A DNA stretch of 64,000 nt from Dendrophyllia cribrosa (taxonomy: Eukaryota > Cnidaria > Anthozoa > Scleractinia > Dendrophylliidae), in contig JAJLRJ010000010.1 in NCBI GenBank assembly GCA_024195265.1, positions 36,030,126 to 36,094,125 of the forward strand, given 5' to 3'. Below are positions 1-64,000 of the stretch, in pieces. The position numbers and the translations under genes are program-made. The notes below the pieces were generated by a model that searched no databases, was not told the DNA's origin, and saw only the letters and a list, made by a program, of their open reading frames with translations. Every line of letters starts with the position of its first letter. The first letter of the stretch is position 1.

Positions 1-2213
1 AAGATAGTCTTTCTCAAAAGTTAGCATTTGATTGAAGGGAAGGAATTTATATTGTGAGGGTTGGAATTAGGTCTAAGCGATGGTTTCTTCACTCTAAGGA
101 TTTGTAATTGTAGAGGGGGGGAAAGAACCCATTTGCTAGGGGTTAGCATTTGTAGAGGGGGAAAGAACCCATGTGCTAGGGGTTAGCATTTGTAGAGGGG
201 GACAGAAACTAATTTGCTAGGGGTTAGCATTTGTAGAGGGGGACAGAAACTCATTTGCTTGGGGTTAGCATTTGTAGTGGGGAATGGTAACCTTGTTCTA
301 AGGGCTATGATTAGGTCTAAGGAAATGGCTTTTTCACTCTAGGGGTTAGTAATTGTAGAGGGGGAAAAAAACAATTTGCTAGGGGTTAGCATTTGTAGAG
401 GGGGAAAAAACCCATTTGCTAGGAGTTAGCATTTGTAGAGGGGGAAAGAACCCATGTGTTAGGGGTTAGCATTTGTAGAGGTTAGCAATTGTAGAGGGGG
501 AAAGAACCCATGTGTTAGGGGTTAGCATTTGTAGTGGGGAATGGTAACCTTGTTCTAAAGGCTATGATTAGGTCTAAGGGAATGGCTTTTCCACCCTAGA
601 GGTTAGTAATTGTAGAGGGGGAATAAAACCCATGCGCTAGGGGTTAGCACTTGTAGAGGGGGACAGAAACTCATTTGCTAGGGGTTAGCATTTGTAGAGG
701 GGGACAGAACCTCGTTTGCTAGGGGTTAGCATTTGTAGTGGGGGAAAAAACCCATGTGCTAGGGGTTAGCAATTGTAGCGGGGGAAAGAACCCATGTGCT
801 AGGGGTTAGCATTTGTAGAGGGGGAAAGAACCCATGTGCTAGGGGTTAGCATTTGTAGAGGGGGAAAGAACCCATACATGTGCTAAAGGGTTAGCATTTG
901 TAGTGGGGAATGGTAACCTTGCTCTAAGGGCTATGATTAGGTCTAAGGGAATGGCTTTTCCACCCTAGGGGTTAGTAATTGTAGAGGGGCAAAAAACCCA
1001 TGCGTTCGAGGTTAGCATTTGTAGAGGGGGAAAGAACCCATGTGCTAGGGTTAGCATTTGTAGAGGGGGAAAGAACCCATGTGCTAGGGGTTAGCATAGT
1101 GGGGAATGGTAACCTTGTTCTAAGGGCTATGATTAGGTCTAAGGGAATGGCTTTTCCACCCTAGGGGTTTGTAATTGTAGAGGGGAAAAAAAAACCAATG
1201 TGCTAGGGGTTAGCATTTGTAGAGGGGGAAAGAACCCATTTGTTAGGGGTTAGCATTTGTAGAGGGGGAAAGAACCCATTTGCTAGGGGTTAGCATTTGT
1301 AGAGGGGGAAAGAACCCATGTGCTAGGGGTTAGCATTTGTAGAGGGGGAAAGAACCCATTTGCTTGGGGTTAGCATTTGTAGAGGGGGAAAGAACCATCA
1401 TCATCATCATCATTTTATTTCAATAATTTAAATTTAACAAATTAGAGAAATATACAACCCGCATATAGCAAAGCTAATCGAGGCAGGTTGTATAATTTAC
1501 AATCAAATTTAATCAATCAAAGAACCCATGTGCTAGGGGTTAGCAATTGTAGAGGGGGACAGAAACCATGTGCTAGGGGTTAGCATTTGTAGAGGGGGAC
1601 AGAAACTCATTTGCTTGGGGTTAGCATTTGTAGTGGGGAAAAACCCATGTGCTAGGGGTTAGCAATTGTAGAGGGGGAAAGAACCCATGTGCTAGGGGTT
1701 AGCATTTGTAGAGGGGGACAGAAACTCATTTGCTTGGGGTTAGCATTTGTAGTGGGGAATGGTAACCTTGTTCTAAGGGCTATGATTAGGTCTAAGGGAA
1801 TGGCTTTTCCACCCTAGGGGTTAGTAATTGTAGAGGGGGGAAAAAACAATGTGCTAGGGGTTAGCATTTGTAGAGGGGGAAAGAACCCATTTGCTAGGGG
1901 TTAGCATTTGTAGAGGGGGAAAGAACTCATTTGCTAGGGGTTAGCATTTTGTAGAGGGGGACAGAAACTCATTTGCTTGGGGTTAGCATTTACAGTGGGG
2001 AATGGTAACCTTGTTCTAAGGGCTATGATTAGGTCTAAGGGGATGGCTTTACCACCCTAGGGGTTAGTAATTGTAGAGGGGGAAAAACCCATGCACTAGG
2101 GGTTAGCATTTGTAGAGGGGCAAAAAAACCATTTGCTAGGGGTTAGTATTTATAGTGGGGGAAGGAACCCATGTGCTAGGGGTTAGTATTTTGATTGGGG
2201 AATGGTAACCTTT
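1..2213. repeat. Complex minisatellite array
   Basis: This is a tandem array of roughly 38-40-bp units built around the phrases AGGGGTTAGCATTTGTAGAG and GGGGGAAAGAACCCATGTGC. A second, longer unit interrupts it at intervals. That unit contains GGTAACCTTGTTCTAAGG and ATTAGGTCTAAGGGAATGG and recurs near 285, 540, 905, 1105, 1755 and 2005. The alternation gives the array a higher-order structure. The first ~118 bases form a distinct leader that recurs almost unchanged at 5431-5548. No coding potential is visible. The array lies upstream of the visible ATP6AP2 exons and may be inside one of that gene's introns. Confidence 0.95.
1397..1518 (-). mobile_element. Short non-LTR retrotransposon 3' end with target duplication
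   Basis: A 122-bp AT-rich insert interrupts the minisatellite. It is flanked by the 8-bp direct repeat AAAGAACC (1389-1396 and 1519-1526), which is part of the array unit and so reads as a target-site duplication. Read on the minus strand the insert ends in AAATAAA followed by an (ATG)n run. That is the type of tail seen on CR1/L2-like LINEs and the SINEs they mobilise. No coding sequence survives, so the family call rests on the tail and the duplication only. Confidence 0.7.
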
Positions 2214-2469
2214 TTCTGAGGGTTATATAACAATTCATTAGGGGGGAAAATTTGTCTTCAGAGTTAATAAATTTATTAGGTTAAATTGTCCTTATGAAAA
2301 TTACTAATAAATGTTTTGTTTAAATGAAGGTTGAGATGTCAAAGAGAAAACAAGAAGATGGAGGAGGAAAAGAAGAAAAGGAAAAACGAAAATTTATCTT
2401 GTTTAGATGAAATTATTGAGTTGACATCTGGAGTCTTGAGCTTATGACATCTTGACATTTCACGTGGTA
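2214..2469. other. AT-rich spacer with one very short ORF
   Basis: This unique-looking spacer follows the minisatellite. The only coding-like item is a 24-codon lysine/glutamate-rich frame from the ATG at 2336 to the TGA ending near 2410. It is too short and too biased in composition to call a gene, and no splice context supports it. Confidence 0.4.
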
Positions 2470-2772
2470 CACTGTAAATTCAAAAGAGCTGTTTCAGCCC
2501 CAAATGCTGAATCAGCTCTGAGTCCTTAAAGCTAATTCAGCCCTTCATGGGACCATTTTGGACATTAATGGGCCTGATTCAGCCCACATTGTTGCCCTGT
2601 TTTGGTGCAATTGGGCAAAAACAGCCCCATTTTAGGTCCAAAACAGCTCCCTGTTAGATCCAAACAGCTCCATTTTAGAAGGGCTAAATTAGCCCCAAAA
2701 ATGGTACCATTCTGGACTCGCCCGAAACAGCCCCAATTTTGGGGCTAAAACAGCACTTTTGAATTTACAGTG
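2470..2772. mobile_element. Non-autonomous TIR element (MITE-like), 303 bp
   Basis: The two ends are inverted copies of each other for about 33 bp. The left end begins CACTGTAAATTCAAAAG and the right end is its reverse complement, ending CTTTTGAATTTACAGTG. The interior is a run of short phrases containing CAGCCCC or GGGGCTAAA. There is no ORF. I could not see a convincing target-site duplication, so the superfamily is left open. Confidence 0.7.
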
Positions 2773-4239
2773 TTGTTGTAGATTAACATTGTGTTGACGA
2801 GTTAGGAAAGACAGAAAAAAGTGTAACCCGGGTTAGAAATAAAGGATGCAACCGGACACCTATGGCTCTTTTGATTGTTGTGATTCTTCGGGGGCAAAGC
2901 ACAACTGAGCAGGAATGTTTCTAGTCCGGCGCCGGACCTTTGCCCGACATTCCCGTGTCGTGTCCTTATTGAAGAGAAGAGAAAGAGAGAACCAATGGGA
3001 ACAGAAAAATCCTGAAAATTAATTCTAAGTTATAAATTGCATGAACTGATATTATCGGCAGGGGTAGCGGGGGGGAAGGGGTAGTTAACAAAACTAAAAG
3101 GAACCAAAAATTTTTGCGTACAAAACTTACCAAAAAAATGTGTCGAAATGCGGGGTCGTCTGTCACTAGAAAAAAAGTTAAATTTAGTTCTAAAATTTGT
3201 TCGTAAAATTTGAAAAAAAGTTATGTGCGAAAAGAAACTCTACTTACGTTGTTATTCCTTAAAAAAAGTCCAAAAGAAAAGGTTGTAAAAAAAACTGAAA
3301 AAGTCAAAAATGCATGCGAGACATGGTAGGGTTGGGGGAAAAAAAAGGTTGGGGGTGAAACCCGGGGGTTTCGAAGAAAATTATAGTTCAAATCATTTCA
3401 TGGTTTATTTATAGAAGATGACATGTAAAATGGTACAAAATATTTTTATAAAACAAATTAGTTCAAAATTATATTCGTATGTATATGTAAAGAAAAGGTC
3501 AAAATTCAATTGGTACTTGTTGAATTGAGGAAAATGATTAACAAGTATCGGGAAAAAGAAATTAATATATTAAAAAATGTTTTAAAACAAAAATGGTTCT
3601 TTAAAACAAATTAGCGAAGAAAAGGTTCATCGATAAGATATGTAATTAAACCTTAAAATTTAAGTGATGCAAATTTCTTTTATTTGTGTAAAACATGTAG
3701 AAACAAAGGTAAAAAATTTCTTGATTATATATTGGAAAAATACAAGCAAATTGAAATTTGAATGGATGTCTTCAAATCAAAGAAATTATAAACCATTCTA
3801 GCCTATTGAAATATTATGTAATAAGACATGCTTATAAATTCAATTGATGTAAATATCATTATTGCTTTTGTAAATAGAAACAAAAGCAGAAATATTAAAT
3901 GATTATGTATCAAAAAGATACAAAATAATATTGTGATTTCATAAAATCAAATGTTTTGTAAAAAAGATCTATTAAATAAAAGTGTAATTGAACGTTATTA
4001 AATTTCAAATGATGTAAATATCAAATTATCCTTTGTAATTTAAACAAGGGTAGAAATATTAAATATAACTTCACACAAAGTTAAGCTTAAATGACATGGG
4101 TTGTAAATATTACTTATAGGTTAAGATTGCAGGGTTGTAGCATGGTTTAATTTTGTGTGGAGTGTTTTGTTAGTTAGTAGCATGGTATGAAGTTTCGTAG
4201 AGTTACAGTAGGCTTTCGTCAGTTTTGGGAGGTGTCTGG
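2773..4239. other. AT-rich intergenic or intronic sequence, no gene seen
   Basis: This is AT-rich sequence with poly-A and poly-T runs and no ORF with recognisable features. A C-rich frame on the minus strand near 2966-3166 looks like chance. The region lies directly downstream (in the minus direction) of the decayed reverse transcriptase at 4240-5160 and may contain its degraded 3' part, but I see no PLE motif here. Confidence 0.5.
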
Positions 4240-5160
4240 TGTGGTATTTACGTAGTATGTTGTGGACAATTTGTCGGTTCGTATGTTTTTGTTAAATTTT
4301 GTTTTATAATAGATGGTAAAAGTGTTAGGTTTGTCCTGTTTCTCCTTCGTCGTATGTGACTAGTGTAAGGAAGGAAGGGGAAAGAATGTTTGTTAATCTG
4401 CCTGTGGGTAGTCAAGTACAGTAAATCTGAGTGTGAAAAGTTTTCGAACAAAGTTGTAGTCGTTAAAAGTTGACGAGAGTCTACTGTAACGTGTTGTCTC
4501 TGTTTTAATGATACCTGAGAAAATGTGCTCAGGGTGATTTGATGTGATATGAGGATACATGTATTTGTGGTGAGGTTTTTGGTAAACTTGATAATGGATT
4601 TTATGGTACATGATAGTGTAATGATTTAATGATATGGTGAGATCAAGGTAGTGAACTGAATGATGATTTGAGGTGAAGGTGATTGGGATTTGAGTAGGAT
4701 ATGTTGAAATGAGATTAGTGATTATGTGGTTATGGTTAGCATTGTTAGTTAGCATAAAACCATCATCTATGTAGCGACAAAAAATAAAAAGGCCATTAGT
4801 ATTAGTATTGTTAAAAAATTAAATTCGCTAAGCAAAAGTACAAGGTCGGCAATTTGCCTGCTGTGGTAGCTACCCATAGCTACACCTTGTATCTGTTGGA
4901 AAGTATCTTTTCCAGCAGAAAAATAATTGCGGTTGTTAATATAGCTGTTAAGGTTAAGTAAAAAATCGCGATATGTGTTAGGTAGGTTAAGAAGCTTGCA
5001 GCTAGTGATAATGGCGTTAATGGTGTCTCTATATGAAATTTTTGTGTAAAGTGAAATAAAATCAAAAGTGTTTTATAAAAAAATATAAAAAATTGGTAGT
5101 TATCTAGCAACCTTTGTGGCATTTTTAGGTGTTATAGAATGGGATCCCCATAAAGAGGGT
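4240..5160 (-). pseudogene. Decayed Penelope-like reverse transcriptase
   Basis: Three minus-strand frames together show the core of a Penelope-like reverse transcriptase broken by frameshifts. In order along the minus strand: a palm-entry motif FISLYTKIS (about 5050-5075), the motif QGVAMGSYHSRQIADL (4841-4886), the catalytic RYIDDG box (about 4758-4775), then HYLDLTISLN and the YQKPHHKYMYPH segment that corresponds to the YRKPTDTH motif typical of PLEs. The GSYHSRQIADL version of the usual GSPLAPVLANL box marks a distinct sub-lineage from the other PLE in this window (23306-25789). No GIY-YIG endonuclease domain is recognisable downstream. The copy is inactive. Confidence 0.8.
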
Positions 5161-5430
5161 TTCCCAACATGAACATTGATTTGCATCAATGGAATAAATT
5201 ATGGAGGTTGATTAAAAAATGTATGGGTGGGAGTTGTTGTGAGTAAAGCAAATAAAAAGAAATATTAGTTTATTAAATTAGTTGTTAAATGAGGGAGCGA
5301 CTTCTGCAACGCAGCACACTACAACCTCAATGTGATAAAGGAATAAAAATTTAAATTAAAATTAGTAAAAATTGTAAAATGTGTTATGAAACAGTCAGTG
5401 TTTTCGAGGTTGGCATATGAACAAAGGGAA

Positions 5431-5565
5431 GATAGTCTTTCTCAAAAGTTAGCATTTGATTGAAGGGAAGGAATTTATATTGTGAGGGTTGGAATTAGGT
5501 CTAAGGGATGGTTTCTTCACTCTAAGGATTTGTAATTGTAAAGGGGGGGGGGGGGGGGGGGGGGG
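5431..5565. repeat. Second copy of the array leader, ending in poly-G
   Basis: Bases 5431-5548 repeat the first 118 bases of the window almost exactly, from AAGATAGTCTTTCTCAAAAG to the start of the G-run. The copy ends in an uninterrupted run of about 23 G (5543-5565), followed by GAAAGAACC as in the array units. This looks like a duplicated or collapsed edge of the minisatellite. Confidence 0.85.
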
Positions 5566-5639
5566 AAAGAACCATCTCAAGGACTCAAGGAGTGAAAGTA
5601 AGACGAAATCTTAATCATGCTCCTTGTTTGCCCTGACAG

Positions 5640-5766
5640 TGATCTGCACACGAGGTACCCACAGGAGATGCGCGTGGTGTATCAGGAAATACACCCTTTC
5701 TTGTTATCGCAGTCAGTGGATATGTTTCATGACAACCTTCCTGCAGTCACCATCAGGCATGACCTG
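5640..5766 (+). CDS. ATP6AP2: ATP6AP2 exon (luminal part), partial gene
   Basis: The polypyrimidine tract and acceptor CTTGTTTGCCCTGACAG end at 5639, and the donor GTAAGT starts at 5767. The exon opens with one base completing a split codon, so an upstream exon must exist. It encodes about 42 residues including RYPQEMRVVYQEIHPF. The sequence is not clearly alignable by eye to vertebrate ATP6AP2. Assignment rests on the open frame and matching phase with the next exon. Confidence 0.65.
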
Positions 5767-8700
5767 GTAAGTTTCCTGTTTACGCGAATTATAGTCTATT
5801 TCGAAAAAGAGTGGCAGCATTGAACGAGTAGAATAAATGAATCGGCTGTTTGTTCTGATGAAGAGCTTACTTGGTAAAAACGCGAACAAGTTCAAGTACG
5901 ACGTGAAAAGGAAAGGGTAAGTCTTCACAAGCCTAATGGCTCACAACTGCCGGGGCTTAACCTGGTTTCTGTAGCATGAAGCGACTGACAGTATTACTAC
6001 TTTCTCCTGGATGGGATGCTAGTCCATCGCAAGGTTACCCCCCAGCATAATGTCACCGGTGCCCATTTATACACCTGGGTGAAGGGGGACAACGTGGATC
6101 AAAGTTTCTTGTCCAAGAAAACAACACGACGGCAGAGACCAGGCTTGAACCACCGACCTTCAGGTTGAAAGTCCGACGCGCTAACCACTAGACCACCGCG
6201 CCTTCACAAGAAGATAAGCTATACTTAGCCAAACATCAACGGGAAGGAGAGCTATAATCTTATTATGTTATATTTTAACAGGAAGACACTGTGAAGCAGT
6301 CATTGTGCGAGTCATTGCAAAACGAACTTCTCTCCGTCCAGTCTCCGTTACAGGTTTGTGTTGCAAATTTATTCAGTGTTTTTGAGGTTAGTTATTCAGC
6401 GAAAAGCGAGTTGTGTAACACGGCTGGGTATTTTTACTCGTTTCTATTTTTTCTAGCGTTTAGGCGAGAAAAAATAAAAATAGGTCCGCAATGCGTACAT
6501 GAGTGAGCTTACGATGAAAATTTGCACGGAAATATCTAGAGACGGAATTTGTGATGTCGAAAATGTTACTGTCAAAGATATTAAGCTAAATGAGAAATAC
6601 ACCATAGGCTGTCTGCCTCTGATTTTTCATAAAAACTATTTAACGATATAATGTGGTACTGTCACAGGTATGGAAACACAACTTTAAAAATGGTTCATTG
6701 ACTGTATAACTGGTGCAAGTGTTCCAAGTCCAAGAGATGTGATAAAAACACATGTCCACCAAGCACCATTGTGGCTTGCAACTTAACGTCTCAAGAGCTT
6801 CTGTATTGGAAAAGTATCTTGGTTTGTCGAGGATGATTTTTTGTTTTGTTGGACTGGAAGATCGTTCGTTAATTTGGTATCGTTTTTGTCACGCTATGTA
6901 ATGTCACTACAAGGACCGAGTTATCATCATTGTCATCATCAAAGTTATCATATTAGCAAATTTCTGAAAAAAAATGTAAATCATATACAGCAGTCCCTCT
7001 GTTAAGCTGAAACCCTCAGGACCTTGAGAACCATTTCCAGTAAAGGACTGGTGAATACATATTTTGGGTTTTTGAGAAATGACCACTTAATAGAGGAAGT
7101 ACTGTAACTGTGAACATGAACAAAATTCTAGATCAACCGCACATGGATTTACACAAGGATGGGTGCCTATTTGAAATAGGTGTTTATTTGAAACAGTGTC
7201 TGACAAACAAACGTGGTCGGGTTTCACATGTAAGGAGTGGTAAAACCCCATACTGACAGTAAAGATTGACACCATTTTACTCAAGGCAGGCAATGTTATC
7301 TTTTAATCAAAATATATAAATTTAAAGATCAATTTAATAAAACTTTTACGCTTGTAGCTATTGTTTCAGAGGTCTGAAACAATAACTACACTTGTAAATT
7401 ACAGCTGTAAAAGTTTTATGAAATTGAGCCCTGGTTAGTGCTTATAGCATGTAGCTGTTTGCATACAGTATCAGCATTGCCAACAATAACAGTAAAACAT
7501 TAACATTTATTTTCAAGTTTTTTTGGAATGTAGGTAGCTGTAACAAGTATAGTTAACTTACATTTTAAACTTAGTAACATCAACGTTTTCAAACAAAAAC
7601 TTTTCAACGTTTTAGTGTAACTGCGCTTAACCCAGATTTGTGTCTCTAAAGACATTATTTGTTCTCCGAAGAGAATTCATCGTTTCCCGAAGGAAATATT
7701 TTGTTCCCAGAAGGGAATTATATGACCCTGAGACAGGGTTATGGATTGCCAGATGTTGTACATGGAGCAATTCGCAATGCTGGACTGCACAAGTCACTCG
7801 GCGGCCATCACAGCTGTCTTTAAAACCACATCTCGGTGATCTAGGGAACCTTTTGTTGGCGAAGATTTTGTCTACACCTTCAAAACATCTGAAAAACTCT
7901 TTACGTGAAAACAATAGACACATTGCTTGAATGCTGTGCCTGATTACTGGTGCAATATAACACGAAAACATCGTAAATTTCGAGTCTCTTACCTCTCTTT
8001 CTCCAACGGCGAAAAAACGTGGTTGCTTTTTGATATCGAAAATACGTCGTTCGTTATCCGGGATGATCCGGGATCAGTTCGCAGCACTTCGTGTTCAACC
8101 TCGCTCATATTCGCGTGTTCGTGCTCTCATCGTTCGTACGGAAATAAACAATATCTGTTCGAGACCAGGCGCCGTGATACCGAAGACAACCCGAAGATTG
8201 GACTACCACGGACTTACGGACACTTCCCATGACATAGAGTGAGATTACACTTCATGTAAGCTCACTCAAAAACTGACGAGTCACCTCTCAAATCCTTACG
8301 TTTTTGAAAGTGTTTTACTTAGCGCGCAGTCAGAAGAGGGTAATAAATACACGTTATCTGATGGTTTAACAGATAATACGCGCGGATATTTTACGAGTTG
8401 TGTAGTGTTTTTAAAAGTTATTTATAAAGTTATAAAGTTTTTTAAAAGTTATTATTTTTTTCTATTCTATTGCGTAGGTAACCTGTGGTGTTAAGCACAG
8501 GGAAAGACGTGCAGCTGTCGGTGCAGCAGAATTAAAGGTAGAAACACATCAAGTGTACGAGTTTGAAAGTTTTACTTTTACGCTACAAACTGGTCAGTAT
8601 AGCAAGTTTGACAAATGAAAAGGTAGTGACTTAGCTACCTTCACCTACCGATCGCAAACCATGCTTTATTAGTAGGACTGCCTACCACTAAACTGATCAC

Positions 8701-9477
8701 CGGGTCTTAGGTCAGCGATGAAATGACTGCCATGTTTAAACCACCCTTAGAGGGGCAATGTAAATGAAATATTTGTTACTCTTCTAAAATGTAAATAACA
8801 TATTTGTTATAACAGTTGTTCTTCTCGGACTTGCTAGATATCAGCTGATTGTAACCATCGCGCCTCGTTGGTAAAATATATCAGCTCAAATCCGGCGCTT
8901 CCTCGAAGAATAACTGTTAAGTATCAATGGAAACATAAAAATACTGGAACAATTTTGTCAACAAATACAATACTTGTGCACAAAAACTGGATTAATTCCT
9001 TTTGGCTGTGGATGGCCAGGATAGAAGTGGATTGCAACTTGAAAAAAACAGTAATGTTTTTCCCACAAGTTCTTACCTTGTTTCTAGAAACAATCGTTAA
9101 AAACTTTTTATGGTTTGTTATCCGATCGACGAATCACGTGATATTTTCCTTTCATTGTTCAAAGATACTTAACTTAAAATACTTGGTCCAGTTGTGATTA
9201 CAAAATAGCCAAGTGCCGTTCCCACTTTACCAAGATCGGTTGTTTATTGTTGTTTCTTTCAATCAAGGATTCTAACGCAACTGATGACGATTTGGGCAAG
9301 AAGAACTTGGGAGCTGAATACTCGGCCGACTATCCCGTAATATTCAACATCTCGCTGTGGCTTGTGGTGGTGCTAGTCCTGTCCGTATATGTCATTTGTC
9401 TGATAATGTGGTACATGGATCTCGGGCGCGACAGCATTATTTATCGCATGACCAGTCAGAGAATCAAGACTGATTGA
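5640..9477 (+). CDS. ATP6AP2: ATP6AP2 (renin receptor, V-ATPase accessory subunit 2), 3' exons
   Basis: Four exons, all joined in phase 0, encode the C-terminal part of an ATP6AP2 homologue: 5640-5766, 6282-6353, 8478-8537 and 9268-9477. Each has canonical splice borders. The family is a type I membrane protein needed for assembly of the vacuolar proton ATPase and linked to Wnt/planar polarity signalling. The C-terminal 69 residues fix the identity: a luminal stretch YSADYPVIFN, one hydrophobic membrane segment, then the short tail DSIIYRMTSQRIKTD, which closely matches the vertebrate tail. A basic RERR site precedes the membrane exon, at the place where vertebrate ATP6AP2 is cut by furin-like proteases. 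The first two exons are diverged and are assigned by phase and order. Upstream exons, including the signal peptide, are not visible and are probably left of the window. Confidence 0.88.
5932..6202 (-). mobile_element. tRNA-derived SINE
   Basis: A 271-bp insert is flanked by the direct repeat TTCACAAG (5924-5931 and 6203-6210). On the minus strand its 5' part (6202 down to about 6129) resembles a tRNA. It carries an A-box match TGGTCTAGTGG and a B-box match GGTTCAAGCC, the internal RNA polymerase III promoter. The body contains the phrase CTGGATGGGATGCTAGTCCA. The element lies in an ATP6AP2 intron in antisense orientation. It is a retroposon, not a functional tRNA gene. Confidence 0.88.
6282..6353 (+). 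CDS. ATP6AP2: ATP6AP2 exon, 24 codons
   Basis: The acceptor TTTTAACAG ends at 6281 and the donor GTTTGT starts at 6354. The exon has exactly 24 codons in phase 0 and encodes EDTVKQSLCESLQNELL followed by SVQSPLQ. Phase fits both neighbouring exons. Confidence 0.65.
6354..8477. other. ATP6AP2 intron, no further exon seen
   Basis: This is a long AT-rich intron. It contains the palindromic element at 7329-7428. The stretch 7627-8260 has moderately long open frames on both strands, but they overlap each other, carry no recognisable domain and have no exon-like borders, so I treat them as chance. Confidence 0.5.
7329..7428. mobile_element. Short palindromic TIR element
   Basis: The left end TCAATTTAATAAAACTTTTAC and the right end form an inverted repeat with one mismatch. 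Inside, CTATTGTTTCAGA and TCTGAAACAATA form a second inverted pair. A related element lies at about 54205-54300 and shares the phrases TCAATTTAATAA, CACTTTTAC and TGAAACAAT. Confidence 0.65.
8478..8537 (+). CDS. ATP6AP2: ATP6AP2 exon with furin-type cleavage site
   Basis: The acceptor TATTGCGTAG ends at 8477 and the donor GTAGAA starts at 8538. The exon has 20 codons and encodes VTCGVKHRERRAAVGAAELK. The RERR motif matches the R-x-x-R consensus of furin-like convertases and sits where vertebrate ATP6AP2 is processed, just upstream of the membrane exon. Confidence 0.75.
9268..9477 (+). CDS. ATP6AP2: ATP6AP2 last exon: membrane segment and cytoplasmic tail
   Basis: The acceptor TTTCAATCAAG ends at 9267 and the stop codon TGA is at 9475-9477. 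The exon encodes a short acidic luminal stretch, the motif YSADYPVIFNISLW, about 20 hydrophobic residues as the single membrane span, and a tail beginning YMDLGRDSIIYRM. The tail is the most conserved part of the family and makes the gene identification firm. Confidence 0.92.
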   Translation, partial: DSNATDDDLGKKNLGAEYSADYPVIFNISLWLVVVLVLSVYVICLIMWYMDLGRDSIIYRMTSQRIKTD

Positions 9478-9764
9478 CTCGCAGGCTTCAATCGAAGATC
9501 GTTTGACAATTATAGGATTAAGACTGATTGATGTATTGAATTGTAACAGCGGAAACTTTCGATGGTAAGAGCGAACCATTGGACTTTTGAGGGGTGGGGG
9601 TGGGGGTGATCTTGTCCATGATCGAAATATTTTCCTTAAGGAACTCTAATGGGTCACAGGAAGTTTACTTCACGGGTAGCACTGTTGACTATGTAATTTC
9701 CCGTTTGTTTCACAGACGCGTTTTCCTCTGAGTAGGTACCATCTAAAAACGTTCACGTCGCATG

Positions 9765-9770
9765 AATAAA
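9765..9770 (+). promoter_or_regulatory. Candidate poly(A) signal of ATP6AP2
   Basis: AATAAA lies about 290 bases after the ATP6AP2 stop codon. The cleavage site is not determined. Other AT-rich hexamers nearby could also serve. Confidence 0.5.
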
Positions 9771-10039
9771 TGTACAAATGGCGCAGTGTTGAAGCATTTG
9801 CATTATCGGTTTCTTAAATTTTATTGTAATTGCAAGTTTTTTGCGTTTTGTTTTGTTTTGAATTCACTGGACAGCCGTGGCTCTCTCAAGATTTCCATGT
9901 AAGAATGTAAAGAAATTCAAATTAAATTTCACTTTTTGTTGGTTTGTCGTGATTTTGTTGTTGTACTTTTTATAGCAACTTTCATGTAAGTTAACACGAA
10001 GTTTCCGTATAAAAGGCTTAGCTCCTCCTCCATTTCACA

Positions 10040-10457
10040 CATTTTGGGGGGGTGGGTACGGGGGTACTCTGCAAATTTACGGGGGTGTGCCGCTGGGACT
10101 CTGAGACCCTTAACCTATACTAGACCATTCTAGTTGCATTTTGTAACCGTATTCTAGACTAAACACCGAAAAACCCTACCCTATCCTAGATCTATTCCAG
10201 ACTTGCTATTTTCCAGAAACTCGTTCACTATCACAGTCAAACATGCCAGGGGTCAGTAAAAATGCTGTACTTCCCGCCGTACCGATTTTTAAATGCCATT
10301 TGCCAGTAAACCTCGTCTAAACTAAATTCTTCACGCAACTGATCAGTTTTGCGCAAAATGTACCCTATTCTAGACCAAAAATCTCTCATTACTATACCCT
10401 ATCCCAGACTAAACTGCCCGAAAACCATGCCCTTCACAGCGGCACATACCTATATAT

Positions 10458-10488
<31 letters not shown>

Positions 10489-10490
10489 AG
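10040..10490. repeat. Dispersed repeat with GTGCCGCTGGGACTCT motif and poly-G end
   Basis: This copy contains GTGCCGCTGGGACTCT followed by CCCTTAACCTATACTAGACC and repeated CCCTATTCTAGACC-like phrases. It ends in ACATACCTATATATGGGGG, a G-run at about 10459-10485. Related copies occur at about 14625-14735, 17635-17745 and 58075-58168. No ORF is present. It looks like a non-autonomous dispersed repeat of unknown class. Confidence 0.7.
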
Positions 10491-11558
10491 AAAGCGATGG
10501 AAGGTAAAAGGTATAAATAAATATAATTTGCTTCAAAAATCTAATTAAACCAAGATTTTGCCTAAGCAAAACAAGAAATAGAAGTGCATAAAGTTTTTTC
10601 AAATTGTGTTAGCAATGGTCTCAGTAATGACGCATGTTTTTTTGTCAGTTGTTAATGTTTCAGTGGTTGATTGACGACTGGAGTGAGAATGGCCAGGCTC
10701 CTTTCATACCGGAACTTCGTGTTTATTACTCATACCTCTTTCTTTCGAGGGTGGGGGTAGGGGGGGTGGGGGGGGGGGGGAGGAGGCAGAAGGGAGAAGG
10801 GAATAGAGATGTCTCTCTTCTCTCGGCTTCAAAATCTCTTTACGGTGATGGTATGATGGTTGCCTATTTACCGCATCAACGCAGCTGGTGAATCCAAATT
10901 TTAGTGTTTCACATCCCCCGCCCATCGCAGTTTCTTACTTACCCTCTCATTCTTTGCTCGTATTCTAGATCGTGTCGGTGTGACCAGCTAACCTGATTCT
11001 CACAGTCCAAGATCAGTCCAGTAAAAAGGAGAGAGTGTCAGCGACTTCAGACCGTTTTAAAATCATGCTAATTTTGCCTGCAGAACAGGCGTTATTTTTA
11101 TGCGTTTCAGGCGAGCGTGGAGCACGAGGAGAGGCCCTACCGTCGCACGACTCGCGCTCCGCGCGCTTGCATCAAAAGCGCAAAAAACATTACGCCTGTT
11201 CTGCAAGATCTCATCTTGTTATTTTCTTCCTTTACTAATCTGGAATCTTAGTGTAATCAATCTTTGCGCAAGATAAACAATCGCGAAATGTAATCAGGTA
11301 ATGTGCTAAAAGCCACTTTACAAATCGATTCACACCAATTTTCTAACGTTTTCAAAAACAATTCTCGATCGATAGCACTGTTGAAAAATTTCCTTGGCCA
11401 ATAAAAAGAAAAAAAGGAGTCAAATGTAAAGAAGAAAAAAAAGCGATCTTTCAGCATCGATCAGGGAATTGGATAACCTGCTATTTAAAAAATGTGGCAA
11501 TGTTTTTCTTTGGCGCGACTGAACCACCCGCGCGACGCTGTACAAAATAAAAAGATAA
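10491..11558. other. Non-coding spacer with G-runs and one MITE
   Basis: No gene is seen. It holds a G-rich tract near 10750-10785 and a TIR element at 11079-11205. Open frames here are short and overlap low-complexity sequence. Confidence 0.5.
11079..11205. mobile_element. Short TIR element (MITE)
   Basis: The left end TGCAGAACAGGCGTTATTTT and the right end AACATTACGCCTGTTCTGCA are inverted copies. The centre is GC-rich with GCGAGCG and CGCGCTCC. There is no coding sequence. The target duplication is not clear. Confidence 0.65.
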
Positions 11559-11599
11559 ATCAAAGTGCCCTTTGGGCTATCTCCTGTAAGTTTTTCCCC

Positions 11600-12480
11600 A
11601 TCATGCAATGCTGTCAGATTATGTCTGAATATTGTTTTTGATGTTGCAATTGGACATTTAGGTTAGAGTGCGTGGTTTATTGAGTTCAATTTCTCTTTCG
11701 ACAAGTAAGTTTCCATGTTATTGGTAATGGTTATGCAGTCCTCTTGTCTTGTATCTGGAGCAAGTTTCAGTACTTTCAACTCGTCTGGATTTTCACCTGG
11801 TTTATTATCAAGAGCTTCATACAAACATTGTGTTACTGTTGCCTTCCCTAAACCCACGCCACTACTTAAAGTGTCAATTAATTCTCGTCGTTTTTAACAG
11901 AGAGTAACATATGGTAAAAAAACGCCATTTGTTCTCTGTTCAAAGATTGAACAAGTTCTCTATAACTGTTATCATTCATACGATTAATTACTAGCTTTTC
12001 ATTATCATTTGCTGTAGAAAAAATTCCAGCATTATTTTAAAAAAGGTTGGTCCCGTCGTGATCGTTATCTAAACATGGGTTAAAACAACCAAATAGTTCC
12101 CTGTACAGTATCTAACTGATCACGTTCCTTATTTTCAGGATCTCCCATTACTTTATGTAAGAGTACATTCTCCTTTCTTTTCTTTCAAATATAACATGTT
12201 TTATTTGCTGAAATCTCATTTCTACATGGGATATAAAGCATCAAGAGCTCTCTGCAATTAATTTTCAGGATCCTTTTTTATAAAATATAACTGAATGAAT
12301 GATTTAGATTTCATTCTGCGAAGAAGTTTCATTTCTCCTTTCAAGTAAAATTCTTAACAACTTTGTTCTCTGTTCTCATTAATGAGATCATCATCAATCT
12401 TATCGTCAAAATCTGTTTCAGGTGGAAATCTAGTTCTTGTAAACTTACTCAGTATTTATCCCCTCATCTTAACTTTTGCT
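11600..12480 (-). pseudogene. PIF1-like helicase remnant of a Helitron, copy 1
   Basis: On the minus strand, fragments in broken frames read as the helicase domain found in Helitron Rep/Helicase proteins. In order: RDQLDTVQGT, then SLNREQMAFF, then GVGLGKATVTQCLYEAL, which is a decayed Walker A region, then NKPGENPDELKVLKLAPDT. The SLN-EQ phrase followed by a GKS/T-type loop and PGENPD...LAPT is the usual PIF1 order. Frameshifts, stops and the altered Walker A (GLGKAT instead of GxGKS) show that it is dead. The Helitron termini were not identified. Confidence 0.7.
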
Positions 12481-12840
12481 TGAATGTCACTGTTGTTAAC
12501 AAACAGTTATATCAAGAACAGAAATGAGCTAAACATAGTTGCTAGAGCTGTCGTGGTCGTCTTTGGCATTTTCGTTCTTGGATATTAGACACTTATACAT
12601 CTCAGCGTGACGAAGAAACACTCTTTCACAAGCCTTGCACGTTGGAGACTTTAACACTGCATCACGAACTAAGAAATTTACTGATCCTAACATTTTCATA
12701 GCGATAACATAAACTTATTTACCTTGCAACACGACTCTGAGCCAAAGAAACCCTAATATATGCCTAATGGTAATCTAACGGGACAAATATCTCGTAGGTC
12801 TACTCGGGAAAGCTATTCTAATCAGTTAAGGAATTTAATA

Positions 12841-14021
12841 AGAAAGGAATAAGGAATTAATGGGTATAACCGGAGTAATGTCGTGTTAGGGACGGACCAT
12901 TAGATTTTTGAGGGGGGGGGGGGGGATTTTTTGGTGCAGGATATTTTTTTCTACGCTCGAGACTGTGCAAGATTTCTCTTTTTGCCATGATTTGCTTGCA
13001 TGATATTTTTTTTGCGAGTCTATATGTTTTAATGCCTGACGCATATACGTGTTAGGAATACTAGAAAGGCCATACTAGGGAAAGGAATACTATAGCAAGT
13101 CAGATGCGATGTAACAGTAGCTTGATAGCATGAAGCCTGGCCGCGGTGTTGTAACTGCCCCTACAATTTTCTTTACACCAGCCCCCTGTTGATGTCGCCT
13201 TCACAGCTCATCGTAGTAAACCCAACCATCTTACAATTACAGGGGCGGCGCCAGAATATAATGTTGGTGGGGCGAATCTCCTGTGCCGAGCGCCGAAGGC
13301 GCAAGCTTCTAGGGGGGTCCGGGGGCATGCTCCCCCGGGAAATTTTTGAAATGAAACTCTCTGAAATGCTATTTCCAGTGTTCCTGAGACCGGAGAAGCA
13401 GTTTCCAAGGCCAGCTTTGAGTTCAGTTTAATTCTCATGAAAAGTACGTACACGAAACACTTTCTGAAACTTGGGTGTAACTCCATTTTGGTTGTTTGTT
13501 CAAAGTAGATTCGACTGTCACTCGAATATTCTCTGTCAATTCTTTTCAGTGTGGGAAGACTTTGGAAACGAATTTTCCAAAGCGATTTTCTCTGTCATTG
13601 GAGGCAGAAAGAAACTGATTTCCAATATCAGCCATGTTCAATTTGTCAGTTAATGCAATGTCATGGCGGCAAATGAGTGAAATGAAGTTAGCTGACTAAT
13701 ACAGAGAACGGGTTGCTGCAAAAAAACAGTACATGATTTCCACTTACATTTTCGAAATAAACACTTCAATGTATTTTCTAAGCTGTAGGCGATAAAGAAC
13801 GGGTTTTACACTATAACTTTTATGAGGAATTATTTAAAATAAATCGAACTTGTTCGAAATGCGTTACGCTTTATGTTTGCACCCAAAAACTAAAACTGAA
13901 ACATTAATTCCCTGCGAACTATGTCGGCAGATGGCTAAATTTTCCTGCCTGCCCTCCGTTGGCATATCCCACAAAAAAAATCGCTCAAAAACGTAAAAAT
14001 CCTCAGGTGTCAATGGGTTAA
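12841..14021. other. Insert specific to copy 1, dispersed repeats, no gene
   Basis: It contains a G-run at about 12912-12925. It also holds a GC-rich block at 13240-13345 with GGGGCGGCGCCAG and a small palindrome CGGGGGCATGCTCCCCCGG. This block resembles a common invertebrate dispersed repeat. Open frames on both strands at 13189-13653 cover the repeat and have no domain. Confidence 0.5.
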
Positions 14022-15489
14022 AAGCAAAACTTTCTAGAATTTTCTAGAATAATATCTTAACTTCCTAGGATCATATTTCTTATCTTTAATCTCTTGTCCA
14101 GAAGAATAAGCATTTTAAAACTCGTTGACGTAACGCCACCAGTAATGAAGAATGTAAAACAGTCAATGGATTCTTCGATTGTGGAGCAGTTACATTATTG
14201 GGGCTATGCTTCGAATTCTTTATTTCTTATGTACGCTTAAAGCCCGGTTTCACAAATAGTAGAGTTTGCTATCTTTTATGACCTTGAAGTTCTGGTTATG
14301 TCAAGTGATATGACGTCACTTTGTGGTCATTTTTATCTGTGAATACGGTCAATACGCGAAGCAATGTCTTTGACTTCAAACTCAGTATGGAAAATTAAAC
14401 CGATCTGTGGACTTCAAATGGATTTTTCAACACTTCCATAAACGCTACACCACGATATAAATGTGAAGTCATTCGAGAAAGCGCCAGCCTTATAATTAAT
14501 TCATAGAAATTCATCTATTCTTAATCTCAAAAACACTTGAAACAGAAAAACTTGCCCGCAGGTTACTAACCACTTGAAAATCTCGCCAAACTTAAAACCG
14601 GGGGAGATACTCTATATATTTTTTGGGGAGCATGTGCCGCTGGGACTCTAAAACCCTTACCCTATACAAAACCATACCTTTCACAGCCACACATACCTAT
14701 ATACCTTACAATAAAACTACCCCCCCCCCCCCCCCCCCCCCGGAAAAAGGGACACACGGCCAATTTATAGGTCGGGCTGCTTTGCTAAGCCCGACCAACA
14801 AAACATCATTGTAAATGCGTACCTCACACTCTCTTTTCCCTTTCTTTAGGACGTAGTGCTATAAATAATACCAAATGTCCTGAAGCAACTAGTTTGACAG
14901 TTTGACAATCCCAAAGGATGTTAGCCCCGGATGTTAGCCAAGCGCGCTTCAGCGTGCCAAATATCTGACCAAAGTCTACATTAGGTCAAGATAAGATTAC
15001 ATTTACGTAACACGTTTTGACGCTCGATACAATTACCTACATGCTTCAAGCAACATGTTCCCAAAAAAACATAGAATTCGTAATCGTACGCCTTAAAAAT
15101 CATTGCTATGCACGAGAGACATTAAACAGAATGTTACCTAACTGAAAAAATATATATACCGAGGCATTTTTCAAAACTGCGTGTATATGAAATTTAACAC
15201 GCATATTTTTTTAGATTAAGGTCAAGTCAAGAAACCACTGTATTGAAATTATTGAAATAGCGAGAGCTTGAATTTTTGATAAAATACGGCCAAATAAATT
15301 GCTCTCTCTTCTAACGTTCTCTAAAATCTCAGTTAACTAAATCAACCTATGAATATATGGCTTTGTCAGGCCACAATCGTGCGCTCGCTAAACAGCTTTC
15401 AAAAAATATCCCACTCGACTCTTGTGTTCTTATTGATAGCATCTAACAATCAAAGTGCCCTCTGGGCTATCTCCTGTAAGTTTTTCCCC

Positions 15490-16110
15490 ATCATGCAATG
15501 CTGTCAGATTATGTCTGGATATTGTTTTTGATGTTGCAATTGGACTTTTAGGTTAGAGTGCGTGGTTTCTTGACTTCAATTTCTCTTTCGACAAGTAAGT
15601 TTCCATGTTATTGGTAATGGTTATGCAGTCCTCTTGTCTTGTGTCTGGAGCAAGTTTCAGTACTTTCAACTCGTCTGGATTTTCACCTGGTTTATTACCA
15701 AGAGCTTCATACAAACATTGTGTTACTGTTGCCTTCCCTAAACCCACGCCACTACTTAAAGTGTCAATTGATTCTCGTCGTTTTTAACAGAGAGTAACAT
15801 GGTAAAAAAAAACGCCATTTGTTCTCTGTTGAAAGATTGAACAAGTTCTCTATAACTGTTATCATCCATACGATTAATTACTAGCTTTTCATTATCATTT
15901 GCTGTAGAAAAAATTCCAGCATTACTTAAAAAAAGATTGGTCCCTTGGTGATTGTTATCTAAACATGGGTTTAAACAACCAAATAGTTCCCTGTACAGTA
16001 TCTAACTGATCACGTTCCTTATTTTCAGGATCTCCCATAACTTTATGTAAGAGTTCTCCTTGCTTTTCTTTCAAATATAACATGTTTTATTTGCTCCAGT
16101 ATAGGAACAT
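15490..16110 (-). pseudogene. PIF1-like helicase remnant of a Helitron, copy 2
   Basis: This is the duplicate of the remnant at 11600-12480, with the same Walker A-like stretch GLGKATVTQCLYEAL followed by GNKPGENPDELKVLKLAP. A few substitutions separate the two. The copies share the same disabling changes, so decay came before the duplication. Confidence 0.7.
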
Positions 16111-16589
16111 GATAGGAGCTTATTACTCCTGAACATGATTGCATTTTCATTCTTAGATTTTTAATAGATACTTACATCCGTGATCAAAAAACACTTTCTA
16201 ACAAGTCTTGCACGCGGCAGGCTGTGGACACATAATCACGGCCTATTTACTGATCCTAATATGTCCACAGCGGTAACATAAACTTCAGCCGATTGCCATT
16301 TATTTTGCAACACGTGTCAGCCAAAGAAACCCTAACAGTATATGCCAGGACAGTGCAGCGAATACATAGAGAAATAAAATAATTATAATCATGGCTATGG
16401 CATGAAATCCTCCGGGATCGTGTCATCAGAGAAATTATCCAAAGATCAATGGGTCAATATTATCGAGCAAAGTAGATAGATAATTGCGACTTGTCACATC
16501 CTAACAGTGATCTATAGCAAGGAACAAATACCTCGTAAACCTACTTGGGAAAGCTATTTTAAAACAGAAAAGTCATTAGCAAGGATTAG

Positions 16590-16990
16590 TGTGGTGTCAT
16601 CGTCGTACTGTGACACTTTGCTCTGTTTGTTATTCGAGCCTGGGATTTGAATTAGGCCGGCCCTCAATGCTCGGTTCCCGGCGAATAGCTTGGCCTAAAG
16701 TCTCAGCTACAATGAGAGGCGACAAAGGATCGCCCTGTCTAACTCCCCCTTCAAGAACAAACGCTGGCGAAAACCAACCGTTGTTCGTGACAACTTTAGT
16801 TATGTCTGTACATAAATAACTTTAAATTAATTACCCATCGCCGGAAATGCAGTCCCAGGTTAAAGCGATGTAGCACACGTTGTAAGAAATCGTAATTCAC
16901 GCGATCGAAAGCCTTTTCCTGATCAAGACTGATCAATTTTCTTTGCATTGTACAATTTAAAACAAGCAGCAATGTCTGCTATTAAAAACA
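16590..16990 (-). pseudogene. LINE reverse transcriptase fragment (L1/Tx1-like)
   Basis: On the minus strand the fragment reads [19 protein letters not shown] (part of the first catalytic block, with the D of the KAFD motif). After a frameshift come [19 protein letters not shown] and VRQGDPLSPLIVAE. The G-V-R-Q-G-D-P-L-S-P-L box is typical of L1/Tx1-clade reverse transcriptases. The FADD-containing region and all flanking domains are missing. The fragment is present only in copy 2 of the duplication. Confidence 0.8.
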
Positions 16991-18480
16991 CGGGTATTGA
17001 GAAGAATCGGCGATTAAATTTGAGATAAGTCGATATATTAAAAGCAAAACTTTCTAGAATTTTCTAGAATAATATCTTAACTTCCTAGAATCATATTTCA
17101 TATCTTTAATCTCTTGTCCAGAAGAATAAGCATTTTAAAACTCGTTGGCGTAACGCCACGAGTAATGAAGAATGTAAAACAGTCAACGGATTCTTCGATT
17201 GTGGAGCAGTTACATTATTGGGGCTACATGTATGCTTCGAATTCTTAATTTCTTATGTACACTTAAAGCCCGGTTTCACAAATGGTAGAGTTTGCTATCT
17301 TTTATGACCTTGAAGTTCCGGTTATGACAAGTGATATGATGTCACTTTGTGGTCATTTTTATCTGTGAATGCGGTCAATACGCCAAGCAATGTCTTTGAC
17401 TTGAAACTCAGTATGGAAAATTAAACCGATCTGTGGACTTCAAATGGATTTTTCAACACTTCCATAGACGCTACACCACGATATAAATGTGAAGTCATTC
17501 GAGAAAGCGCCGGCCTTATAATTAATTCATCTATTCTTAATCTCAAAAACACTTGAAACAGAAAAACTTGTCCGCAGGTTACTAACCACTTCTCGCCAAA
17601 CTTAAAACCGGGGGAGATACTCTATATACTTTTTGGGGAGCATGTGCCGCTGGGACTCTAAAACCCTTACCCTATACAAAACCATACCCTTCACAGCCAC
17701 ACATACCTATATAACTTACAATAAAACTACCCCCCCCCCCCCCTCCCCCTCCGGAAAAAGGGACACACGGCCAATTTTTAGGTCGGGCTGCTTTGCTAAG
17801 CCCGACCAACAAAACATCATTGTAAATGCATACCTCAAACTCTCTTTTCCCTTTCTTTAGAACGTAGTGCTATAAATAATACCAAAATAATTATTAATGT
17901 CCTGAAGCAACTAGTTTGACAGTTTGACAATCCAGATTGGACAAACATTAAAACACATCGTAAAGGATATTAGCCAAGCGTGCTTCAGCGTGCCAAATAT
18001 CTGACCAAAGTCTACATTAGGTCAAGATAACATTACGTAACACGTTTTGACGCTCGATACAATTACCTACATGCTTCAAGCAACATGTTCCCCAAAAAGC
18101 ATAGAATTCATAATCGTCCTTAAAAATCATTGCTATGCACGAGAGACATTAAACAGTAAGAATGTTACCTAACCGAAAAAAAATATATACCGAGGCATTT
18201 TTCAAAACTGCGTGTATATGAAATTTAACACGCATATTTTTTTAGATTAAGGTCAAGTCAAGAAACCACTGTATTGAAATTATTGAAATAGCGAGAGCTT
18301 GAATTTTTGATAAAATACGGCCAAATAAATTGCTCTCTCATCTAACGTTCTCTAAAATCTCAGTTAACTAAATCAACCTATGAATATATGGCTTTGTCAG
18401 GCCACAATCGTGCGCTCGCTAAACAGCTTTCAAAAAATATCCCACTCGACTCTTGTGTTCTTATTGATAGCATCTAACAA

Positions 18481-19138
18481 AAATGTGCTAACAAAAATGC
18501 AACAAGAATGTCCCCACAAATTCACTAAAAAGTCTATTAATAGTATCTAACAAAAATTTTGCTAACAAAAATGCACAACCATGTAAAACTTTTTCGTTTA
18601 TTGTTTTGTACATGTGCTACCGTTTCGAACTTAAACCTGTTCGGGTGTCTCTAAGTACTGCTTAAAGCTGAACCCTTTTAAACCCCAAAATGACCAACAT
18701 CAAACTTCTCCTCACAAAATCCATACATAATCAGTCTCTTTTCGATTTGCTCAAGTTAGCCAGTACAATTTGTTCTTGCGACTCCTTTCTCAAGTCAGCT
18801 AGCGCAAAAATAGTAATTAAAAAAAATATATACAGAATGTTTTGCCAGCCAGCAAGAATTCCGCTGGGGAACAGATAAAGAGAGGAACAGATTCGTTGGG
18901 TGCCCCTGTATACTTGGCGTGTAATTTGATTGACGGCTCTGTCACTTGAAGTATACTCAGAATTTTAAATATGAACGCTTATCAATGTAAGTAAACATAC
19001 GTGATCTAAAGTATACTTGAGGTCTTTGCTTACTTAAGGTCTATTTACTACGCTAGTATGAACCCACCTATTGACTGGAGCGTTTCCATTTTAAAAATGG
19101 CGATAAGTGACAAATTGGTTTAGTCCCTTGAGATTTAG
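18481..19138. other. Spacer upstream of the Ly6 exon, no exon seen
   Basis: This is AT-rich sequence with a short repeat of CTAACAAAAATG. I looked for upstream Ly6/uPAR exons (cysteine-rich frames with splice borders, or a signal peptide) and found none I could defend. They may lie farther upstream. Confidence 0.4.
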
Positions 19139-19266
19139 AAAAGTGTTTGGAGAAATGTTCGTCCCCTGACTCAGAAGGGAGCGTTATGTGCGGTTCTTGC
19201 TGCGACGAAGACCTGTGTAACAAGGGAGAGGGACCTAAGGCATCTGAACTGTCAGGAACATGGTAA
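19139..19266 (+). CDS. Ly6/uPAR three-finger-domain protein, last exon, interrupted
   Basis: The acceptor GAGATTTAG ends at 19138. The frame encodes KKCLEKCSSPDSEG, then VMCGSCCDEDLCNKGEG. The CC-x4-CN ending (CCDEDLCN) is the signature of the Ly6/uPAR (three-finger) fold, whose animal members are mostly GPI-anchored surface or secreted proteins. After ELSGT the frame meets the foldback element and stops at TAA 19264-19266. Skipping the element, the same frame continues at 32078 into a hydrophobic tail (see that entry). As it stands, the product would end two codons after the break and lack the tail. Upstream exons with the signal peptide and first cysteines are not visible. Spliced or alternative products cannot be judged from sequence. 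Confidence 0.75.
19254..19261. repeat. Left target-site duplication of the foldback element
   Basis: AGGAACAT here is repeated at 32070-32077, immediately outside the other terminus. It is part of the Ly6 coding frame (codons for G-T and the first base of the next). Confidence 0.9.
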
Positions 19267-19380
19267 TACGTTCATGATAACCGTCACGAATATAGCATTT
19301 CTAACGTTTAAGTCTTTCGGAAACTCATACTAAACTTTCTAAGCTATCCGTTATGGCCGATGTCCTCCTATAGTTATTGT
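19262..19380 (+). repeat. Left terminal inverted repeat of the foldback element
   Basis: This is unique-sequence TIR of about 110 bp followed by the first satellite units. It starts GGTAATACGTTCATGATAAC. It pairs with 31951-32069, differing at three positions (for example GCATTTC versus ACATTTC). Confidence 0.92.
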
Positions 19381-22300
19381 AGTTCTTTAGTTCTGTAGCT
19401 TTGGTAGTTCTGTAGTTCTTGTAGTTCTTGTAGTTCTGTAGTTCTGTAGTTATGGTAGTTCTTGTAGTTCTCGTAGTTCTGTAGTTCTAGTAGTTCTTGT
19501 AGCTATTGTAGTTCTTGTAGTTCTGTAGTTCTGGTAGTTCTTGTAGTTCTTGTAGTTCTGTAGTTCTCGTAGTTCTGTAGTTCTGGTAGTTCGGTAGTTC
19601 TCGTAGTTCTGGTAGTTCTTGTAGTTCTGTAGTTCTGTAGTTCTCGTAGTTCTGTAGTTCTGGTAGTTCGGTAGTTCGGTAGTTCTTGTAGTTCTTGTAG
19701 TTCTGTAGTTCTAGTAGTTCTTGAAGTTCTTGTAGTTCTGTAGTTCTGGTAGTTCTGTAGTTCCGTAGTTCTGTAGTTCTGTAGTTTTGGAAGTTCTGTA
19801 GTTCTGGTAGTTCTGTAGTTCTGGTAGTTCTTGTAGTTCTTGTAGTTCTGTAGTTCTGTAGTTCTTGTAGTTCTGTAGTTATGGTAGTTCTTGTAGTTCT
19901 TGTAGTTCTGTAGTTCTAGTAGTTCTTGTAGTTCTTGTAGTTCTGTAGTTCTGTAGTTCTGTAGTTCTGGTAGTTCGGTAGTTCTTGTAGTTCTATAGTT
20001 ATGTAGTTCTCGTAGTTCTGGTAGTTCGGTAGTTCGGTAGTTCTTGTAGTTCTTGTAGTTCTAGTACTTCTTGTAGTTCTGTAGTTCTGTAGTTTTGTAG
20101 TTCTCGTAGTTCTGGTAGTTCTTGTAGTTATGTAGTTCTGTAGTTCTGGTAGTTCGGTAGTTCTGTAGTTCTTGTAGTTCTTGTAGTTCTGTAGTTCTTG
20201 TAGTTCTTGTAGTTCTGTAGTTCTGTAGTTTTTGTAGTTCGGTAGTTCGGTAGTTCTTGTAGTTCTTGTAGTTCTAGTAGTTCTTGTAGTTCTGTAGTTC
20301 TGTAGTTCTCGTAGTTCTCGTAGTTCTCGTAGTTCTCGTAGTTCTGTAGTTCTGGTAGTTCTTGTAGTTCTGTAGTTCTGGTAGTTCGGTAGTTCGGTAG
20401 TTCTCGTAGTTCTGTAGTTCTGGTAGTTCTTGTAGTTCTTGTAGTTCTGTAGTTCTGTAGTTCTCGTAGTTCTGTAGTTCTGGTAGTTCGGTAGTTCGGT
20501 AGTTCTATAGTTCTTGTAGTTCTTGTAGTTCTCTAGTTCTGGTAGTTCTGTAGTTCCGTAGTTCTGTAGTTCTGTAGTTTTGGAAGTTCTGTAGTTCTGG
20601 TAGTTCTGTAGTTCTGGTAGTTCTTGTAGTTCTTGTAGTTCTGTAGTTCTGTAGTTCTTGTAGTTCTGTAGTTATGGTAGTTCTTGTAGTTCTTGTAGTT
20701 CTGTAGTTCTATTAGTTCTTGTAGTTCTTGTAGTTCTGTAGTTCTGTAGTTATCGTAGTTCTGTAGTTCTGTAGTTCTGGTAGTTCGGTAGTTCGGTAGT
20801 TCTGGTAGTTCGGTAGTTCGGTAGTTCTTGTAGTTCTTTTAGTTCTAGTAGTTCTTGTAGTTCTGTAGTTCTGTAGTTCTGTAGTTCTCGTAGTTCTCGT
20901 AGTTCTGGTAGTTCTTGTAGTTCTGTAGTTCTGTAGTTCTGTAGTTCTGGTAGTTCGGTAGTTCGGTAGTTCTTGTAGTTCTTGTAGTTCTTGTAGTTCT
21001 GTAGTTCTAGTAGTTCTTGTAGTTCTTGTAGTTCTGTAGTTCTGTAGTTCTGGTAGTTCGGTAGTTCGGTAGTTCTTGTAGTTCTTGTAGTTCTTGTAGT
21101 TCTTGTAGTTCGGTAGTTCTGTAGTTCTCGTAGTTCTCGTAGTTCTCGTAGTTCTCGTAGTTCTGTAGTTCTGGTAGTTCTTGTAGTTCTTGTAGTTCTG
21201 TAGTTCTTGTAGTTCTGTAGTTATGGTAGTTCTTGTAGTTCTTGTAGTTCTTGTAGTTCTGTAGTTCTATTAGTTCTTGTAGTTCTTGTTGTTCTGTAGT
21301 TCTGTAGTTATCGTAGTTCTGTAGTTCTGGTAGTTCGGTAGTTCGGTAGTTCTTGTAGTTTTATAGTTCTGTAGTTCTCGTAGTTCTGTAGTTCTGGTAG
21401 TTCGGTAGTTCGGTAGTTCTTGTAGTTCTTGTAGTTCTAATAGTTCTTGTAGTTCTGTAGTTCTGTAGTTCTGTAGTTCTCGTAGTTCTCGTAGTTCTGG
21501 TAGTTCTTGTAGTTCTGTAGTTCTGTAGTTCTGTAGTTCTGGTAGTTCGGTAGTTCGGTAGTTCTTGTAGTTCTTGTAGTTCTGTAGTTCTAATAGTTCT
21601 TGTAGTTCTTGTAGTTCTGTAGTTCTGTAGTTCTGGTAGTTCGGTAGTTCGGTAGTTCTTGTAGTTCTTGTAGTTCTAGTAGTTCTTGTAGTTCTGTAGT
21701 TCTGTAGTTCTGTAGTTCTCGTAGTTCTCGTAGTTCTCGTAGTTCTCGTAGTTCTCGTAGTTCTGTAGTTCTGGTAGTTCTTGTAGTTCTTGTAGTTCTG
21801 TAGTTCTGGTAGTTCTGTAGTTCCGTAGTTCTGTAGTGCTGTAGTTCTGTAGTTTTGGTAGTTCTGTAGTTCTGGTAGTACTGTAGTTCTGTAGTTCTGG
21901 TAGTTCGGTAGTTCTGGTAGTTCTGTAGTTCTGTAGTTCGGTAGTTCTTGTAGTTCTTGTAGTTCTGTAGTTCTAGTAGTTCTTGTAGTTCTGTAGTTCT
22001 GTAGTTCTGTAGTTCTCGTAGTTCTGTAGTTCTTGTAGTTCTGTAGTTCTAGTAGTTCTTGTAGTTCTTGTAGTTCTGTAGTTCTGTAGTTCTGGTAGTT
22101 CTGTTGTTCCGTAGTTCTGTAGTTCTGTAGTTCTGTAGTTCTGTAGTTTTGGTAGTTCTGTAGTTCTGGTAGTTCTGTAGTTCTGTAGTTCTGTTGTTCT
22201 GTAGTTCTCGTAGTTCTGTAGTTCTGGTAGTTCGGTAGTTCGGTAGTTCTGGTAGTTCTGTAGTTCGGTAGTTCTTGTAGTTCTTGTAGATCTGTAGTTC

Positions 22301-23305
22301 TAGTAGTTTTTGTAGTTCTTGTAGTTCTGTAGTTCTGTAGTTCTGTAGTTCGGTAGTTCTTGTAGTTCTTGTAGTTCTAGTAGTTTTTGTAGTTCTGTAG
22401 TTCTGTAGTTCTGTAGTTCTGTAGTTCTCGTAGTTCTTTTAGTTCTCGTAGTTCTGTAGTTCGGTAGTTCTTGTAGTTCTAGTAGTTCTTGTAGTTCTGT
22501 AGTTCTGTAGTTCTCGTAGTTCTCGTAGTTCTGTAGTTCTGGTAGTTCTTGTAGTTCTGTAGTTCTGTAGTTCTGGTAGTTCGGTAGTTCGGTAGTTCTT
22601 GTAGTTCTTATAGTTCTGTAGTTCTAGTAGTTCTGTAGTTCTGGTAGTTCTGTAGTTCTGTAGTTCTGTAGTTCTCGTAGTTCTGTAGTTCTGGTAGTTC
22701 GGTAGTTCGGTAGTTCGATAGTTCTGTAGTTCGGTAGTTCTTGTAGTTCTTGTAGTTCTGTAGTTCTGTAGTTATCGTAGTTCTGTAGTTCTGTAGTTCT
22801 GGTAGTTCGGTAGTTCGGTAGTTCGGTAGTTCGGTAGTTCGGTAGTTCGGTAGTTCTTGTAGTTCTTGTAGTTCTTGTAGTTCTGTAGTTCTAGTAGTAC
22901 TTGTAGTTCTTGTAGTTCTGTAGTTCTGTAGTTCTGGTAGTTCGGTAGTTCGGTAGTTCTTGTAGTTCTTGTAGTTCTTGTAGTTCTTGTAGTTCTGTAG
23001 TTCTGTAGTTCTGTAGTTCTGTAGTTCTCGTAGTTCTCGTAGTTCTCGTAGTTCTGTAGTTATGGTAGTTCTTGTAGTTCTTGTAGTTCTTGTAGTTCTG
23101 TAGTTCTATTAGTTCTTGTAGTTCTTGTAGTTCTGTAGTTCTGTAGTTATCGTAGTTCTGTAGTTCTGTAGTTCTGGTAGTTCGGTAGTTCGGTAGTTCT
23201 TGTAGTTTTATAGTTCTGTAGTTCTCGTAGTTCTGTAGTTCTGGTAGTTCGGTAGTTCGGTAGTTCTTGTAGTTCTTGTAGTTCTAATAGTTCTGTAGTT
23301 CTGTA
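19371..23305 (+). repeat. Left-arm satellite, part 1
   Basis: This is a short-period satellite made of 7-10-bp variants: GTAGTTCTG, GTAGTTCTTG, GTAGTTCGG and TAGTTCTC. The variants occur in recurring orders, so longer higher-order blocks are visible. One example is the string with CCGTAGTTCTGTAGTGCTG near 21825, which recurs near 26130 and 28030. No coding content. Confidence 0.97.
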
Positions 23306-23551
23306 TGGGGTTAGTTTCTAGAGAAACTGTGGTGCTGCGTCGGTGGGGGGATGAAACACGAGAATTTAGTTTTATCGACTGAGTCGATAAGGTAAATTGA
23401 CCACCGTAAAAAGATTCAAATAGCTGACGTTTCGAGCGCTAGCCCTTCGTCGGAGCGAATCAAGGAATTGTGGGTAGTGTGTGGTTTTATATAGTAAGCG
23501 GTGGAGCTACGCTATTGGTGGAAATTTGGTGACGTGAAAAAGAAATGTAAA

Positions 23552-24697
23552 TTAGTTGAATGAAAAGCGTTCGTTGATTCCGTGGGGTTTGAGAGTGCCG
23601 ATTTGAAAGATGATTTTTTGTTCTAGGTTTTTACGGCTTTCTATGTTACCCTGGTGTAGGGAAAGGCCGCAGATTGTCATGTGTTGTTTAGAATGGTTAG
23701 TAAGATTAAAATGGCGCGCGACTGGTTTGGATGCGTCTTTGTCATTTTTTTCAACGTCTCGGAGATGTTCACGAAAACGGTCGCCCAGTCTCCTCCCTGT
23801 TTCGCCAATGTATATCTTTTTGCAAAAAGTACATGTTATGCAGTAGATAACATTTACGGAGGTGCATGTAAAACGATCAGTGATTTTAATAGATCGTTTG
23901 GGTCCTGTTATTTTGTCCGCGTTGTGAATGAAAGGACAAGTGTTACATCGTGTGCGTGTGCATTTGAAAGTTCCCGGTTTATCGTCAGATTTCAGTGCGC
24001 TCGTAACTAGAAAGTTGCCTATGTTTTTGTCACGTTTGAATGAAATTAGTGGGGGTTGTGAAAAAATTCTGCCAGTTTCGGGGTCGTTTTGGAGTAATTT
24101 GAAATTTTTTAAAATGATGCTTTTGACTGTGTTGTTGTGTGGGTGGAAAGTGAGGGTGAATGGAATTCTCTCGTTCTCTTCCTTCTGTGGCGTTTGTAGT
24201 GCTGATTGTCTGTCGATCTGTTGTGCACGTTGTTGGCCCGTATTAACAACAGAGTCAGGGTACCCACGTTTCTTGAAAAACTGGCACATTTCTTCTGATT
24301 TGTTGGAAAAATCAGAGTCATCACTACATAGCCGTCGAAGTCTGAGAAATTGAGAATACGGAATGGCGTTTTTAACGTGCGATGGATGTGAGGATGAATG
24401 TAACAGATAACTGTGGGAATCTGTAGGTTTGTAGTGCACACTTGTGGATAAACTGTTACCGTTGATTGAAATATTAATGTCAAGAAAAGCGACTGAGGTT
24501 TCGGAAATTTCCCAGGTATATTTTAGAGCTGGATGAAAAGTATTGACAGAAGTTATGAATTGATTAAGTTCCTCTTTACTGGAAGAGGTAGCGCCAATGC
24601 AATCATCGATGTAGCGGCCGTAGAGTTCGGGTTTGGTTCCGTGGTACTGATTAAAAAATTTGTCTTCGATGTGGCCTACAAAAAGGTTAGCGTAGCT
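23552..24697 (-). CDS. Penelope-like RT C-terminus with GIY-YIG endonuclease, minus copy
   Basis: The minus-strand frame is open from the junction to the stop at 23552. In order it contains the entry phrase SYANLFVGHIED, the catalytic GRYIDDCIG box, VAFLDINISI, the HYKPTDSHSYLLHSSSHPSH segment typical of the PLE thumb, and IPYSQFLRLRRLCS. Next comes a cysteine cluster CTRTRCNTCPF that precedes the endonuclease, then GIY-YIG motifs VIYCITCTFC and KKIYIGETGRRLGDRFREHL. Penelope-like elements use the GIY-YIG nuclease with the reverse transcriptase for target-primed insertion. The N-terminal half of the reverse transcriptase is missing (5' truncation), so this copy cannot act alone. It has 250 bases more RT sequence than the plus copy. 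Confidence 0.92.
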   Translation of the reverse strand, partial: SYANLFVGHIEDKFFNQYHGTKPELYGRYIDDCIGATSSSKEELNQFITSVNTFHPALKYTWEISETSVAFLDINISINGNSLSTSVHYKPTDSHSYLLHSSSHPSHVKNAIPYSQFLRLRRLCSDDSDFSNKSEEMCQFFKKRGYPDSVVNTGQQRAQQIDRQSALQTPQKEENERIPFTLTFHPHNNTVKSIILKNFKLLQNDPETGRIFSQPPLISFKRDKNIGNFLVTSALKSDDKPGTFKCTRTRCNTCPFIHNADKITGPKRSIKITDRFTCTSVNVIYCITCTFCKKIYIGETGRRLGDRFREHLRDVEKNDKDASKPVARHFNLTNHSKQHMTICGLSLHQGNIESRKNLEQKIIFQIGTLKPHGINERFSFN

Positions 24698-25600
24698 AGT
24701 TTATCCACAAGTGTGCACTACAAACCTACAGATTCCCACAGTTATCTGTTACATTCATCCTCACATCCATCGCACGTTAAAAACGCCATTCCGTATTCTC
24801 AATTTCTCAGACTTCGACGGCTATGTAGTGATGACTCTGATTTTTCCAACAAATCAGAAGAAATGTGCCAGTTTTTCAAGAAACGTGGGTACCCTGACTC
24901 TGTTGTTAATACGGGCCAACAACGTGCACAACAGATCGACAGACAATCAGCACTACAAACGCCACAGAAGGAAGAGAACGAGAGAATTCCATTCACCCTC
25001 ACTTTCCACCCACACAACAACACAGTCAAAAGCATCATTTTAAAAAATTTCAAATTACTCCAAAACGACCCCGAAACTGGCAGAATTTTTTCACAACCCC
25101 CACTAATTTCATTCAAACGTGACAAAAACATAGGCAACTTTCTAGTTACGAGCGCACTGAAATCTGACGATAAACCGGGAACTTTCAAATGCACACGCAC
25201 ACGATGTAACACTTGTCCTTTCATTCACAACGCGGACAAAATAACAGGACCCAAACGATCTATTAAAATCACTGATCGTTTTACATGCACCTCCGTAAAT
25301 GTTATCTACTGCATAACATGTACTTTTTGCAAAAAGATATACATTGGCGAAACAGGGAGGAGACTGGGCGACCGTTTTCGTGAACATCTCCGAGACGTTG
25401 AAAAAAATGACAAAGACGCATCCAAACCAGTCGCGCGCCATTTTAATCTTACTAACCATTCTAAACAACACATGACAATCTGCGGCCTTTCCCTACACCA
25501 GGGTAACACAGAAAGCCGTAAAAACCTAGAACAAAAAATCATCTTTCAAATCGGCACTCTCAAACCCCACGGAATCAACGAACGCTTTTCATTCAACTAA
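24698..25600 (+). CDS. Penelope-like RT C-terminus with GIY-YIG endonuclease, plus copy
   Basis: This is the mirror copy of 23552-24697, starting at LSTSVHYKPTDSH and lacking the YIDD box. The GIY-YIG domain (KKIYIGETGRRLGDRFREHL) and the C-terminus GINERFSFN are complete. The two copies differ at one residue that I could see (GNTESR here, GNIESR in the other). The open frame continues upstream of 24698 to 24533, but that part is antisense to the other copy's catalytic region and is an accident of the inversion. Confidence 0.9.
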   Translation, partial: SLSTSVHYKPTDSHSYLLHSSSHPSHVKNAIPYSQFLRLRRLCSDDSDFSNKSEEMCQFFKKRGYPDSVVNTGQQRAQQIDRQSALQTPQKEENERIPFTLTFHPHNNTVKSIILKNFKLLQNDPETGRIFSQPPLISFKRDKNIGNFLVTSALKSDDKPGTFKCTRTRCNTCPFIHNADKITGPKRSIKITDRFTCTSVNVIYCITCTFCKKIYIGETGRRLGDRFREHLRDVEKNDKDASKPVARHFNLTNHSKQHMTICGLSLHQGNTESRKNLEQKIIFQIGTLKPHGINERFSFN

Positions 25601-25789
25601 TTTACATTTGTTTTTCACGTCACCAAATTTCCACCAATAGCGTAGCTCCACCGCTTACTATATAAAACCACACACTACCCACAATTCCTTGATTCGCTCC
25701 GACGAAGGGCTAGCGCTCGAAACGTCAGCTATTTGAATCTTTTTACGGTGGTCAATTTACCTTATCGACTCAGTCGATAAAACTAAATT

Positions 25790-28700
25790 CTGTAGTTCTG
25801 TAGTTCTGTAGTTCTCGTAGTTCTCGTAGTTCTGGTAGTTCTTGTAGTTCTGTAGTTCTGTAGTTCTGGTAGTTCGGTAGTTCGGTAGTTCTTGTAGTTC
25901 TTGTAGTTCTGTAGTTCTAGTAGTTCTTGTAGTTCTTGTAGTTCTGTAGTTCTGTAGTTCTGGTAGTTCGGTAGTTCGGTAGTTCTTGTAGTTCTTGTAG
26001 TTCTAGTAGTTCTTGTAGTTCTGTAGTTCTGTAGTACTGTAGTTCTCGTAGTTCTCGTAGTTCTCGTAGTTCTCGTAGTTCTGTAGTTCTGGTAGTTCTT
26101 GTAGTTCTTGTAGTTCTGTAGTTCTGGTAGTTCTGTAGTTCCGTAGTTCTGTAGTGCTGTAGTTCTGTAGTTTTGGTAGTTCTGTAGTTCTGGTAGTTCT
26201 GTAGTTCTGTAGTTCTGTAGTTCTGTAGTTCTGTAGTTCTGGTAGTTCGGTAGTTCTGGTAGTTCTGTAGTTCTGTAGTTCGGTAGTTCTTGTAGTTCTT
26301 GTAGTTCTGTAGTTCTAGTAGTTCTTGTAGTTCTGTAGTTCTGTAGTTCTGTAGTTCTGTAGTTCTGTAGTTCTCGTAGTTCTGTAGTTCTGGTAGTTCG
26401 GTAGTTCTTGTAGTTCTGTAGTTCTAGTAGTTCTTGTAGTTCTTGTAGTTCTGTAGTTCTGTAGTTCTGGTAGTTCTGTTGTTCCGTAGTTCTGTAGTTC
26501 TGTAGTTCTGTAGTTCTGTAGTTCTGTAGTTTTGGTAGTTCTGTAGTTCTGGTAGTTCTGTAGTTCTGTTGTTCTGTAGTTCTCGTAGTTCTGTAGTTCT
26601 GGTAGCTCGGTAGTTCGGTAGTTCTGGTAGTTCTGTAGTTCGGTAGTTCTTGTAGTTCTGTAGTTCTGGTAGTTCTGTAGTTCTGTAGTTTTGTAGTTCC
26701 GGTAGTTCTGTAGTTCTGGTAGTTCGGTAGTTCTGGTAGTTCTGTAGTTCGGTAGTTCTTGTAGTTCTTGTAGATCTGTAGTTCTAGTAGTTTTTGTAGT
26801 TCTTGTAGTTCTGTAGTTCTGTTGTTCTTGTAGTTCTTGTAGTTCTTGTAGTTCTAGTAGTTTTTGTAGTTCTGTAGTTCTGTAGTTCTGTAGTTCTCGT
26901 AGTTCTTTTAGTTCTCGTAGTTCTGTAGTTCGGTAGTTCTTGTAGTTCTAGTAGTTCTTGTAGTTCTGTAGTTCTGTAGTTCTCGTAGTTCTCGTAGTTC
27001 TGTAGTTCTGGTAGTTCTTGTATTTCTGTAGTTCTGTAGTTCTGGTAGTTCGGTAGTTCGGTAGTTCGGTAGTTCTTGTAGTTCTTATAGTTCTGTAGTT
27101 CTAGTAGTTCTGTAGTTCTGGTAGTTCTGTAGTTCTGTAGTTCTGTAGTTCTCGTAGTTCTGTAGTTCTGGTAGTTCGGTAGTTCGGTAGTTCTGTAGTT
27201 CGGTAGTTCTTGTAGTTCTTGTAGTTCTGTAGTTCTAGTAGTTTTTGTAGTTCTTTCAGTTCTGGAGTTCTAGTAGTTTTTGTAGTTCTGTAGTTCTGTA
27301 GTTCTGTAGTTCTCGTAGTTCTTGTAGTTCTCGTAGTTCTGTAGTTCGGTAGTTCTTGTAGTTCTAGTAGTTCTTGTAGTTCTGTAGATCTGTAGTTCTG
27401 TAGTTCTCGTAGTTCTCGTAGTTCTGTAGTTCTGGTAGTTCTTGTAGTTCTGTAGTTCTTGTAGTTCTGTAGTTCTTGTAGTTCTTGTAGTTCTTGTAGT
27501 TCTTGTAGTTCTGTAGTTCTATTAGTTCTTGTAGTTCTTGTAGTTCTGTAGTTCTGTAGTTATCGTAGTTCTGTAGTTCTGTAGTTCTGGTAGTTCGGTA
27601 GTTCGGTAGTTCTTGTAGTTTTATAGTTCTGTAGTTCTCGTAGTTCTGTAGTTCTGGTAGTTCGGTAGTTCGGTAGTTCTTGTAGTTCTTGTAGTTCTAA
27701 TAGTTCTGTAGTTCTGTAGTTCTGTAGTTCTCGTAGTTCTCGTAGTTCTGGTAGTTCTTGTAGTTCTGTAGTTCTGTAGTTCTGTAGTTCTGGTAGTTCG
27801 GTAGTTCGGTAGTTCTTGTAGTTCTTATAGTTCTGTAGTTCTGTAGTTCTGGTAGTTCGGTAGTTCGGTAGTTCTTGTAGTTCTTGTAGTTCTAGTAGTT
27901 CTTGTAGTTCTGTAGTTCTGTAGTACTGTAGTTCTCGTAGTTCTCGTAGTTCTCGTAGTTCTCGTAGTTCTGTAGTTCTGGTAGTTCTTGTAGTTCTTGT
28001 AGTTCTGTAGTTCTGGTAGTTCTGTAGTTCCGTAGTTCTGTAGTGCTGTAGTTCTGTAGTTTTGGTAGTTCTGTAGTTCTGGTAGTTCTGTAGTTCTGTA
28101 GTTCTGTAGTTCTGGTAGTTCGGTAGTTCTGGTAGTTCTGTAGTTCTGTAGTTCTGTAGTTCTGTAGTTCTGGTAGTTCGGTAGTTCTTGTAGTTCTGTA
28201 GTTCTAGTAGTTCTAGTAGTTCTTGTAGTTCTGTAGTTCTGTAGTTCTGTAGTTCTGTAGTTCTCGTAGTTCTGTAGTTCTGGTAGTTCGGTAGTTCTTG
28301 TAGTTCTGTAGTTCTAGTAGTTCTTGTAGTTCTTGTAGTTCTGTAGTTCTGTAGTTCTGGTAGTTCTGTTGTTCCGTAGTTCTGTAGTTCTGTAGTTCTG
28401 TAGTTTTGGTAGTTCTGTAGTTCTGGTAGTTCTGTAGTTCTGTTGTTCTGTAGTTCTCGTAGTTCTGTAGTTCTGGTAGCTCGGTAGTTCGGTAGTTCTG
28501 GTAGTTCTGTAGTTCGGTAGTTCTTGTAGTTCTTGTAGATCTGTAGTTCTAGTAGTTTTTGTAGTTCTTGTAGTTCTGTAGTTCTGGTAGTTCTGTAGTT
28601 CTGTAGTTCTGTAGTTCCGGTAGTTCTGTAGTTCTGGTAGTTCGGTAGTTCTGGTAGTTCTGTAGTTCGGTAGTTCTTGTAGTTCTTGTAGATCTGTAGT

Positions 28701-29003
28701 TCTAGTAGTTTTTGTAGTTCTTGTAGTTCTGTAGTTCTGTTGTTCGGTAGTTCTTGTAGTTCTTGTAGTTCTAGTAGTTTTTGTAGTTCTGTAGTTCTGT
28801 AGTTCTGTAGTTCTCGTAGTTCTTTTAGTTCTCGTAGTTCTGTTGTTCGGTAGTTCTTGTAGTTCTTGTAGTTCTAGTAGTTTTTGTAGTTCTGTAGATC
28901 TGTAGTTCTGTAGTTCTCGTAGTTCTCGTAGTTCTGTAGTTCTGGTAGTTCTTGTAGTTCTGTAGTTCTGTAGTTCTGGTAGTTCGGTAGTTCGGTAGTT
29001 CGG
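25790..29003 (+). repeat. Left-arm satellite, part 2
   Basis: This continues the GTAGTTCTG-type satellite after the Penelope-like insertion, in the same orientation as part 1. Blocks repeat internally. The string with GTAGATCTGTAGTTCTAGTAG occurs near 22288, 26770, 28535 and 28688. The part ends GTAGTTCGGAAC, where the orientation reverses. Confidence 0.97.
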
Positions 29004-31959
29004 AACGAACTACGAGAACTACGAGAACTACAGAACTACAGAACTACAGTACTACAAGAACTACTAGAACTACAAGAACTACAAGAACTACCGAACTACC
29101 GAACTACAGAACTACGAGAACTACAGAACTACAGAACTACAAGAACTACAATAACTACTAGAACTTGAGAACTACAAGAACTACAAGAAATACCGAACTA
29201 CCGAACTACCAGAACTACATAACTACAAGAACTACAAGAACTACCAGAACTACAGAACTACAGAACTACTAGAACTACAAGAACTACAAGACCTACCGAA
29301 CTACCGAACTACCAGAACTACAGAACTACGAGAACTACAGAACTACAGAACTACAAGAACTACAAGAACTACTAGAACTACAGAACTACAAGAACTACAA
29401 GAACTACCGAACTACCGAACTACCAGAACTACAGAACTACAGAACTACAGAACTACCAGAACTACAGAACTACCAAAACTACAGAACTACAGAACTACGG
29501 AACTACAGAACTACCAGAACTACAGAACTACAAGAACTACAAGAACTACAAGAACTACTAGAACTACAGAATTACAAGAACTACAAGAACTACCGAACTA
29601 CTGAACTACCAGAACTACAAGAACTACCAGAACTACAGAACTACGAGAACTACGAGAACTACAGAACTACAGAACTACAAGAACTACTAGAACTACAAGA
29701 ACTACAAGAACTACCGAACAACCAAACTACCAGAACTACAGAACTACGAGAACTACAGAACTACAGACTTACAGAACTACAAGAACTACAAGAACTACTA
29801 GAACCACAGAACTACGAGAACTACAGAACTACAGAACTACTAGAACTAAAAGAACTACTAGAACTACAGAACTACGAGAACTACAGAACTACAGAACTAC
29901 AGAACTACAAGAACTACTAGAACTACCGAACTACCAAACTACCAGAACTACGGAACTACGAGAACTACAGAACTACAGAAGTACAGAACTATAAGAACTA
30001 CTAGAACTACAGAACTACGAGAACTACAGAACTACAGAACTACAGAACTACAAGAACTACAAGAACTACTAGAACTACAGAACTACGAGAACTACAGAAC
30101 TACAGAACTACCAGAACTACAGAACTACCAGAACTACAGAACTTCCAAAACTACAGAACTACAGAACTACGGAACTACAGAACTACCAGAACTACAGAAC
30201 TACAAGAACTACAGAACTACGAGAACTACAGAACTACAGAACTACAAGAACTAAAAGAACTACTAGAACTACAGAACTACGAGAACTACAGAACTACAGA
30301 ACTACAAGAACTACTATAACTACAAGAACTACCGAACTACCAAACTACCAGAATTACAGAACAACGAGAACTACAGAACTACAAGAACTACCGAACTACC
30401 AAACTACCAGAACTACGGAACTACGAGAACTACAGAACTACAGAAGTACAGAACTATAAGAACTACTAGAACTACAGAACTACGAGAACTACAGAACTAC
30501 AGAACTACAGAACTACAGAACTACAGAACTACAAGAACTACAAGAACTACAGAACTACGAAAACTACAGAACTACAGAACTACCAGAACTACAGAACTAC
30601 AGAACTACCGAACTACATAACTACAAGAACTACAAGAACTACCAGAACTACAGAACTACGAGAACTACGAGAACTACGAGAACTACAGAACTACAGAACT
30701 ACAGAACTACAAGAACTACAAGAACTACAAGAACCACCGAACTACCGAACTACCACAACTACAGAACTACGAGAACTACAGAACTACAGAACTACGAGAA
30801 CTACGAGAACTACAGAACTACAGAACTGCAAGAACTAAAATAACTACTAGAACTACAGAACTACGAGAACTACAGAACTACAAGAACTACCGAACTACCA
30901 AACTACCAGAACTACAGAACTACGAGAACTACAGAACTACAGAACTACAGAACTACAGAACTACAAGAACTACAAGAACTACAAAACTACGAGAACTACA
31001 GAACTACAGAACTACAGAACTACAAGAACTACAAGAACTACTAGAAGTACAGAACTACGAGAACTACAGGACTACAGAACTACGAGAACTACAGAACTAC
31101 CAGAACTACAGAACTACAGAACTACAAGAACTACAAGAACTACAAGAACTACCAGAACTACGAGAGCTACGAGAACTACGAGAACTACAGAACTACAGAA
31201 CTACGAGAACTACCGAACTACCGAACTACCAGAACTACAGAACTACGAGAACTACATAACTACAAGAACTACAAGAACTACCAGAACTACAGAACTACAA
31301 TAACTACAAGAACTACTAGAACTACAGAACTACAAGAACTACAAGAACTACCATAACTACAGAACTACAAGAACTACAGAACTACAAGAACTACAAGAAC
31401 TACCAGAACTACAGAACTACAGAACTACCAGAACTACAGAACTTCCAAAACTACAGAACTACAGAACTACGGAACTACAGAACTACCAGAACTACAGAAC
31501 TACAAGAACTACAAGAACTACTAGAACTACAGAACTACAAGAACTACAAGAACTACAAGAACTACAAGAACTACAAGAACTACCGAACTACCGAACTACC
31601 AGAACTACAGAACTACAGAACTACAAGAACTACAAGAACTACAAGAACTACCACCAGAACTACAGAACTACGAGAACTACGAGAACTACGAGAACTACAG
31701 AACTACAAGAACTACAAGAACTACAAGAACCACCGAACTACCGAACTACCAGAACTACAGAACTACGAGAACTACAGAACTACAGAACTACAAGAACTAA
31801 AAGAACTACTAGAACTACAGAGCTACGAGAACTAAAGAAATACAGAACTACAGAACTACAGAACTACAGAACTACAGAACTACAAGAACTACAAGAACTA
31901 CTAGAACTACAGAACTACGAGAACTACAGAACTACCAGAACTACAGAACTACAATAACT
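29004..31959 (-). repeat. Right-arm satellite (inverted orientation)
   Basis: This is the same satellite read on the opposite strand (AGAACTAC, AAGAACTAC, CCGAACTAC). At about 3.0 kb it is much shorter than the left arm (about 7.2 kb without the insert), so the arms have expanded or contracted independently. It ends ACAATAACTATAGG, the mirror of the left-arm start. Confidence 0.97.
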
Positions 31960-32069
31960 ATAGGAGAACATCGGCCAGAACGGATAGCTTAGAAAGTTTA
32001 GTATGAGTTTCCGAAAGACTTAAACGTTAGAAATGTTATATTCGTGACGGTTATCATGAACGTATTACC
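31951..32069 (-). repeat. Right terminal inverted repeat of the foldback element
   Basis: This is the inverted partner of 19262-19380, ending AACGTATTACC at the element border. It is followed directly by the target duplication AGGAACAT. Confidence 0.92.
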
Positions 32070-32077
32070 AGGAACAT
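32070..32077. repeat. Right target-site duplication of the foldback element
   Basis: AGGAACAT is identical to 19254-19261. Together with the perfect terminal bases it fixes the insertion borders. Confidence 0.9.
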
Positions 32078-32142
32078 CCAGGATCATAATAACCAGGGGC
32101 CTATACATGCCTGGGGCATTTGTTATGTGGTTCCTGATGTGA
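32078..32142 (+). pseudogene. Displaced C-terminal tail of the Ly6/uPAR gene
   Basis: If the element and one copy of AGGAACAT are removed, the Ly6 frame runs on here for 21 codons to the stop TGA at 32140-32142. The added residues include RIIITRGLYMPG followed by a hydrophobic end (AFVMWFLM). A short polar stretch followed by a hydrophobic C-terminus is what a GPI-anchor signal looks like in this family. It is now separated from the rest of the exon by 12.8 kb. That the frame stays open exactly across the inferred empty site is strong internal support for the reading. Confidence 0.75.
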
Positions 32143-32480
32143 TCACGAAATGAACACTAGTGTTTTATGTTCCACTATATTGTTTATAGACTGTAGACTT
32201 AGACTTAGACTCGAAGCATTCTCGTCTCCAAAGCCTTCGTTTCGTTTGGGCACGTAGTCGGTAAAATCAACTGATGTCTCTGGACGCAACCAATACCGGA
32301 TGTCCTGAAATTTCGGACTTCCGGTAGCGCATGAACAGTAGTTACAAATGGTCAACGTTCGATAACATCGACTGAGACCAGATTGGACACCTTATTGAGT
32401 GTTATATAACGGATTAACTGGTTAGCTTTCAGCTGAGGTTGGGGTCAATAGTTTATATAGTTAAAGTTAGGACTAAGCAA

Positions 32481-33112
32481 TAGGCCTGAATAGATTGTGC
32501 TAGCAAATCCAGCCAAAGTTGCTCCAAAAAAAGGCTAAAAGTTGCTCAAAAGTTGCCATAAATTGAAAAAGTTGCCACCAAAATTTGAAAAAGTTGCTCA
32601 CTTTGGCGAGCCATTTTATTTTAGATAACAATTAAAACATGGAAATGTTGGATGTGTAATTCAATATAATCTGAAATTTCAACATAACTACCAATAGTAG
32701 TACTTTGACTACTTTCTAATGAAGTAAAGTAGTTTCTGATGATACCAAGATGGCGGCGGCTCTGTGTGGGGGCCAATAACCGGCTAACCGCTGGATAATT
32801 CGCGGGCGATATTAAATAGATAGCTGCTGTCCAGTTCGTGGGCGCACATCAATTCATGCACAGAAGTAGAAAACAAAGGAATGTTAATCATTTGCAGGGT
32901 CAATACTATTCAATACACGTCTACAGCATTCTTAGTGTCGACCAGTTTCAATTAACACAAACATTTGGGATAATTTGGATGTTTCATCATTACTTGTTGC
33001 TCAAAAGTTGCCAAGGAAGGCAAAAGTTGCTCTAGGTTGCTTGCAGTACAAAAAGTTGCTCAAAACTCCAGAAGTTGCTCAAAAGTTGCCGAGCACGATC
33101 TATTCAGGCCTA
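32481..33112. mobile_element. Non-autonomous hAT-like element, 632 bp
   Basis: The termini TAGGCCTGAATAGAT and ATCTATTCAGGCCTA are inverted copies and are flanked by the 8-bp duplication CTAAGCAA (32473-32480 and 33113-33120). An 8-bp duplication with this kind of end fits hAT. Subterminal regions carry many short repeats of AAAGTTGCTC and AAAGTTGCC, as is common for hAT transposase-binding motifs. No transposase is encoded. Confidence 0.85.
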
Positions 33113-33129
33113 CTAAGCAACCCGAGAAG

Positions 33130-33212
33130 CTAGGTGGTACAGTGGTACGGTAGGCTATGTAAGCCTAAGCCTAGCTGAGGTCACAGGTTCAATCCTGAGT
33201 GGGGATTTTATA
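33130..33212 (+). other. tRNA-like segment with A and B boxes
   Basis: The segment has TGGTACAGTGG (A-box) and GGTTCAATCC (B-box) about 45 bp apart, as in tRNA-derived SINEs. It lies inside the TIR element at 32385-33295. It is probably a SINE fragment rather than a working tRNA gene. Confidence 0.6.
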
Positions 33213-33369
33213 TTTTCTTTTTTACACTTAAATATTTATTGAAAATAAAATTCGAAGTGTCAACATTACGTTGTATAATTCTCAATAAGGTGTCCGACCT
33301 ACTTCACCCTATGTTACCTAATACCGACCGTTACAAATAGCATTGCTCATGTTGAAAACTATCCCCAGG

Positions 33370-33559
33370 CCATTCTCGTCCTCAGAGAACAAAAAAAGAA
33401 AAATATTCCGGAAGTAGAATATCCTGCGTAGTAGTTTACTGTTTTAACTCGTGGTGCGCATTCATTTTTTATCAGCCAGTGAAAAAAAATAGAATTTTTA
33501 CTTGCGACCAGATCCCCTCGTTGAGAGGAAAAAACGAGAGGCTCTGGGGACGAGAATGG
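33370..33559. mobile_element. Short TIR element (MITE), 190 bp
   Basis: The left end CCATTCTCGTCCTCAGAG and the right end CTCTGGGGACGAGAATGG are inverted copies with one mismatch. No coding sequence and no clear target duplication. Confidence 0.7.
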
Positions 33560-34345
33560 ACTCAAACCTGCCACCGCATGGTTATTTTTGTTGTACACGG
33601 TATTTTTTTTAATATAAAAGCGTTTATTCGTAAAACCATCGCGCTAAAAAGGCGAATTGCGATATTACTACAAAGAATATTAATTAATCTAAAAGGTTTA
33701 CAGGGTTTATCTATGGGGCTGGGCCTTACAATTTCAAATAAATAAAAGTGAAATTTACATGTTGAGACTAATTAACATATCATACTAATATAAGATACGC
33801 ATGCGTACGGCGGAGAATGTGTAGCCGTACCCCTTGAAGCGTTTCTTTGTTTCAAACAGAAACAAATCAACGTTTTGGCGTACTATCCGATAGCAGTCTC
33901 AAGAAAAGCGTTAATAGAGTGTCAAAGGTGTCAAAAAATGTTTATTTTAAATCTCTATGACGGTCATTCGGAAAAGTGATGTCAGATAGTAAATTGATAG
34001 CAAATCGATAGCGAATGTTTAACAAGCCATGGATCATTCCTTTGTTCGTCTTAGTTCTTAGTATATAATATAGTAAAGAATGATTCTGTTTGATTAAAGG
34101 GATTTGTACATGAAGCATATGTATACTCTCATCTTAGTAAGAAAATGGCCTTAAAAAACAAAACGAATTATTTTTTTACCAGACTAGAGCACAATCGCCA
34201 TCTTGTCTCACCGACTACTTTTGTGCGTGAGCTTCGCGCGCGCGATAATGATAGCTCGCAAGCAGGTCCTCTTATTGGGGTTTTGCACGACTTTTATATG
34301 AGCATCGGACAAAACATATCCTGTTTCAGTTTTTAACTTGTGTCG
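33560..34345. other. Non-coding spacer, nothing recognised
   Basis: AT-rich sequence. Short open frames have no domains or splice borders. Confidence 0.4.
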
Positions 34346-34354
34346 CAACCGAAC

Positions 34355-34544
34355 TAGCCTATAAACAGGCCTCCTTGTGGGGGTATGACGAAAGTAGATA
34401 GCGGCGAAAAGAAAACTCGCGAGGAAAAGTCGGCGAGCGAAGCGAGCCGCGGAAAAACTGGGGAGAGTGGAAGTACCCACCCCCTCCCAGTTCACCGTTT
34501 TTTTTTTCGCCCTATATCCCACCAGAGAGCCTGTTCACAGGCTA
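34355..34544. mobile_element. MITE with 9-bp target duplication, 190 bp
   Basis: The termini TAGCCTATAAACAGGC and GCCTGTTCACAGGCTA form an imperfect inverted repeat. The flanks are the exact 9-bp duplication CAACCGAAC (34346-34354 and 34545-34553). A 9-bp duplication suggests a Mutator-like element. The interior contains the small GC-rich palindrome GCGAGCGAAGCGAGC. No ORF. Confidence 0.8.
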
Positions 34545-34869
34545 CAACCGAACATCGTGCTTTGTAATGAAGAAAACGCGGTGTAGTCTTCTACTATTCA
34601 ACGTTGTGAGATAAATTGGGTCAGTTCCTTGGTGTTGCGGAAACCATTGTTGGTTAGCTTTTGTGTTGTGGTGTGGGTATTGTTCAGTGTCTTTTGAATC
34701 TTTTGTTTTACGTTATTTGGAGATCACACCATCCGCAAACTACCGATAAATTGCATCGTGTAACTTGGTTTGTCGTGCCTATAAAGTTGTGACCACGTCT
34801 GACCAAAATGGGCTAAAATTGTGACTAAGTCGGGACAAAATTGTTACATAGTCGTGCCAAATTGTGACC

Positions 34870-35299
34870 AAGAGAGAAGAGAAGCTCGAAGAGAAGAGAA
34901 GAGATCTCTTCGAAGAGAAGAGAAGGGAAGTGAAGTGAAGTGAATTGAAGAGAAGGGAAGGGAAGGGAAGGGAAGGGAAGGGAAGGGAAGGGAAGGGAAG
35001 GGAAGGGAAGGGAAGGGAAGGGAAGGGAAGGGAAGAGAAGAGAAGAGAAGAGAAGAGAAGAGAAGAGAAGAGAAGAGAAGAGAAGAGAAGAGAAGAGAAG
35101 AGAAGAGAAGTGAAGAGAAGGGAAGTGTAGAGAAGGGAAGGGAAGGGAAGGGAAGGGAAGGGAAGGGAAGGGAAGGGAAGGGAAGGGAAGGGAAGGGAAG
35201 GGAAGGGAAGGGAAGGGAAGGGAAGGGAAGGAAACAGAAGGGAAGAGAAGAGAAAAGAAAAGAAAACAGAAGGGAAGGATAGGGAAGGGAAGGGAAGCC
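34870..35299. repeat. (GGGAA)n / (GAGAA)n pentanucleotide microsatellite
   Basis: This is a purine-only tract. GGGAA blocks at about 34953-35034 and 35130-35235 flank a GAGAA block at about 35035-35110. The frame reading as KREEKRREE-type repeats across it is a by-product of the tract. Confidence 0.95.
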
Positions 35300-36119
35300 T
35301 TAAGCCTTAAGTCTGTTCCGAAAATATGGTTGACACTTAATATCTTCGGCTAGATTGACTAGACTAGATTGAAATTTTCCCTGAATGTTAATCTCTACGT
35401 CTTCTTCTGCCTTAACGCGCAAGTTTGGTCACGTGACATGTCACGTGATCAAAATTTAAAAATTAAGCAAATCGGCGATATGCCAGCGAATTTTCTTCGT
35501 ATAGTTAAATAAATTAGCTTTTCCAATGGAGGTTAAATAATTATATAATATATCCGATTAACCGTCTAAAGGGAAGAGTACATTTCAATCTAAAATTCGT
35601 ACGTGAAGAAGGTTGGTTTGGCCAGCCGAAATAAAGTATACTAATTTAAACTTCAAAAATCTACGTTGTATCGATCTCTGCCTTTACAATAATTTTCAAT
35701 TATTAAGCCAATTAGATCACTAGTTTGATGCTTGTTTTCTTCTGAGAGCTTTTTTCGCTATTGGGTTTTTTAAAGGTCTTTAAAGAATGAGAATGTTTTA
35801 AAACATCCTCATTATCTGCATTGTTCGCAATATGAGACGACAACAGTCCGTGTACACATTATTTACGTGCAATCGGACGCCAGCACATAGCAGGCGCCTC
35901 TGGTTGCTGCTATAAGTTTTTATTCCGTCAACAAGACAAATATCTTTGTAAAAAGATTAAAGGCAAATAGAGTTTACATAACAAAATTGTACAGCAACTC
36001 GGTTTATTCTTTGAGTCAAGCAAGGGATCGAATGAAACAAAAGAAAGGGCAAACTGATCCTTACGGCAGAAAAACAGAAGTAGAAGCAAATAAAATAAAA
36101 TTAAATTGAATATAATAGT
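35300..36119. other. Non-coding spacer, nothing recognised
   Basis: AT-rich sequence without convincing ORFs. The last ~150 bases may already belong to the 3' region of the Penelope-like fragment that follows on the minus strand. Confidence 0.4.
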
Positions 36120-36440
36120 TCCCAATATTTCGCTTTGCAAAACAAAGCTTCTTCAGGGGCTAGCACTATAAATGATTACAACTGTAAAAACGTCATACAA
36201 GTGGTTTTGAACAAACTAAAGAATAACAAAAACAATGAATATGATTGGTGAAGGGTATGACAGGCGATAAACTAAACTGACTAGTGATGAGAAAGTTAAT
36301 TAAACTCGTCGCGTCTGTTGATTCCAAGTGGTTCTAACGTCTTTGCTTTGTCTATGAGAAATGCTTCACGCGCTAGGGAATGCGTGATGTGCCTAAAGAA
36401 ATCTGAGTGCAACACTATCTTTTTTCCTAAAATAACGCAA
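36120..36440 (-). pseudogene. Penelope-like element, C-terminal fragment
   Basis: The minus-strand frame ending at the stop 36296-36298 reads HSLAREAFLIDKAKTLEP then LGINRRDEFN. It matches the end of GIY-YIG Penelope-like proteins (compare the C-terminus GINERFSFN at 25600). The following 3' sequence contains CCAATATTTCGCTTTGCAAA and AAAGCTTCTTCAGGGGC, typical of the post-stop repeat of such elements. It is a short 5'-truncated piece unrelated in sequence to the dimer at 23306. Confidence 0.7.
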
Positions 36441-36730
36441 GCGTTTACGTATTGACAAAATAGCGCCAATATGGTTTCACTTTAAAAAAAAATATCTTAA
36501 ATTCGAAAAAAGGAAAAAGAAAAGATAGGAAATTACTTGGTGCATTAATATGTTCCGCGAGTCCCTTCCGGGTGAAGTCCATTCCCCGGTATTAAATTTA
36601 ATGTCAACATAATTATGCATTGGGACAATTCCCAGAAATTACGAGATAGAGGACAATTTACTGCAAAGCACGGAAGTAGATATGTTTATGACATCTATCT
36701 CTGCTTTGAATTGTAGTTAAATGTGCTGAT

Positions 36731-37375
36731 ATGTCTTCCACTGTATCTTTACAAGAAGCCATCGAAGAATTTAAGTGCTACACGGATCGTACGTCGTCGC
36801 TTTTCTCGCGGACCCAAACATGTTTTCAGGAAATTGTGGCAAGTATTGGCCCAGTACATGTCGGTGAAACCAAAGACACCCACACATTGATTCCTTTCTC
36901 GCAACTGGACGAGGTAGAAAGAGAGCTTCAGAAGAGCCCCTCTGTATTTTTCATCGGCGAAAAGAACTGCGGAAAAAGCTCTATCATTAACGAGCTCCTT
37001 CGACAGACCTCTTTGCCCGTCAACGAAACCCCATGCACGGCGAGAATCGTCAGAATCAAATTTGCCGAGAAACCATACGCAAGGCTCGTCGGATCGAATG
37101 GCGAAGAAGTCAAAAGAGAGCCTCTTCGTGGTAAAAAACTCCCTGAAAAGCTCATAGTAGTTTCAGATGACGACAGAGAGAACGCTCGAGAATTGGACGC
37201 GACCGTGGAAGTCGGATTAAATCATCATCTTCTCCAAAGTGGAATCGAGCTGATCGACTCTCCAGGCAAGAGTGAGTCCGAGGTCTTGGACACGGTTTTG
37301 GATGGCTTCCTAAAGAAAGGCACTGTACCCTTGTTTGTGTACGTTATTGACGGCAATAACCACCTTAGACCCTCG
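36731..37375 (+). CDS. DSTYK: DSTYK-like exon 1 (GTPase G1-G3)
   Basis: The exon starts at ATG 36731 and has a donor GTAAGT at 37376. It encodes 215 residues. The P-loop lies in FFIGEKNCGKSSIINELL, a conserved T-P-C-T-A-R switch-like stretch follows (about 100-105), then IDSPGKSESE with the G3 motif. No earlier in-frame ATG with better context was seen. Phase 0 at the 3' end fits exon 2. Confidence 0.88.
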
Positions 37376-40300
37376 GTAAGTGTGAGATAAATTAACGTCA
37401 GGTTGTCATTATCATTACAGTGAACTATTCTGATCTCTTATGCAAGAGTGATCGATATACACGTTCGAAACATAGAGAAAGAAAAAATTTAACCGAAGAG
37501 ATCTAAAATATGCACACTCTAGGATTTCAATCAAAACTCAGTTTATAGAACCACCTTGTACGACATAACAAACAGCACCACAGGAATTAAAGCACTGCTT
37601 TGTGTCTTTTATTTGAACTGGTCACAATTTAGGATTTCACTCACAATCTCAAACGTTAGAACCAGCCATTTTACAGGATAGGCAAGCTTTCATTTGAATG
37701 GTCACACTTTGAGATTTCATTCGATTCATCGACTCAAAAGTTAGAACCATCTGCATTGTACATCATGATAATATTAAATCAGCATCTCCGGAGAGAACTG
37801 TTTTGTATCTTTTGTTTGAATCGCTCATGCACACTCTATGATTATTTCATCCACAACTAGATTAAACTCAGATCTACAAACTTAGAACCACGTACAGCGT
37901 AATATGTACAGAACCACAGGAAACAAAGGAAAGTACTGTTCAATAGCTTTCATTAGAATGGCCACACTTTAGCTTTAGGATTTCATCCACAGACTCAAAA
38001 GTTAAGCCACCTTGTACCGCATAATAAACAGTGCCTCAGGAAAGTACTACCCCTCAATAGCTTTCATTTGAATGGTCACACTTTAGGATTTCATTCACAA
38101 ACTCAAACTTAATGGAGCCACCTTGTACAATTAAATAACACAATCTAGCGAACCTCTTAATCAATGCCCATTTCAGGAGATTCAAAATACTAGGGGTTTC
38201 AAAATAGCAGCTTTGAATATCACTAGTCTCCCTGCACATATTGATGAGTTACGTTTTTATATGAATTCACAATTGATTGATATTCTTGCAATTAATGAAA
38301 CACGTTTAGATGAGTCTATTATAGATAGAGAAATTGGCATACCGGGTTACACCTTGGAAAGGAAAGATCGTAACCGAAATGGTGGGGGAGTGGCACTTTA
38401 CATTAGAAATTCTCTAAACTATGAACGTATGTATGAATACAATGAAGACCAACTTGAGTGGCTTTGTATCAAAGTTACAAAGCCTAAAAGTAAACCTTTT
38501 ATTGTTGGTACTTGGTATAGACCTCCTGCCGCTACCTCTGATATTATGAGGATCTTCGAATCCCTCATTGATAGACTTGAATCTCTAGACCTTGAAACGA
38601 ATATCATCGGGGATTTAAATTGTGATGTGGGTGCCTCCCCTCACGATTCCCAAACCAAACAACTGTTAGATATATGCAATCTCTATCAATATCATCAGTT
38701 TATTGAAGAACCCACTCGTATAACTAGACATACGGCTACCACTATTGACCTATTCTTAACAAATAATCGTAGTCAATATTCTCATTCTGGAGTCTGTCAC
38801 ATAGGCATAAGCGACCACTCTCTCATCTATGCTGTTAGAAAACTATGCGTTCCTAAAAGAAATTCTAAGATTATTACTAGTAGACAATTTAGAAATTTTG
38901 ATGCCAATGCTTTTAGATATGATCTTAATCTGGCTCCGTGGCATATTATCCAAAATGACGAAAATCCAAATCATGCATGGAAAATCTGGAAAGAGATTTT
39001 CCTGAAGATCTCTAACATACATGCACCACTTCGCAAGAGAAAGATTAGAAATGCTTTTGCACCCTGGTTGACCCCCGAACTAAAGAGACAAATGTTCGAA
39101 AGGGATAAACTTAAGAAAATAGCAACTAAATTTAAAACAGATGAAAACTGGACGAACTACAAACATGTACGGAATAGAGTGAATGCCAACATCAAATTAG
39201 CTAAGGTGGCGTATTATAATAATTATTTTAACGAAAACCTGGGCAATATCAAAAATGCATGGAAGGGGGTGAATATGATCATGGGAAAGGATTCCCTCCC
39301 GACTGAAATAAAGGATATTACGGTTGATGGCATGTCGTATACCTCTCCCAGTGAGATATGTAATGTATTAAATGCTCATTTCGTACAAGTGGGACCAAAT
39401 CTAGCAAACAGCATCCCTGAGGCAAATATAAATTTTGATAAGTACATAACGCCATCTCAACATAGTTTCTCACTTATGGAAACTACTAGTGATATAGTAT
39501 ACAGGTTAATTCAGTCAATGCCATTGGACAAAGCGAGTGGTCTTGATGGAATATCATGTAGACTACTAAAAGAAGCAGCTCCAGTTATAACAACTTCTCT
39601 AACGTATATAATAAATTTGTCTATTAGGAGTGGAATATTTCCTGATGATTGGAAAATCGCTAGGGTATCGCCAGTGTTTAAGGAAGATATTAAGTCCGAT
39701 CCAAATAATTACAGACCAATATCTGTTTTACCGATTGTAAGTAAACTAATAGAAAGGATCGTTTTTAACCAACTCTACTCCTTTCTGGTTGAAAATGATT
39801 TACTTGCAGACTCTCAACATGGGTTTAGGCCAAAACATTCAACCTTAACAGCTCTTCTTGAAGCCACAAATGAATGGTATCTAAATATTGATAACGACCT
39901 GTTAAATGGAGTCCTCTTTTTGGACTTAAAAAAAGCTTTCGATACAGTGGACCATAACATTTTACTAAAAAAGCTCGAACTCTATGGAGTAGACCCTCAT
40001 GCTCTCCAATGGTTCACTTCGTATCTTTCGGGACGCCAACAAAAGACATATGTAAATAGTACTCTCTCAAATTCTCTACCTATCGCCTGTGGTGTTCCTC
40101 AAGGATCCATTCTTGGACCCTTATTATTCTTAATTTATATAAATGATCTTCAAATGTGTACATCTTCTTCTGCTACCAAAATGTACGCAGATGATACATG
40201 TCTTTTCGCCAGTGCACAAGATCCCTCTATATTACAGAGTAACCTAAATGAAGGTCTAAAGAAAGTTCTATCATGGCTACATGCTAACAAACTTACATTA

Positions 40301-43300
40301 AATATTAAAAAAACTAAGTATCTCATTATAGCTAGTCACTATAACTTAAATCACATGGAACATGATTTTGAGATCAACATTAATGAAATACCACTAAAAA
40401 GAGTGAAGTCTCATAGATATCTTGGGGTTGAAATTGATGAGACTTTAAGTTGGCATGTACAAGTTGATGCCATTACCAAGAAAGTTTCCGCTGGTCTTGG
40501 AGTACTTAAACGAATTCGTGATCTCGTACCGACATCAACACTACAAATGATGTATGAAGCACTTATACTGCCTTATCTAGATTATTGCAGCGAGGTGTGG
40601 GGCTGTATGGGTAAATGCCTGGCTGACAGACTCCAGAAATTGCAAAATAGGGCAGCAAGAATAATTACCTATTCTAATTATGACATTCGGTCTGCTGATA
40701 TTTTGGAAGACCTTGGTTGGGACACTCTTGAGCGTTAAGGCGCTCAAAGCAATTAGCGGTTAGTGTCTATAAAGCTAAAAATAATCATTCTTCTAAGGGC
40801 CTAAAAAATCTTTTTCGACCAATAACGAATGTTCATTCTTATAAACTGAGAAACAACTTGAACAATTTGTTTGTTCATAGACCCCGAAAAGAAGGGGGAA
40901 AGTGTAGCTTTAACTATCGGGGCACTGTTCTTTGGAATGGCCTATCAAATGAAATCAAAGCTGAGCCATCTATCGCATCCTTTAAAGCCGCCTTATAGTA
41001 GTTTTAATCTTAGGTAAACATAGAAAAATCCATTAGTATTGTAATTTTAATTAGAAATTTTTAACATGTTTAGGTCTTTATAGAGAATATTTAGTATACA
41101 CGGCTCTCTGGAAGAGCATTTTGTAACTAATGATGGGATACCGTGTTTTTAAATAAAGCTATGATGAATAATACATGATACCTTGTACGATGACTAGTAT
41201 CACAGGAAAGTACTGCTCTGTATCTTTTATTGAATGGTCACACTATAGTATTTCATTCGTTTAATGTCTAAAACTACTACGTTAAAACGAGCCAAGACTC
41301 GACACTGGTAGTGAAAGTGCTATCATTTCACTTCCAGTGTCATTAACATTGAGTCATGATTCTAACTTTGGAAGTTTTGGGTGAAAACAGTCATGTAAAA
41401 CATTTGATAAAGGCAATCAAGCAGAACCTTTCATGAGCATTTTAAACGCGAAATTTGCAATTTCTGACAATTTCTTTACTTTCAGGACAGGGTTCATGTT
41501 AATTTATTATCGATGTGTGTAAATTGAAACTCAAGGATAACTTCCCGGAATTACTTCCGGTATATCAGATCGTTTCTATATACTAAGAAAAGTATCTCAG
41601 AGAAGTGGAGTGAAGAAATTCAAAAGACATATACCGTACGGACCTTTTTCTTTTCTTATTGAATACTCTATATGCAGAGTGCCGCAAAATAGAGCGATCA
41701 TGTTAGGTCAGAATCATTCTATCGGCTTCGTTGTCCGTGGAGCTTTTAATAGAAACAAAACACTCACCAAACCCAACAAGGGTGGCCATAGATGTTTGAA
41801 GTTTGATTTATATATATACTCTCTTGCTGACCCATCAAGAAATACGCAGATTGTCAATTATGGGCAAAATTATTAATATTCATTCTATAACGTTCTTTTG
41901 TTTCATGCAACTGTGCATGTGTTTCGAATGTACAGCTATTTCAATTATAGTTGTCGGGTGAAAGCTCAAAGCTCAAAGCCTACAATCTAGACTACTAGTG
42001 TATCCAAAAGATAGTAATTGCTGCGGTAAATTTGTTGTAATAATGCTGTTTTATCGCCTCGCTGGTATTACAGAATTTTCTCTTTCGTTTTTTGAGGGAA
42101 AGCAAAGCAAATGTAACCGGGATGAATCGACGAAAACTCCAGCTGATAAGACTAATTTTGTTTTGTAATTCACGCATCAAGTTCTTGCAATGTCTGTAGA
42201 ATATTGTTGAGCAAAGGACGCGTTCACCACGAGGAAGGTGTGAAAATTTAGGTTTAACTTAATTATTGATAATGAATATGTTGCGTTACTAGCTAGCCGT
42301 ATCGTATTCGCGTCTCCACGGGCTCGGCTCAGGTTTCGCGTCCCCACGCGCTCAGCTCAGTCTCATCGACCGCTGTCGGAGTGATTTCAAAATAAATTTG
42401 TCTTTTATTCCGTACAATCTTCGAAAATCTTTGCTATCCAACGGTCCTATCACCATGCCTCACAGTCCTCGCTCAACTCGCGGTAGTCTTCGACACTTCA
42501 GTTCCGATTACGACTGGCACATGTTGGACCAAAATATTACAAATCTCGCAGCCAACAGCTTGAAGCAGCAAGCGAGGCTATTGTTCGTGGCGCAGTGAAT
42601 TCTGGCCCAAAATGTGTGCGTGGCGCAGTGAATTCTGGCCCAAAATGTGTGCGTGGCGCAGTGAATTCTGGTAAAAAGCGATCAAATCGAGATTTGTCGT
42701 AGCTTATATTTTTTTCTCATATATTTCTCTTAAATCCTGATTATGTTGCTGCTCACTCGCTACGCTCGTTCCGCAGCAACAAGACAAGACGGAACGAGTA
42801 AACCGAGCGCCTGTTCCACGCATGCAGATAGTTGGGAGCGGCAAAACGAAAAGAATTGGCGCGAATGAGCGATGCGACGAGCGGGAAAAACGTTTCTTTT
42901 ACGCCGCTTCTAACTATCTTGGCTTGTAGCTTTGAGATTTTATCCGACAACTTTAATTGAAATAGCTGTATTCACTGATCCATAAAGCTCCATTGATCTG
43001 ACTCTGTTGATACTTCAGTTAACTCTCAAGTTACGAAAGTAAAGGGTCTTTACTTTCGGTTTCAACAGCCTTCGGACTTCCCCCATTATCTGGTATAAAT
43101 GGCCCCTTTCTGTATTTAATATTAACTCCCGAGAGCGCCAAAAATCCAAATTCAAGAAAAATCTCGAATTTCATTTTGTAAAATATTCAAGAGAAAAAAC
43201 AATGGTACGGTGCAAAAGGTTTCCTTTGAATGTTCACACCATAGGATTTTGTCAAAAGACTCAAAAGTTAGAACTACACTCCATAGACTCTGTGAGTGAA

Positions 43301-46300
43301 AGGGTATTTTTAAAATTGATTATCTTTGACAATCGTGACGTGAAAATCTACTGACAAAGTTGAATTGCCTTTGAGTTCAGCAGAACGATCGACGTGCCGA
43401 GACAAGCCTGAATCGGCATTTGAATTTAACGATTATGGTTTCTCTTCTCAAGTCCGACACTTCTGCATAACATAGTATCGTATGTACGTTTTTGCGATTT
43501 ACAGGATTTACTTGAACGGCGAGGATTTTTCTTTGACGTTCAGTTCTGTTCTGGACATCGGACCAGAGTCTACAGGATATATTAAATTATATATATTATT
43601 TCCTGGTTTCACATAATAATAATAATTCATCAGTCAATTCACGTTTGTAAGCATTACAAGCGGCACTTGACATCCCATGATTTTGATCTCACATAATGCA
43701 TGGTGGCTTCGTTTCCATGGTTTCATCAGCATAGGCGAAAAACTAGACTTTCTCAAAGTCGTTCGCTTGTTTTCAGTGCCGGTGTGGGTAGCTCTTCCTC
43801 GCTCGCGCACTCGACTAGTGACCAATTTTTTTTTTCGGGGGGAGGGGGCGTGGGGGTGGGGGGGGGAAGATCATTGTCATATTTGACAAAGTGATCTTTC
43901 ACAACAAGCAGTACAGTTCAGTGACGGATCTAGACCCCATGCATCATAGGGAAGAGAATGAATAAGGAAGGGGAGGGAGGGGAGGGAGGGGGGGGGGGGG
44001 GGGGGGGGGGCGGGGGATGAAGCTGGCCGGAGTAAAATGCTCGAGACCAAAAAAACCTTTTTTTTTATTATATTTATTTTCATCACTTTACACTAATTAC
44101 ATTACAAAAAAAAATACATTGATCTCCCACTTACTTACACCAATCGCCTCACGTAAAAAATACATCACTACTTTACACTACATTACATGTACATCACTAA
44201 AAAAAAAATACAAATACAAATACAATTGAAAGGTTTTAAAAACAGTAACAAAATTTTAATGTCATATATGTTATAAAAGTTTTATTTGAGATCCGAGTTT
44301 GAAGGTAGTAATTTCCACTTTAAAGATATGGATTGCCAGATAGAAGGAGTTAGGAGCTATAAAGGGGAAAAAAAAACTAAAGGAATCCCATTTAGTGAGA
44401 TGTTTTAAAAGAGTTCCATTTTTCCTTGCGATAAAGAATTCCAGGTTATAATTGGCTTTCAGTTTAGCCTTGAAAATTTCAACAGATGGAACAATTGTAT
44501 TAATTTTACATCTGTAAATAAACAATTTTGCTAATAATAGAATATGATTAATCAACATAAAATCTTTGTCTAAGTCAAATTTGCCAAAAAAATATATCTT
44601 TAAACGTGAATTCTAATTCTTTATTATTATAAATTGCAATCCAAGATAACACTTCCTTCCAAAAGAGAGTTGTGACATTACAGAAATAGAACAAATGCTC
44701 TAGGGATTCGTCTTCATTCTCACAGAAAGTACAAACAGGAGAGTCAACGATTTTGAAAGCAAACAGCTTGTCGTTAGTAAATATGATGCGATTTAACAGC
44801 TTATATTGAAAAGCTCTTAATTTCGTATCCAAAGAGACATTAAAAGCTAACGAATAAATTTTCTTCCAGTCAAAAGAAAGACTTGGATATTTATTTTTTA
44901 CTCTGACTTGAGCTGTAGGGGGACTCGCCTTATGGGACTTGAATTCATTGTATATCATTTTGGAGGAGATACTCAACAGGTCAACTTTTTCACCCATTAC
45001 TGGCAATTGAAAATTTAACTGAAATGGTTCGGAATACGTATTCTCTTTTATAACGTTGTGCCATTCACTAGGTATAGCGTGAACTATTCCCATCAAAACG
45101 AATATTTGACTTAAGGTTAGTTTAGCTCCTAGAATTTTCGTACTTTTGAGGAAAATATGATCCTTTGAGACCAAATCCCCAACTTTATTTAAACCCTGCT
45201 TACGAAAGAAAGGTTGATATATGGATTTTCCTAGACTGAGAATTTCGGTTCCTGGCGCCTTTTTTATTATTATTTTTGCAAGATAAGGAAGAGGGGCACT
45301 ACATCCACCACTGAGTTGAATTCCGATAATTCAAACCATCAGGTGAAACGCACTGAAAACTCTCTAAGTGAATTTCTTAGGTTAAAATTGTTTGGAGCGA
45401 GGAAAACTTTCTCTGGTTCGAGTTTACGAGACTTCGAGTCGATAAAGCGCGTTAGTTTGGCTCTGAGTTTGGCCCTCGCGGGGCTCGATCCGCACTCCGC
45501 ACTCCCTCACTTCAAAAGCGCCAATAATGCAAGCTACACTTCTCCCTAAATATCGACAATACTAAATTAATATCGGTAAACGATGAAAATCGATAGTGCA
45601 AATAATAAAAGACAAACAAAAGCTTGGTTTTACCTTGTTTGTGCCATTATTTCCAAACAGCGGTAGTTTGATAAATTAAATGTGCATGCGGTCAACTGGC
45701 ACGAATAATGGAACTGATCCCAGCACTTTCGGTTAAAGGTTTGTAAGCGACAAATCTCCGGCAACCATGAAAGCCTCCAAAAATTTCCGAACGATGCATG
45801 AATCGTCCAATCCCAGATCTTGGTTATTCTTCAGGGTTATTCTTCTTTCCGGATCTTGCTTTTTCTGAACGCTCATGAATAATACAAAATGGCTTCCATT
45901 TGAGTAACGACGCACTGACAACAGGAACCTTCTCTGCTTTCAAAATAGTGGAGCGGGCGTACAAACCCCAGGACACGGTTACCAAGATACTCAAGAATTG
46001 TTGTGTATTTTGTGACGTGACATACGATGAAATGGCAATTTCGGAGGTTTTTCCTTTATCTTTTCCCATCGCAGACTCGAGACTTGACTCGATGAAATAC
46101 AGTAAAAACCCGCAAGTAAGAACCTGCATTTTCCCAAGTTAGCCTAAACAGGTTCTTACATAAATGGTAATTATAGCACAAATTTAGGCTATTTAGGTTC
46201 TTAAATAGGTTCTTATTTTCTGAAAAATAAAAACTACATTGTAGCTAATAGAATTTAATGGTATTCATCCTATTCCTTACATAACATCTGCAAGCCAAGT

Positions 46301-49300
46301 TTGTATTTATGTAAAAATGAGTACAATAAGAAAAAGTGAAGCATTGATCATAGAACATAACATTATATACATGTACTCTTTTTTGCCCAAGTGTACTGTA
46401 CACATATTTTTATATATAGATTTTAGAAAATAAGAACCTGTTTCAAATTTGAGGGCTAAACGTGTTCTTGTATAGAAAAGGGTTAACTGGCAAATTTTAG
46501 CCTAACAGGTTCTTAAAAACTAGGTTCTTACTTGCGAGTTTTTACTGTATTCCAATTGCATTCGCGATCGGGTAACGCAAAATCCTTTGATACTCCTTAA
46601 CGGAACTTATTTTCTATTGACAAAATAAGTACCGAAGTACTGACCTCAGGTATTACTCATAGCCTCTGCACATTTGGTGTAGAATCTTTCATTTAGAGCG
46701 TTTAATATTCACGAGTTGAATCACTGAGGAGGCTTTGATCAGTTTTAATATTGTTTTACCCCTCTTACTCCCAAAGACATTTAGTGTAGTTCTAACTTTT
46801 GAGCGGTCTGTGGACGAAATCCTATGGTGTGACCATTCAAATGAAACCTCTTCAGTAGTACTTTTGCATGCAAGTACCATTTGTTCTAACTTTTGAGTCT
46901 ATTGATGAAATCCTATGGTGTGACCATTCAAATAAAAACCTCTTCAGCAGTACTTTTGCATGGTATTTGCATGCAAGTAACATTTGTTCTAACTTTTGAG
47001 TCTATTGATGAAATCCTATGGTGTGACCATTCAAATAAAAACCTCTTTAGCAGTACTTTTGCATGGTACTATTTGTTTTTCAATATTTTACAAAATGAAA
47101 TTTGGGATTTTTTTTTTTATTTTGATAATTCTGGCACTCTTGGGTAAAGGGTTAACCATTCGTGGCTGCAACTACCAAAAATTATTTTTGAGCACTCAGG
47201 ATTGAAAACATTCTTACTAACTTCTTATCCAAATTCCAAAAACTTCACCAAAATCATTAGAAACCATCATCATGGAAATTTTAACACGATAATGCCATTA
47301 AGCTGTTCGAAAGTAGTACAAACTATGGTAGATATGACCAAACTTCTCCCGTACGTAATTTTTGCGAGGGCTCCTTGATTAATTCATGAAAACGTTATCG
47401 TAATGGTCATTTTTTAATTCTATTTAAGGATAAAGAAACGCTGAGCTTCTTAAAAGACAGACTTCCTCAATCTCCCATCATATTTGTATGCAACAAGGTA
47501 GACATCACGAAAGAGGCAAAAGAGTTTGACAAGGATTCCGATGACGACGAGGAGGTAGGAGATAATGATGAGGATCAGGACGGCAACGAAGGCGAACGAG
47601 TTGACAAGGCAAAGACAGTTTTTAATCAGCTGAAAGAAAGCAACTTTCTCTCAGGAAATTGTTGGGAAACGTGCCCTTTGTACCATGCCATTTCCGCCAA
47701 AGAAGTTCGCAAAGAAAGGTTGGGGAAGCGAGAGACATCAGAGGCTACCAGGAGATTTAAACGATTTGAATCCAATCTGCAGCATCGTCTTGGAGGAGTC
47801 ATGAAGACCCAAACAAGACAAGTCGTGCAAAAACTTTTGGTCCTTCAAGAAAGCTTCGTAAACATTGTCCAGGTGCAGAGAACTTTGATCACTGAACAGG
47901 CTTCTCGTCTGCCGCAGATCATTAATAAGGGTAATGAGATAGAAATGAAAATGTACAAGTCATTTGCACTACTTACTTTCAACTCAGAAGAATCCAAAGG
48001 CAAAATCGTGGAGAATATACTGAATTTGAAAAAGGAGTTTCGACAAGAAGCTGAAGCTTACAAAGCCGCAAACCAGCGACATCTTCGAAATGACGCTCAA
48101 ACAATGGTAAAGACAGACCTCCCTGCCTTTACAGCGGAACTCGCGCCACTGTTGACTGATAGTGGCTTTGACATCGTTTTTCAGCGATTTCTCAGTGACA
48201 TGAAAGGAAGTATTTTGGAGAAGATGTGTAATTCCCTTGGTATCTGTGTCGAATCAGCAATGAAAGAATTAGTTAATGAACTCACCAAGGCTATCATTGA
48301 CTTCAATGAAGAATTGTCTGATCCCATCGTCACTCGGATTTTAGAAGACAGCTATGACATTCAATTCTTGGCAGCTAAGGCAGAAGCGGATGAACTGATT
48401 CAAATTGTTTTAAACGGACTTCTTGACGCCATTAAGGAGGCTGTCAGTATTGCTCTGAGGCGGGAAATTTCCGGACCCCTTAGTTCAAAATCGATGACGA
48501 GTTTCCCCAAAAAAGACGTCAACAACATAGCAACTCGACGGTCCATCGTGGAGTCCCTTCTTGAGACAATTGACGAGACACGTGTGGCAGAGGCAGTCCA
48601 CGAAGCCTGTTGTCATCGTCTCCAAACAATGCACGATTTATTTTGCACTGCTATGTCCTCACTTTCTTCCTTGCAAACAGATTTTGCAAATTGCCAGATG
48701 GCATCGCAGCTTGAAAAGTTCCGTGTCCGTTTCACACCCCAGATACGCACGTTGGCTGTTGAAGGAATGGCCCTGCAGAATATGCAGCATCTAGGACCTG
48801 TGAAGCTAGGCTCACATATCGCCAAGACGCGGCATGGAAACATCTATGATTGCATCAGCGAGCGTTGGTGTAGGGTCCCACCAAGCGGACAATGCGCAGT
48901 GAAGGTGCTTGAGAAACGAAACTTGGGTGAAGCCATCTGGAAGCAGACTGCAGTTGATTTAGTCAACATGATGTAAGTAATGTCATAAATGTGCACTAAT
49001 ATAATGCGCGCTCTGCGTCTCCCGGAGATGAATCATCGGCGATCGATTAAGTATGGAATCAAGACGAAATGCTTGATGGAATTAATACCCACCAACAAAC
49101 GCGCGATCACAAAGTTACGAGGGGGAGGGGGGAGGGGGGGGGGGGGGGGGGCACATTGTGCTCAGGAACTCAAAAAAAGCCCAGGCAAAATAGGGTTAAA
49201 TAAAACATAACAATAATTGACGAAATGCTACAATAACAAAGTATAAGGTAATCTAATGAAACTGATAATGATCTGATAAAAAGGTAAGAACTATTTGCAA

Positions 49301-51872
49301 TAATTATATCATGGAATTTTAAGGTTACACGTTAAAGGCTTCTTTGAAATAGTGGGTCTTTAGCAATGACTTAAAAGTACTAAAATTCTCCTGATTTTTT
49401 ATGCATTCTTATGCATTAGCATGTTACCCATGCTTTTCTAATGCCTTTAGGGACATGATTCAGAAACTCCGCGGATCACATCCAAACCTGTTACGCCTTT
49501 TTGGCTGGGTCTTCCCTGAGCCTGAGGTGTTACATGTGGTTATGGAAAGGGCAGAGAGGGGTCTGCTATGCGCTCTACAGCAGGGATTGCCGCTGGCCAT
49601 TAGGATGAACATCGCGGTGGATGTGGCAGAAGGTCTGAAAGCTATTCACAACATCAACTACATTTACGAGGATCTGAAGCCTGGAAACGTCTTGGTAAGA
49701 ATAAGGATAATAATGTATGTTACATAATCATTCAAGCTCGCAAAGGTGGCTCCATATAGTTGTTTGGCGCGCGAGGCATGGGCACGAAAATGGCGCGAGC
49801 AAGCGTTTGTTTATTTTGATGACGTAACGAAAATAAAGGGGTTTTCTCACTGGTAGCTAAAACTCGCACACCGGTGTTAATTAAGCAAGAACACAAATAA
49901 ATTGATTGATTGTATTGTACTTCTGTTTCTAGTTTATGTGTGGTTTTCAGGGAAGGGGGGCATTTATTAGACAGGGGGCGTTTGTTAGAGAGGGGCGTTC
50001 AATACAAACTTGTCAGCTTATAATTAGGAGGGCGTTAATTATATAGGAGGCGTTCATTAGATCGGGGGCGTTTATTCGATCATTTACGGTATTGCGCGCG
50101 TTTCACACGGTAAAATTGGTAGGATTTTCTTGGTTCGCGAGCACAAAAAATGACAACAATATTTGCACATACACAAACACCATTTGTTCTAACTTTTGAG
50201 TCTGTGGACGAAATCCTATGGTGTGACCATTCAAATGAAACCTCTTCAGCAGTACTTTTGCATGGTACCATTTGTTCTAACTTTTGAGTCTGTGGATGAA
50301 ATCCTATGGTGTGACCATTCAAATGAAACCTCTTCAGCAGTACTTTTACATGATACCATTTTTTCTAACTTTTGAGTCTGTGGATGAAATCCTATGGTGT
50401 GACCATTCAAATGAAACCTCTTCAGCGGTACTTTTGCATAGTACCATTTGTTCTAACTTTTGAGTCTGTGGATGAAATCCTATGGTGTGACCATTCAAAT
50501 GAAACCTCTTCAGCAGTACTTTTGCATGGTACCATTTGTTCTAACTTTTGAGTCTGTGGACGAAATCCTATGGTGTGACCATTCAAATGAAACCTCTTCA
50601 GCAGTACTTTTGCATGGTACCATTTGTTCTAACTTTTGAGTCTGTGGACGAAATCCTATGATGTGACCATTCAAGTGAAACCTCTTCGGCAGTACTTTTG
50701 CATAGTACCATTTGTTCTAACTTTTGAGTCTGTTAACGAAATCCTATGGTGTGACCATTCAAATGAAACCTCTTCAGCAGTACTTTTACATGATGATACC
50801 ATTTTTTCTAACTTTTGAGTCTGTGGATGAAATCATATGGTGTGACCATTCAAATGAAACATCTTCAGCAGTACTTTTGCATGATACCATTTGTTCTAAC
50901 TTTTGAGTCTGTGGACAGAATCCTATGGTGTGGCCATTTAAATGAAACCTCTTCGGCAGTACTTTTGCATGGTACCATTTGTTTTTCAATATTTTGCGAA
51001 ATGAAATTTGGGATTTTTCTTGAATTTTGGTATTTTGCACTCTTGGGAGTTAAAGGGTTAAACACGAAAAACTTAAAGACCACGAAGAGGGGATATCAAG
51101 GGAATCTTCAAACAGAGAATAAACCATAATCAGTTTTTAAGCGAGTTTTCTAAGATACGAGGCGATAAACTTAAAAAAACTTGTCCAATGATTTCAAGTT
51201 GCAATCCATTTCCATTCTGGCCATCTGCAGCCCAAGACACTTATTTTTACACTTAAGCACTAGTAGAATAATATTTCAACAAAACTGGACCAATCTGTTT
51301 GTGTTTACACTAATTAATGGTGACTTAGCCTTCTTTAGTATAGTGCTGATAAACGTTTAGCGTGGAACAACCGTATTCGTCCTCACTTCCCTTTACTCAG
51401 CGCCTTGGCGACTGACGTTGAGACAAGTTTACACTATACAGCTGCCTTTCTTTTATCTCTCCAGTTAATGTGTGATGGAACAGCCAAGATCAACCTAACA
51501 AAACCAGAGTTTCCGTACGAAATGACTCCGCTTGGCACACCGTTCCACATCTCACCGGAAATGTACCGGTACCATGGTACAGGCCATCTCAGTTACCCGT
51601 CCTACGACATCTACGCATTTGGAATGCTCTTGTGGGTGCTGTATGAGGGATCTGGAAAGACACGGCCACAAGTGTACCAGCACCTGGGAACTAATGAAGC
51701 TATGCGGGAAGCAGTGGAAAAAGAGAGATTTCCAGAAAGATTGCAAAACATGACCGATGCATGCTGGGAATTGATATCAAGTTGTTGGAATGAAAGAAAT
51801 GCTGTGCGAATAGAAAATGTCGTGTCTCTGATGAAAGGGATAAAGGATAGATGTTGGGAGGAATTGCGTTAG
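36731..51872 (+). CDS. DSTYK: DSTYK-like protein: GTPase domain plus degenerate kinase domain
   Basis: Four exons (36731-37375, 47429-48972, 49451-49694, 51465-51872) join in frame to a 946-residue protein; human DSTYK has 929. The order matches DSTYK: an N-terminal P-loop NTPase region, a long helical middle, and a C-terminal kinase-like domain. The GTPase motifs are intact: GEKNCGKS (residues 76-83), DSPG (176-179), NKVD (237-240) and SAK (304-306). The kinase half keeps the ATP-site lysine (K707, in CAVKVLEK) and the catalytic-loop Asp, but the loop reads YEDLKPGN (802-809) instead of HRDxKxxN. The DFG/DLG segment is missing: AKINLTKPE stands where human has AKITDLGFCKPE. This suggests a GTPase with a pseudokinase tail. 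Known vertebrate DSTYK acts in FGF/ERK signalling and cell death; the role here is unknown. Introns hold many transposons but coding exons look clean. Confidence 0.88.
37376..38128. repeat. Intron 1 minisatellite (reverse orientation), diverged copies
   Basis: About five diverged units each carry ATTTGAATGGTCACACTTT, AGGATTTCAT, CACAAACTCAAAAGTTAGAA and ACCACCTTGTAC. They are the reverse complement of the minisatellite at 46770-47155 and 50170-51000. One unit was split by the LINE at 38129-41179 and resumes at 41180. Confidence 0.85.
38129..41179 (+). mobile_element. 5'-truncated CR1/L2-like LINE with target duplication, 3,051 bp
   Basis: The insertion is flanked by the 9-bp direct repeat ACCTTGTAC (38120-38128 and 41180-41188), which belongs to the host minisatellite. 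The element encodes endonuclease and reverse transcriptase in one frame and ends AAATAAAGCTATGATGAATAA. That is a short tail rather than poly-A, as in CR1/L2 families. No ORF1 is present and the frame has no early ATG, so the 5' end is truncated. It lies in sense orientation in DSTYK intron 1. Confidence 0.9.
38213..40738 (+). CDS. LINE endonuclease-reverse transcriptase ORF (frameshifted C-terminus)
   Basis: Domains in order: an APE-type endonuclease (INETRLDESI, GGGVALYIRN, GDLNCD, IDLFLTN, GISDHSLI), then the reverse transcriptase (YRPISVLPIVSKLIERI, QHGFRPKHST, FLDLKKAFDTVDH, GVPQGSILGPLLFLIYIND, and the catalytic KMYADDTCLF). The frame stops at 40736-40738 after WDTLER. The next frame carries the rest of the C-terminal domain (SKQLAVSVYKAKNN through YRGTVLWNGLSNEIK) to about 41000, so a single-base frameshift has broken it. 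The first codon given is not a true start; the frame is open upstream into the truncation. The RT motifs fit the CR1/L2/Rex group. Apart from the frameshift it looks young. Confidence 0.92.
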   Translation: MNITSLPAHIDELRFYMNSQLIDILAINETRLDESIIDREIGIPGYTLERKDRNRNGGGVALYIRNSLNYERMYEYNEDQLEWLCIKVTKPKSKPFIVGTWYRPPAATSDIMRIFESLIDRLESLDLETNIIGDLNCDVGASPHDSQTKQLLDICNLYQYHQFIEEPTRITRHTATTIDLFLTNNRSQYSHSGVCHIGISDHSLIYAVRKLCVPKRNSKIITSRQFRNFDANAFRYDLNLAPWHIIQNDENPNHAWKIWKEIFLKISNIHAPLRKRKIRNAFAPWLTPELKRQMFERDKLKKIATKFKTDENWTNYKHVRNRVNANIKLAKVAYYNNYFNENLGNIKNAWKGVNMIMGKDSLPTEIKDITVDGMSYTSPSEICNVLNAHFVQVGPNLANSIPEANINFDKYITPSQHSFSLMETTSDIVYRLIQSMPLDKASGLDGISCRLLKEAAPVITTSLTYIINLSIRSGIFPDDWKIARVSPVFKEDIKSDPNNYRPISVLPIVSKLIERIVFNQLYSFLVENDLLADSQHGFRPKHSTLTALLEATNEWYLNIDNDLLNGVLFLDLKKAFDTVDHNILLKKLELYGVDPHALQWFTSYLSGRQQKTYVNSTLSNSLPIACGVPQGSILGPLLFLIYINDLQMCTSSSATKMYADDTCLFASAQDPSILQSNLNEGLKKVLSWLHANKLTLNIKKTKYLIIASHYNLNHMEHDFEININEIPLKRVKSHRYLGVEIDETLSWHVQVDAITKKVSAGLGVLKRIRDLVPTSTLQMMYEALILPYLDYCSEVWGCMGKCLADRLQKLQNRAARIITYSNYDIRSADILEDLGWDTLER
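41189..42585. other. DSTYK intron 1, non-coding
   Basis: It contains one more minisatellite-like unit (41189-41290) and AT-rich DNA. The 88-codon open frame at 41610-41876 has no recognisable domain or exon borders. Confidence 0.45.
42586..42671. repeat. 33-bp tandem repeat, 2.6 copies
   Basis: CGTGGCGCAGTGAATTCTGG starts at 42586, 42619 and 42652 with an exact 33-bp period. The copies are identical where they overlap. It sits directly after a short open frame (42398-42598) with no domain. Confidence 0.9.
43125..43295. repeat. Single copy of the DSTYK-intron repeat with one element end
   Basis: It starts TAACTCCCGAGAGCGCCAAA and continues with AAATTCAAGAAAAATCTCGA, CAATGGTACGG and one unit of TTGAATGTTCACACCATAGG...ACTCAAAAGTTAGAA. 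It is the reverse complement of the end of the array at 50170-51060. This shows that the minisatellite is the interior of a defined element whose other border is CTCTTGGGAGTTAAAGGG. Confidence 0.7.
43800..44230. repeat. G-rich and A-rich low-complexity tracts
   Basis: G-rich tracts occur at about 43838-43868 and 43971-44010, the latter with an unbroken run of about 23 G. They are followed by poly-A and AAATAC-type tracts up to 44225. The AAATAC tract probably belongs to the 3' tail of the LINE fragment that follows on the minus strand. Confidence 0.8.
44231..45290 (-). pseudogene. L1/Tx1-like LINE, C-terminal fragment
   Basis: On the minus strand the sequence reads from GTEILSLGKSIYQPFFRK through KVGDLVSKDHIFLKST to a C-terminal zinc-knuckle-like motif CTFCENEDESLEHLFYFC with LFW after it. 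It then passes, after a frame break near 44570, into LLAKLFIYRCKINT. The C-x2-C...H-x4-C region followed by FW is the usual end of Tx1/L1-clade ORF2. The 5' part, including endonuclease and catalytic RT, is missing. The 3' tail is of TTGTAT type. Confidence 0.82.
45291..46097. other. DSTYK intron 1, non-coding
   Basis: No exon or domain recognised. Open frames at 45316-45549 and 45824-46142 overlap on opposite strands and lack support. Confidence 0.4.
46100..46547. mobile_element. Tc1/mariner-like MITE, 448 bp
   Basis: The ends CAGTAAAAACCCGCAAGTAA and TTACTTGCGAGTTTTTACTG are inverted copies with one mismatch, flanked by TA on both sides (46098-46099 and 46548-46549). A TA duplication with CAGT termini is characteristic of Tc1/mariner. 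The interior has four or more copies of AGGTTCTTA in both orientations. Confidence 0.85.
46770..47155. repeat. Minisatellite element, three units
   Basis: Three units of about 90 bp contain TTCTAACTTTTGAGTCTATTG, GAAATCCTATGGTGTGACCA and CTCTTTAGCAGTACTTTTGC or close variants. They are followed by the element end TTTGGGATTTTT...GGCACTCTTGGGTAAAGGG. It has the same family and orientation as 50170-51060. Confidence 0.88.
47429..48972 (+). CDS. DSTYK: DSTYK-like exon 2 (GTPase G4-G5, helical region, kinase N-lobe start)
   Basis: The acceptor TTCTATTTAAG ends at 47428. The donor GTAAGT starts at 48973 after a split ATG codon. The exon opens with DKETLSFLKDRLPQ then IIFVCNKVD (G4), a very acidic insert (about residues 250-275) and HAISAKEV (G5). 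A long helical region rich in K, E and Q follows. The end carries the start of the kinase-like lobe: KLGSHIAKTRHGNIYDC, where the usual GxGxxG loop is eroded, and the lysine motif CAVKVLEK. Confidence 0.88.
48973..49450. other. DSTYK intron 2 with poly-G tract
   Basis: Non-coding. A G-rich stretch at about 49120-49151 ends in an unbroken run of roughly 17 G. No transposon ends recognised. Confidence 0.6.
49451..49694 (+). CDS. DSTYK: DSTYK-like exon 3 (kinase core, catalytic loop)
   Basis: The acceptor CTAATGCCTTTAG ends at 49450 and the donor GTAAGA starts at 49695. The single leading base completes the split ATG. It encodes 81 residues: SHPNLLRLFGWVF, HVVMERAERGLL (hinge), IAVDVAEGLKAIH, then the catalytic loop YEDLKPGNVL, in which H-R of HRD is replaced by Y-E while D, K and N are kept. 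Confidence 0.88.
49695..50160. repeat. DSTYK intron 3, GGGGGCGTT-type repeat
   Basis: The part at 49950-50090 repeats GGGGGCGTTTATTAGA-like phrases five times with variation. The rest is non-coding. It looks like a dispersed coral-type repeat of unknown class. Confidence 0.55.
50170..51060. repeat. Minisatellite element, nine units of about 88 bp
   Basis: Nine tandem units each contain CCATTTGTTCTAACTTTTGA, GTCTGTGGATGAAATCCTAT, GGTGTGACCATTCAAATGAA and CAGCAGTACTTTTGCATGG. The array ends in the element border with TTTGGGATTTTTCTTGAATT and CACTCTTGGGAGTTAAAGGG. The small open frames inside are by-products of the period. Confidence 0.93.
51061..51464. other. DSTYK intron 3, 3' part
   Basis: Non-coding. 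It ends with the polypyrimidine tract CTTTCTTTTATCTCTCCAG that forms the exon 4 acceptor. Confidence 0.6.
51465..51872 (+). CDS. DSTYK: DSTYK-like exon 4 (kinase C-lobe)
   Basis: The acceptor ends at 51464 and the stop TAG is at 51870-51872. It encodes 135 residues. LMCDGTAKINLTKPE should contain the DFG motif but does not. It is followed by LGTPFHISPEMYR (the activation-segment APE region), YDIYAFGMLLWVLYEG (the conserved D-x-x-x-F-G helix F motif) and WELISSCWNERNAVR at the end of the C-lobe. Confidence 0.9.
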   Translation, partial: LMCDGTAKINLTKPEFPYEMTPLGTPFHISPEMYRYHGTGHLSYPSYDIYAFGMLLWVLYEGSGKTRPQVYQHLGTNEAMREAVEKERFPERLQNMTDACWELISSCWNERNAVRIENVVSLMKGIKDRCWEELR

Positions 51873-51887
51873 AGGGTTAAATCCTAA

Positions 51888-52049
51888 GGGCCGATTTACA
51901 CGGTACAACTTTATTGCACGCGACACGCTTACGACGTGCTTACGATATGACTTGAGTTGATTTACACCAAGCATATCGTGTTGTAAGCATGCGGTAAGAA
52001 TGGCGTAAGCGTGTCGCATGCGACAGAGTTGTTCCGTGTAAACCGGCCC
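51888..52049. mobile_element. PIF/Harbinger-like MITE in the DSTYK 3' UTR, 162 bp
   Basis: The ends GGGCCGATTTACACGG and CCGTGTAAACCGGCCC are inverted copies, flanked by TAA on both sides (51885-51887 and 52050-52052). A 3-bp TWA duplication fits PIF/Harbinger. It begins 16 bases after the stop codon, so it should be transcribed as part of the 3' UTR and could form a strong hairpin. Confidence 0.82.
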
Positions 52050-52075
52050 TAACACAACCAAAGTAAGACTTGAGG

Positions 52076-52154
52076 CTAGCCTGCATGCAGACGTTTCCTA
52101 CTTTCCTTGCTTCCGCGCGAAGCAAAGGGATTGGAGACGTATGCACACAGGCTA
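52076..52154. mobile_element. Very short TIR element
   Basis: TAGCCTGCATGCAGACGTTTCC and its imperfect inverse near 52133-52154 enclose about 35 bases. It is probably a degenerate MITE of 79 bp. Confidence 0.5.
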
Positions 52155-52225
52155 ACTGTACAATTACGTGGAGTTGGAGGCTGAGCGGTGAAGCCAGAAA
52201 TGAAAAGACGCATGTTGTATGCTAA

Positions 52226-52231
52226 AATAAA
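52226..52231 (+). promoter_or_regulatory. Candidate poly(A) signal of DSTYK
   Basis: AATAAA lies about 350 bases after the stop, downstream of two MITEs. Confidence 0.45.
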
Positions 52232-52716
52232 CGCGTGAAGATCCTTTGGTACTCAAGCATATTTAAGTACAACACAGAAATGTGCGCAGCATACCAGCCG
52301 ATTTTTCGCCTATTGATTGTACAATTTACGTATTGTCTTTTGACTTAAGTCACATTTATAGATTTATGAAATCAACTGTATTGGATTTTTTTTTATTGAG
52401 GTAACATTTGCTAATCAGTGTCAGGGTGCCTGTTGTGGTGAAAGTGTTGAAATATTGATCTGTAGATAAATAAGCTGCATGTTATTGAATTAAGTTGGCA
52501 CGCTGACAAAAGTCAATATGTTGTTTAAATTTTACGCTTAAATTGTTACGCCAATGGCGCACTTGTACAATTTTGTAATTTTTGATTGAGTATAAGAGGA
52601 AATTAAGCTTACCATAATCTGGATTATAATTTGAACTTTGTTCTATCGATAATGGCGTGGGTATTTGGGTTTCTATTTTTTTTTTCAAATGATTTATTTA
52701 CAATTCATAAATATAT
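52232..52716. other. Non-coding spacer, nothing recognised
   Basis: AT-rich, no ORF with support. Confidence 0.4.
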
Positions 52717-52860
52717 GTTATTTGCCGGCCGGGAGGTCCGTATAGGAAAAAACTGTGCCCGAGGTCTTGAGTACGGCCCGAGGCCGCAGGCCGAGGGCCG
52801 TACTCAAGACCGAGGGCACAGTTTTTTCCTATACGGACCGACCAAGGCCGGTAAATAACT
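52717..52860. mobile_element. Near-perfect palindromic element
   Basis: An inverted repeat is centred near 52787. The arms at 52735-52839 (GGTCCGTATAGGAAAAAACT ... CCTATACGGACC) are nearly perfect, and weaker pairing reaches TATTTGCCGGCC and GGCCGGTAAATA outside. The centre is GC-rich (GGCCGAGGGCCG). Similar phrases (ACCGTGCCCGTGGGCAGAG, AGGAAAATCCGGACCGCG) occur at 54022-54060, which may be the other end of a larger element. Confidence 0.75.
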
Positions 52861-53659
52861 TATTTATTTTTTTCCTACTTTAATTCAGCGATTTGCCGAG
52901 AAAATCGTGATACACTTGTACAACTTTCCAAGAAATCATGTCTTTAATACGCGCCGTGTCAAGCAAAACTGACACAACGCGTGCAAAACCTAAATTAACT
53001 CGGTAGTCTTCACAACTTTTTCATTCATAAACAAAAGAACTTACTTTGCAAAGTGAACTCATTTCTATTAGTTTATGTCTCTCGGTAGAACAAACGGCTG
53101 TTGTGTTTGCTTCTGGTGAGGATAGAGAAATGTTCTTGCTTACAGCGAAGCCGTGGAAAGCTGAAGATTAACTTTAAAAACTTTTCAAATTTTTGTATAA
53201 AAGAAAAGTCGAGCGTAATTCATTCATAGCAGTGCGAAAGCTTAAACTGAGCTATTCTACTTTAAAAATCATATTTCTTGAATGAAAACTTACAGAATTT
53301 AGATAAAAGAAGGTAACAACTGCGAAATAAAAGCATTCAAACCGAGCAATGTAGTGAAAGTCCAAATTATCTCGTAAAATCCGATCGCGAAACTGCATGT
53401 ATTAAAATTTATATCGACAACGAGCTAGTACAAAACTAGAATCAAATGAGAAATTTAAGCAAGACTTTTTAATGAAAATTAACAGAATATCGATTAGAAG
53501 AAAAAAGAAACGGAAAAATAAGAACACTTGAATCAAATGGAGTCAAAAACTTTGTAAACAAGTGCAAGATTGTCTAATTACAGTATTTTTTAAACCAAAA
53601 ACCGCTTTGTAAAAAAAAAAAACAACAACAAACGCCGAACAAACTAATAAATCAACAAA
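52861..53659. other. Non-coding, possibly interior of a larger element
   Basis: AT-rich with no ORF of note. It lies between the palindrome at 52717-52860 and the related phrases at 54022-54060. Confidence 0.35.
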
Positions 53660-53944
53660 TCATAAAATCCAAACTTGTACTCGCCTTTTTGAGGAATAAC
53701 ATTGACCTTTAATTTTACGGCTGATTTCTCCTTCCACCCAGTAGTTTAATCTCTCTTTCTTCATTGAGTCTTTTTGATACCTCGTCTTTAGCGTGTTTTC
53801 GGATCTTTGTATGTCAGCCGACCGATCAGCCATGCATGGTGAAACTTTGCTGGTTTCTTCATTGTTTTCTTCATTTGTGTCGTTAAATATTTTATCTGGC
53901 CAATAAAATTCACTTTCGCTTTGGTAGCTTTCGTCTGGGTCCAT
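53660..53944 (-). CDS. Hypothetical acidic/basic protein, 94 codons
   Basis: The open frame starts at ATG 53942-53944 and stops at 53660. The first half is acidic (DPDESYQSESEFYWPD), the second basic with KTRYQKDSMKKERLNYWVEG. A GT dinucleotide after EISRKIK (near 53712) could be a splice donor, so this may be a first exon. I do not recognise the family. The location between related GC-rich inverted phrases (52717-52860 and 54022-54060) suggests that it could belong to a transposon rather than the host. Confidence 0.35.
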   Translation of the reverse strand: MDPDESYQSESEFYWPDKIFNDTNEENNEETSKVSPCMADRSADIQRSENTLKTRYQKDSMKKERLNYWVEGEISRKIKGQCYSSKRRVQVWIL

Positions 53945-54204
53945 AATTAACGGGAAAATTCAATAAAACCAGGGCTTACAAGCTTACAGAACAACAGAGT
54001 CACATCACTCACGAAAGCGTTACCGTGCCCGTGGGCAGAGATAGGAAAATCCGGACCGCGCTAAGAACCAATCAGATTGCAGGATTCGTTACCGTGCCCT
54101 CTTGGAAAAAAATAATTCTAGTTATTGTATAGTAACTGGGTAATCATAATAAACAAGTACTGATTGGTTGAATCGCTCGTGGAACCAGAAATGTGATTAC
54201 CAGG

Positions 54205-54300
54205 GGTCAATTTAATAACACTTTTACACTTGTAATTTACAAGTGTAGCTATTGTTTTCAACCTCTGAAACAATGGCTTCACTTGTAAATTGCCAATAGC
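54205..54300. mobile_element. Relative of the palindromic element at 7329-7428
   Basis: It shares TCAATTTAATAA, CACTTTTAC, CTATTGTTT and TGAAACAAT with the copy in the ATP6AP2 intron. The inverted pair ACACTTGTAATTTACAAGTGT makes a short hairpin. Confidence 0.55.
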
Positions 54301-54604
54301 AAAGCGCACAAATGACGTCAGTACTCATGTTTGTCTGAGTTTATAATTTATTCTTGTTTATTCTTGCATTTCTGACAATAGAAATTCGTTATTAGGAATC
54401 CCCTGAGAGTCACTTTTGGTTTGTTTGTCTGAGTTTTAGTTCTATAAATAGTAATTGTGCGCTTCGCTGACCCCAGGTCTTGTTGACCGCAAAATTATGA
54501 AAAATATATGAGACTACTGTCCAGGTCCCCACGCGGAGTTCCACGAGCGCTGAGTTCCCCAGGAACACGAAGCGCCACGGCCAGGACCACAACGGGGTTT
54601 CTTT

Positions 54605-54720
54605 AAAATTTTAACATGCAAGGCTGATCAGACAGCAAATTCGTTCGATTTCTTTTAATAATATTATTAAAAGAAATCGAACGAATTTGCTGTCTGATCA
54701 GCCTTGCATGTTAAAGTTTT
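54605..54720. repeat. 116-bp palindrome with perfect 104-bp core
   Basis: Bases 54611-54714 are a perfect palindrome with no spacer (centre between 54662 and 54663, TTTTAATAAT/ATTATTAAAA). One mismatch allows extension to 54605-54720. The arms contain CATGCAAGGCTGATCAGACA and its inverse. No TIR-type target duplication is evident. Confidence 0.92.
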
Positions 54721-55534
54721 TTATTTAGTTCATTGCTGATCCTGATCTGCACAAAGATCCAGCTACATTTTGCTACTGTTTGTTCAAGTGGTCCTTGCAT
54801 TTTTACGGAAGTCATTGGAATTTTCTTTAAAATGGGTTTCTTAAAATTAGTTTTTTTGTGTTTTTTTTTTTTTGCTTGTATTTTGCTCTTCAAGTGCCCA
54901 TTTTAACCTTAGGGCAAAAGAAATTGTAGAACTTCGTTCTTATAAACTTTATTGAAACTAGGACACTGGTTGCGCATGCGCATTTCACGTAGAGAAGCTT
55001 GAGAAAAGTGTAGTGTTGAGTCTTGAATATCTCCTAAAAAAATATAATCGTCAGAAGGACAGTTGGTAATTCGTCTCTATATCAACCAAAGGTATTATCA
55101 ATGTGGGTTTTTTTCTTTTGTAATAAATTAATGATAGTTCACCTGTGATCTAACACTCAATGTTTAAACAGGACAACCACTTCTGTCATAAGACTGGTGT
55201 CAATGGTGGCCTGTATTAACAATAAAAAAGAATTTAAAAAAAGAATTTCATATTAGCGTGGTGTTAAAGATTAATCGATTTCTTTACTTTGAGTCTGAAA
55301 AAAGTGAAAAAAATAGTATTAAAAATTATGTTTAGTACATTTATGCTGCCTGTAAATTTTGTTACATTTGTGTTATATCAGGGTTCCATTTAAACTAGCT
55401 ATGCTAAACTGGATGGTCCTGTATAAATATTCATTTAAATAAAAAAGTATTAAATTTGCAATCAAAACCCTGGACTAACCGCAGCTGAAAACCAAACGTG
55501 TGTTACTTTACTGAACGTGGAAGCACTATGATCA
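54721..55534. other. Non-coding spacer, nothing recognised
   Basis: AT-rich, poly-T run near 54860. No supported ORF. Confidence 0.4.
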
Positions 55535-55537
55535 AAC

Positions 55538-55593
<56 letters not shown>

Positions 55594-55660
55594 AATGAAT
55601 GAATGAGCGAGCGAGTGGATGAATGAATGAATGAGCGTATGGATGGATGGATGAATGTCC
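55535..55660. repeat. (TTGA)n and (ATGA/GAGC/GGAT)n microsatellite
   Basis: About 12 units of TTGA are followed by mixed tetranucleotides. The frames reading INQS repeats on the minus strand come from this tract. Confidence 0.95.
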
Positions 55661-55664
55661 AATA

Positions 55665-55830
55665 GGCCATTTCCGAGTTACGTTACGCCTCGTTGTCAAA
55701 GCGAGGCTAGGTGCACAACCTTTCATATGAAAATGAGTTTTCATTCACGTGCAAATGAAAACTCATTTTCATATGAAAGGTTTCGCACCGAGCCTCGCTT
55801 TGATGGAGAGGCTAAAGGCAACTCGGAAAT
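55665..55830. mobile_element. Palindromic MITE
   Basis: The ends GGCCATTTCCGAGTT and AACTCGGAAAT are inverted copies. The middle has a long inverted pair around CCTTTCATATGAAAATGAG and CTCATTTTCATATGAAAGG. The whole element folds into one hairpin. Confidence 0.75.
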
Positions 55831-56290
55831 AAAGCATTAAATTAAGGGACTCCAGGGTGTGGGAAAGTTTGGGGAGATTAAAGGTAACCTAAAATTGGGG
55901 CAAATGCGCCATGAATCTTTTTTTTTTTTTTAAGAAAGTACCCCATTTAAAGAAAAATCAACTTGTAAACGATGGCACTAAAAACTTGTCAGTAAATAAG
56001 TTGCACAAGAGAATATAACGAGTGCATCACAAATGGATACTTGTATTTTGCACATTACGTAGCCAACCGACATTTAATACTAACATTTTTTCATCACTAT
56101 TCCTTCATCTAAGCCTAGGTTGGCTCCTATACATTTATGCAGCTCAAAACAGCAGGCACTGAACTCTCTCAATAAAGCAACTAGGAGTAACATTCAACTT
56201 AGAGTAATCCCAATAGACGTCTACTCGCTAAGGTCGTCTCTAGTATAAATACGGCCATTCATCCACTATTGAAAAGATTACTTATCATTA
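55831..56290. other. Non-coding spacer, nothing recognised
   Basis: No supported ORF or repeat border. Confidence 0.4.
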
Positions 56291-56558
56291 TACAGCAGTT
56301 TTCAATTGATTGTCGAAAGTAATTTTGCGAGTGCTATGGTTTTGCATTGCCACGCTTTGTGATTGGCTAAAAAACCTCGCGCCAATTTTATGAAATAATC
56401 AAAAGCAAAACCTTAGCTAGTTGTCACGTGCTAATCTCTTTGCTACATGTATTTGCTTTGACCTCTGATTGGTTCATTGGATTGTCTGTCTCTGTTGTCA
56501 ATGGCCAAAGTAATTACTTTTTTATTTTTTTGCGAAACTTAAGTAAAAACTGCTCTAT
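56291..56558. mobile_element. TIR element (MITE)
   Basis: The left end TACAGCAGTTTTCA and the right end AAAACTGCTCTATA are inverted relatives. Subterminal GAAAGTAATT and AATTACTTTT pair as well. The interior contains GTGATTGGCT and CTGATTGGTT, CCAAT-box-like phrases found in such elements. Confidence 0.65.
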
Positions 56559-56830
56559 AGCAAGCGACCTTGCATTTTGTTATAAGTTCTCGTATCAAAC
56601 CGTCTAGTAACTTACTCGCTGTCTAAATTTAACGCCTAGTTCTAAAATAACTTAACATTTCTCCTTTTTAAGTTCGAAAGGCGACTATGATATATCGAAA
56701 CTAATCAGTTAATTCATTAATACCTTACCAAAACACTTCTTTCGAAAATTTCAAAATGGTATCAACATTCGCTCAACAATTACGTTGAACAGTTGTTAAA
56801 CAAATACTAAAACCGTTTAAACGTCCATTA

Positions 56831-57392
56831 AGCTGCTGTTGCACGTAACAACTTTTCGTGGAACTTGTCTCGCAAAACATATTGTCGCAAGTGCAATGTT
56901 ACACGTTACAATTACCATGCTACTTGTTTGGCAAAAAACAACATTGCGAAAGTTGAAAAATGACGCATTTGTCCCCCTCCCCCGATGCTTGGCTGTGATC
57001 GGTTGACTAAAAGAATGTAGCGAAACAAGTTGCAAGAGCCATATTTCAGTTACACGTATTTTTGTTGTGCAAAAAAGTAGAAAACGATTCAACTTTTCGG
57101 GCAACTTAAAAAAAAAATTCAGTTGCATGAGAGGTGTGAGGATATTTCATGTATGTTAAATGAAGTGTTTTTCAACTGTTTTGATATAGCCCGGATTTAA
57201 GCGTGTTGGTGGGAGTTTGATTAAAGTTAGCCTTCGAGCTGTTTGGTTCTCCTTGGTTTTTTCTCTAGCTAGCCTTCGAGTTCTCTTTGGTTTGTGTGGC
57301 CAAACACATCGTTACAACAATATTGTAACACACGTAAAAACCATGCTTGCAACAATTTTTTGCGTGACAAGTTGTTACTTGTAACAGCACCT
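56831..57392. mobile_element. Imperfect TIR element next to the DSTYK-like paralogue
   Basis: The left part GCTGTTGCACGTAACAACTT and the right part AAGTTGTTACTTGTAACAGC are inverted relatives. The interior repeats CAAGTTG and GTAACA phrases. No target duplication seen. It lies just downstream (minus direction) of the exon at 57435-57899, so it may be in its 3' UTR. Confidence 0.6.
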
Positions 57393-57434
57393 TTGACAGT
57401 TTGACTCTAAAAAGGAATGGGTTCAGAGACCTTC

Positions 57435-57899
57435 TTAAACTTGCGTTTCCATGGTTTCATAGGAAGATATCAGTTCAGTGACCTGTAATTTAAAGTTATC
57501 CAACCACGTTAAAAGCAACCCTTCATTTTTCTGAGCGTTAAGCGTCGAAATCACAATTTTAAGCGCCTGCTGCCTTCCACCCGATGTCTCGCCGTTCGAG
57601 ACCATCCTTTTGGAGACGTACTTGGAGTCTTTTTCCTGAGCGATAGCTACATACACACGACTTACGTCGTTCGTCATAGCGTAGTCGGGCCTGCAGTACT
57701 TTTGCTCCATCAGCAGCCACAGCAAAACAGCAAGACTGTACACACAGTGAGCTTTAAGGGTGTTTTCTACGCCTGGTTCGAATTTACGCACTCCAGGGTT
57801 CTTGTCAGGCACGTGAAAAGGCGCTTTCTCGTCTGGATACGGAATGGAATCGTCTCTTGGCTTGGAAACGTTTAGTCTGGCGTTATTGTTGCAGTCCAA
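57435..57899 (-). CDS. Second DSTYK-like gene, last exon
   Basis: The minus-strand acceptor TGTTTTATGACAG ends at 57900, and the exon runs to the stop TAA at 57435-57437, 154 codons in phase 0. It begins LDCNNNARLNVSKPR, which aligns with LMCDGTAKINLTKPE at the start of exon 4 of the DSTYK-like gene at 36731-51872, at the same intron position and phase. It too lacks the DFG motif. The APE-like region is eroded (KAPFHVPDKN). HCVYSLAVLLWLLMEQK corresponds to the helix F stretch YDIYAFGMLLWVLYEG. The C-terminus diverges. Upstream exons are not in view: a Polinton fills the next 5.7 kb and the rest would lie right of the window. It is either a pseudokinase paralogue or an orphan exon. Confidence 0.7.
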   Translation of the reverse strand: MDCNNNARLNVSKPRDDSIPYPDEKAPFHVPDKNPGVRKFEPGVENTLKAHCVYSLAVLLWLLMEQKYCRPDYAMTNDVSRVYVAIAQEKDSKYVSKRMVSNGETSGGRQQALKIVISTLNAQKNEGLLLTWLDNFKLQVTELISSYETMETQV

Positions 57900-57901
57900 C
57901 T

Positions 57902-58169
57902 GTCATAAAACAGACAGAAAAAAACAATTAAATTAACTTTAACCCTACAGGTGGAAGGGCATTGCAACCCAACACCGCTTCCCTAAGGTCATTGAATACA
58001 TAAAGCTTACAAGCAAGGTGTGGTAAACTAATTTGGGTAATGGTCACCGAGAGTTACTATGCCCATTTTGGGGTGGTGGTGTGCCGCTGCGATGGGACTC
58101 CCTTACCCCTTACCCCTTACCCCTAACCCTACACCAGACCATGTTCAGCTACATTTTGCAACCCTATAC
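57902..58169. repeat. Copy of the GTGCCGCTG-type dispersed repeat
   Basis: From about 58075 the copy reads GTGTGCCGCTGCGATGGGAC, then (CCCTTAC)n-like runs and CAGACCATGTTCAGCTACAT. It matches the copy at 10080-10170. The stretch 57902-58030 shows nothing. Confidence 0.6.
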
Positions 58170-58296
58170 AGTAGTGGTTAGAGAGGGAGTCAAATACGGT
58201 TTTTCGAGTCCATAAATAAGCTGTCCTCACTGCGCTCGGACAGCTTATTTTATGGACTCGAAAAACCGTATTTGACGTCCCTCTCTAACCACTACT
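58170..58296. repeat. 127-bp hairpin
   Basis: AGTAGTGGTTAGAGAGGGAG and its inverse CTCTCTAACCACTACT form the ends. GGTTTTTCGAGTCCAT pairs with ATGGACTCGAAAAACC, and the loop is short around CTCACTGCGCTCG. It may be a MITE in the dispersed repeat. It lies 115 bp before the Polinton polymerase. Confidence 0.75.
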
Positions 58297-58400
58297 CTGG
58301 ATACCCCTCCCTCAAACCCCGTAAGAGGGGGTCAAATGCGTTTTTTCCCGAGCCCGCCCGCAACGGCAAGCGAGGCATCACCAATTGAAGAAATTCAAAA

Positions 58401-58411
58401 ACCCTTTATAT
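58401..58411 (+). promoter_or_regulatory. TATA-like motif directly before the polymerase start
   Basis: ACCCTTTATAT abuts the ATG at 58412. It resembles CCCTATATATACCC found just before two minus-strand genes of the same element (63199-63211 and 63545-63558). Confidence 0.45.
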
Positions 58412-61400
58412 ATGGCACAACCCCGGCAACGAAGACGGCGTGATGCCAATCAACGTGAGCTGATTGCCTGGCTGGACGAACAGGCCCGAAATGTCGAGAG
58501 GATCGAGCCTGCCGATGAGATCGAGCCTCAAAACAACCCCCCGGATCTAGATTTTCAACAATTTGTTCAACTCTATGATCGGGTTGATCAATGGGTTGAA
58601 CATGGCAGACGAACATTCAGGTTTCGCTTTGTAAACAATCTCGAAAACTCTCTTGTCGCCAGAATTTTGAACAAAATCAAGCAAAATGTTCACACACGAC
58701 ACTCAATCAATTTACGCTTCACATTCGAGTTACGAAACACGGAAACCGAGGAGTTGAGAGAGTTTTATCAAAACAACCACAACAGTCGTTGGCTATCCAC
58801 TCTTTCCGAGACACGACAGTGGTTGCAAGCCCAGGAAGAGCTTCGTCTTCAAAACGCAAGACTTAACAGGCCTGATACCAAATGGGTTTACGAACGCACT
58901 GTCCTGCTTGATGTCAAAGTCGTTCTTGATCGACAACCCTTGCAAATAGGGCTAGGGCGGCTTCCTGATTGGATTCGCAACAAAAGAGAAGTCATTGCCC
59001 TTGACAATTTCAACGACAATCTTTGTCTCTTTCGTTGCTTGGCTGTCCATCGAGGAGCTCGTAGAGATTACAACACTCGCAGAACCAGGGAACTCGCAGA
59101 AAGCTTCTTCGCAGTTTATCCGGGGCTTCGAGGCCAGCTAAATTTGCGGCACTTCTCCAAAATCGAAAGGCATTTCAAGCAAAGAATTGCCGCATATCTG
59201 GTTCTCCCCAATGGTGACTTCATTTTATCTCACAGCCCTGCGAATTACGACAAGGTGGGCACTCCAATCATGACTGTCGGTATTCATGAAGGCCACTCCT
59301 TCTTGATCACCAATATCAATAAAGTCACAAACAATTACACTTGTGGCGAGTGTGGTGGGAGGTTCACACGGGCTGATAACTTGAATCGCCACTCCAAGAC
59401 GTGTAATCGAGGCCAAACCAAAATCGACTGCCCCGGGAAACGTATCCTCCCTCCGGAGTCAGCTTTTGAGAAAGCCTTTTACCCAGAAGGCGGTTTCGGT
59501 GTCAAGGCAGTGTGCTGGCTGGAGTGGGAGGCGAAGCAGCGTGACATTCACATCCACCATCACAGATGCGGCCATGGTGGTGAGAGCTATATTTGTGGGG
59601 CCCCAGACGGCTATCACCCAGAAAGCAAGACAGTTTTTCAGTTCCACGGTTGTCACTGGCACGGTTGCGAGGAATGTTACCCCGAGGGAACGAGGGAGGA
59701 AGGTATATATGCCCGCAAAGGCAACACAATCACAAGGATGGTTGCTTACCAAAAGACTCTGCAACGAACTCAGTTGCTTCGAGACGCTGGGTACAACGTG
59801 GTGGAAAGGTGGGAACACAAAAAGCCTTCCCCCTGGTGGAATGATCGTTGCCCACAGAAAAGAAACAAAACATATCCCCACGCGATCGTCTACGACTTCG
59901 AAGCGTACCAGGACAAGACCAAGGCAGCTCGTCCGACACACGATCTCTCTTATGAAAGCGAGCATGTGCCCATCTCAGTCTCCATTGCCGACACGTTAAA
60001 CCCTGAGCCTGAGTACATTTGCTCCAAAGATCCTGACGAGCTTATCGGGCTGTTTTATGCCTCCCTGGAGCGGCGAAGCGCAGCCATCCGAGAGGACGTG
60101 GCTGGCAAATATATGCCCCCAGACCTTGAGAATCTTCCTGAGAAGCAACTCAAGCTCATCGACAAATGGTGCAACCAAGTGCCTGTGGTCGGCTTCAACT
60201 CAGGCCATTACGATCTCAAGCTTATCCGCAAGTACTTTGTTTCTCATTTCGCTCAAGAGAACGGGGTCTTCGCCGCGGAGAAAGAGGGGCGCATCATGTT
60301 CATCAACACTCCCAGCTACAAGTTCTTGGACGTCATGAATTATTTGGCCCCAGGCATCACGTACGACAAGTGGGTCAAGACGTATGGAGCGACACAGACT
60401 AAGTCCTGGCTTCCATACGAGTGGTTTGACAGCGCTGACAAGCTGGATTACCCGGGTCTTCCTCCATACGAGTGCTGTTACTCACAACTCAAAAACGCCT
60501 TCGTTCTTTCTCCCAAGGAGCACGAAGAATACAATCGCATCTTCCACGAGAAAGGTATGAAGACATTCGGAGACTGGCTGGAGTATTACAACAATCTAGA
60601 CGTGTCTCCCTTTCTCGAAGCTCTCCAAACGATGAAGGGCTTTTACACGGGTCTCGGGGTGGACATCTTCAAAGACGCGGTCTCCTTGCCAGGAGTATCA
60701 ATGCAATACGTCTTGCGAGGGTCATTGAGAGGGGGGCGCAATGCTCCAGCCCTACACGTCCCCGGCCCAGAAGCTTACGCCATGCTGAAGGGGGCTGTGG
60801 TTGGCGGGCCAAGCTTGGTCTTCACCCGCAAACACGTGCGCGGCAAAACCCGCATCCGTTCTCACAAACACGACTTAGCCCGCATCACGAAACGGATTAT
60901 GGGGTTCGATGCTAACTCCCTTTACCCAAGCACGATGCTGCAGGAGATGCCCTGTGGTAAAGAGGAGGTTGTGCATTACAATGCCCCGGTGCAGGCAGCG
61001 AGAGTTCTTGAAATGAAGCTGCATACAGGCAGGTGGTTCGGGTTTGCGGAAGTGGACATCGAAGTCCCCCGAGAGTTGTGGGAGCAGTTCGAAGAGTTTC
61101 CACCGCTCTTCATCAACCAACCAGTGCCTAACGAATTTGTTCCCCAGCATATGCATGATTTTCTCCAAGAAAGTGGCCGAACCCGCTTTCCCGACCAGAA
61201 AAAGCTGCTGGGTGTGTTGTCAGCGAAAAAGATGCTGATCTACGCACCCCTCTTGAAATGGTATCTCAACATCGGGCTCAAGATCACGGCAGTCTACCGC
61301 AGGATCGATTACATACCCAAAAAGCTCTTCGACTGGTTCGTTCGCGAGGTAGCCGACTGCCGAAGGAAAGGCGACGCTGACAGGGAGAAGGCCCTGCTTG

Positions 61401-62232
61401 CTGAAGTGTTCAAGCTTCTTGGCAACAGTGCTTACGGCAAGTTCATCGAAGCCGTGGATCGCCAGACAAGAACGTTGTACACAACTGACGAGGACGAGGT
61501 CGACAAGCATCTCCGCTCACCCTTGTTCGATGACCTCGAAGAGATTGGAGATGCTTACAAGATCGAGCTGCGCAAGCAAAAGGTCACAATCGACCGCCCC
61601 TTTCAAGTGGTTATTGTTGTGTACCAACTTGCCAAGCTTCGCATGCTGGAGTTCTATTACGACTTCCTAGATTACTTCATCGACAGGCGCGACTTCGAGC
61701 TCATCCAGATGGACACGGACAGCATGTACTTCGCTCTTGCGCACGACACTCTGAAGATGCCGTTCGCCCAGAACTTCTCACCCAGTTCGAGGCGGAGAAG
61801 AAGAATTGGTTGGCGTGGGACAAGTGGAGCGGCAAAGAGCCGGGCTTGTTCAAGCTTGAGAAGGAAGGCACACGGGCCATCGCCCTATGCAGCAAGTGCT
61901 ACCTCGTAGACAACGATGGCACCCCCAATAAAGAGCCCAAGATCTCCGCCAAGGGAGTGAACAAAAAGCAAAACGGGCTGGCGTGGAAAGAGCACGAGTC
62001 CCAGATCCTAGCCAAAGTGGAGCAAGAGCTGCGCTGGGAAAGGTACGAAAGAGCCCTCGAGGGGCGCAAGGACATGGCCACCAACAGGGGTTTCCGAATG
62101 CACAACGGGGCCATGCACACGTACGAGCAGCGCAAGCTGGGTCTTTCCGCGTACTACGACAAGCGTTGGGTGCTGCCAGACGGCATCCACACAGAACCGA
62201 TCGAGTTTCACAACCCAGCTGGGGGCAACTGA
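58412..62232 (+). pseudogene. Polinton protein-primed DNA polymerase B (frameshifted)
   Basis: The first ATG in frame is at 58412, giving MAQPRQRRRR. The N-terminal part has an OTU-like stretch (NLCLFRCLAVH, about residue 205), a C2HC finger (TCGECGGRF...HSKTC, about 311-333) and a nuclease-like block with FQFHGCHWHGC. The exonuclease motifs are DFE (D495), GFNSGHYDLKL and YNNLDV. The polymerase motifs are DANSLYPS (D833), LLGNSAYGK (N1005) and DTDS (D1101, D1103). All catalytic residues seem present. Between about 61750 and 61800 the coding frame shifts by one base. The first frame then ends at 61909, while the C-terminal ~140 codons continue in the other frame to 62232. The last 25 bases overlap the convergent integrase gene. 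Confidence 0.92.
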
Positions 62233-63197
62233 GTGTCCGGGGTCACAACCATCAGCTCCTCACGAACAAACCCTCTCTTAGGGCCATCGTAAAGGTAATA
62301 AACGACAGGCGCATCTGGCTTGGTTACAACCTTCTCAATGTTGTGGACCTTCAAAGACCAGATCGGATCGGTCGCACGCCTCCCACCCCCTTCTAGCTCG
62401 CCAGGCTGATACAAATATCTCACACTCACCCGGGGTGGGAGCTTCTTCTCATTCACCCCAACAGGCCTAGCATATGGAGTCGCAGGCTTGGCAGAAACGG
62501 CTTTCTCTTTGATTGCTTGAGTGGGCTTCTTGCCAGTGAGTCTTGTTACTTCATTGTTCAAGGCCGAGACAACATCTGGCAGTCTTTTGACCCATGCAGT
62601 CGAACGGCCAGAGGGCATATTCATTTCAACGGCATACTGATAACCAAACAGTCTTTCAGCCAGGGTTCGGTTGAATCTCTCCACAATTGCTTGGTCTCTG
62701 TGGATATCAACCCGCCCGCGACGAATGGTCGTTTTGTTGTTTTCCATGGCCTTAGTCACACCCCCCATAAACTCTTTCCCAGGGTCAACTTGCAAGAGTT
62801 GAGGCCATTTCAAAGGCCCACGCCTGTAAATCTTCTGAAATGCCCTTGAGACTTCTTCAGACTCTTTCGAAGTCAGGGGCTCTGATGCTTTGTATCGGCT
62901 AGCCACATCAACAAGGGTTAATGCGTATTTGTAAACCTTTCTCCCGTGTGGAAGTTTGTCGTGGGGCAGGAAGAGAAGATCTGCTTGATGCACTGCATTG
63001 GGAGATGAGACATCAAACTTGGGCCGAGGTATAGCGCGTGGCGCTGGGAGGTAAACTTGCCAAAGGGCTTGTTTGACCAGCCATTTCTTTGCGACATCAT
63101 CAGAGACCTTGGCCGCTGCAGCTAGCTTTTTTACAGCGGCAAGGCCTTTCCAATACCCTTTCGGGCTGTAATAGATCTTAGAAAGTTTCGCCTCTAT
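62208..63197 (-). CDS. Polinton integrase (rve superfamily), start codon altered
   Basis: The minus-strand frame is open from about 63197 to the stop at 62208, some 329 codons. The N-terminal part reads EAKLSKIYYSPKGYWKGL and VSDDVAKKWLVKQALWQVYL. The catalytic core has D in HQADLLFLP (about residue 73), D in LLQVDPGKEF (138) and E in AIVERFNRTLAE (173), the D-D-35-E type triad (34 residues between the last two). The C-terminal part (YYLYDGPKRGFVREELMVV) looks like an SH3- or chromo-like domain. There is no ATG at the expected start: the codon before GAG-GCG-AAA is ATA, one base from ATG, and follows a TATATATACCCC motif as in the neighbouring gene. It probably lost its start codon, though an internal start cannot be excluded. 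Confidence 0.88.
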   Translation of the reverse strand: MEAKLSKIYYSPKGYWKGLAAVKKLAAAAKVSDDVAKKWLVKQALWQVYLPAPRAIPRPKFDVSSPNAVHQADLLFLPHDKLPHGRKVYKYALTLVDVASRYKASEPLTSKESEEVSRAFQKIYRRGPLKWPQLLQVDPGKEFMGGVTKAMENNKTTIRRGRVDIHRDQAIVERFNRTLAERLFGYQYAVEMNMPSGRSTAWVKRLPDVVSALNNEVTRLTGKKPTQAIKEKAVSAKPATPYARPVGVNEKKLPPRVSVRYLYQPGELEGGGRRATDPIWSLKVHNIEKVVTKPDAPVVYYLYDGPKRGFVREELMVVTPDTQLPPAGL

Positions 63198-63198
63198 A

Positions 63199-63211
63199 GG
63201 GGTATATATAG
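63199..63211 (-). promoter_or_regulatory. TATA-like motif before the integrase gene
   Basis: On the minus strand CTATATATACCCC ends one base before the ATA codon that replaces the integrase start. It is the same motif as at 63545-63558. Confidence 0.5.
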
Positions 63212-63214
63212 AGT

Positions 63215-63541
63215 TTATGAAACGGTGATCGGTCCATGGCGCACTTCTTCGTCCTCATCAAATTGTTTCACAAGGTCGGGAGTCCTGTTTATAGCTCGAG
63301 AAAGTTCAAGGGCTTCCTGAAAGGCTCGGTTCATTTCCTCAGTTTCTTGAGCCGTGAGGAATGTTATGAGTTCGCGGTATAATTCATATCCTTCCGACAT
63401 GAATGCGGGCATTTCTTCAGCACGTTTCTGAAACATTTGCGCTAGTTCCTCAGCTTTTTTATCCGAGGAGCATGTTGGAAAAAGGCAGCACAACTGTTCC
63501 ACAAATGCGTCACGATCTTCTTTAGAAATGGGCGTGTCCAT
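63215..63541 (-). CDS. Small Polinton protein, 108 aa, unknown
   Basis: The ATG at 63539-63541 is in the good context CACCATGG and follows CCCTATATATACCC by three bases. The frame MDTPISKEDRDAFVEQLCCL ends at 63215 with EVRHGPITVS. It is largely helical in look, charged (KKAEELAQMFQKRAEEM), with no membrane segment and no domain that I recognise. An open frame continues upstream of this ATG, but it is a shadow of the next gene (63576-63995). It lies between the integrase and that gene, all on the minus strand. Confidence 0.7.
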   Translation of the reverse strand: MDTPISKEDRDAFVEQLCCLFPTCSSDKKAEELAQMFQKRAEEMPAFMSEGYELYRELITFLTAQETEEMNRAFQEALELSRAINRTPDLVKQFDEDEEVRHGPITVS

Positions 63542-63544
63542 GGT

Positions 63545-63558
63545 GGGTATATATAGGG
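63545..63558 (-). promoter_or_regulatory. TATA-like motif before the 108-aa gene
   Basis: CCCTATATATACCC on the minus strand lies three bases before the ATG at 63541. The closeness to the start codon implies either a very short leader or a different role from a classic TATA box. Confidence 0.5.
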
Positions 63559-63575
63559 TTTTTAATTTCTTAAAT

Positions 63576-63995
63576 TTAAAGAAAGCGATAAGCCGCATAC
63601 CCACCCGCAAGCAGGGTACCTCCAATGAACACAAGTTCACCATTCTGCTGTTGTGGGGTGGGCTTGTAGAAGTCCGAGAACTGAGGCTCTTTGTAGTCTT
63701 TGATTTGTTTATTTGTTTCGTGTTGGTGCATCTGGTTATACAAGACCAGTGCTTGGTCGGTGGTTTGTTAGTTTTTGCTAGCTTGGTGTTTAATCCGATC
63801 GTTGGCTGCAATCCAGTCGAGGAGCTTGGTGCGGTCCTTCTGGTATTTGGCGTAAGCCGCTTGGTATTGTTCAAGGGCGTGGTTGTGACGGATTTTCTCA
63901 TCCATTGCTGCCTTGCCGTTATCACCAGACAGATATTTAGCGAGATAATTGCCGCCAGTGAAAGCGGCCGCATTGAGAACAGCGCCAAGAGCCAT
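63576..63995 (-). pseudogene. Small Polinton protein with in-frame stop, unknown
   Basis: It starts at ATG 63993-63995 with MALGAVLNAAAFTGGNYLAK, a mildly hydrophobic N-terminus, then a charged helical stretch. A TAA at 63768-63770 ends the frame after 75 codons. The same frame goes on for 63 codons without another stop (QTTDQALVLYNQMHQHE, then KPTPQQQNGELVFIGGTLL) to a TAA at 63576-63578. The C-terminus GGTLLAGGYAAYRFL is hydrophobic and glycine-rich. The continuity points to a single nonsense change in a ~139-residue protein. Function unknown; a small structural or membrane protein of the element is possible. Confidence 0.65.
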
Positions 63996-64000
63996 TATTG

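What the first reader, a model, noticed from the sequence alone, without database searches (positions are those of the whole stretch)
19262..32069. A 12.8-kb foldback transposon whose arms are inverted satellite DNA
The sequence shows perfect terminal bases (GGTAATACGTT...AACGTATTACC), ~119-bp TIRs with three mismatches, an exact 8-bp duplication AGGAACAT, and ~10 kb of one short-period satellite that flips orientation at about 29004. Foldback elements with tandem-repeat arms are known (FB and Galileo in Drosophila). The unit period here (7-10 bp), the length and the GG-starting ends with an 8-bp duplication do not match those. A satellite array that travels as a transposon would explain how such satellites spread. 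Classification as Merlin-derived is inference from the ends only.
Basis: partly seen in the sequence, partly recalled or inferred. Interest (0 to 1): 0.92.

Follow-up and report, generated by a model that had tools for sequence, protein, structure and literature searches.

The report
Transposon built of inverted satellite DNA
A 12.8-kb stretch of what looks like a coral genome is a jumping element made almost wholly of short tandem repeats arranged as two mirror-image arms, and further copies elsewhere in the genome show that such repeat arrays move as whole units.

Summary
Confirmed and extended. Window 19262-32069 is a transposon: TIRs 122/125 identical, exact 8-bp target duplication, arms of an 8/9-bp satellite with one orientation switch near 29004. 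In the same 627-Mb genome I read 19 candidate end-pairs of this TIR; 16 have exact 8-bp duplications, all different, in unrelated flanks. Two 15-kb copies on different contigs share the same nested inserts (96% over 9.9 kb) but have different duplications: whole arrays moved as transposons. A tip pattern occurs 171 times, control 0. A second family with a similar 34-bp tip carries another 9-bp satellite, also inverted. No transposase with these ends was found. GG ends and 8-bp duplications fit Merlin; the genome has 120 Merlin-domain matches, and one Merlin read in full has inverted minisatellites in its TIRs. Merlin mobilisation is inference. Kind: foldback transposon (FB, Tetris, Tm1, Galileo; TU recalled). 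New variant: nearly all satellite, up to 21.6 kb, mostly without a middle domain.

The parts
19254..19261 (.). 8-bp target duplication AGGAACAT, left copy
19262..19386 (+). left terminal inverted repeat (its last bases already merge into satellite)
   Evidence: 122/125 identical to the right end
19371..23305 (+). plus arm, outer part: GTAGTTC-type satellite
   Evidence: TRF, unit counts
23306..25787 (.). nested Penelope-like element: two truncated copies in inverted orientation (arms 23361-24454 and 24698-25791, whose last bases already match satellite), not part of the original transposon; 15-bp duplication TTCTGTAGTTCTGTA
   Evidence: inverted pair; GIY-YIG match; relatives; uninterrupted paralogous site 27704-27718
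25788..29004 (+). plus arm, inner part, holding repeated blocks of about 1.8-2.0 kb
29001..29007 (.). orientation switch (arms abut)
29007..31953 (-). minus arm: the same satellite inverted
31945..32069 (-). right terminal inverted repeat
32070..32077 (.). 8-bp target duplication AGGAACAT, right copy

Best explanation
A non-autonomous foldback DNA transposon family. SHOWN: conserved terminal inverted repeats enclose two inward-pointing arms of an 8/9-bp satellite, in most copies with no middle; copies sit at different sites with exact 8-bp target duplications; related copies share satellite unit order and the central orientation switch, and two share the same nested inserts, so whole arrays moved together with the ends. 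INFERRED: a transposase supplied in trans, most likely of the Merlin (IS1595-like) superfamily, cuts at the GG tips and inserts the whole array at AT-rich sites; between moves the arms grow and shrink by exchange between repeats (the window's plus arm holds repeated blocks of about 1.9 kb), and other elements insert into them.
For: TIR 122/125 and exact 8-bp duplication. 16 of 19 candidate end-pairs with exact 8-bp duplications, 16 different sequences, no 16-mer shared between flanks. Satellite plus on the left and minus on the right in the 15 elements read through. L029 and L035: same nested inserts, 96% over 9.9 kb, duplications GAAAATAT and GGGGTTTA. Shared switch sequence in L029/L033/L034 and L012/L014. 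Shared unit order in 180 of 703 arm pairs above the best of 60 shuffles. Tip pattern 171 times, control 0. For Merlin: GG ends and 8-bp duplications as in PMC8101967 (passages), 120 IS1595-domain matches, L041 as a Merlin with inverted minisatellites in its TIRs and an 8-bp duplication.
Against: No transposase with these ends was found. Compared by eye, no IS1595 match falls between paired tips among the 100 of 171 tips that one search lists. No TIR-like stretch in the three Merlin loci read. Three candidate pairs lack the duplication (L023, L024/L025, L038), and two of four pairs of the second tip type do too. L023 has satellite in one sense only, and L049/L050/L053 has the tip without satellite in what was read, so inverted arms are not needed for carrying the ends. 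Arm growth by exchange is not observed, only inferred from repeated blocks.
Confidence: 0.82

Rival explanations
1. The foldback family is real but is mobilised by another transposase that makes 8-bp duplications (Mutator-like, hAT, P, Zisupton, Sola1), not by Merlin.
For: No transposase was linked to these ends. Foldback-like elements with known or suggested superfamily are Mutator (Tm1, Tetris) or P (Galileo) (passages).
Against: In 16 of 16 exact cases the duplication is 8 bp and not 9, whereas Tm1 is mostly 9 bp and Galileo mostly 7 bp. GG ends are given for Merlin families. Other superfamilies were not searched in this genome, so this is not tested further.
Confidence: 0.3
2. The satellite was already there or expanded in place after a small element had inserted; the arrays themselves do not move.
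For: Arm lengths differ greatly between copies (about 1.0 to 15.1 kb), and a 0.7-kb copy exists (L023), so arrays do change length in place.
Against: Copies at different sites share unit order, switch sequence and, in L029 and L035, nested inserts.
Confidence: 0.07
3. Assembly or fold-back read artefact.
For: Satellite arrays are hard to assemble, and fold-back read artefacts are known (PMC12870357, seen as title and abstract start in the listing).
Against: A fold-back read mirrors its flanks and its unit order. Here the flanks differ, the TIRs differ at 3 sites, and unit order outward from the switch is no more alike than shuffled order (100 bp: 130 against 124, sd 8; 800 bp: 1047 against 1027, sd 17). 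The same arrangement recurs at other loci with their own duplications.
Confidence: 0.03

Closest known systems
Tetris, Drosophila virilis (PMC4079207; passages)
   Same: Foldback with tandem repeats in long TIRs, 8-9 bp duplications in complete copies, and repeats that grew into satellite arrays; no coding copy found.
   Different: Repeats of about 220 bp, TIRs up to 1,735 bp, a variable middle domain, and suggested Mutator membership; here an 8/9-bp unit, arms to about 15 kb, mostly no middle domain.
Tm1, root-knot nematodes (PMC3169594; passages)
   Same: Composite TIRs with varying numbers of a short repeat of about 14 bp, many copies with target duplications.
   Different: Mostly 9-bp duplications and a Mutator-like transposase.
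Galileo (PMC4168063; passages) and Foldback FB (recalled)
   Same: Long inverted arms with internal tandem repeats; Galileo arms can exceed 4 kb and take up other transposons.
   Different: Galileo: P superfamily, mostly 7-bp duplications, repeats of about 140 bp in one copy. FB: 9-bp duplications (recalled).
Merlin elements with internal tandem repeats (PMC8101967; passages)
   Same: GG ends, 8-bp duplications, tandem repeats inside the element; the paper itself suggests Merlin could spread proto-satellites.
   Different: Those are transposase-coding elements of ordinary size; here no transposase and almost the whole element is satellite.
TU elements of sea urchin (recalled; only the citation of a sea urchin foldback was seen, in PMC4079207)
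   Same: As recalled: foldback arms of short tandem repeats (15 bp) and 8-bp duplications.
   Different: As recalled: TU arms have an inner domain and a middle segment. No TU sequence was at hand, so homology is untested.

Membership tests
Foldback transposon (structural class) | long inverted arms composed of short tandem repeats | tested here: met
Foldback transposon (structural class) | dispersed copies with target site duplications | tested here: met
   16 of 19 candidate end-pairs, exact 8 bp
Merlin superfamily | terminal GG and TIR of 24-462 bp | tested here: met
   GG at each full outer end of the 16 elements; TIR 125 bp in the window; definition from PMC8101967 passages
Merlin superfamily | 8- or 9-bp target duplication | tested here: met
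Merlin superfamily | IS1595-type DDE transposase in the element or in an autonomous relative with the same ends | tested here: inconclusive
   120 IS1595-domain matches in the genome; by eye none between paired tips among the 100 of 171 tips listed; three Merlin loci read show no such TIR
Mutator-like foldbacks (FB, Tm1) | 9-bp target duplication | tested here: not met
   16 of 16 exact cases are 8 bp and not 9
Galileo (P superfamily) | mostly 7-bp duplication and a P-type transposase | tested here: inconclusive
   duplications are 8 bp (three Galileo copies also have 8); no P-type transposase was searched for
TU elements | 15-bp repeat outer domain with an inner domain; sequence homology | not tested
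   features recalled, no TU sequence at hand

The most novel reading that the evidence does not exclude
A class of satellite-only foldback transposons: families with almost the same tip of about 34 bp carry different 8/9-bp satellites in inverted arms, and making, growing and re-centring the arms is part of their life cycle, because foldback pairing of the arms (in replication or repair) both expands the satellite and moves the central switch. These transposons would then be a main source of this genome's dispersed short satellites.
Probability: 0.35. Interest if true: 0.8.

Novelty: new variant of a known kind. Interest (0 to 1): 0.68.

Why it matters
How satellite arrays reach new places is an old question; transposition of whole arrays is proposed but usually inferred from traces. 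Here arrays of about 4 to 21.6 kb sit between intact transposon ends with exact target duplications, and one pair of copies carries the same nested inserts to two contigs, so dispersal by transposition can be read from sequence. The genome also holds many Merlin genes among which the missing transposase can be sought and tested.

Tried and rejected
TIR and satellite patterns in viral contigs and genome contigs: 0 matches. Rfam on the window (gathering threshold) and on the nested insert (E up to 1): nothing.

Rejected: the rva_4 transposase as the family's own; it lies in nested element Y (6-bp duplication GAAACT, read by eye) inside nested element X (TTAA ends) inside L029. Rejected: the switch as a fresh mirror duplication or read artefact; unit order is not mirrored around it. 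In the same call one of four comparisons going inward from the TIR just exceeded its shuffles (275 against a maximum of 274). Weak: mirror-image colinearity of the window's two arms. Rejected: long open frames in the satellite (up to 437 aa) as genes; I take them to follow from unit composition (not tested).

No TIR match in the 2.5-2.6 kb read at each of three Merlin loci (L041, L042, L043); L042 and L043 may not reach their ends. Not answered: whether the satellite occurs outside these elements (tool busy). Transposase superfamilies other than Merlin were not searched in the genome. Loci L001-L010 were not analysed apart from the larger stretches.

Full report
OBSERVATION. The ends, target duplication, satellite and orientation switch are as described. 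TIRs match 122/125; AGGAACAT flanks both ends and a 9-bp duplication does not fit. TRF finds satellite at 19371-23305, 25788-29001 and 29007-31953. Units are GTAGTTC plus one or two bases, mostly 8 or 9 bp. Counting units in 500-bp bins shows one switch.

NESTED INSERT. 23306-25787 is a Penelope-like retroelement: two truncated copies in inverted orientation (arms 1094 bp, 243 bp apart; two mismatches by BLAST), GIY-YIG matches at E 0.00016 and 0.00021, just below the Pfam cut-off, and 1414 relatives in the protein search, of which 120 were listed and one named an organism, Pocillopora. The plus arm holds blocks that repeat at lags of about 1.8-2.0 kb once the insert is left out. One such block is uninterrupted at 27704-27718, and both flanks of the insert match it with a 15-bp overlap, TTCTGTAGTTCTGTA. 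On the simplest reading the insert came after at least one block duplication.

IS IT AN ARTEFACT? A fold-back read would mirror unit order around the switch. Outward from the switch the arms are no more alike than with shuffled units (100 bp: 130 against 124, sd 8; 800 bp: 1047 against 1027, sd 17). Shared runs of identical units reach 30 within the plus arm, 11 and 13 between plus and minus arm, and 8 at most in shuffles.

OTHER COPIES IN THE SAME GENOME. The window lies at C2:36030126-36094125 of a 627-Mb, 22-contig assembly. The TIR query gave 41 matches with 40 of 93 candidates scored. I fetched 28 stretches, then one extension and one right end. Of 19 candidate outermost end-pairs read, 16 have exact 8-bp duplications, all 16 different, none extendable to 9 bp, 75% A+T, with no 16-mer shared between flanks. 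The three without: L023 (0.7 kb, satellite in one sense only; 6 of 8 bases agree), L024/L025 (ends 49.9 kb apart, perhaps not one element) and L038 (left end incomplete). L026, L028, L031, L032, L036 and L037 had no mate in the fetched DNA; L026 has the same right flank as L011, and L036 and L037 look like inverted copies of one locus.

ARCHITECTURE. In the 15 elements read through, satellite is plus on the left and minus on the right. L035 has plus satellite at its left end and minus at its right; its centre was not read. In 12 of the 15 the arms abut within about 16 bp: window, L011, L012, L014, L015-17, L018, L019, L022, L027, L029, L033, L034. L013, L020-21 and L030 have a longer spacer. 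Arm lengths run from about 1.0 to 15.1 kb and are often unequal. L015-17 is 21,621 bp with 21,378 bp of satellite.

ARRAYS TRAVEL. L029 (C21, GAAAATAT) and L035 (C4, GGGGTTTA) share the same nested inserts and 96% identity over 9.9 kb; the non-satellite core alone is 99.0% identical over 6.2 kb. The 60 bp on each side of the switch score above the best of 300 shuffles (169) in 6 of 78 pairs: L012-L014 (223), L029-L034 (211, inverted), L029-L033 (206), L033-L034 (199, inverted), L015-L033 (189), L019-L027 (170, marginal). Diagnostic TIR bases agree: L029, L034 and L035 share one change in one TIR and another in the other TIR, with L034 inverted; the first change also occurs in L018. In 180 of 703 arm pairs unit order is shared above the best of 60 shuffles (22 elements or parts, 38 arms). 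So satellite arms existed before these copies moved. The other switches are not demonstrably alike, which suggests, without proving, that the centre is remade at times.

A SECOND FAMILY. Inside L020-21 lies a 9,580-bp element whose TIRs agree over their first 73 bp (the last few already satellite) and match our tip at 94% over 34 bp, with the duplication GTTCTATA and arms of TAGTACCTG satellite that switch near its position 5400; a minority of units around the switch, to position 6888, are still plus. A pattern for both tips occurs 171 times (91 forward, 80 reverse), control 0; 100 places are listed. Of four further pairs of that tip type, two have exact 8-bp duplications (GAAAAATG, CATAAATC) and two do not. 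One of these (L049/L050/L053) shows no satellite directly after its left TIR or in the 1.5 kb read inside, and no recognised domain in the one frame scanned.

WHICH TRANSPOSASE? None with these ends was found. The rva_4 frames in L029 belong to a nested element with its own ends and 6-bp duplication. The genome has 120 IS1595-domain matches; by eye none lies between paired tips among the 100 listed. Of three such loci read, L041 has GGGTGACCC ends, the duplication TTTTCACA, an open frame with the IS1595 domain at 72 bits, and 25-bp repeats inside both TIRs in inverted orientation; for L042 and L043 no bounded element was recognised. PMC8101967 (passages) gives GG ends, 8- or 9-bp duplications, TIRs of 24-462 bp and internal tandem repeats for Merlin. 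Merlin is therefore the best guess for the enzyme, not a result.

HOST. The organism-named protein relatives are stony corals (Stylophora, Pocillopora), so the genome is probably anthozoan; this is inference.

PRIOR WORK. Foldbacks with tandem-repeat arms and their link to satellites are in print: Tetris, Tm1, Galileo, and tandem repeats in Merlin (passages, not whole papers); Rehavkus has 9-bp duplications and a minisatellite near one end (PMC6446971, passages). TU elements are recalled. Of my ten literature searches, those on coral, cnidarian or Merlin foldbacks listed nothing that describes this, judged by titles and abstract starts; the library lacks most subscription papers and Repbase entries, so a prior description is possible.

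Noticed in passing
L020+L021, positions 1248-10827 of the joined stretch: A second foldback family nested in a copy of the first: similar 34-bp tip, duplication GTTCTATA, 9-bp TAGTACCTG satellite in inverted arms.
   Followed up: partly
window 23306-25787: Penelope-like element in inverted pair inside the satellite, with a 15-bp duplication seen against an uninterrupted paralogous block.
   Followed up: partly
L041 with L044: A 2.4-kb Merlin with an open transposase frame, 8-bp duplication TTTTCACA and inverted 25-bp minisatellites in its TIRs.
   Followed up: partly
L029 about 3706-11498 (joined with L039): Nested element X (TTAA ends, inverted ends 880 bp) holding element Y, which has a 20-bp minisatellite in its inverted ends, rva_4 transposase pieces and a 6-bp duplication.
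   Followed up: partly
L049, L050, L053 (C18:24389482-24392425): An element with the second tip type and 8-bp duplication CATAAATC but no satellite in the parts read.
   Followed up: partly
L036 and L037 (C18, about 0.3 Mb apart): The same element end with mirror-image satellite segments in opposite orientation: an inverted segmental duplication or an assembly error.
   Followed up: no
C21:4499825 and C21:4531845 (L011, L026): Two right ends of the element with the same right flank, as if the locus end had been duplicated about 32 kb away.
   Followed up: no
window 58325-63254: Polinton-like genes: a B-type DNA polymerase frame and, on the other strand, an integrase (rve) frame below the Pfam cut-off.
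   Followed up: no
window 11558-18480: Two direct duplications side by side: 11558-12209 with 15448-16095 (96%) and 14018-15449 with 17038-18480 (93%), like a tandem duplication with a differing middle.
   Followed up: no
window 1-2226: Array of a 40-bp tandem repeat with longer higher-order periods.
   Followed up: no
window 46863-47068 and 50179-50983: Related tandem repeats of 103 and 88 bp.
   Followed up: no
window 36710-37390, 47390-48976, 51339-51872: Frames of a dynamin-like GTPase plus kinase gene resembling dual serine/threonine and tyrosine protein kinase.
   Followed up: no
window 38135-40738: An 867-aa frame with endonuclease and reverse transcriptase domains, a non-LTR retrotransposon.
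   Followed up: no
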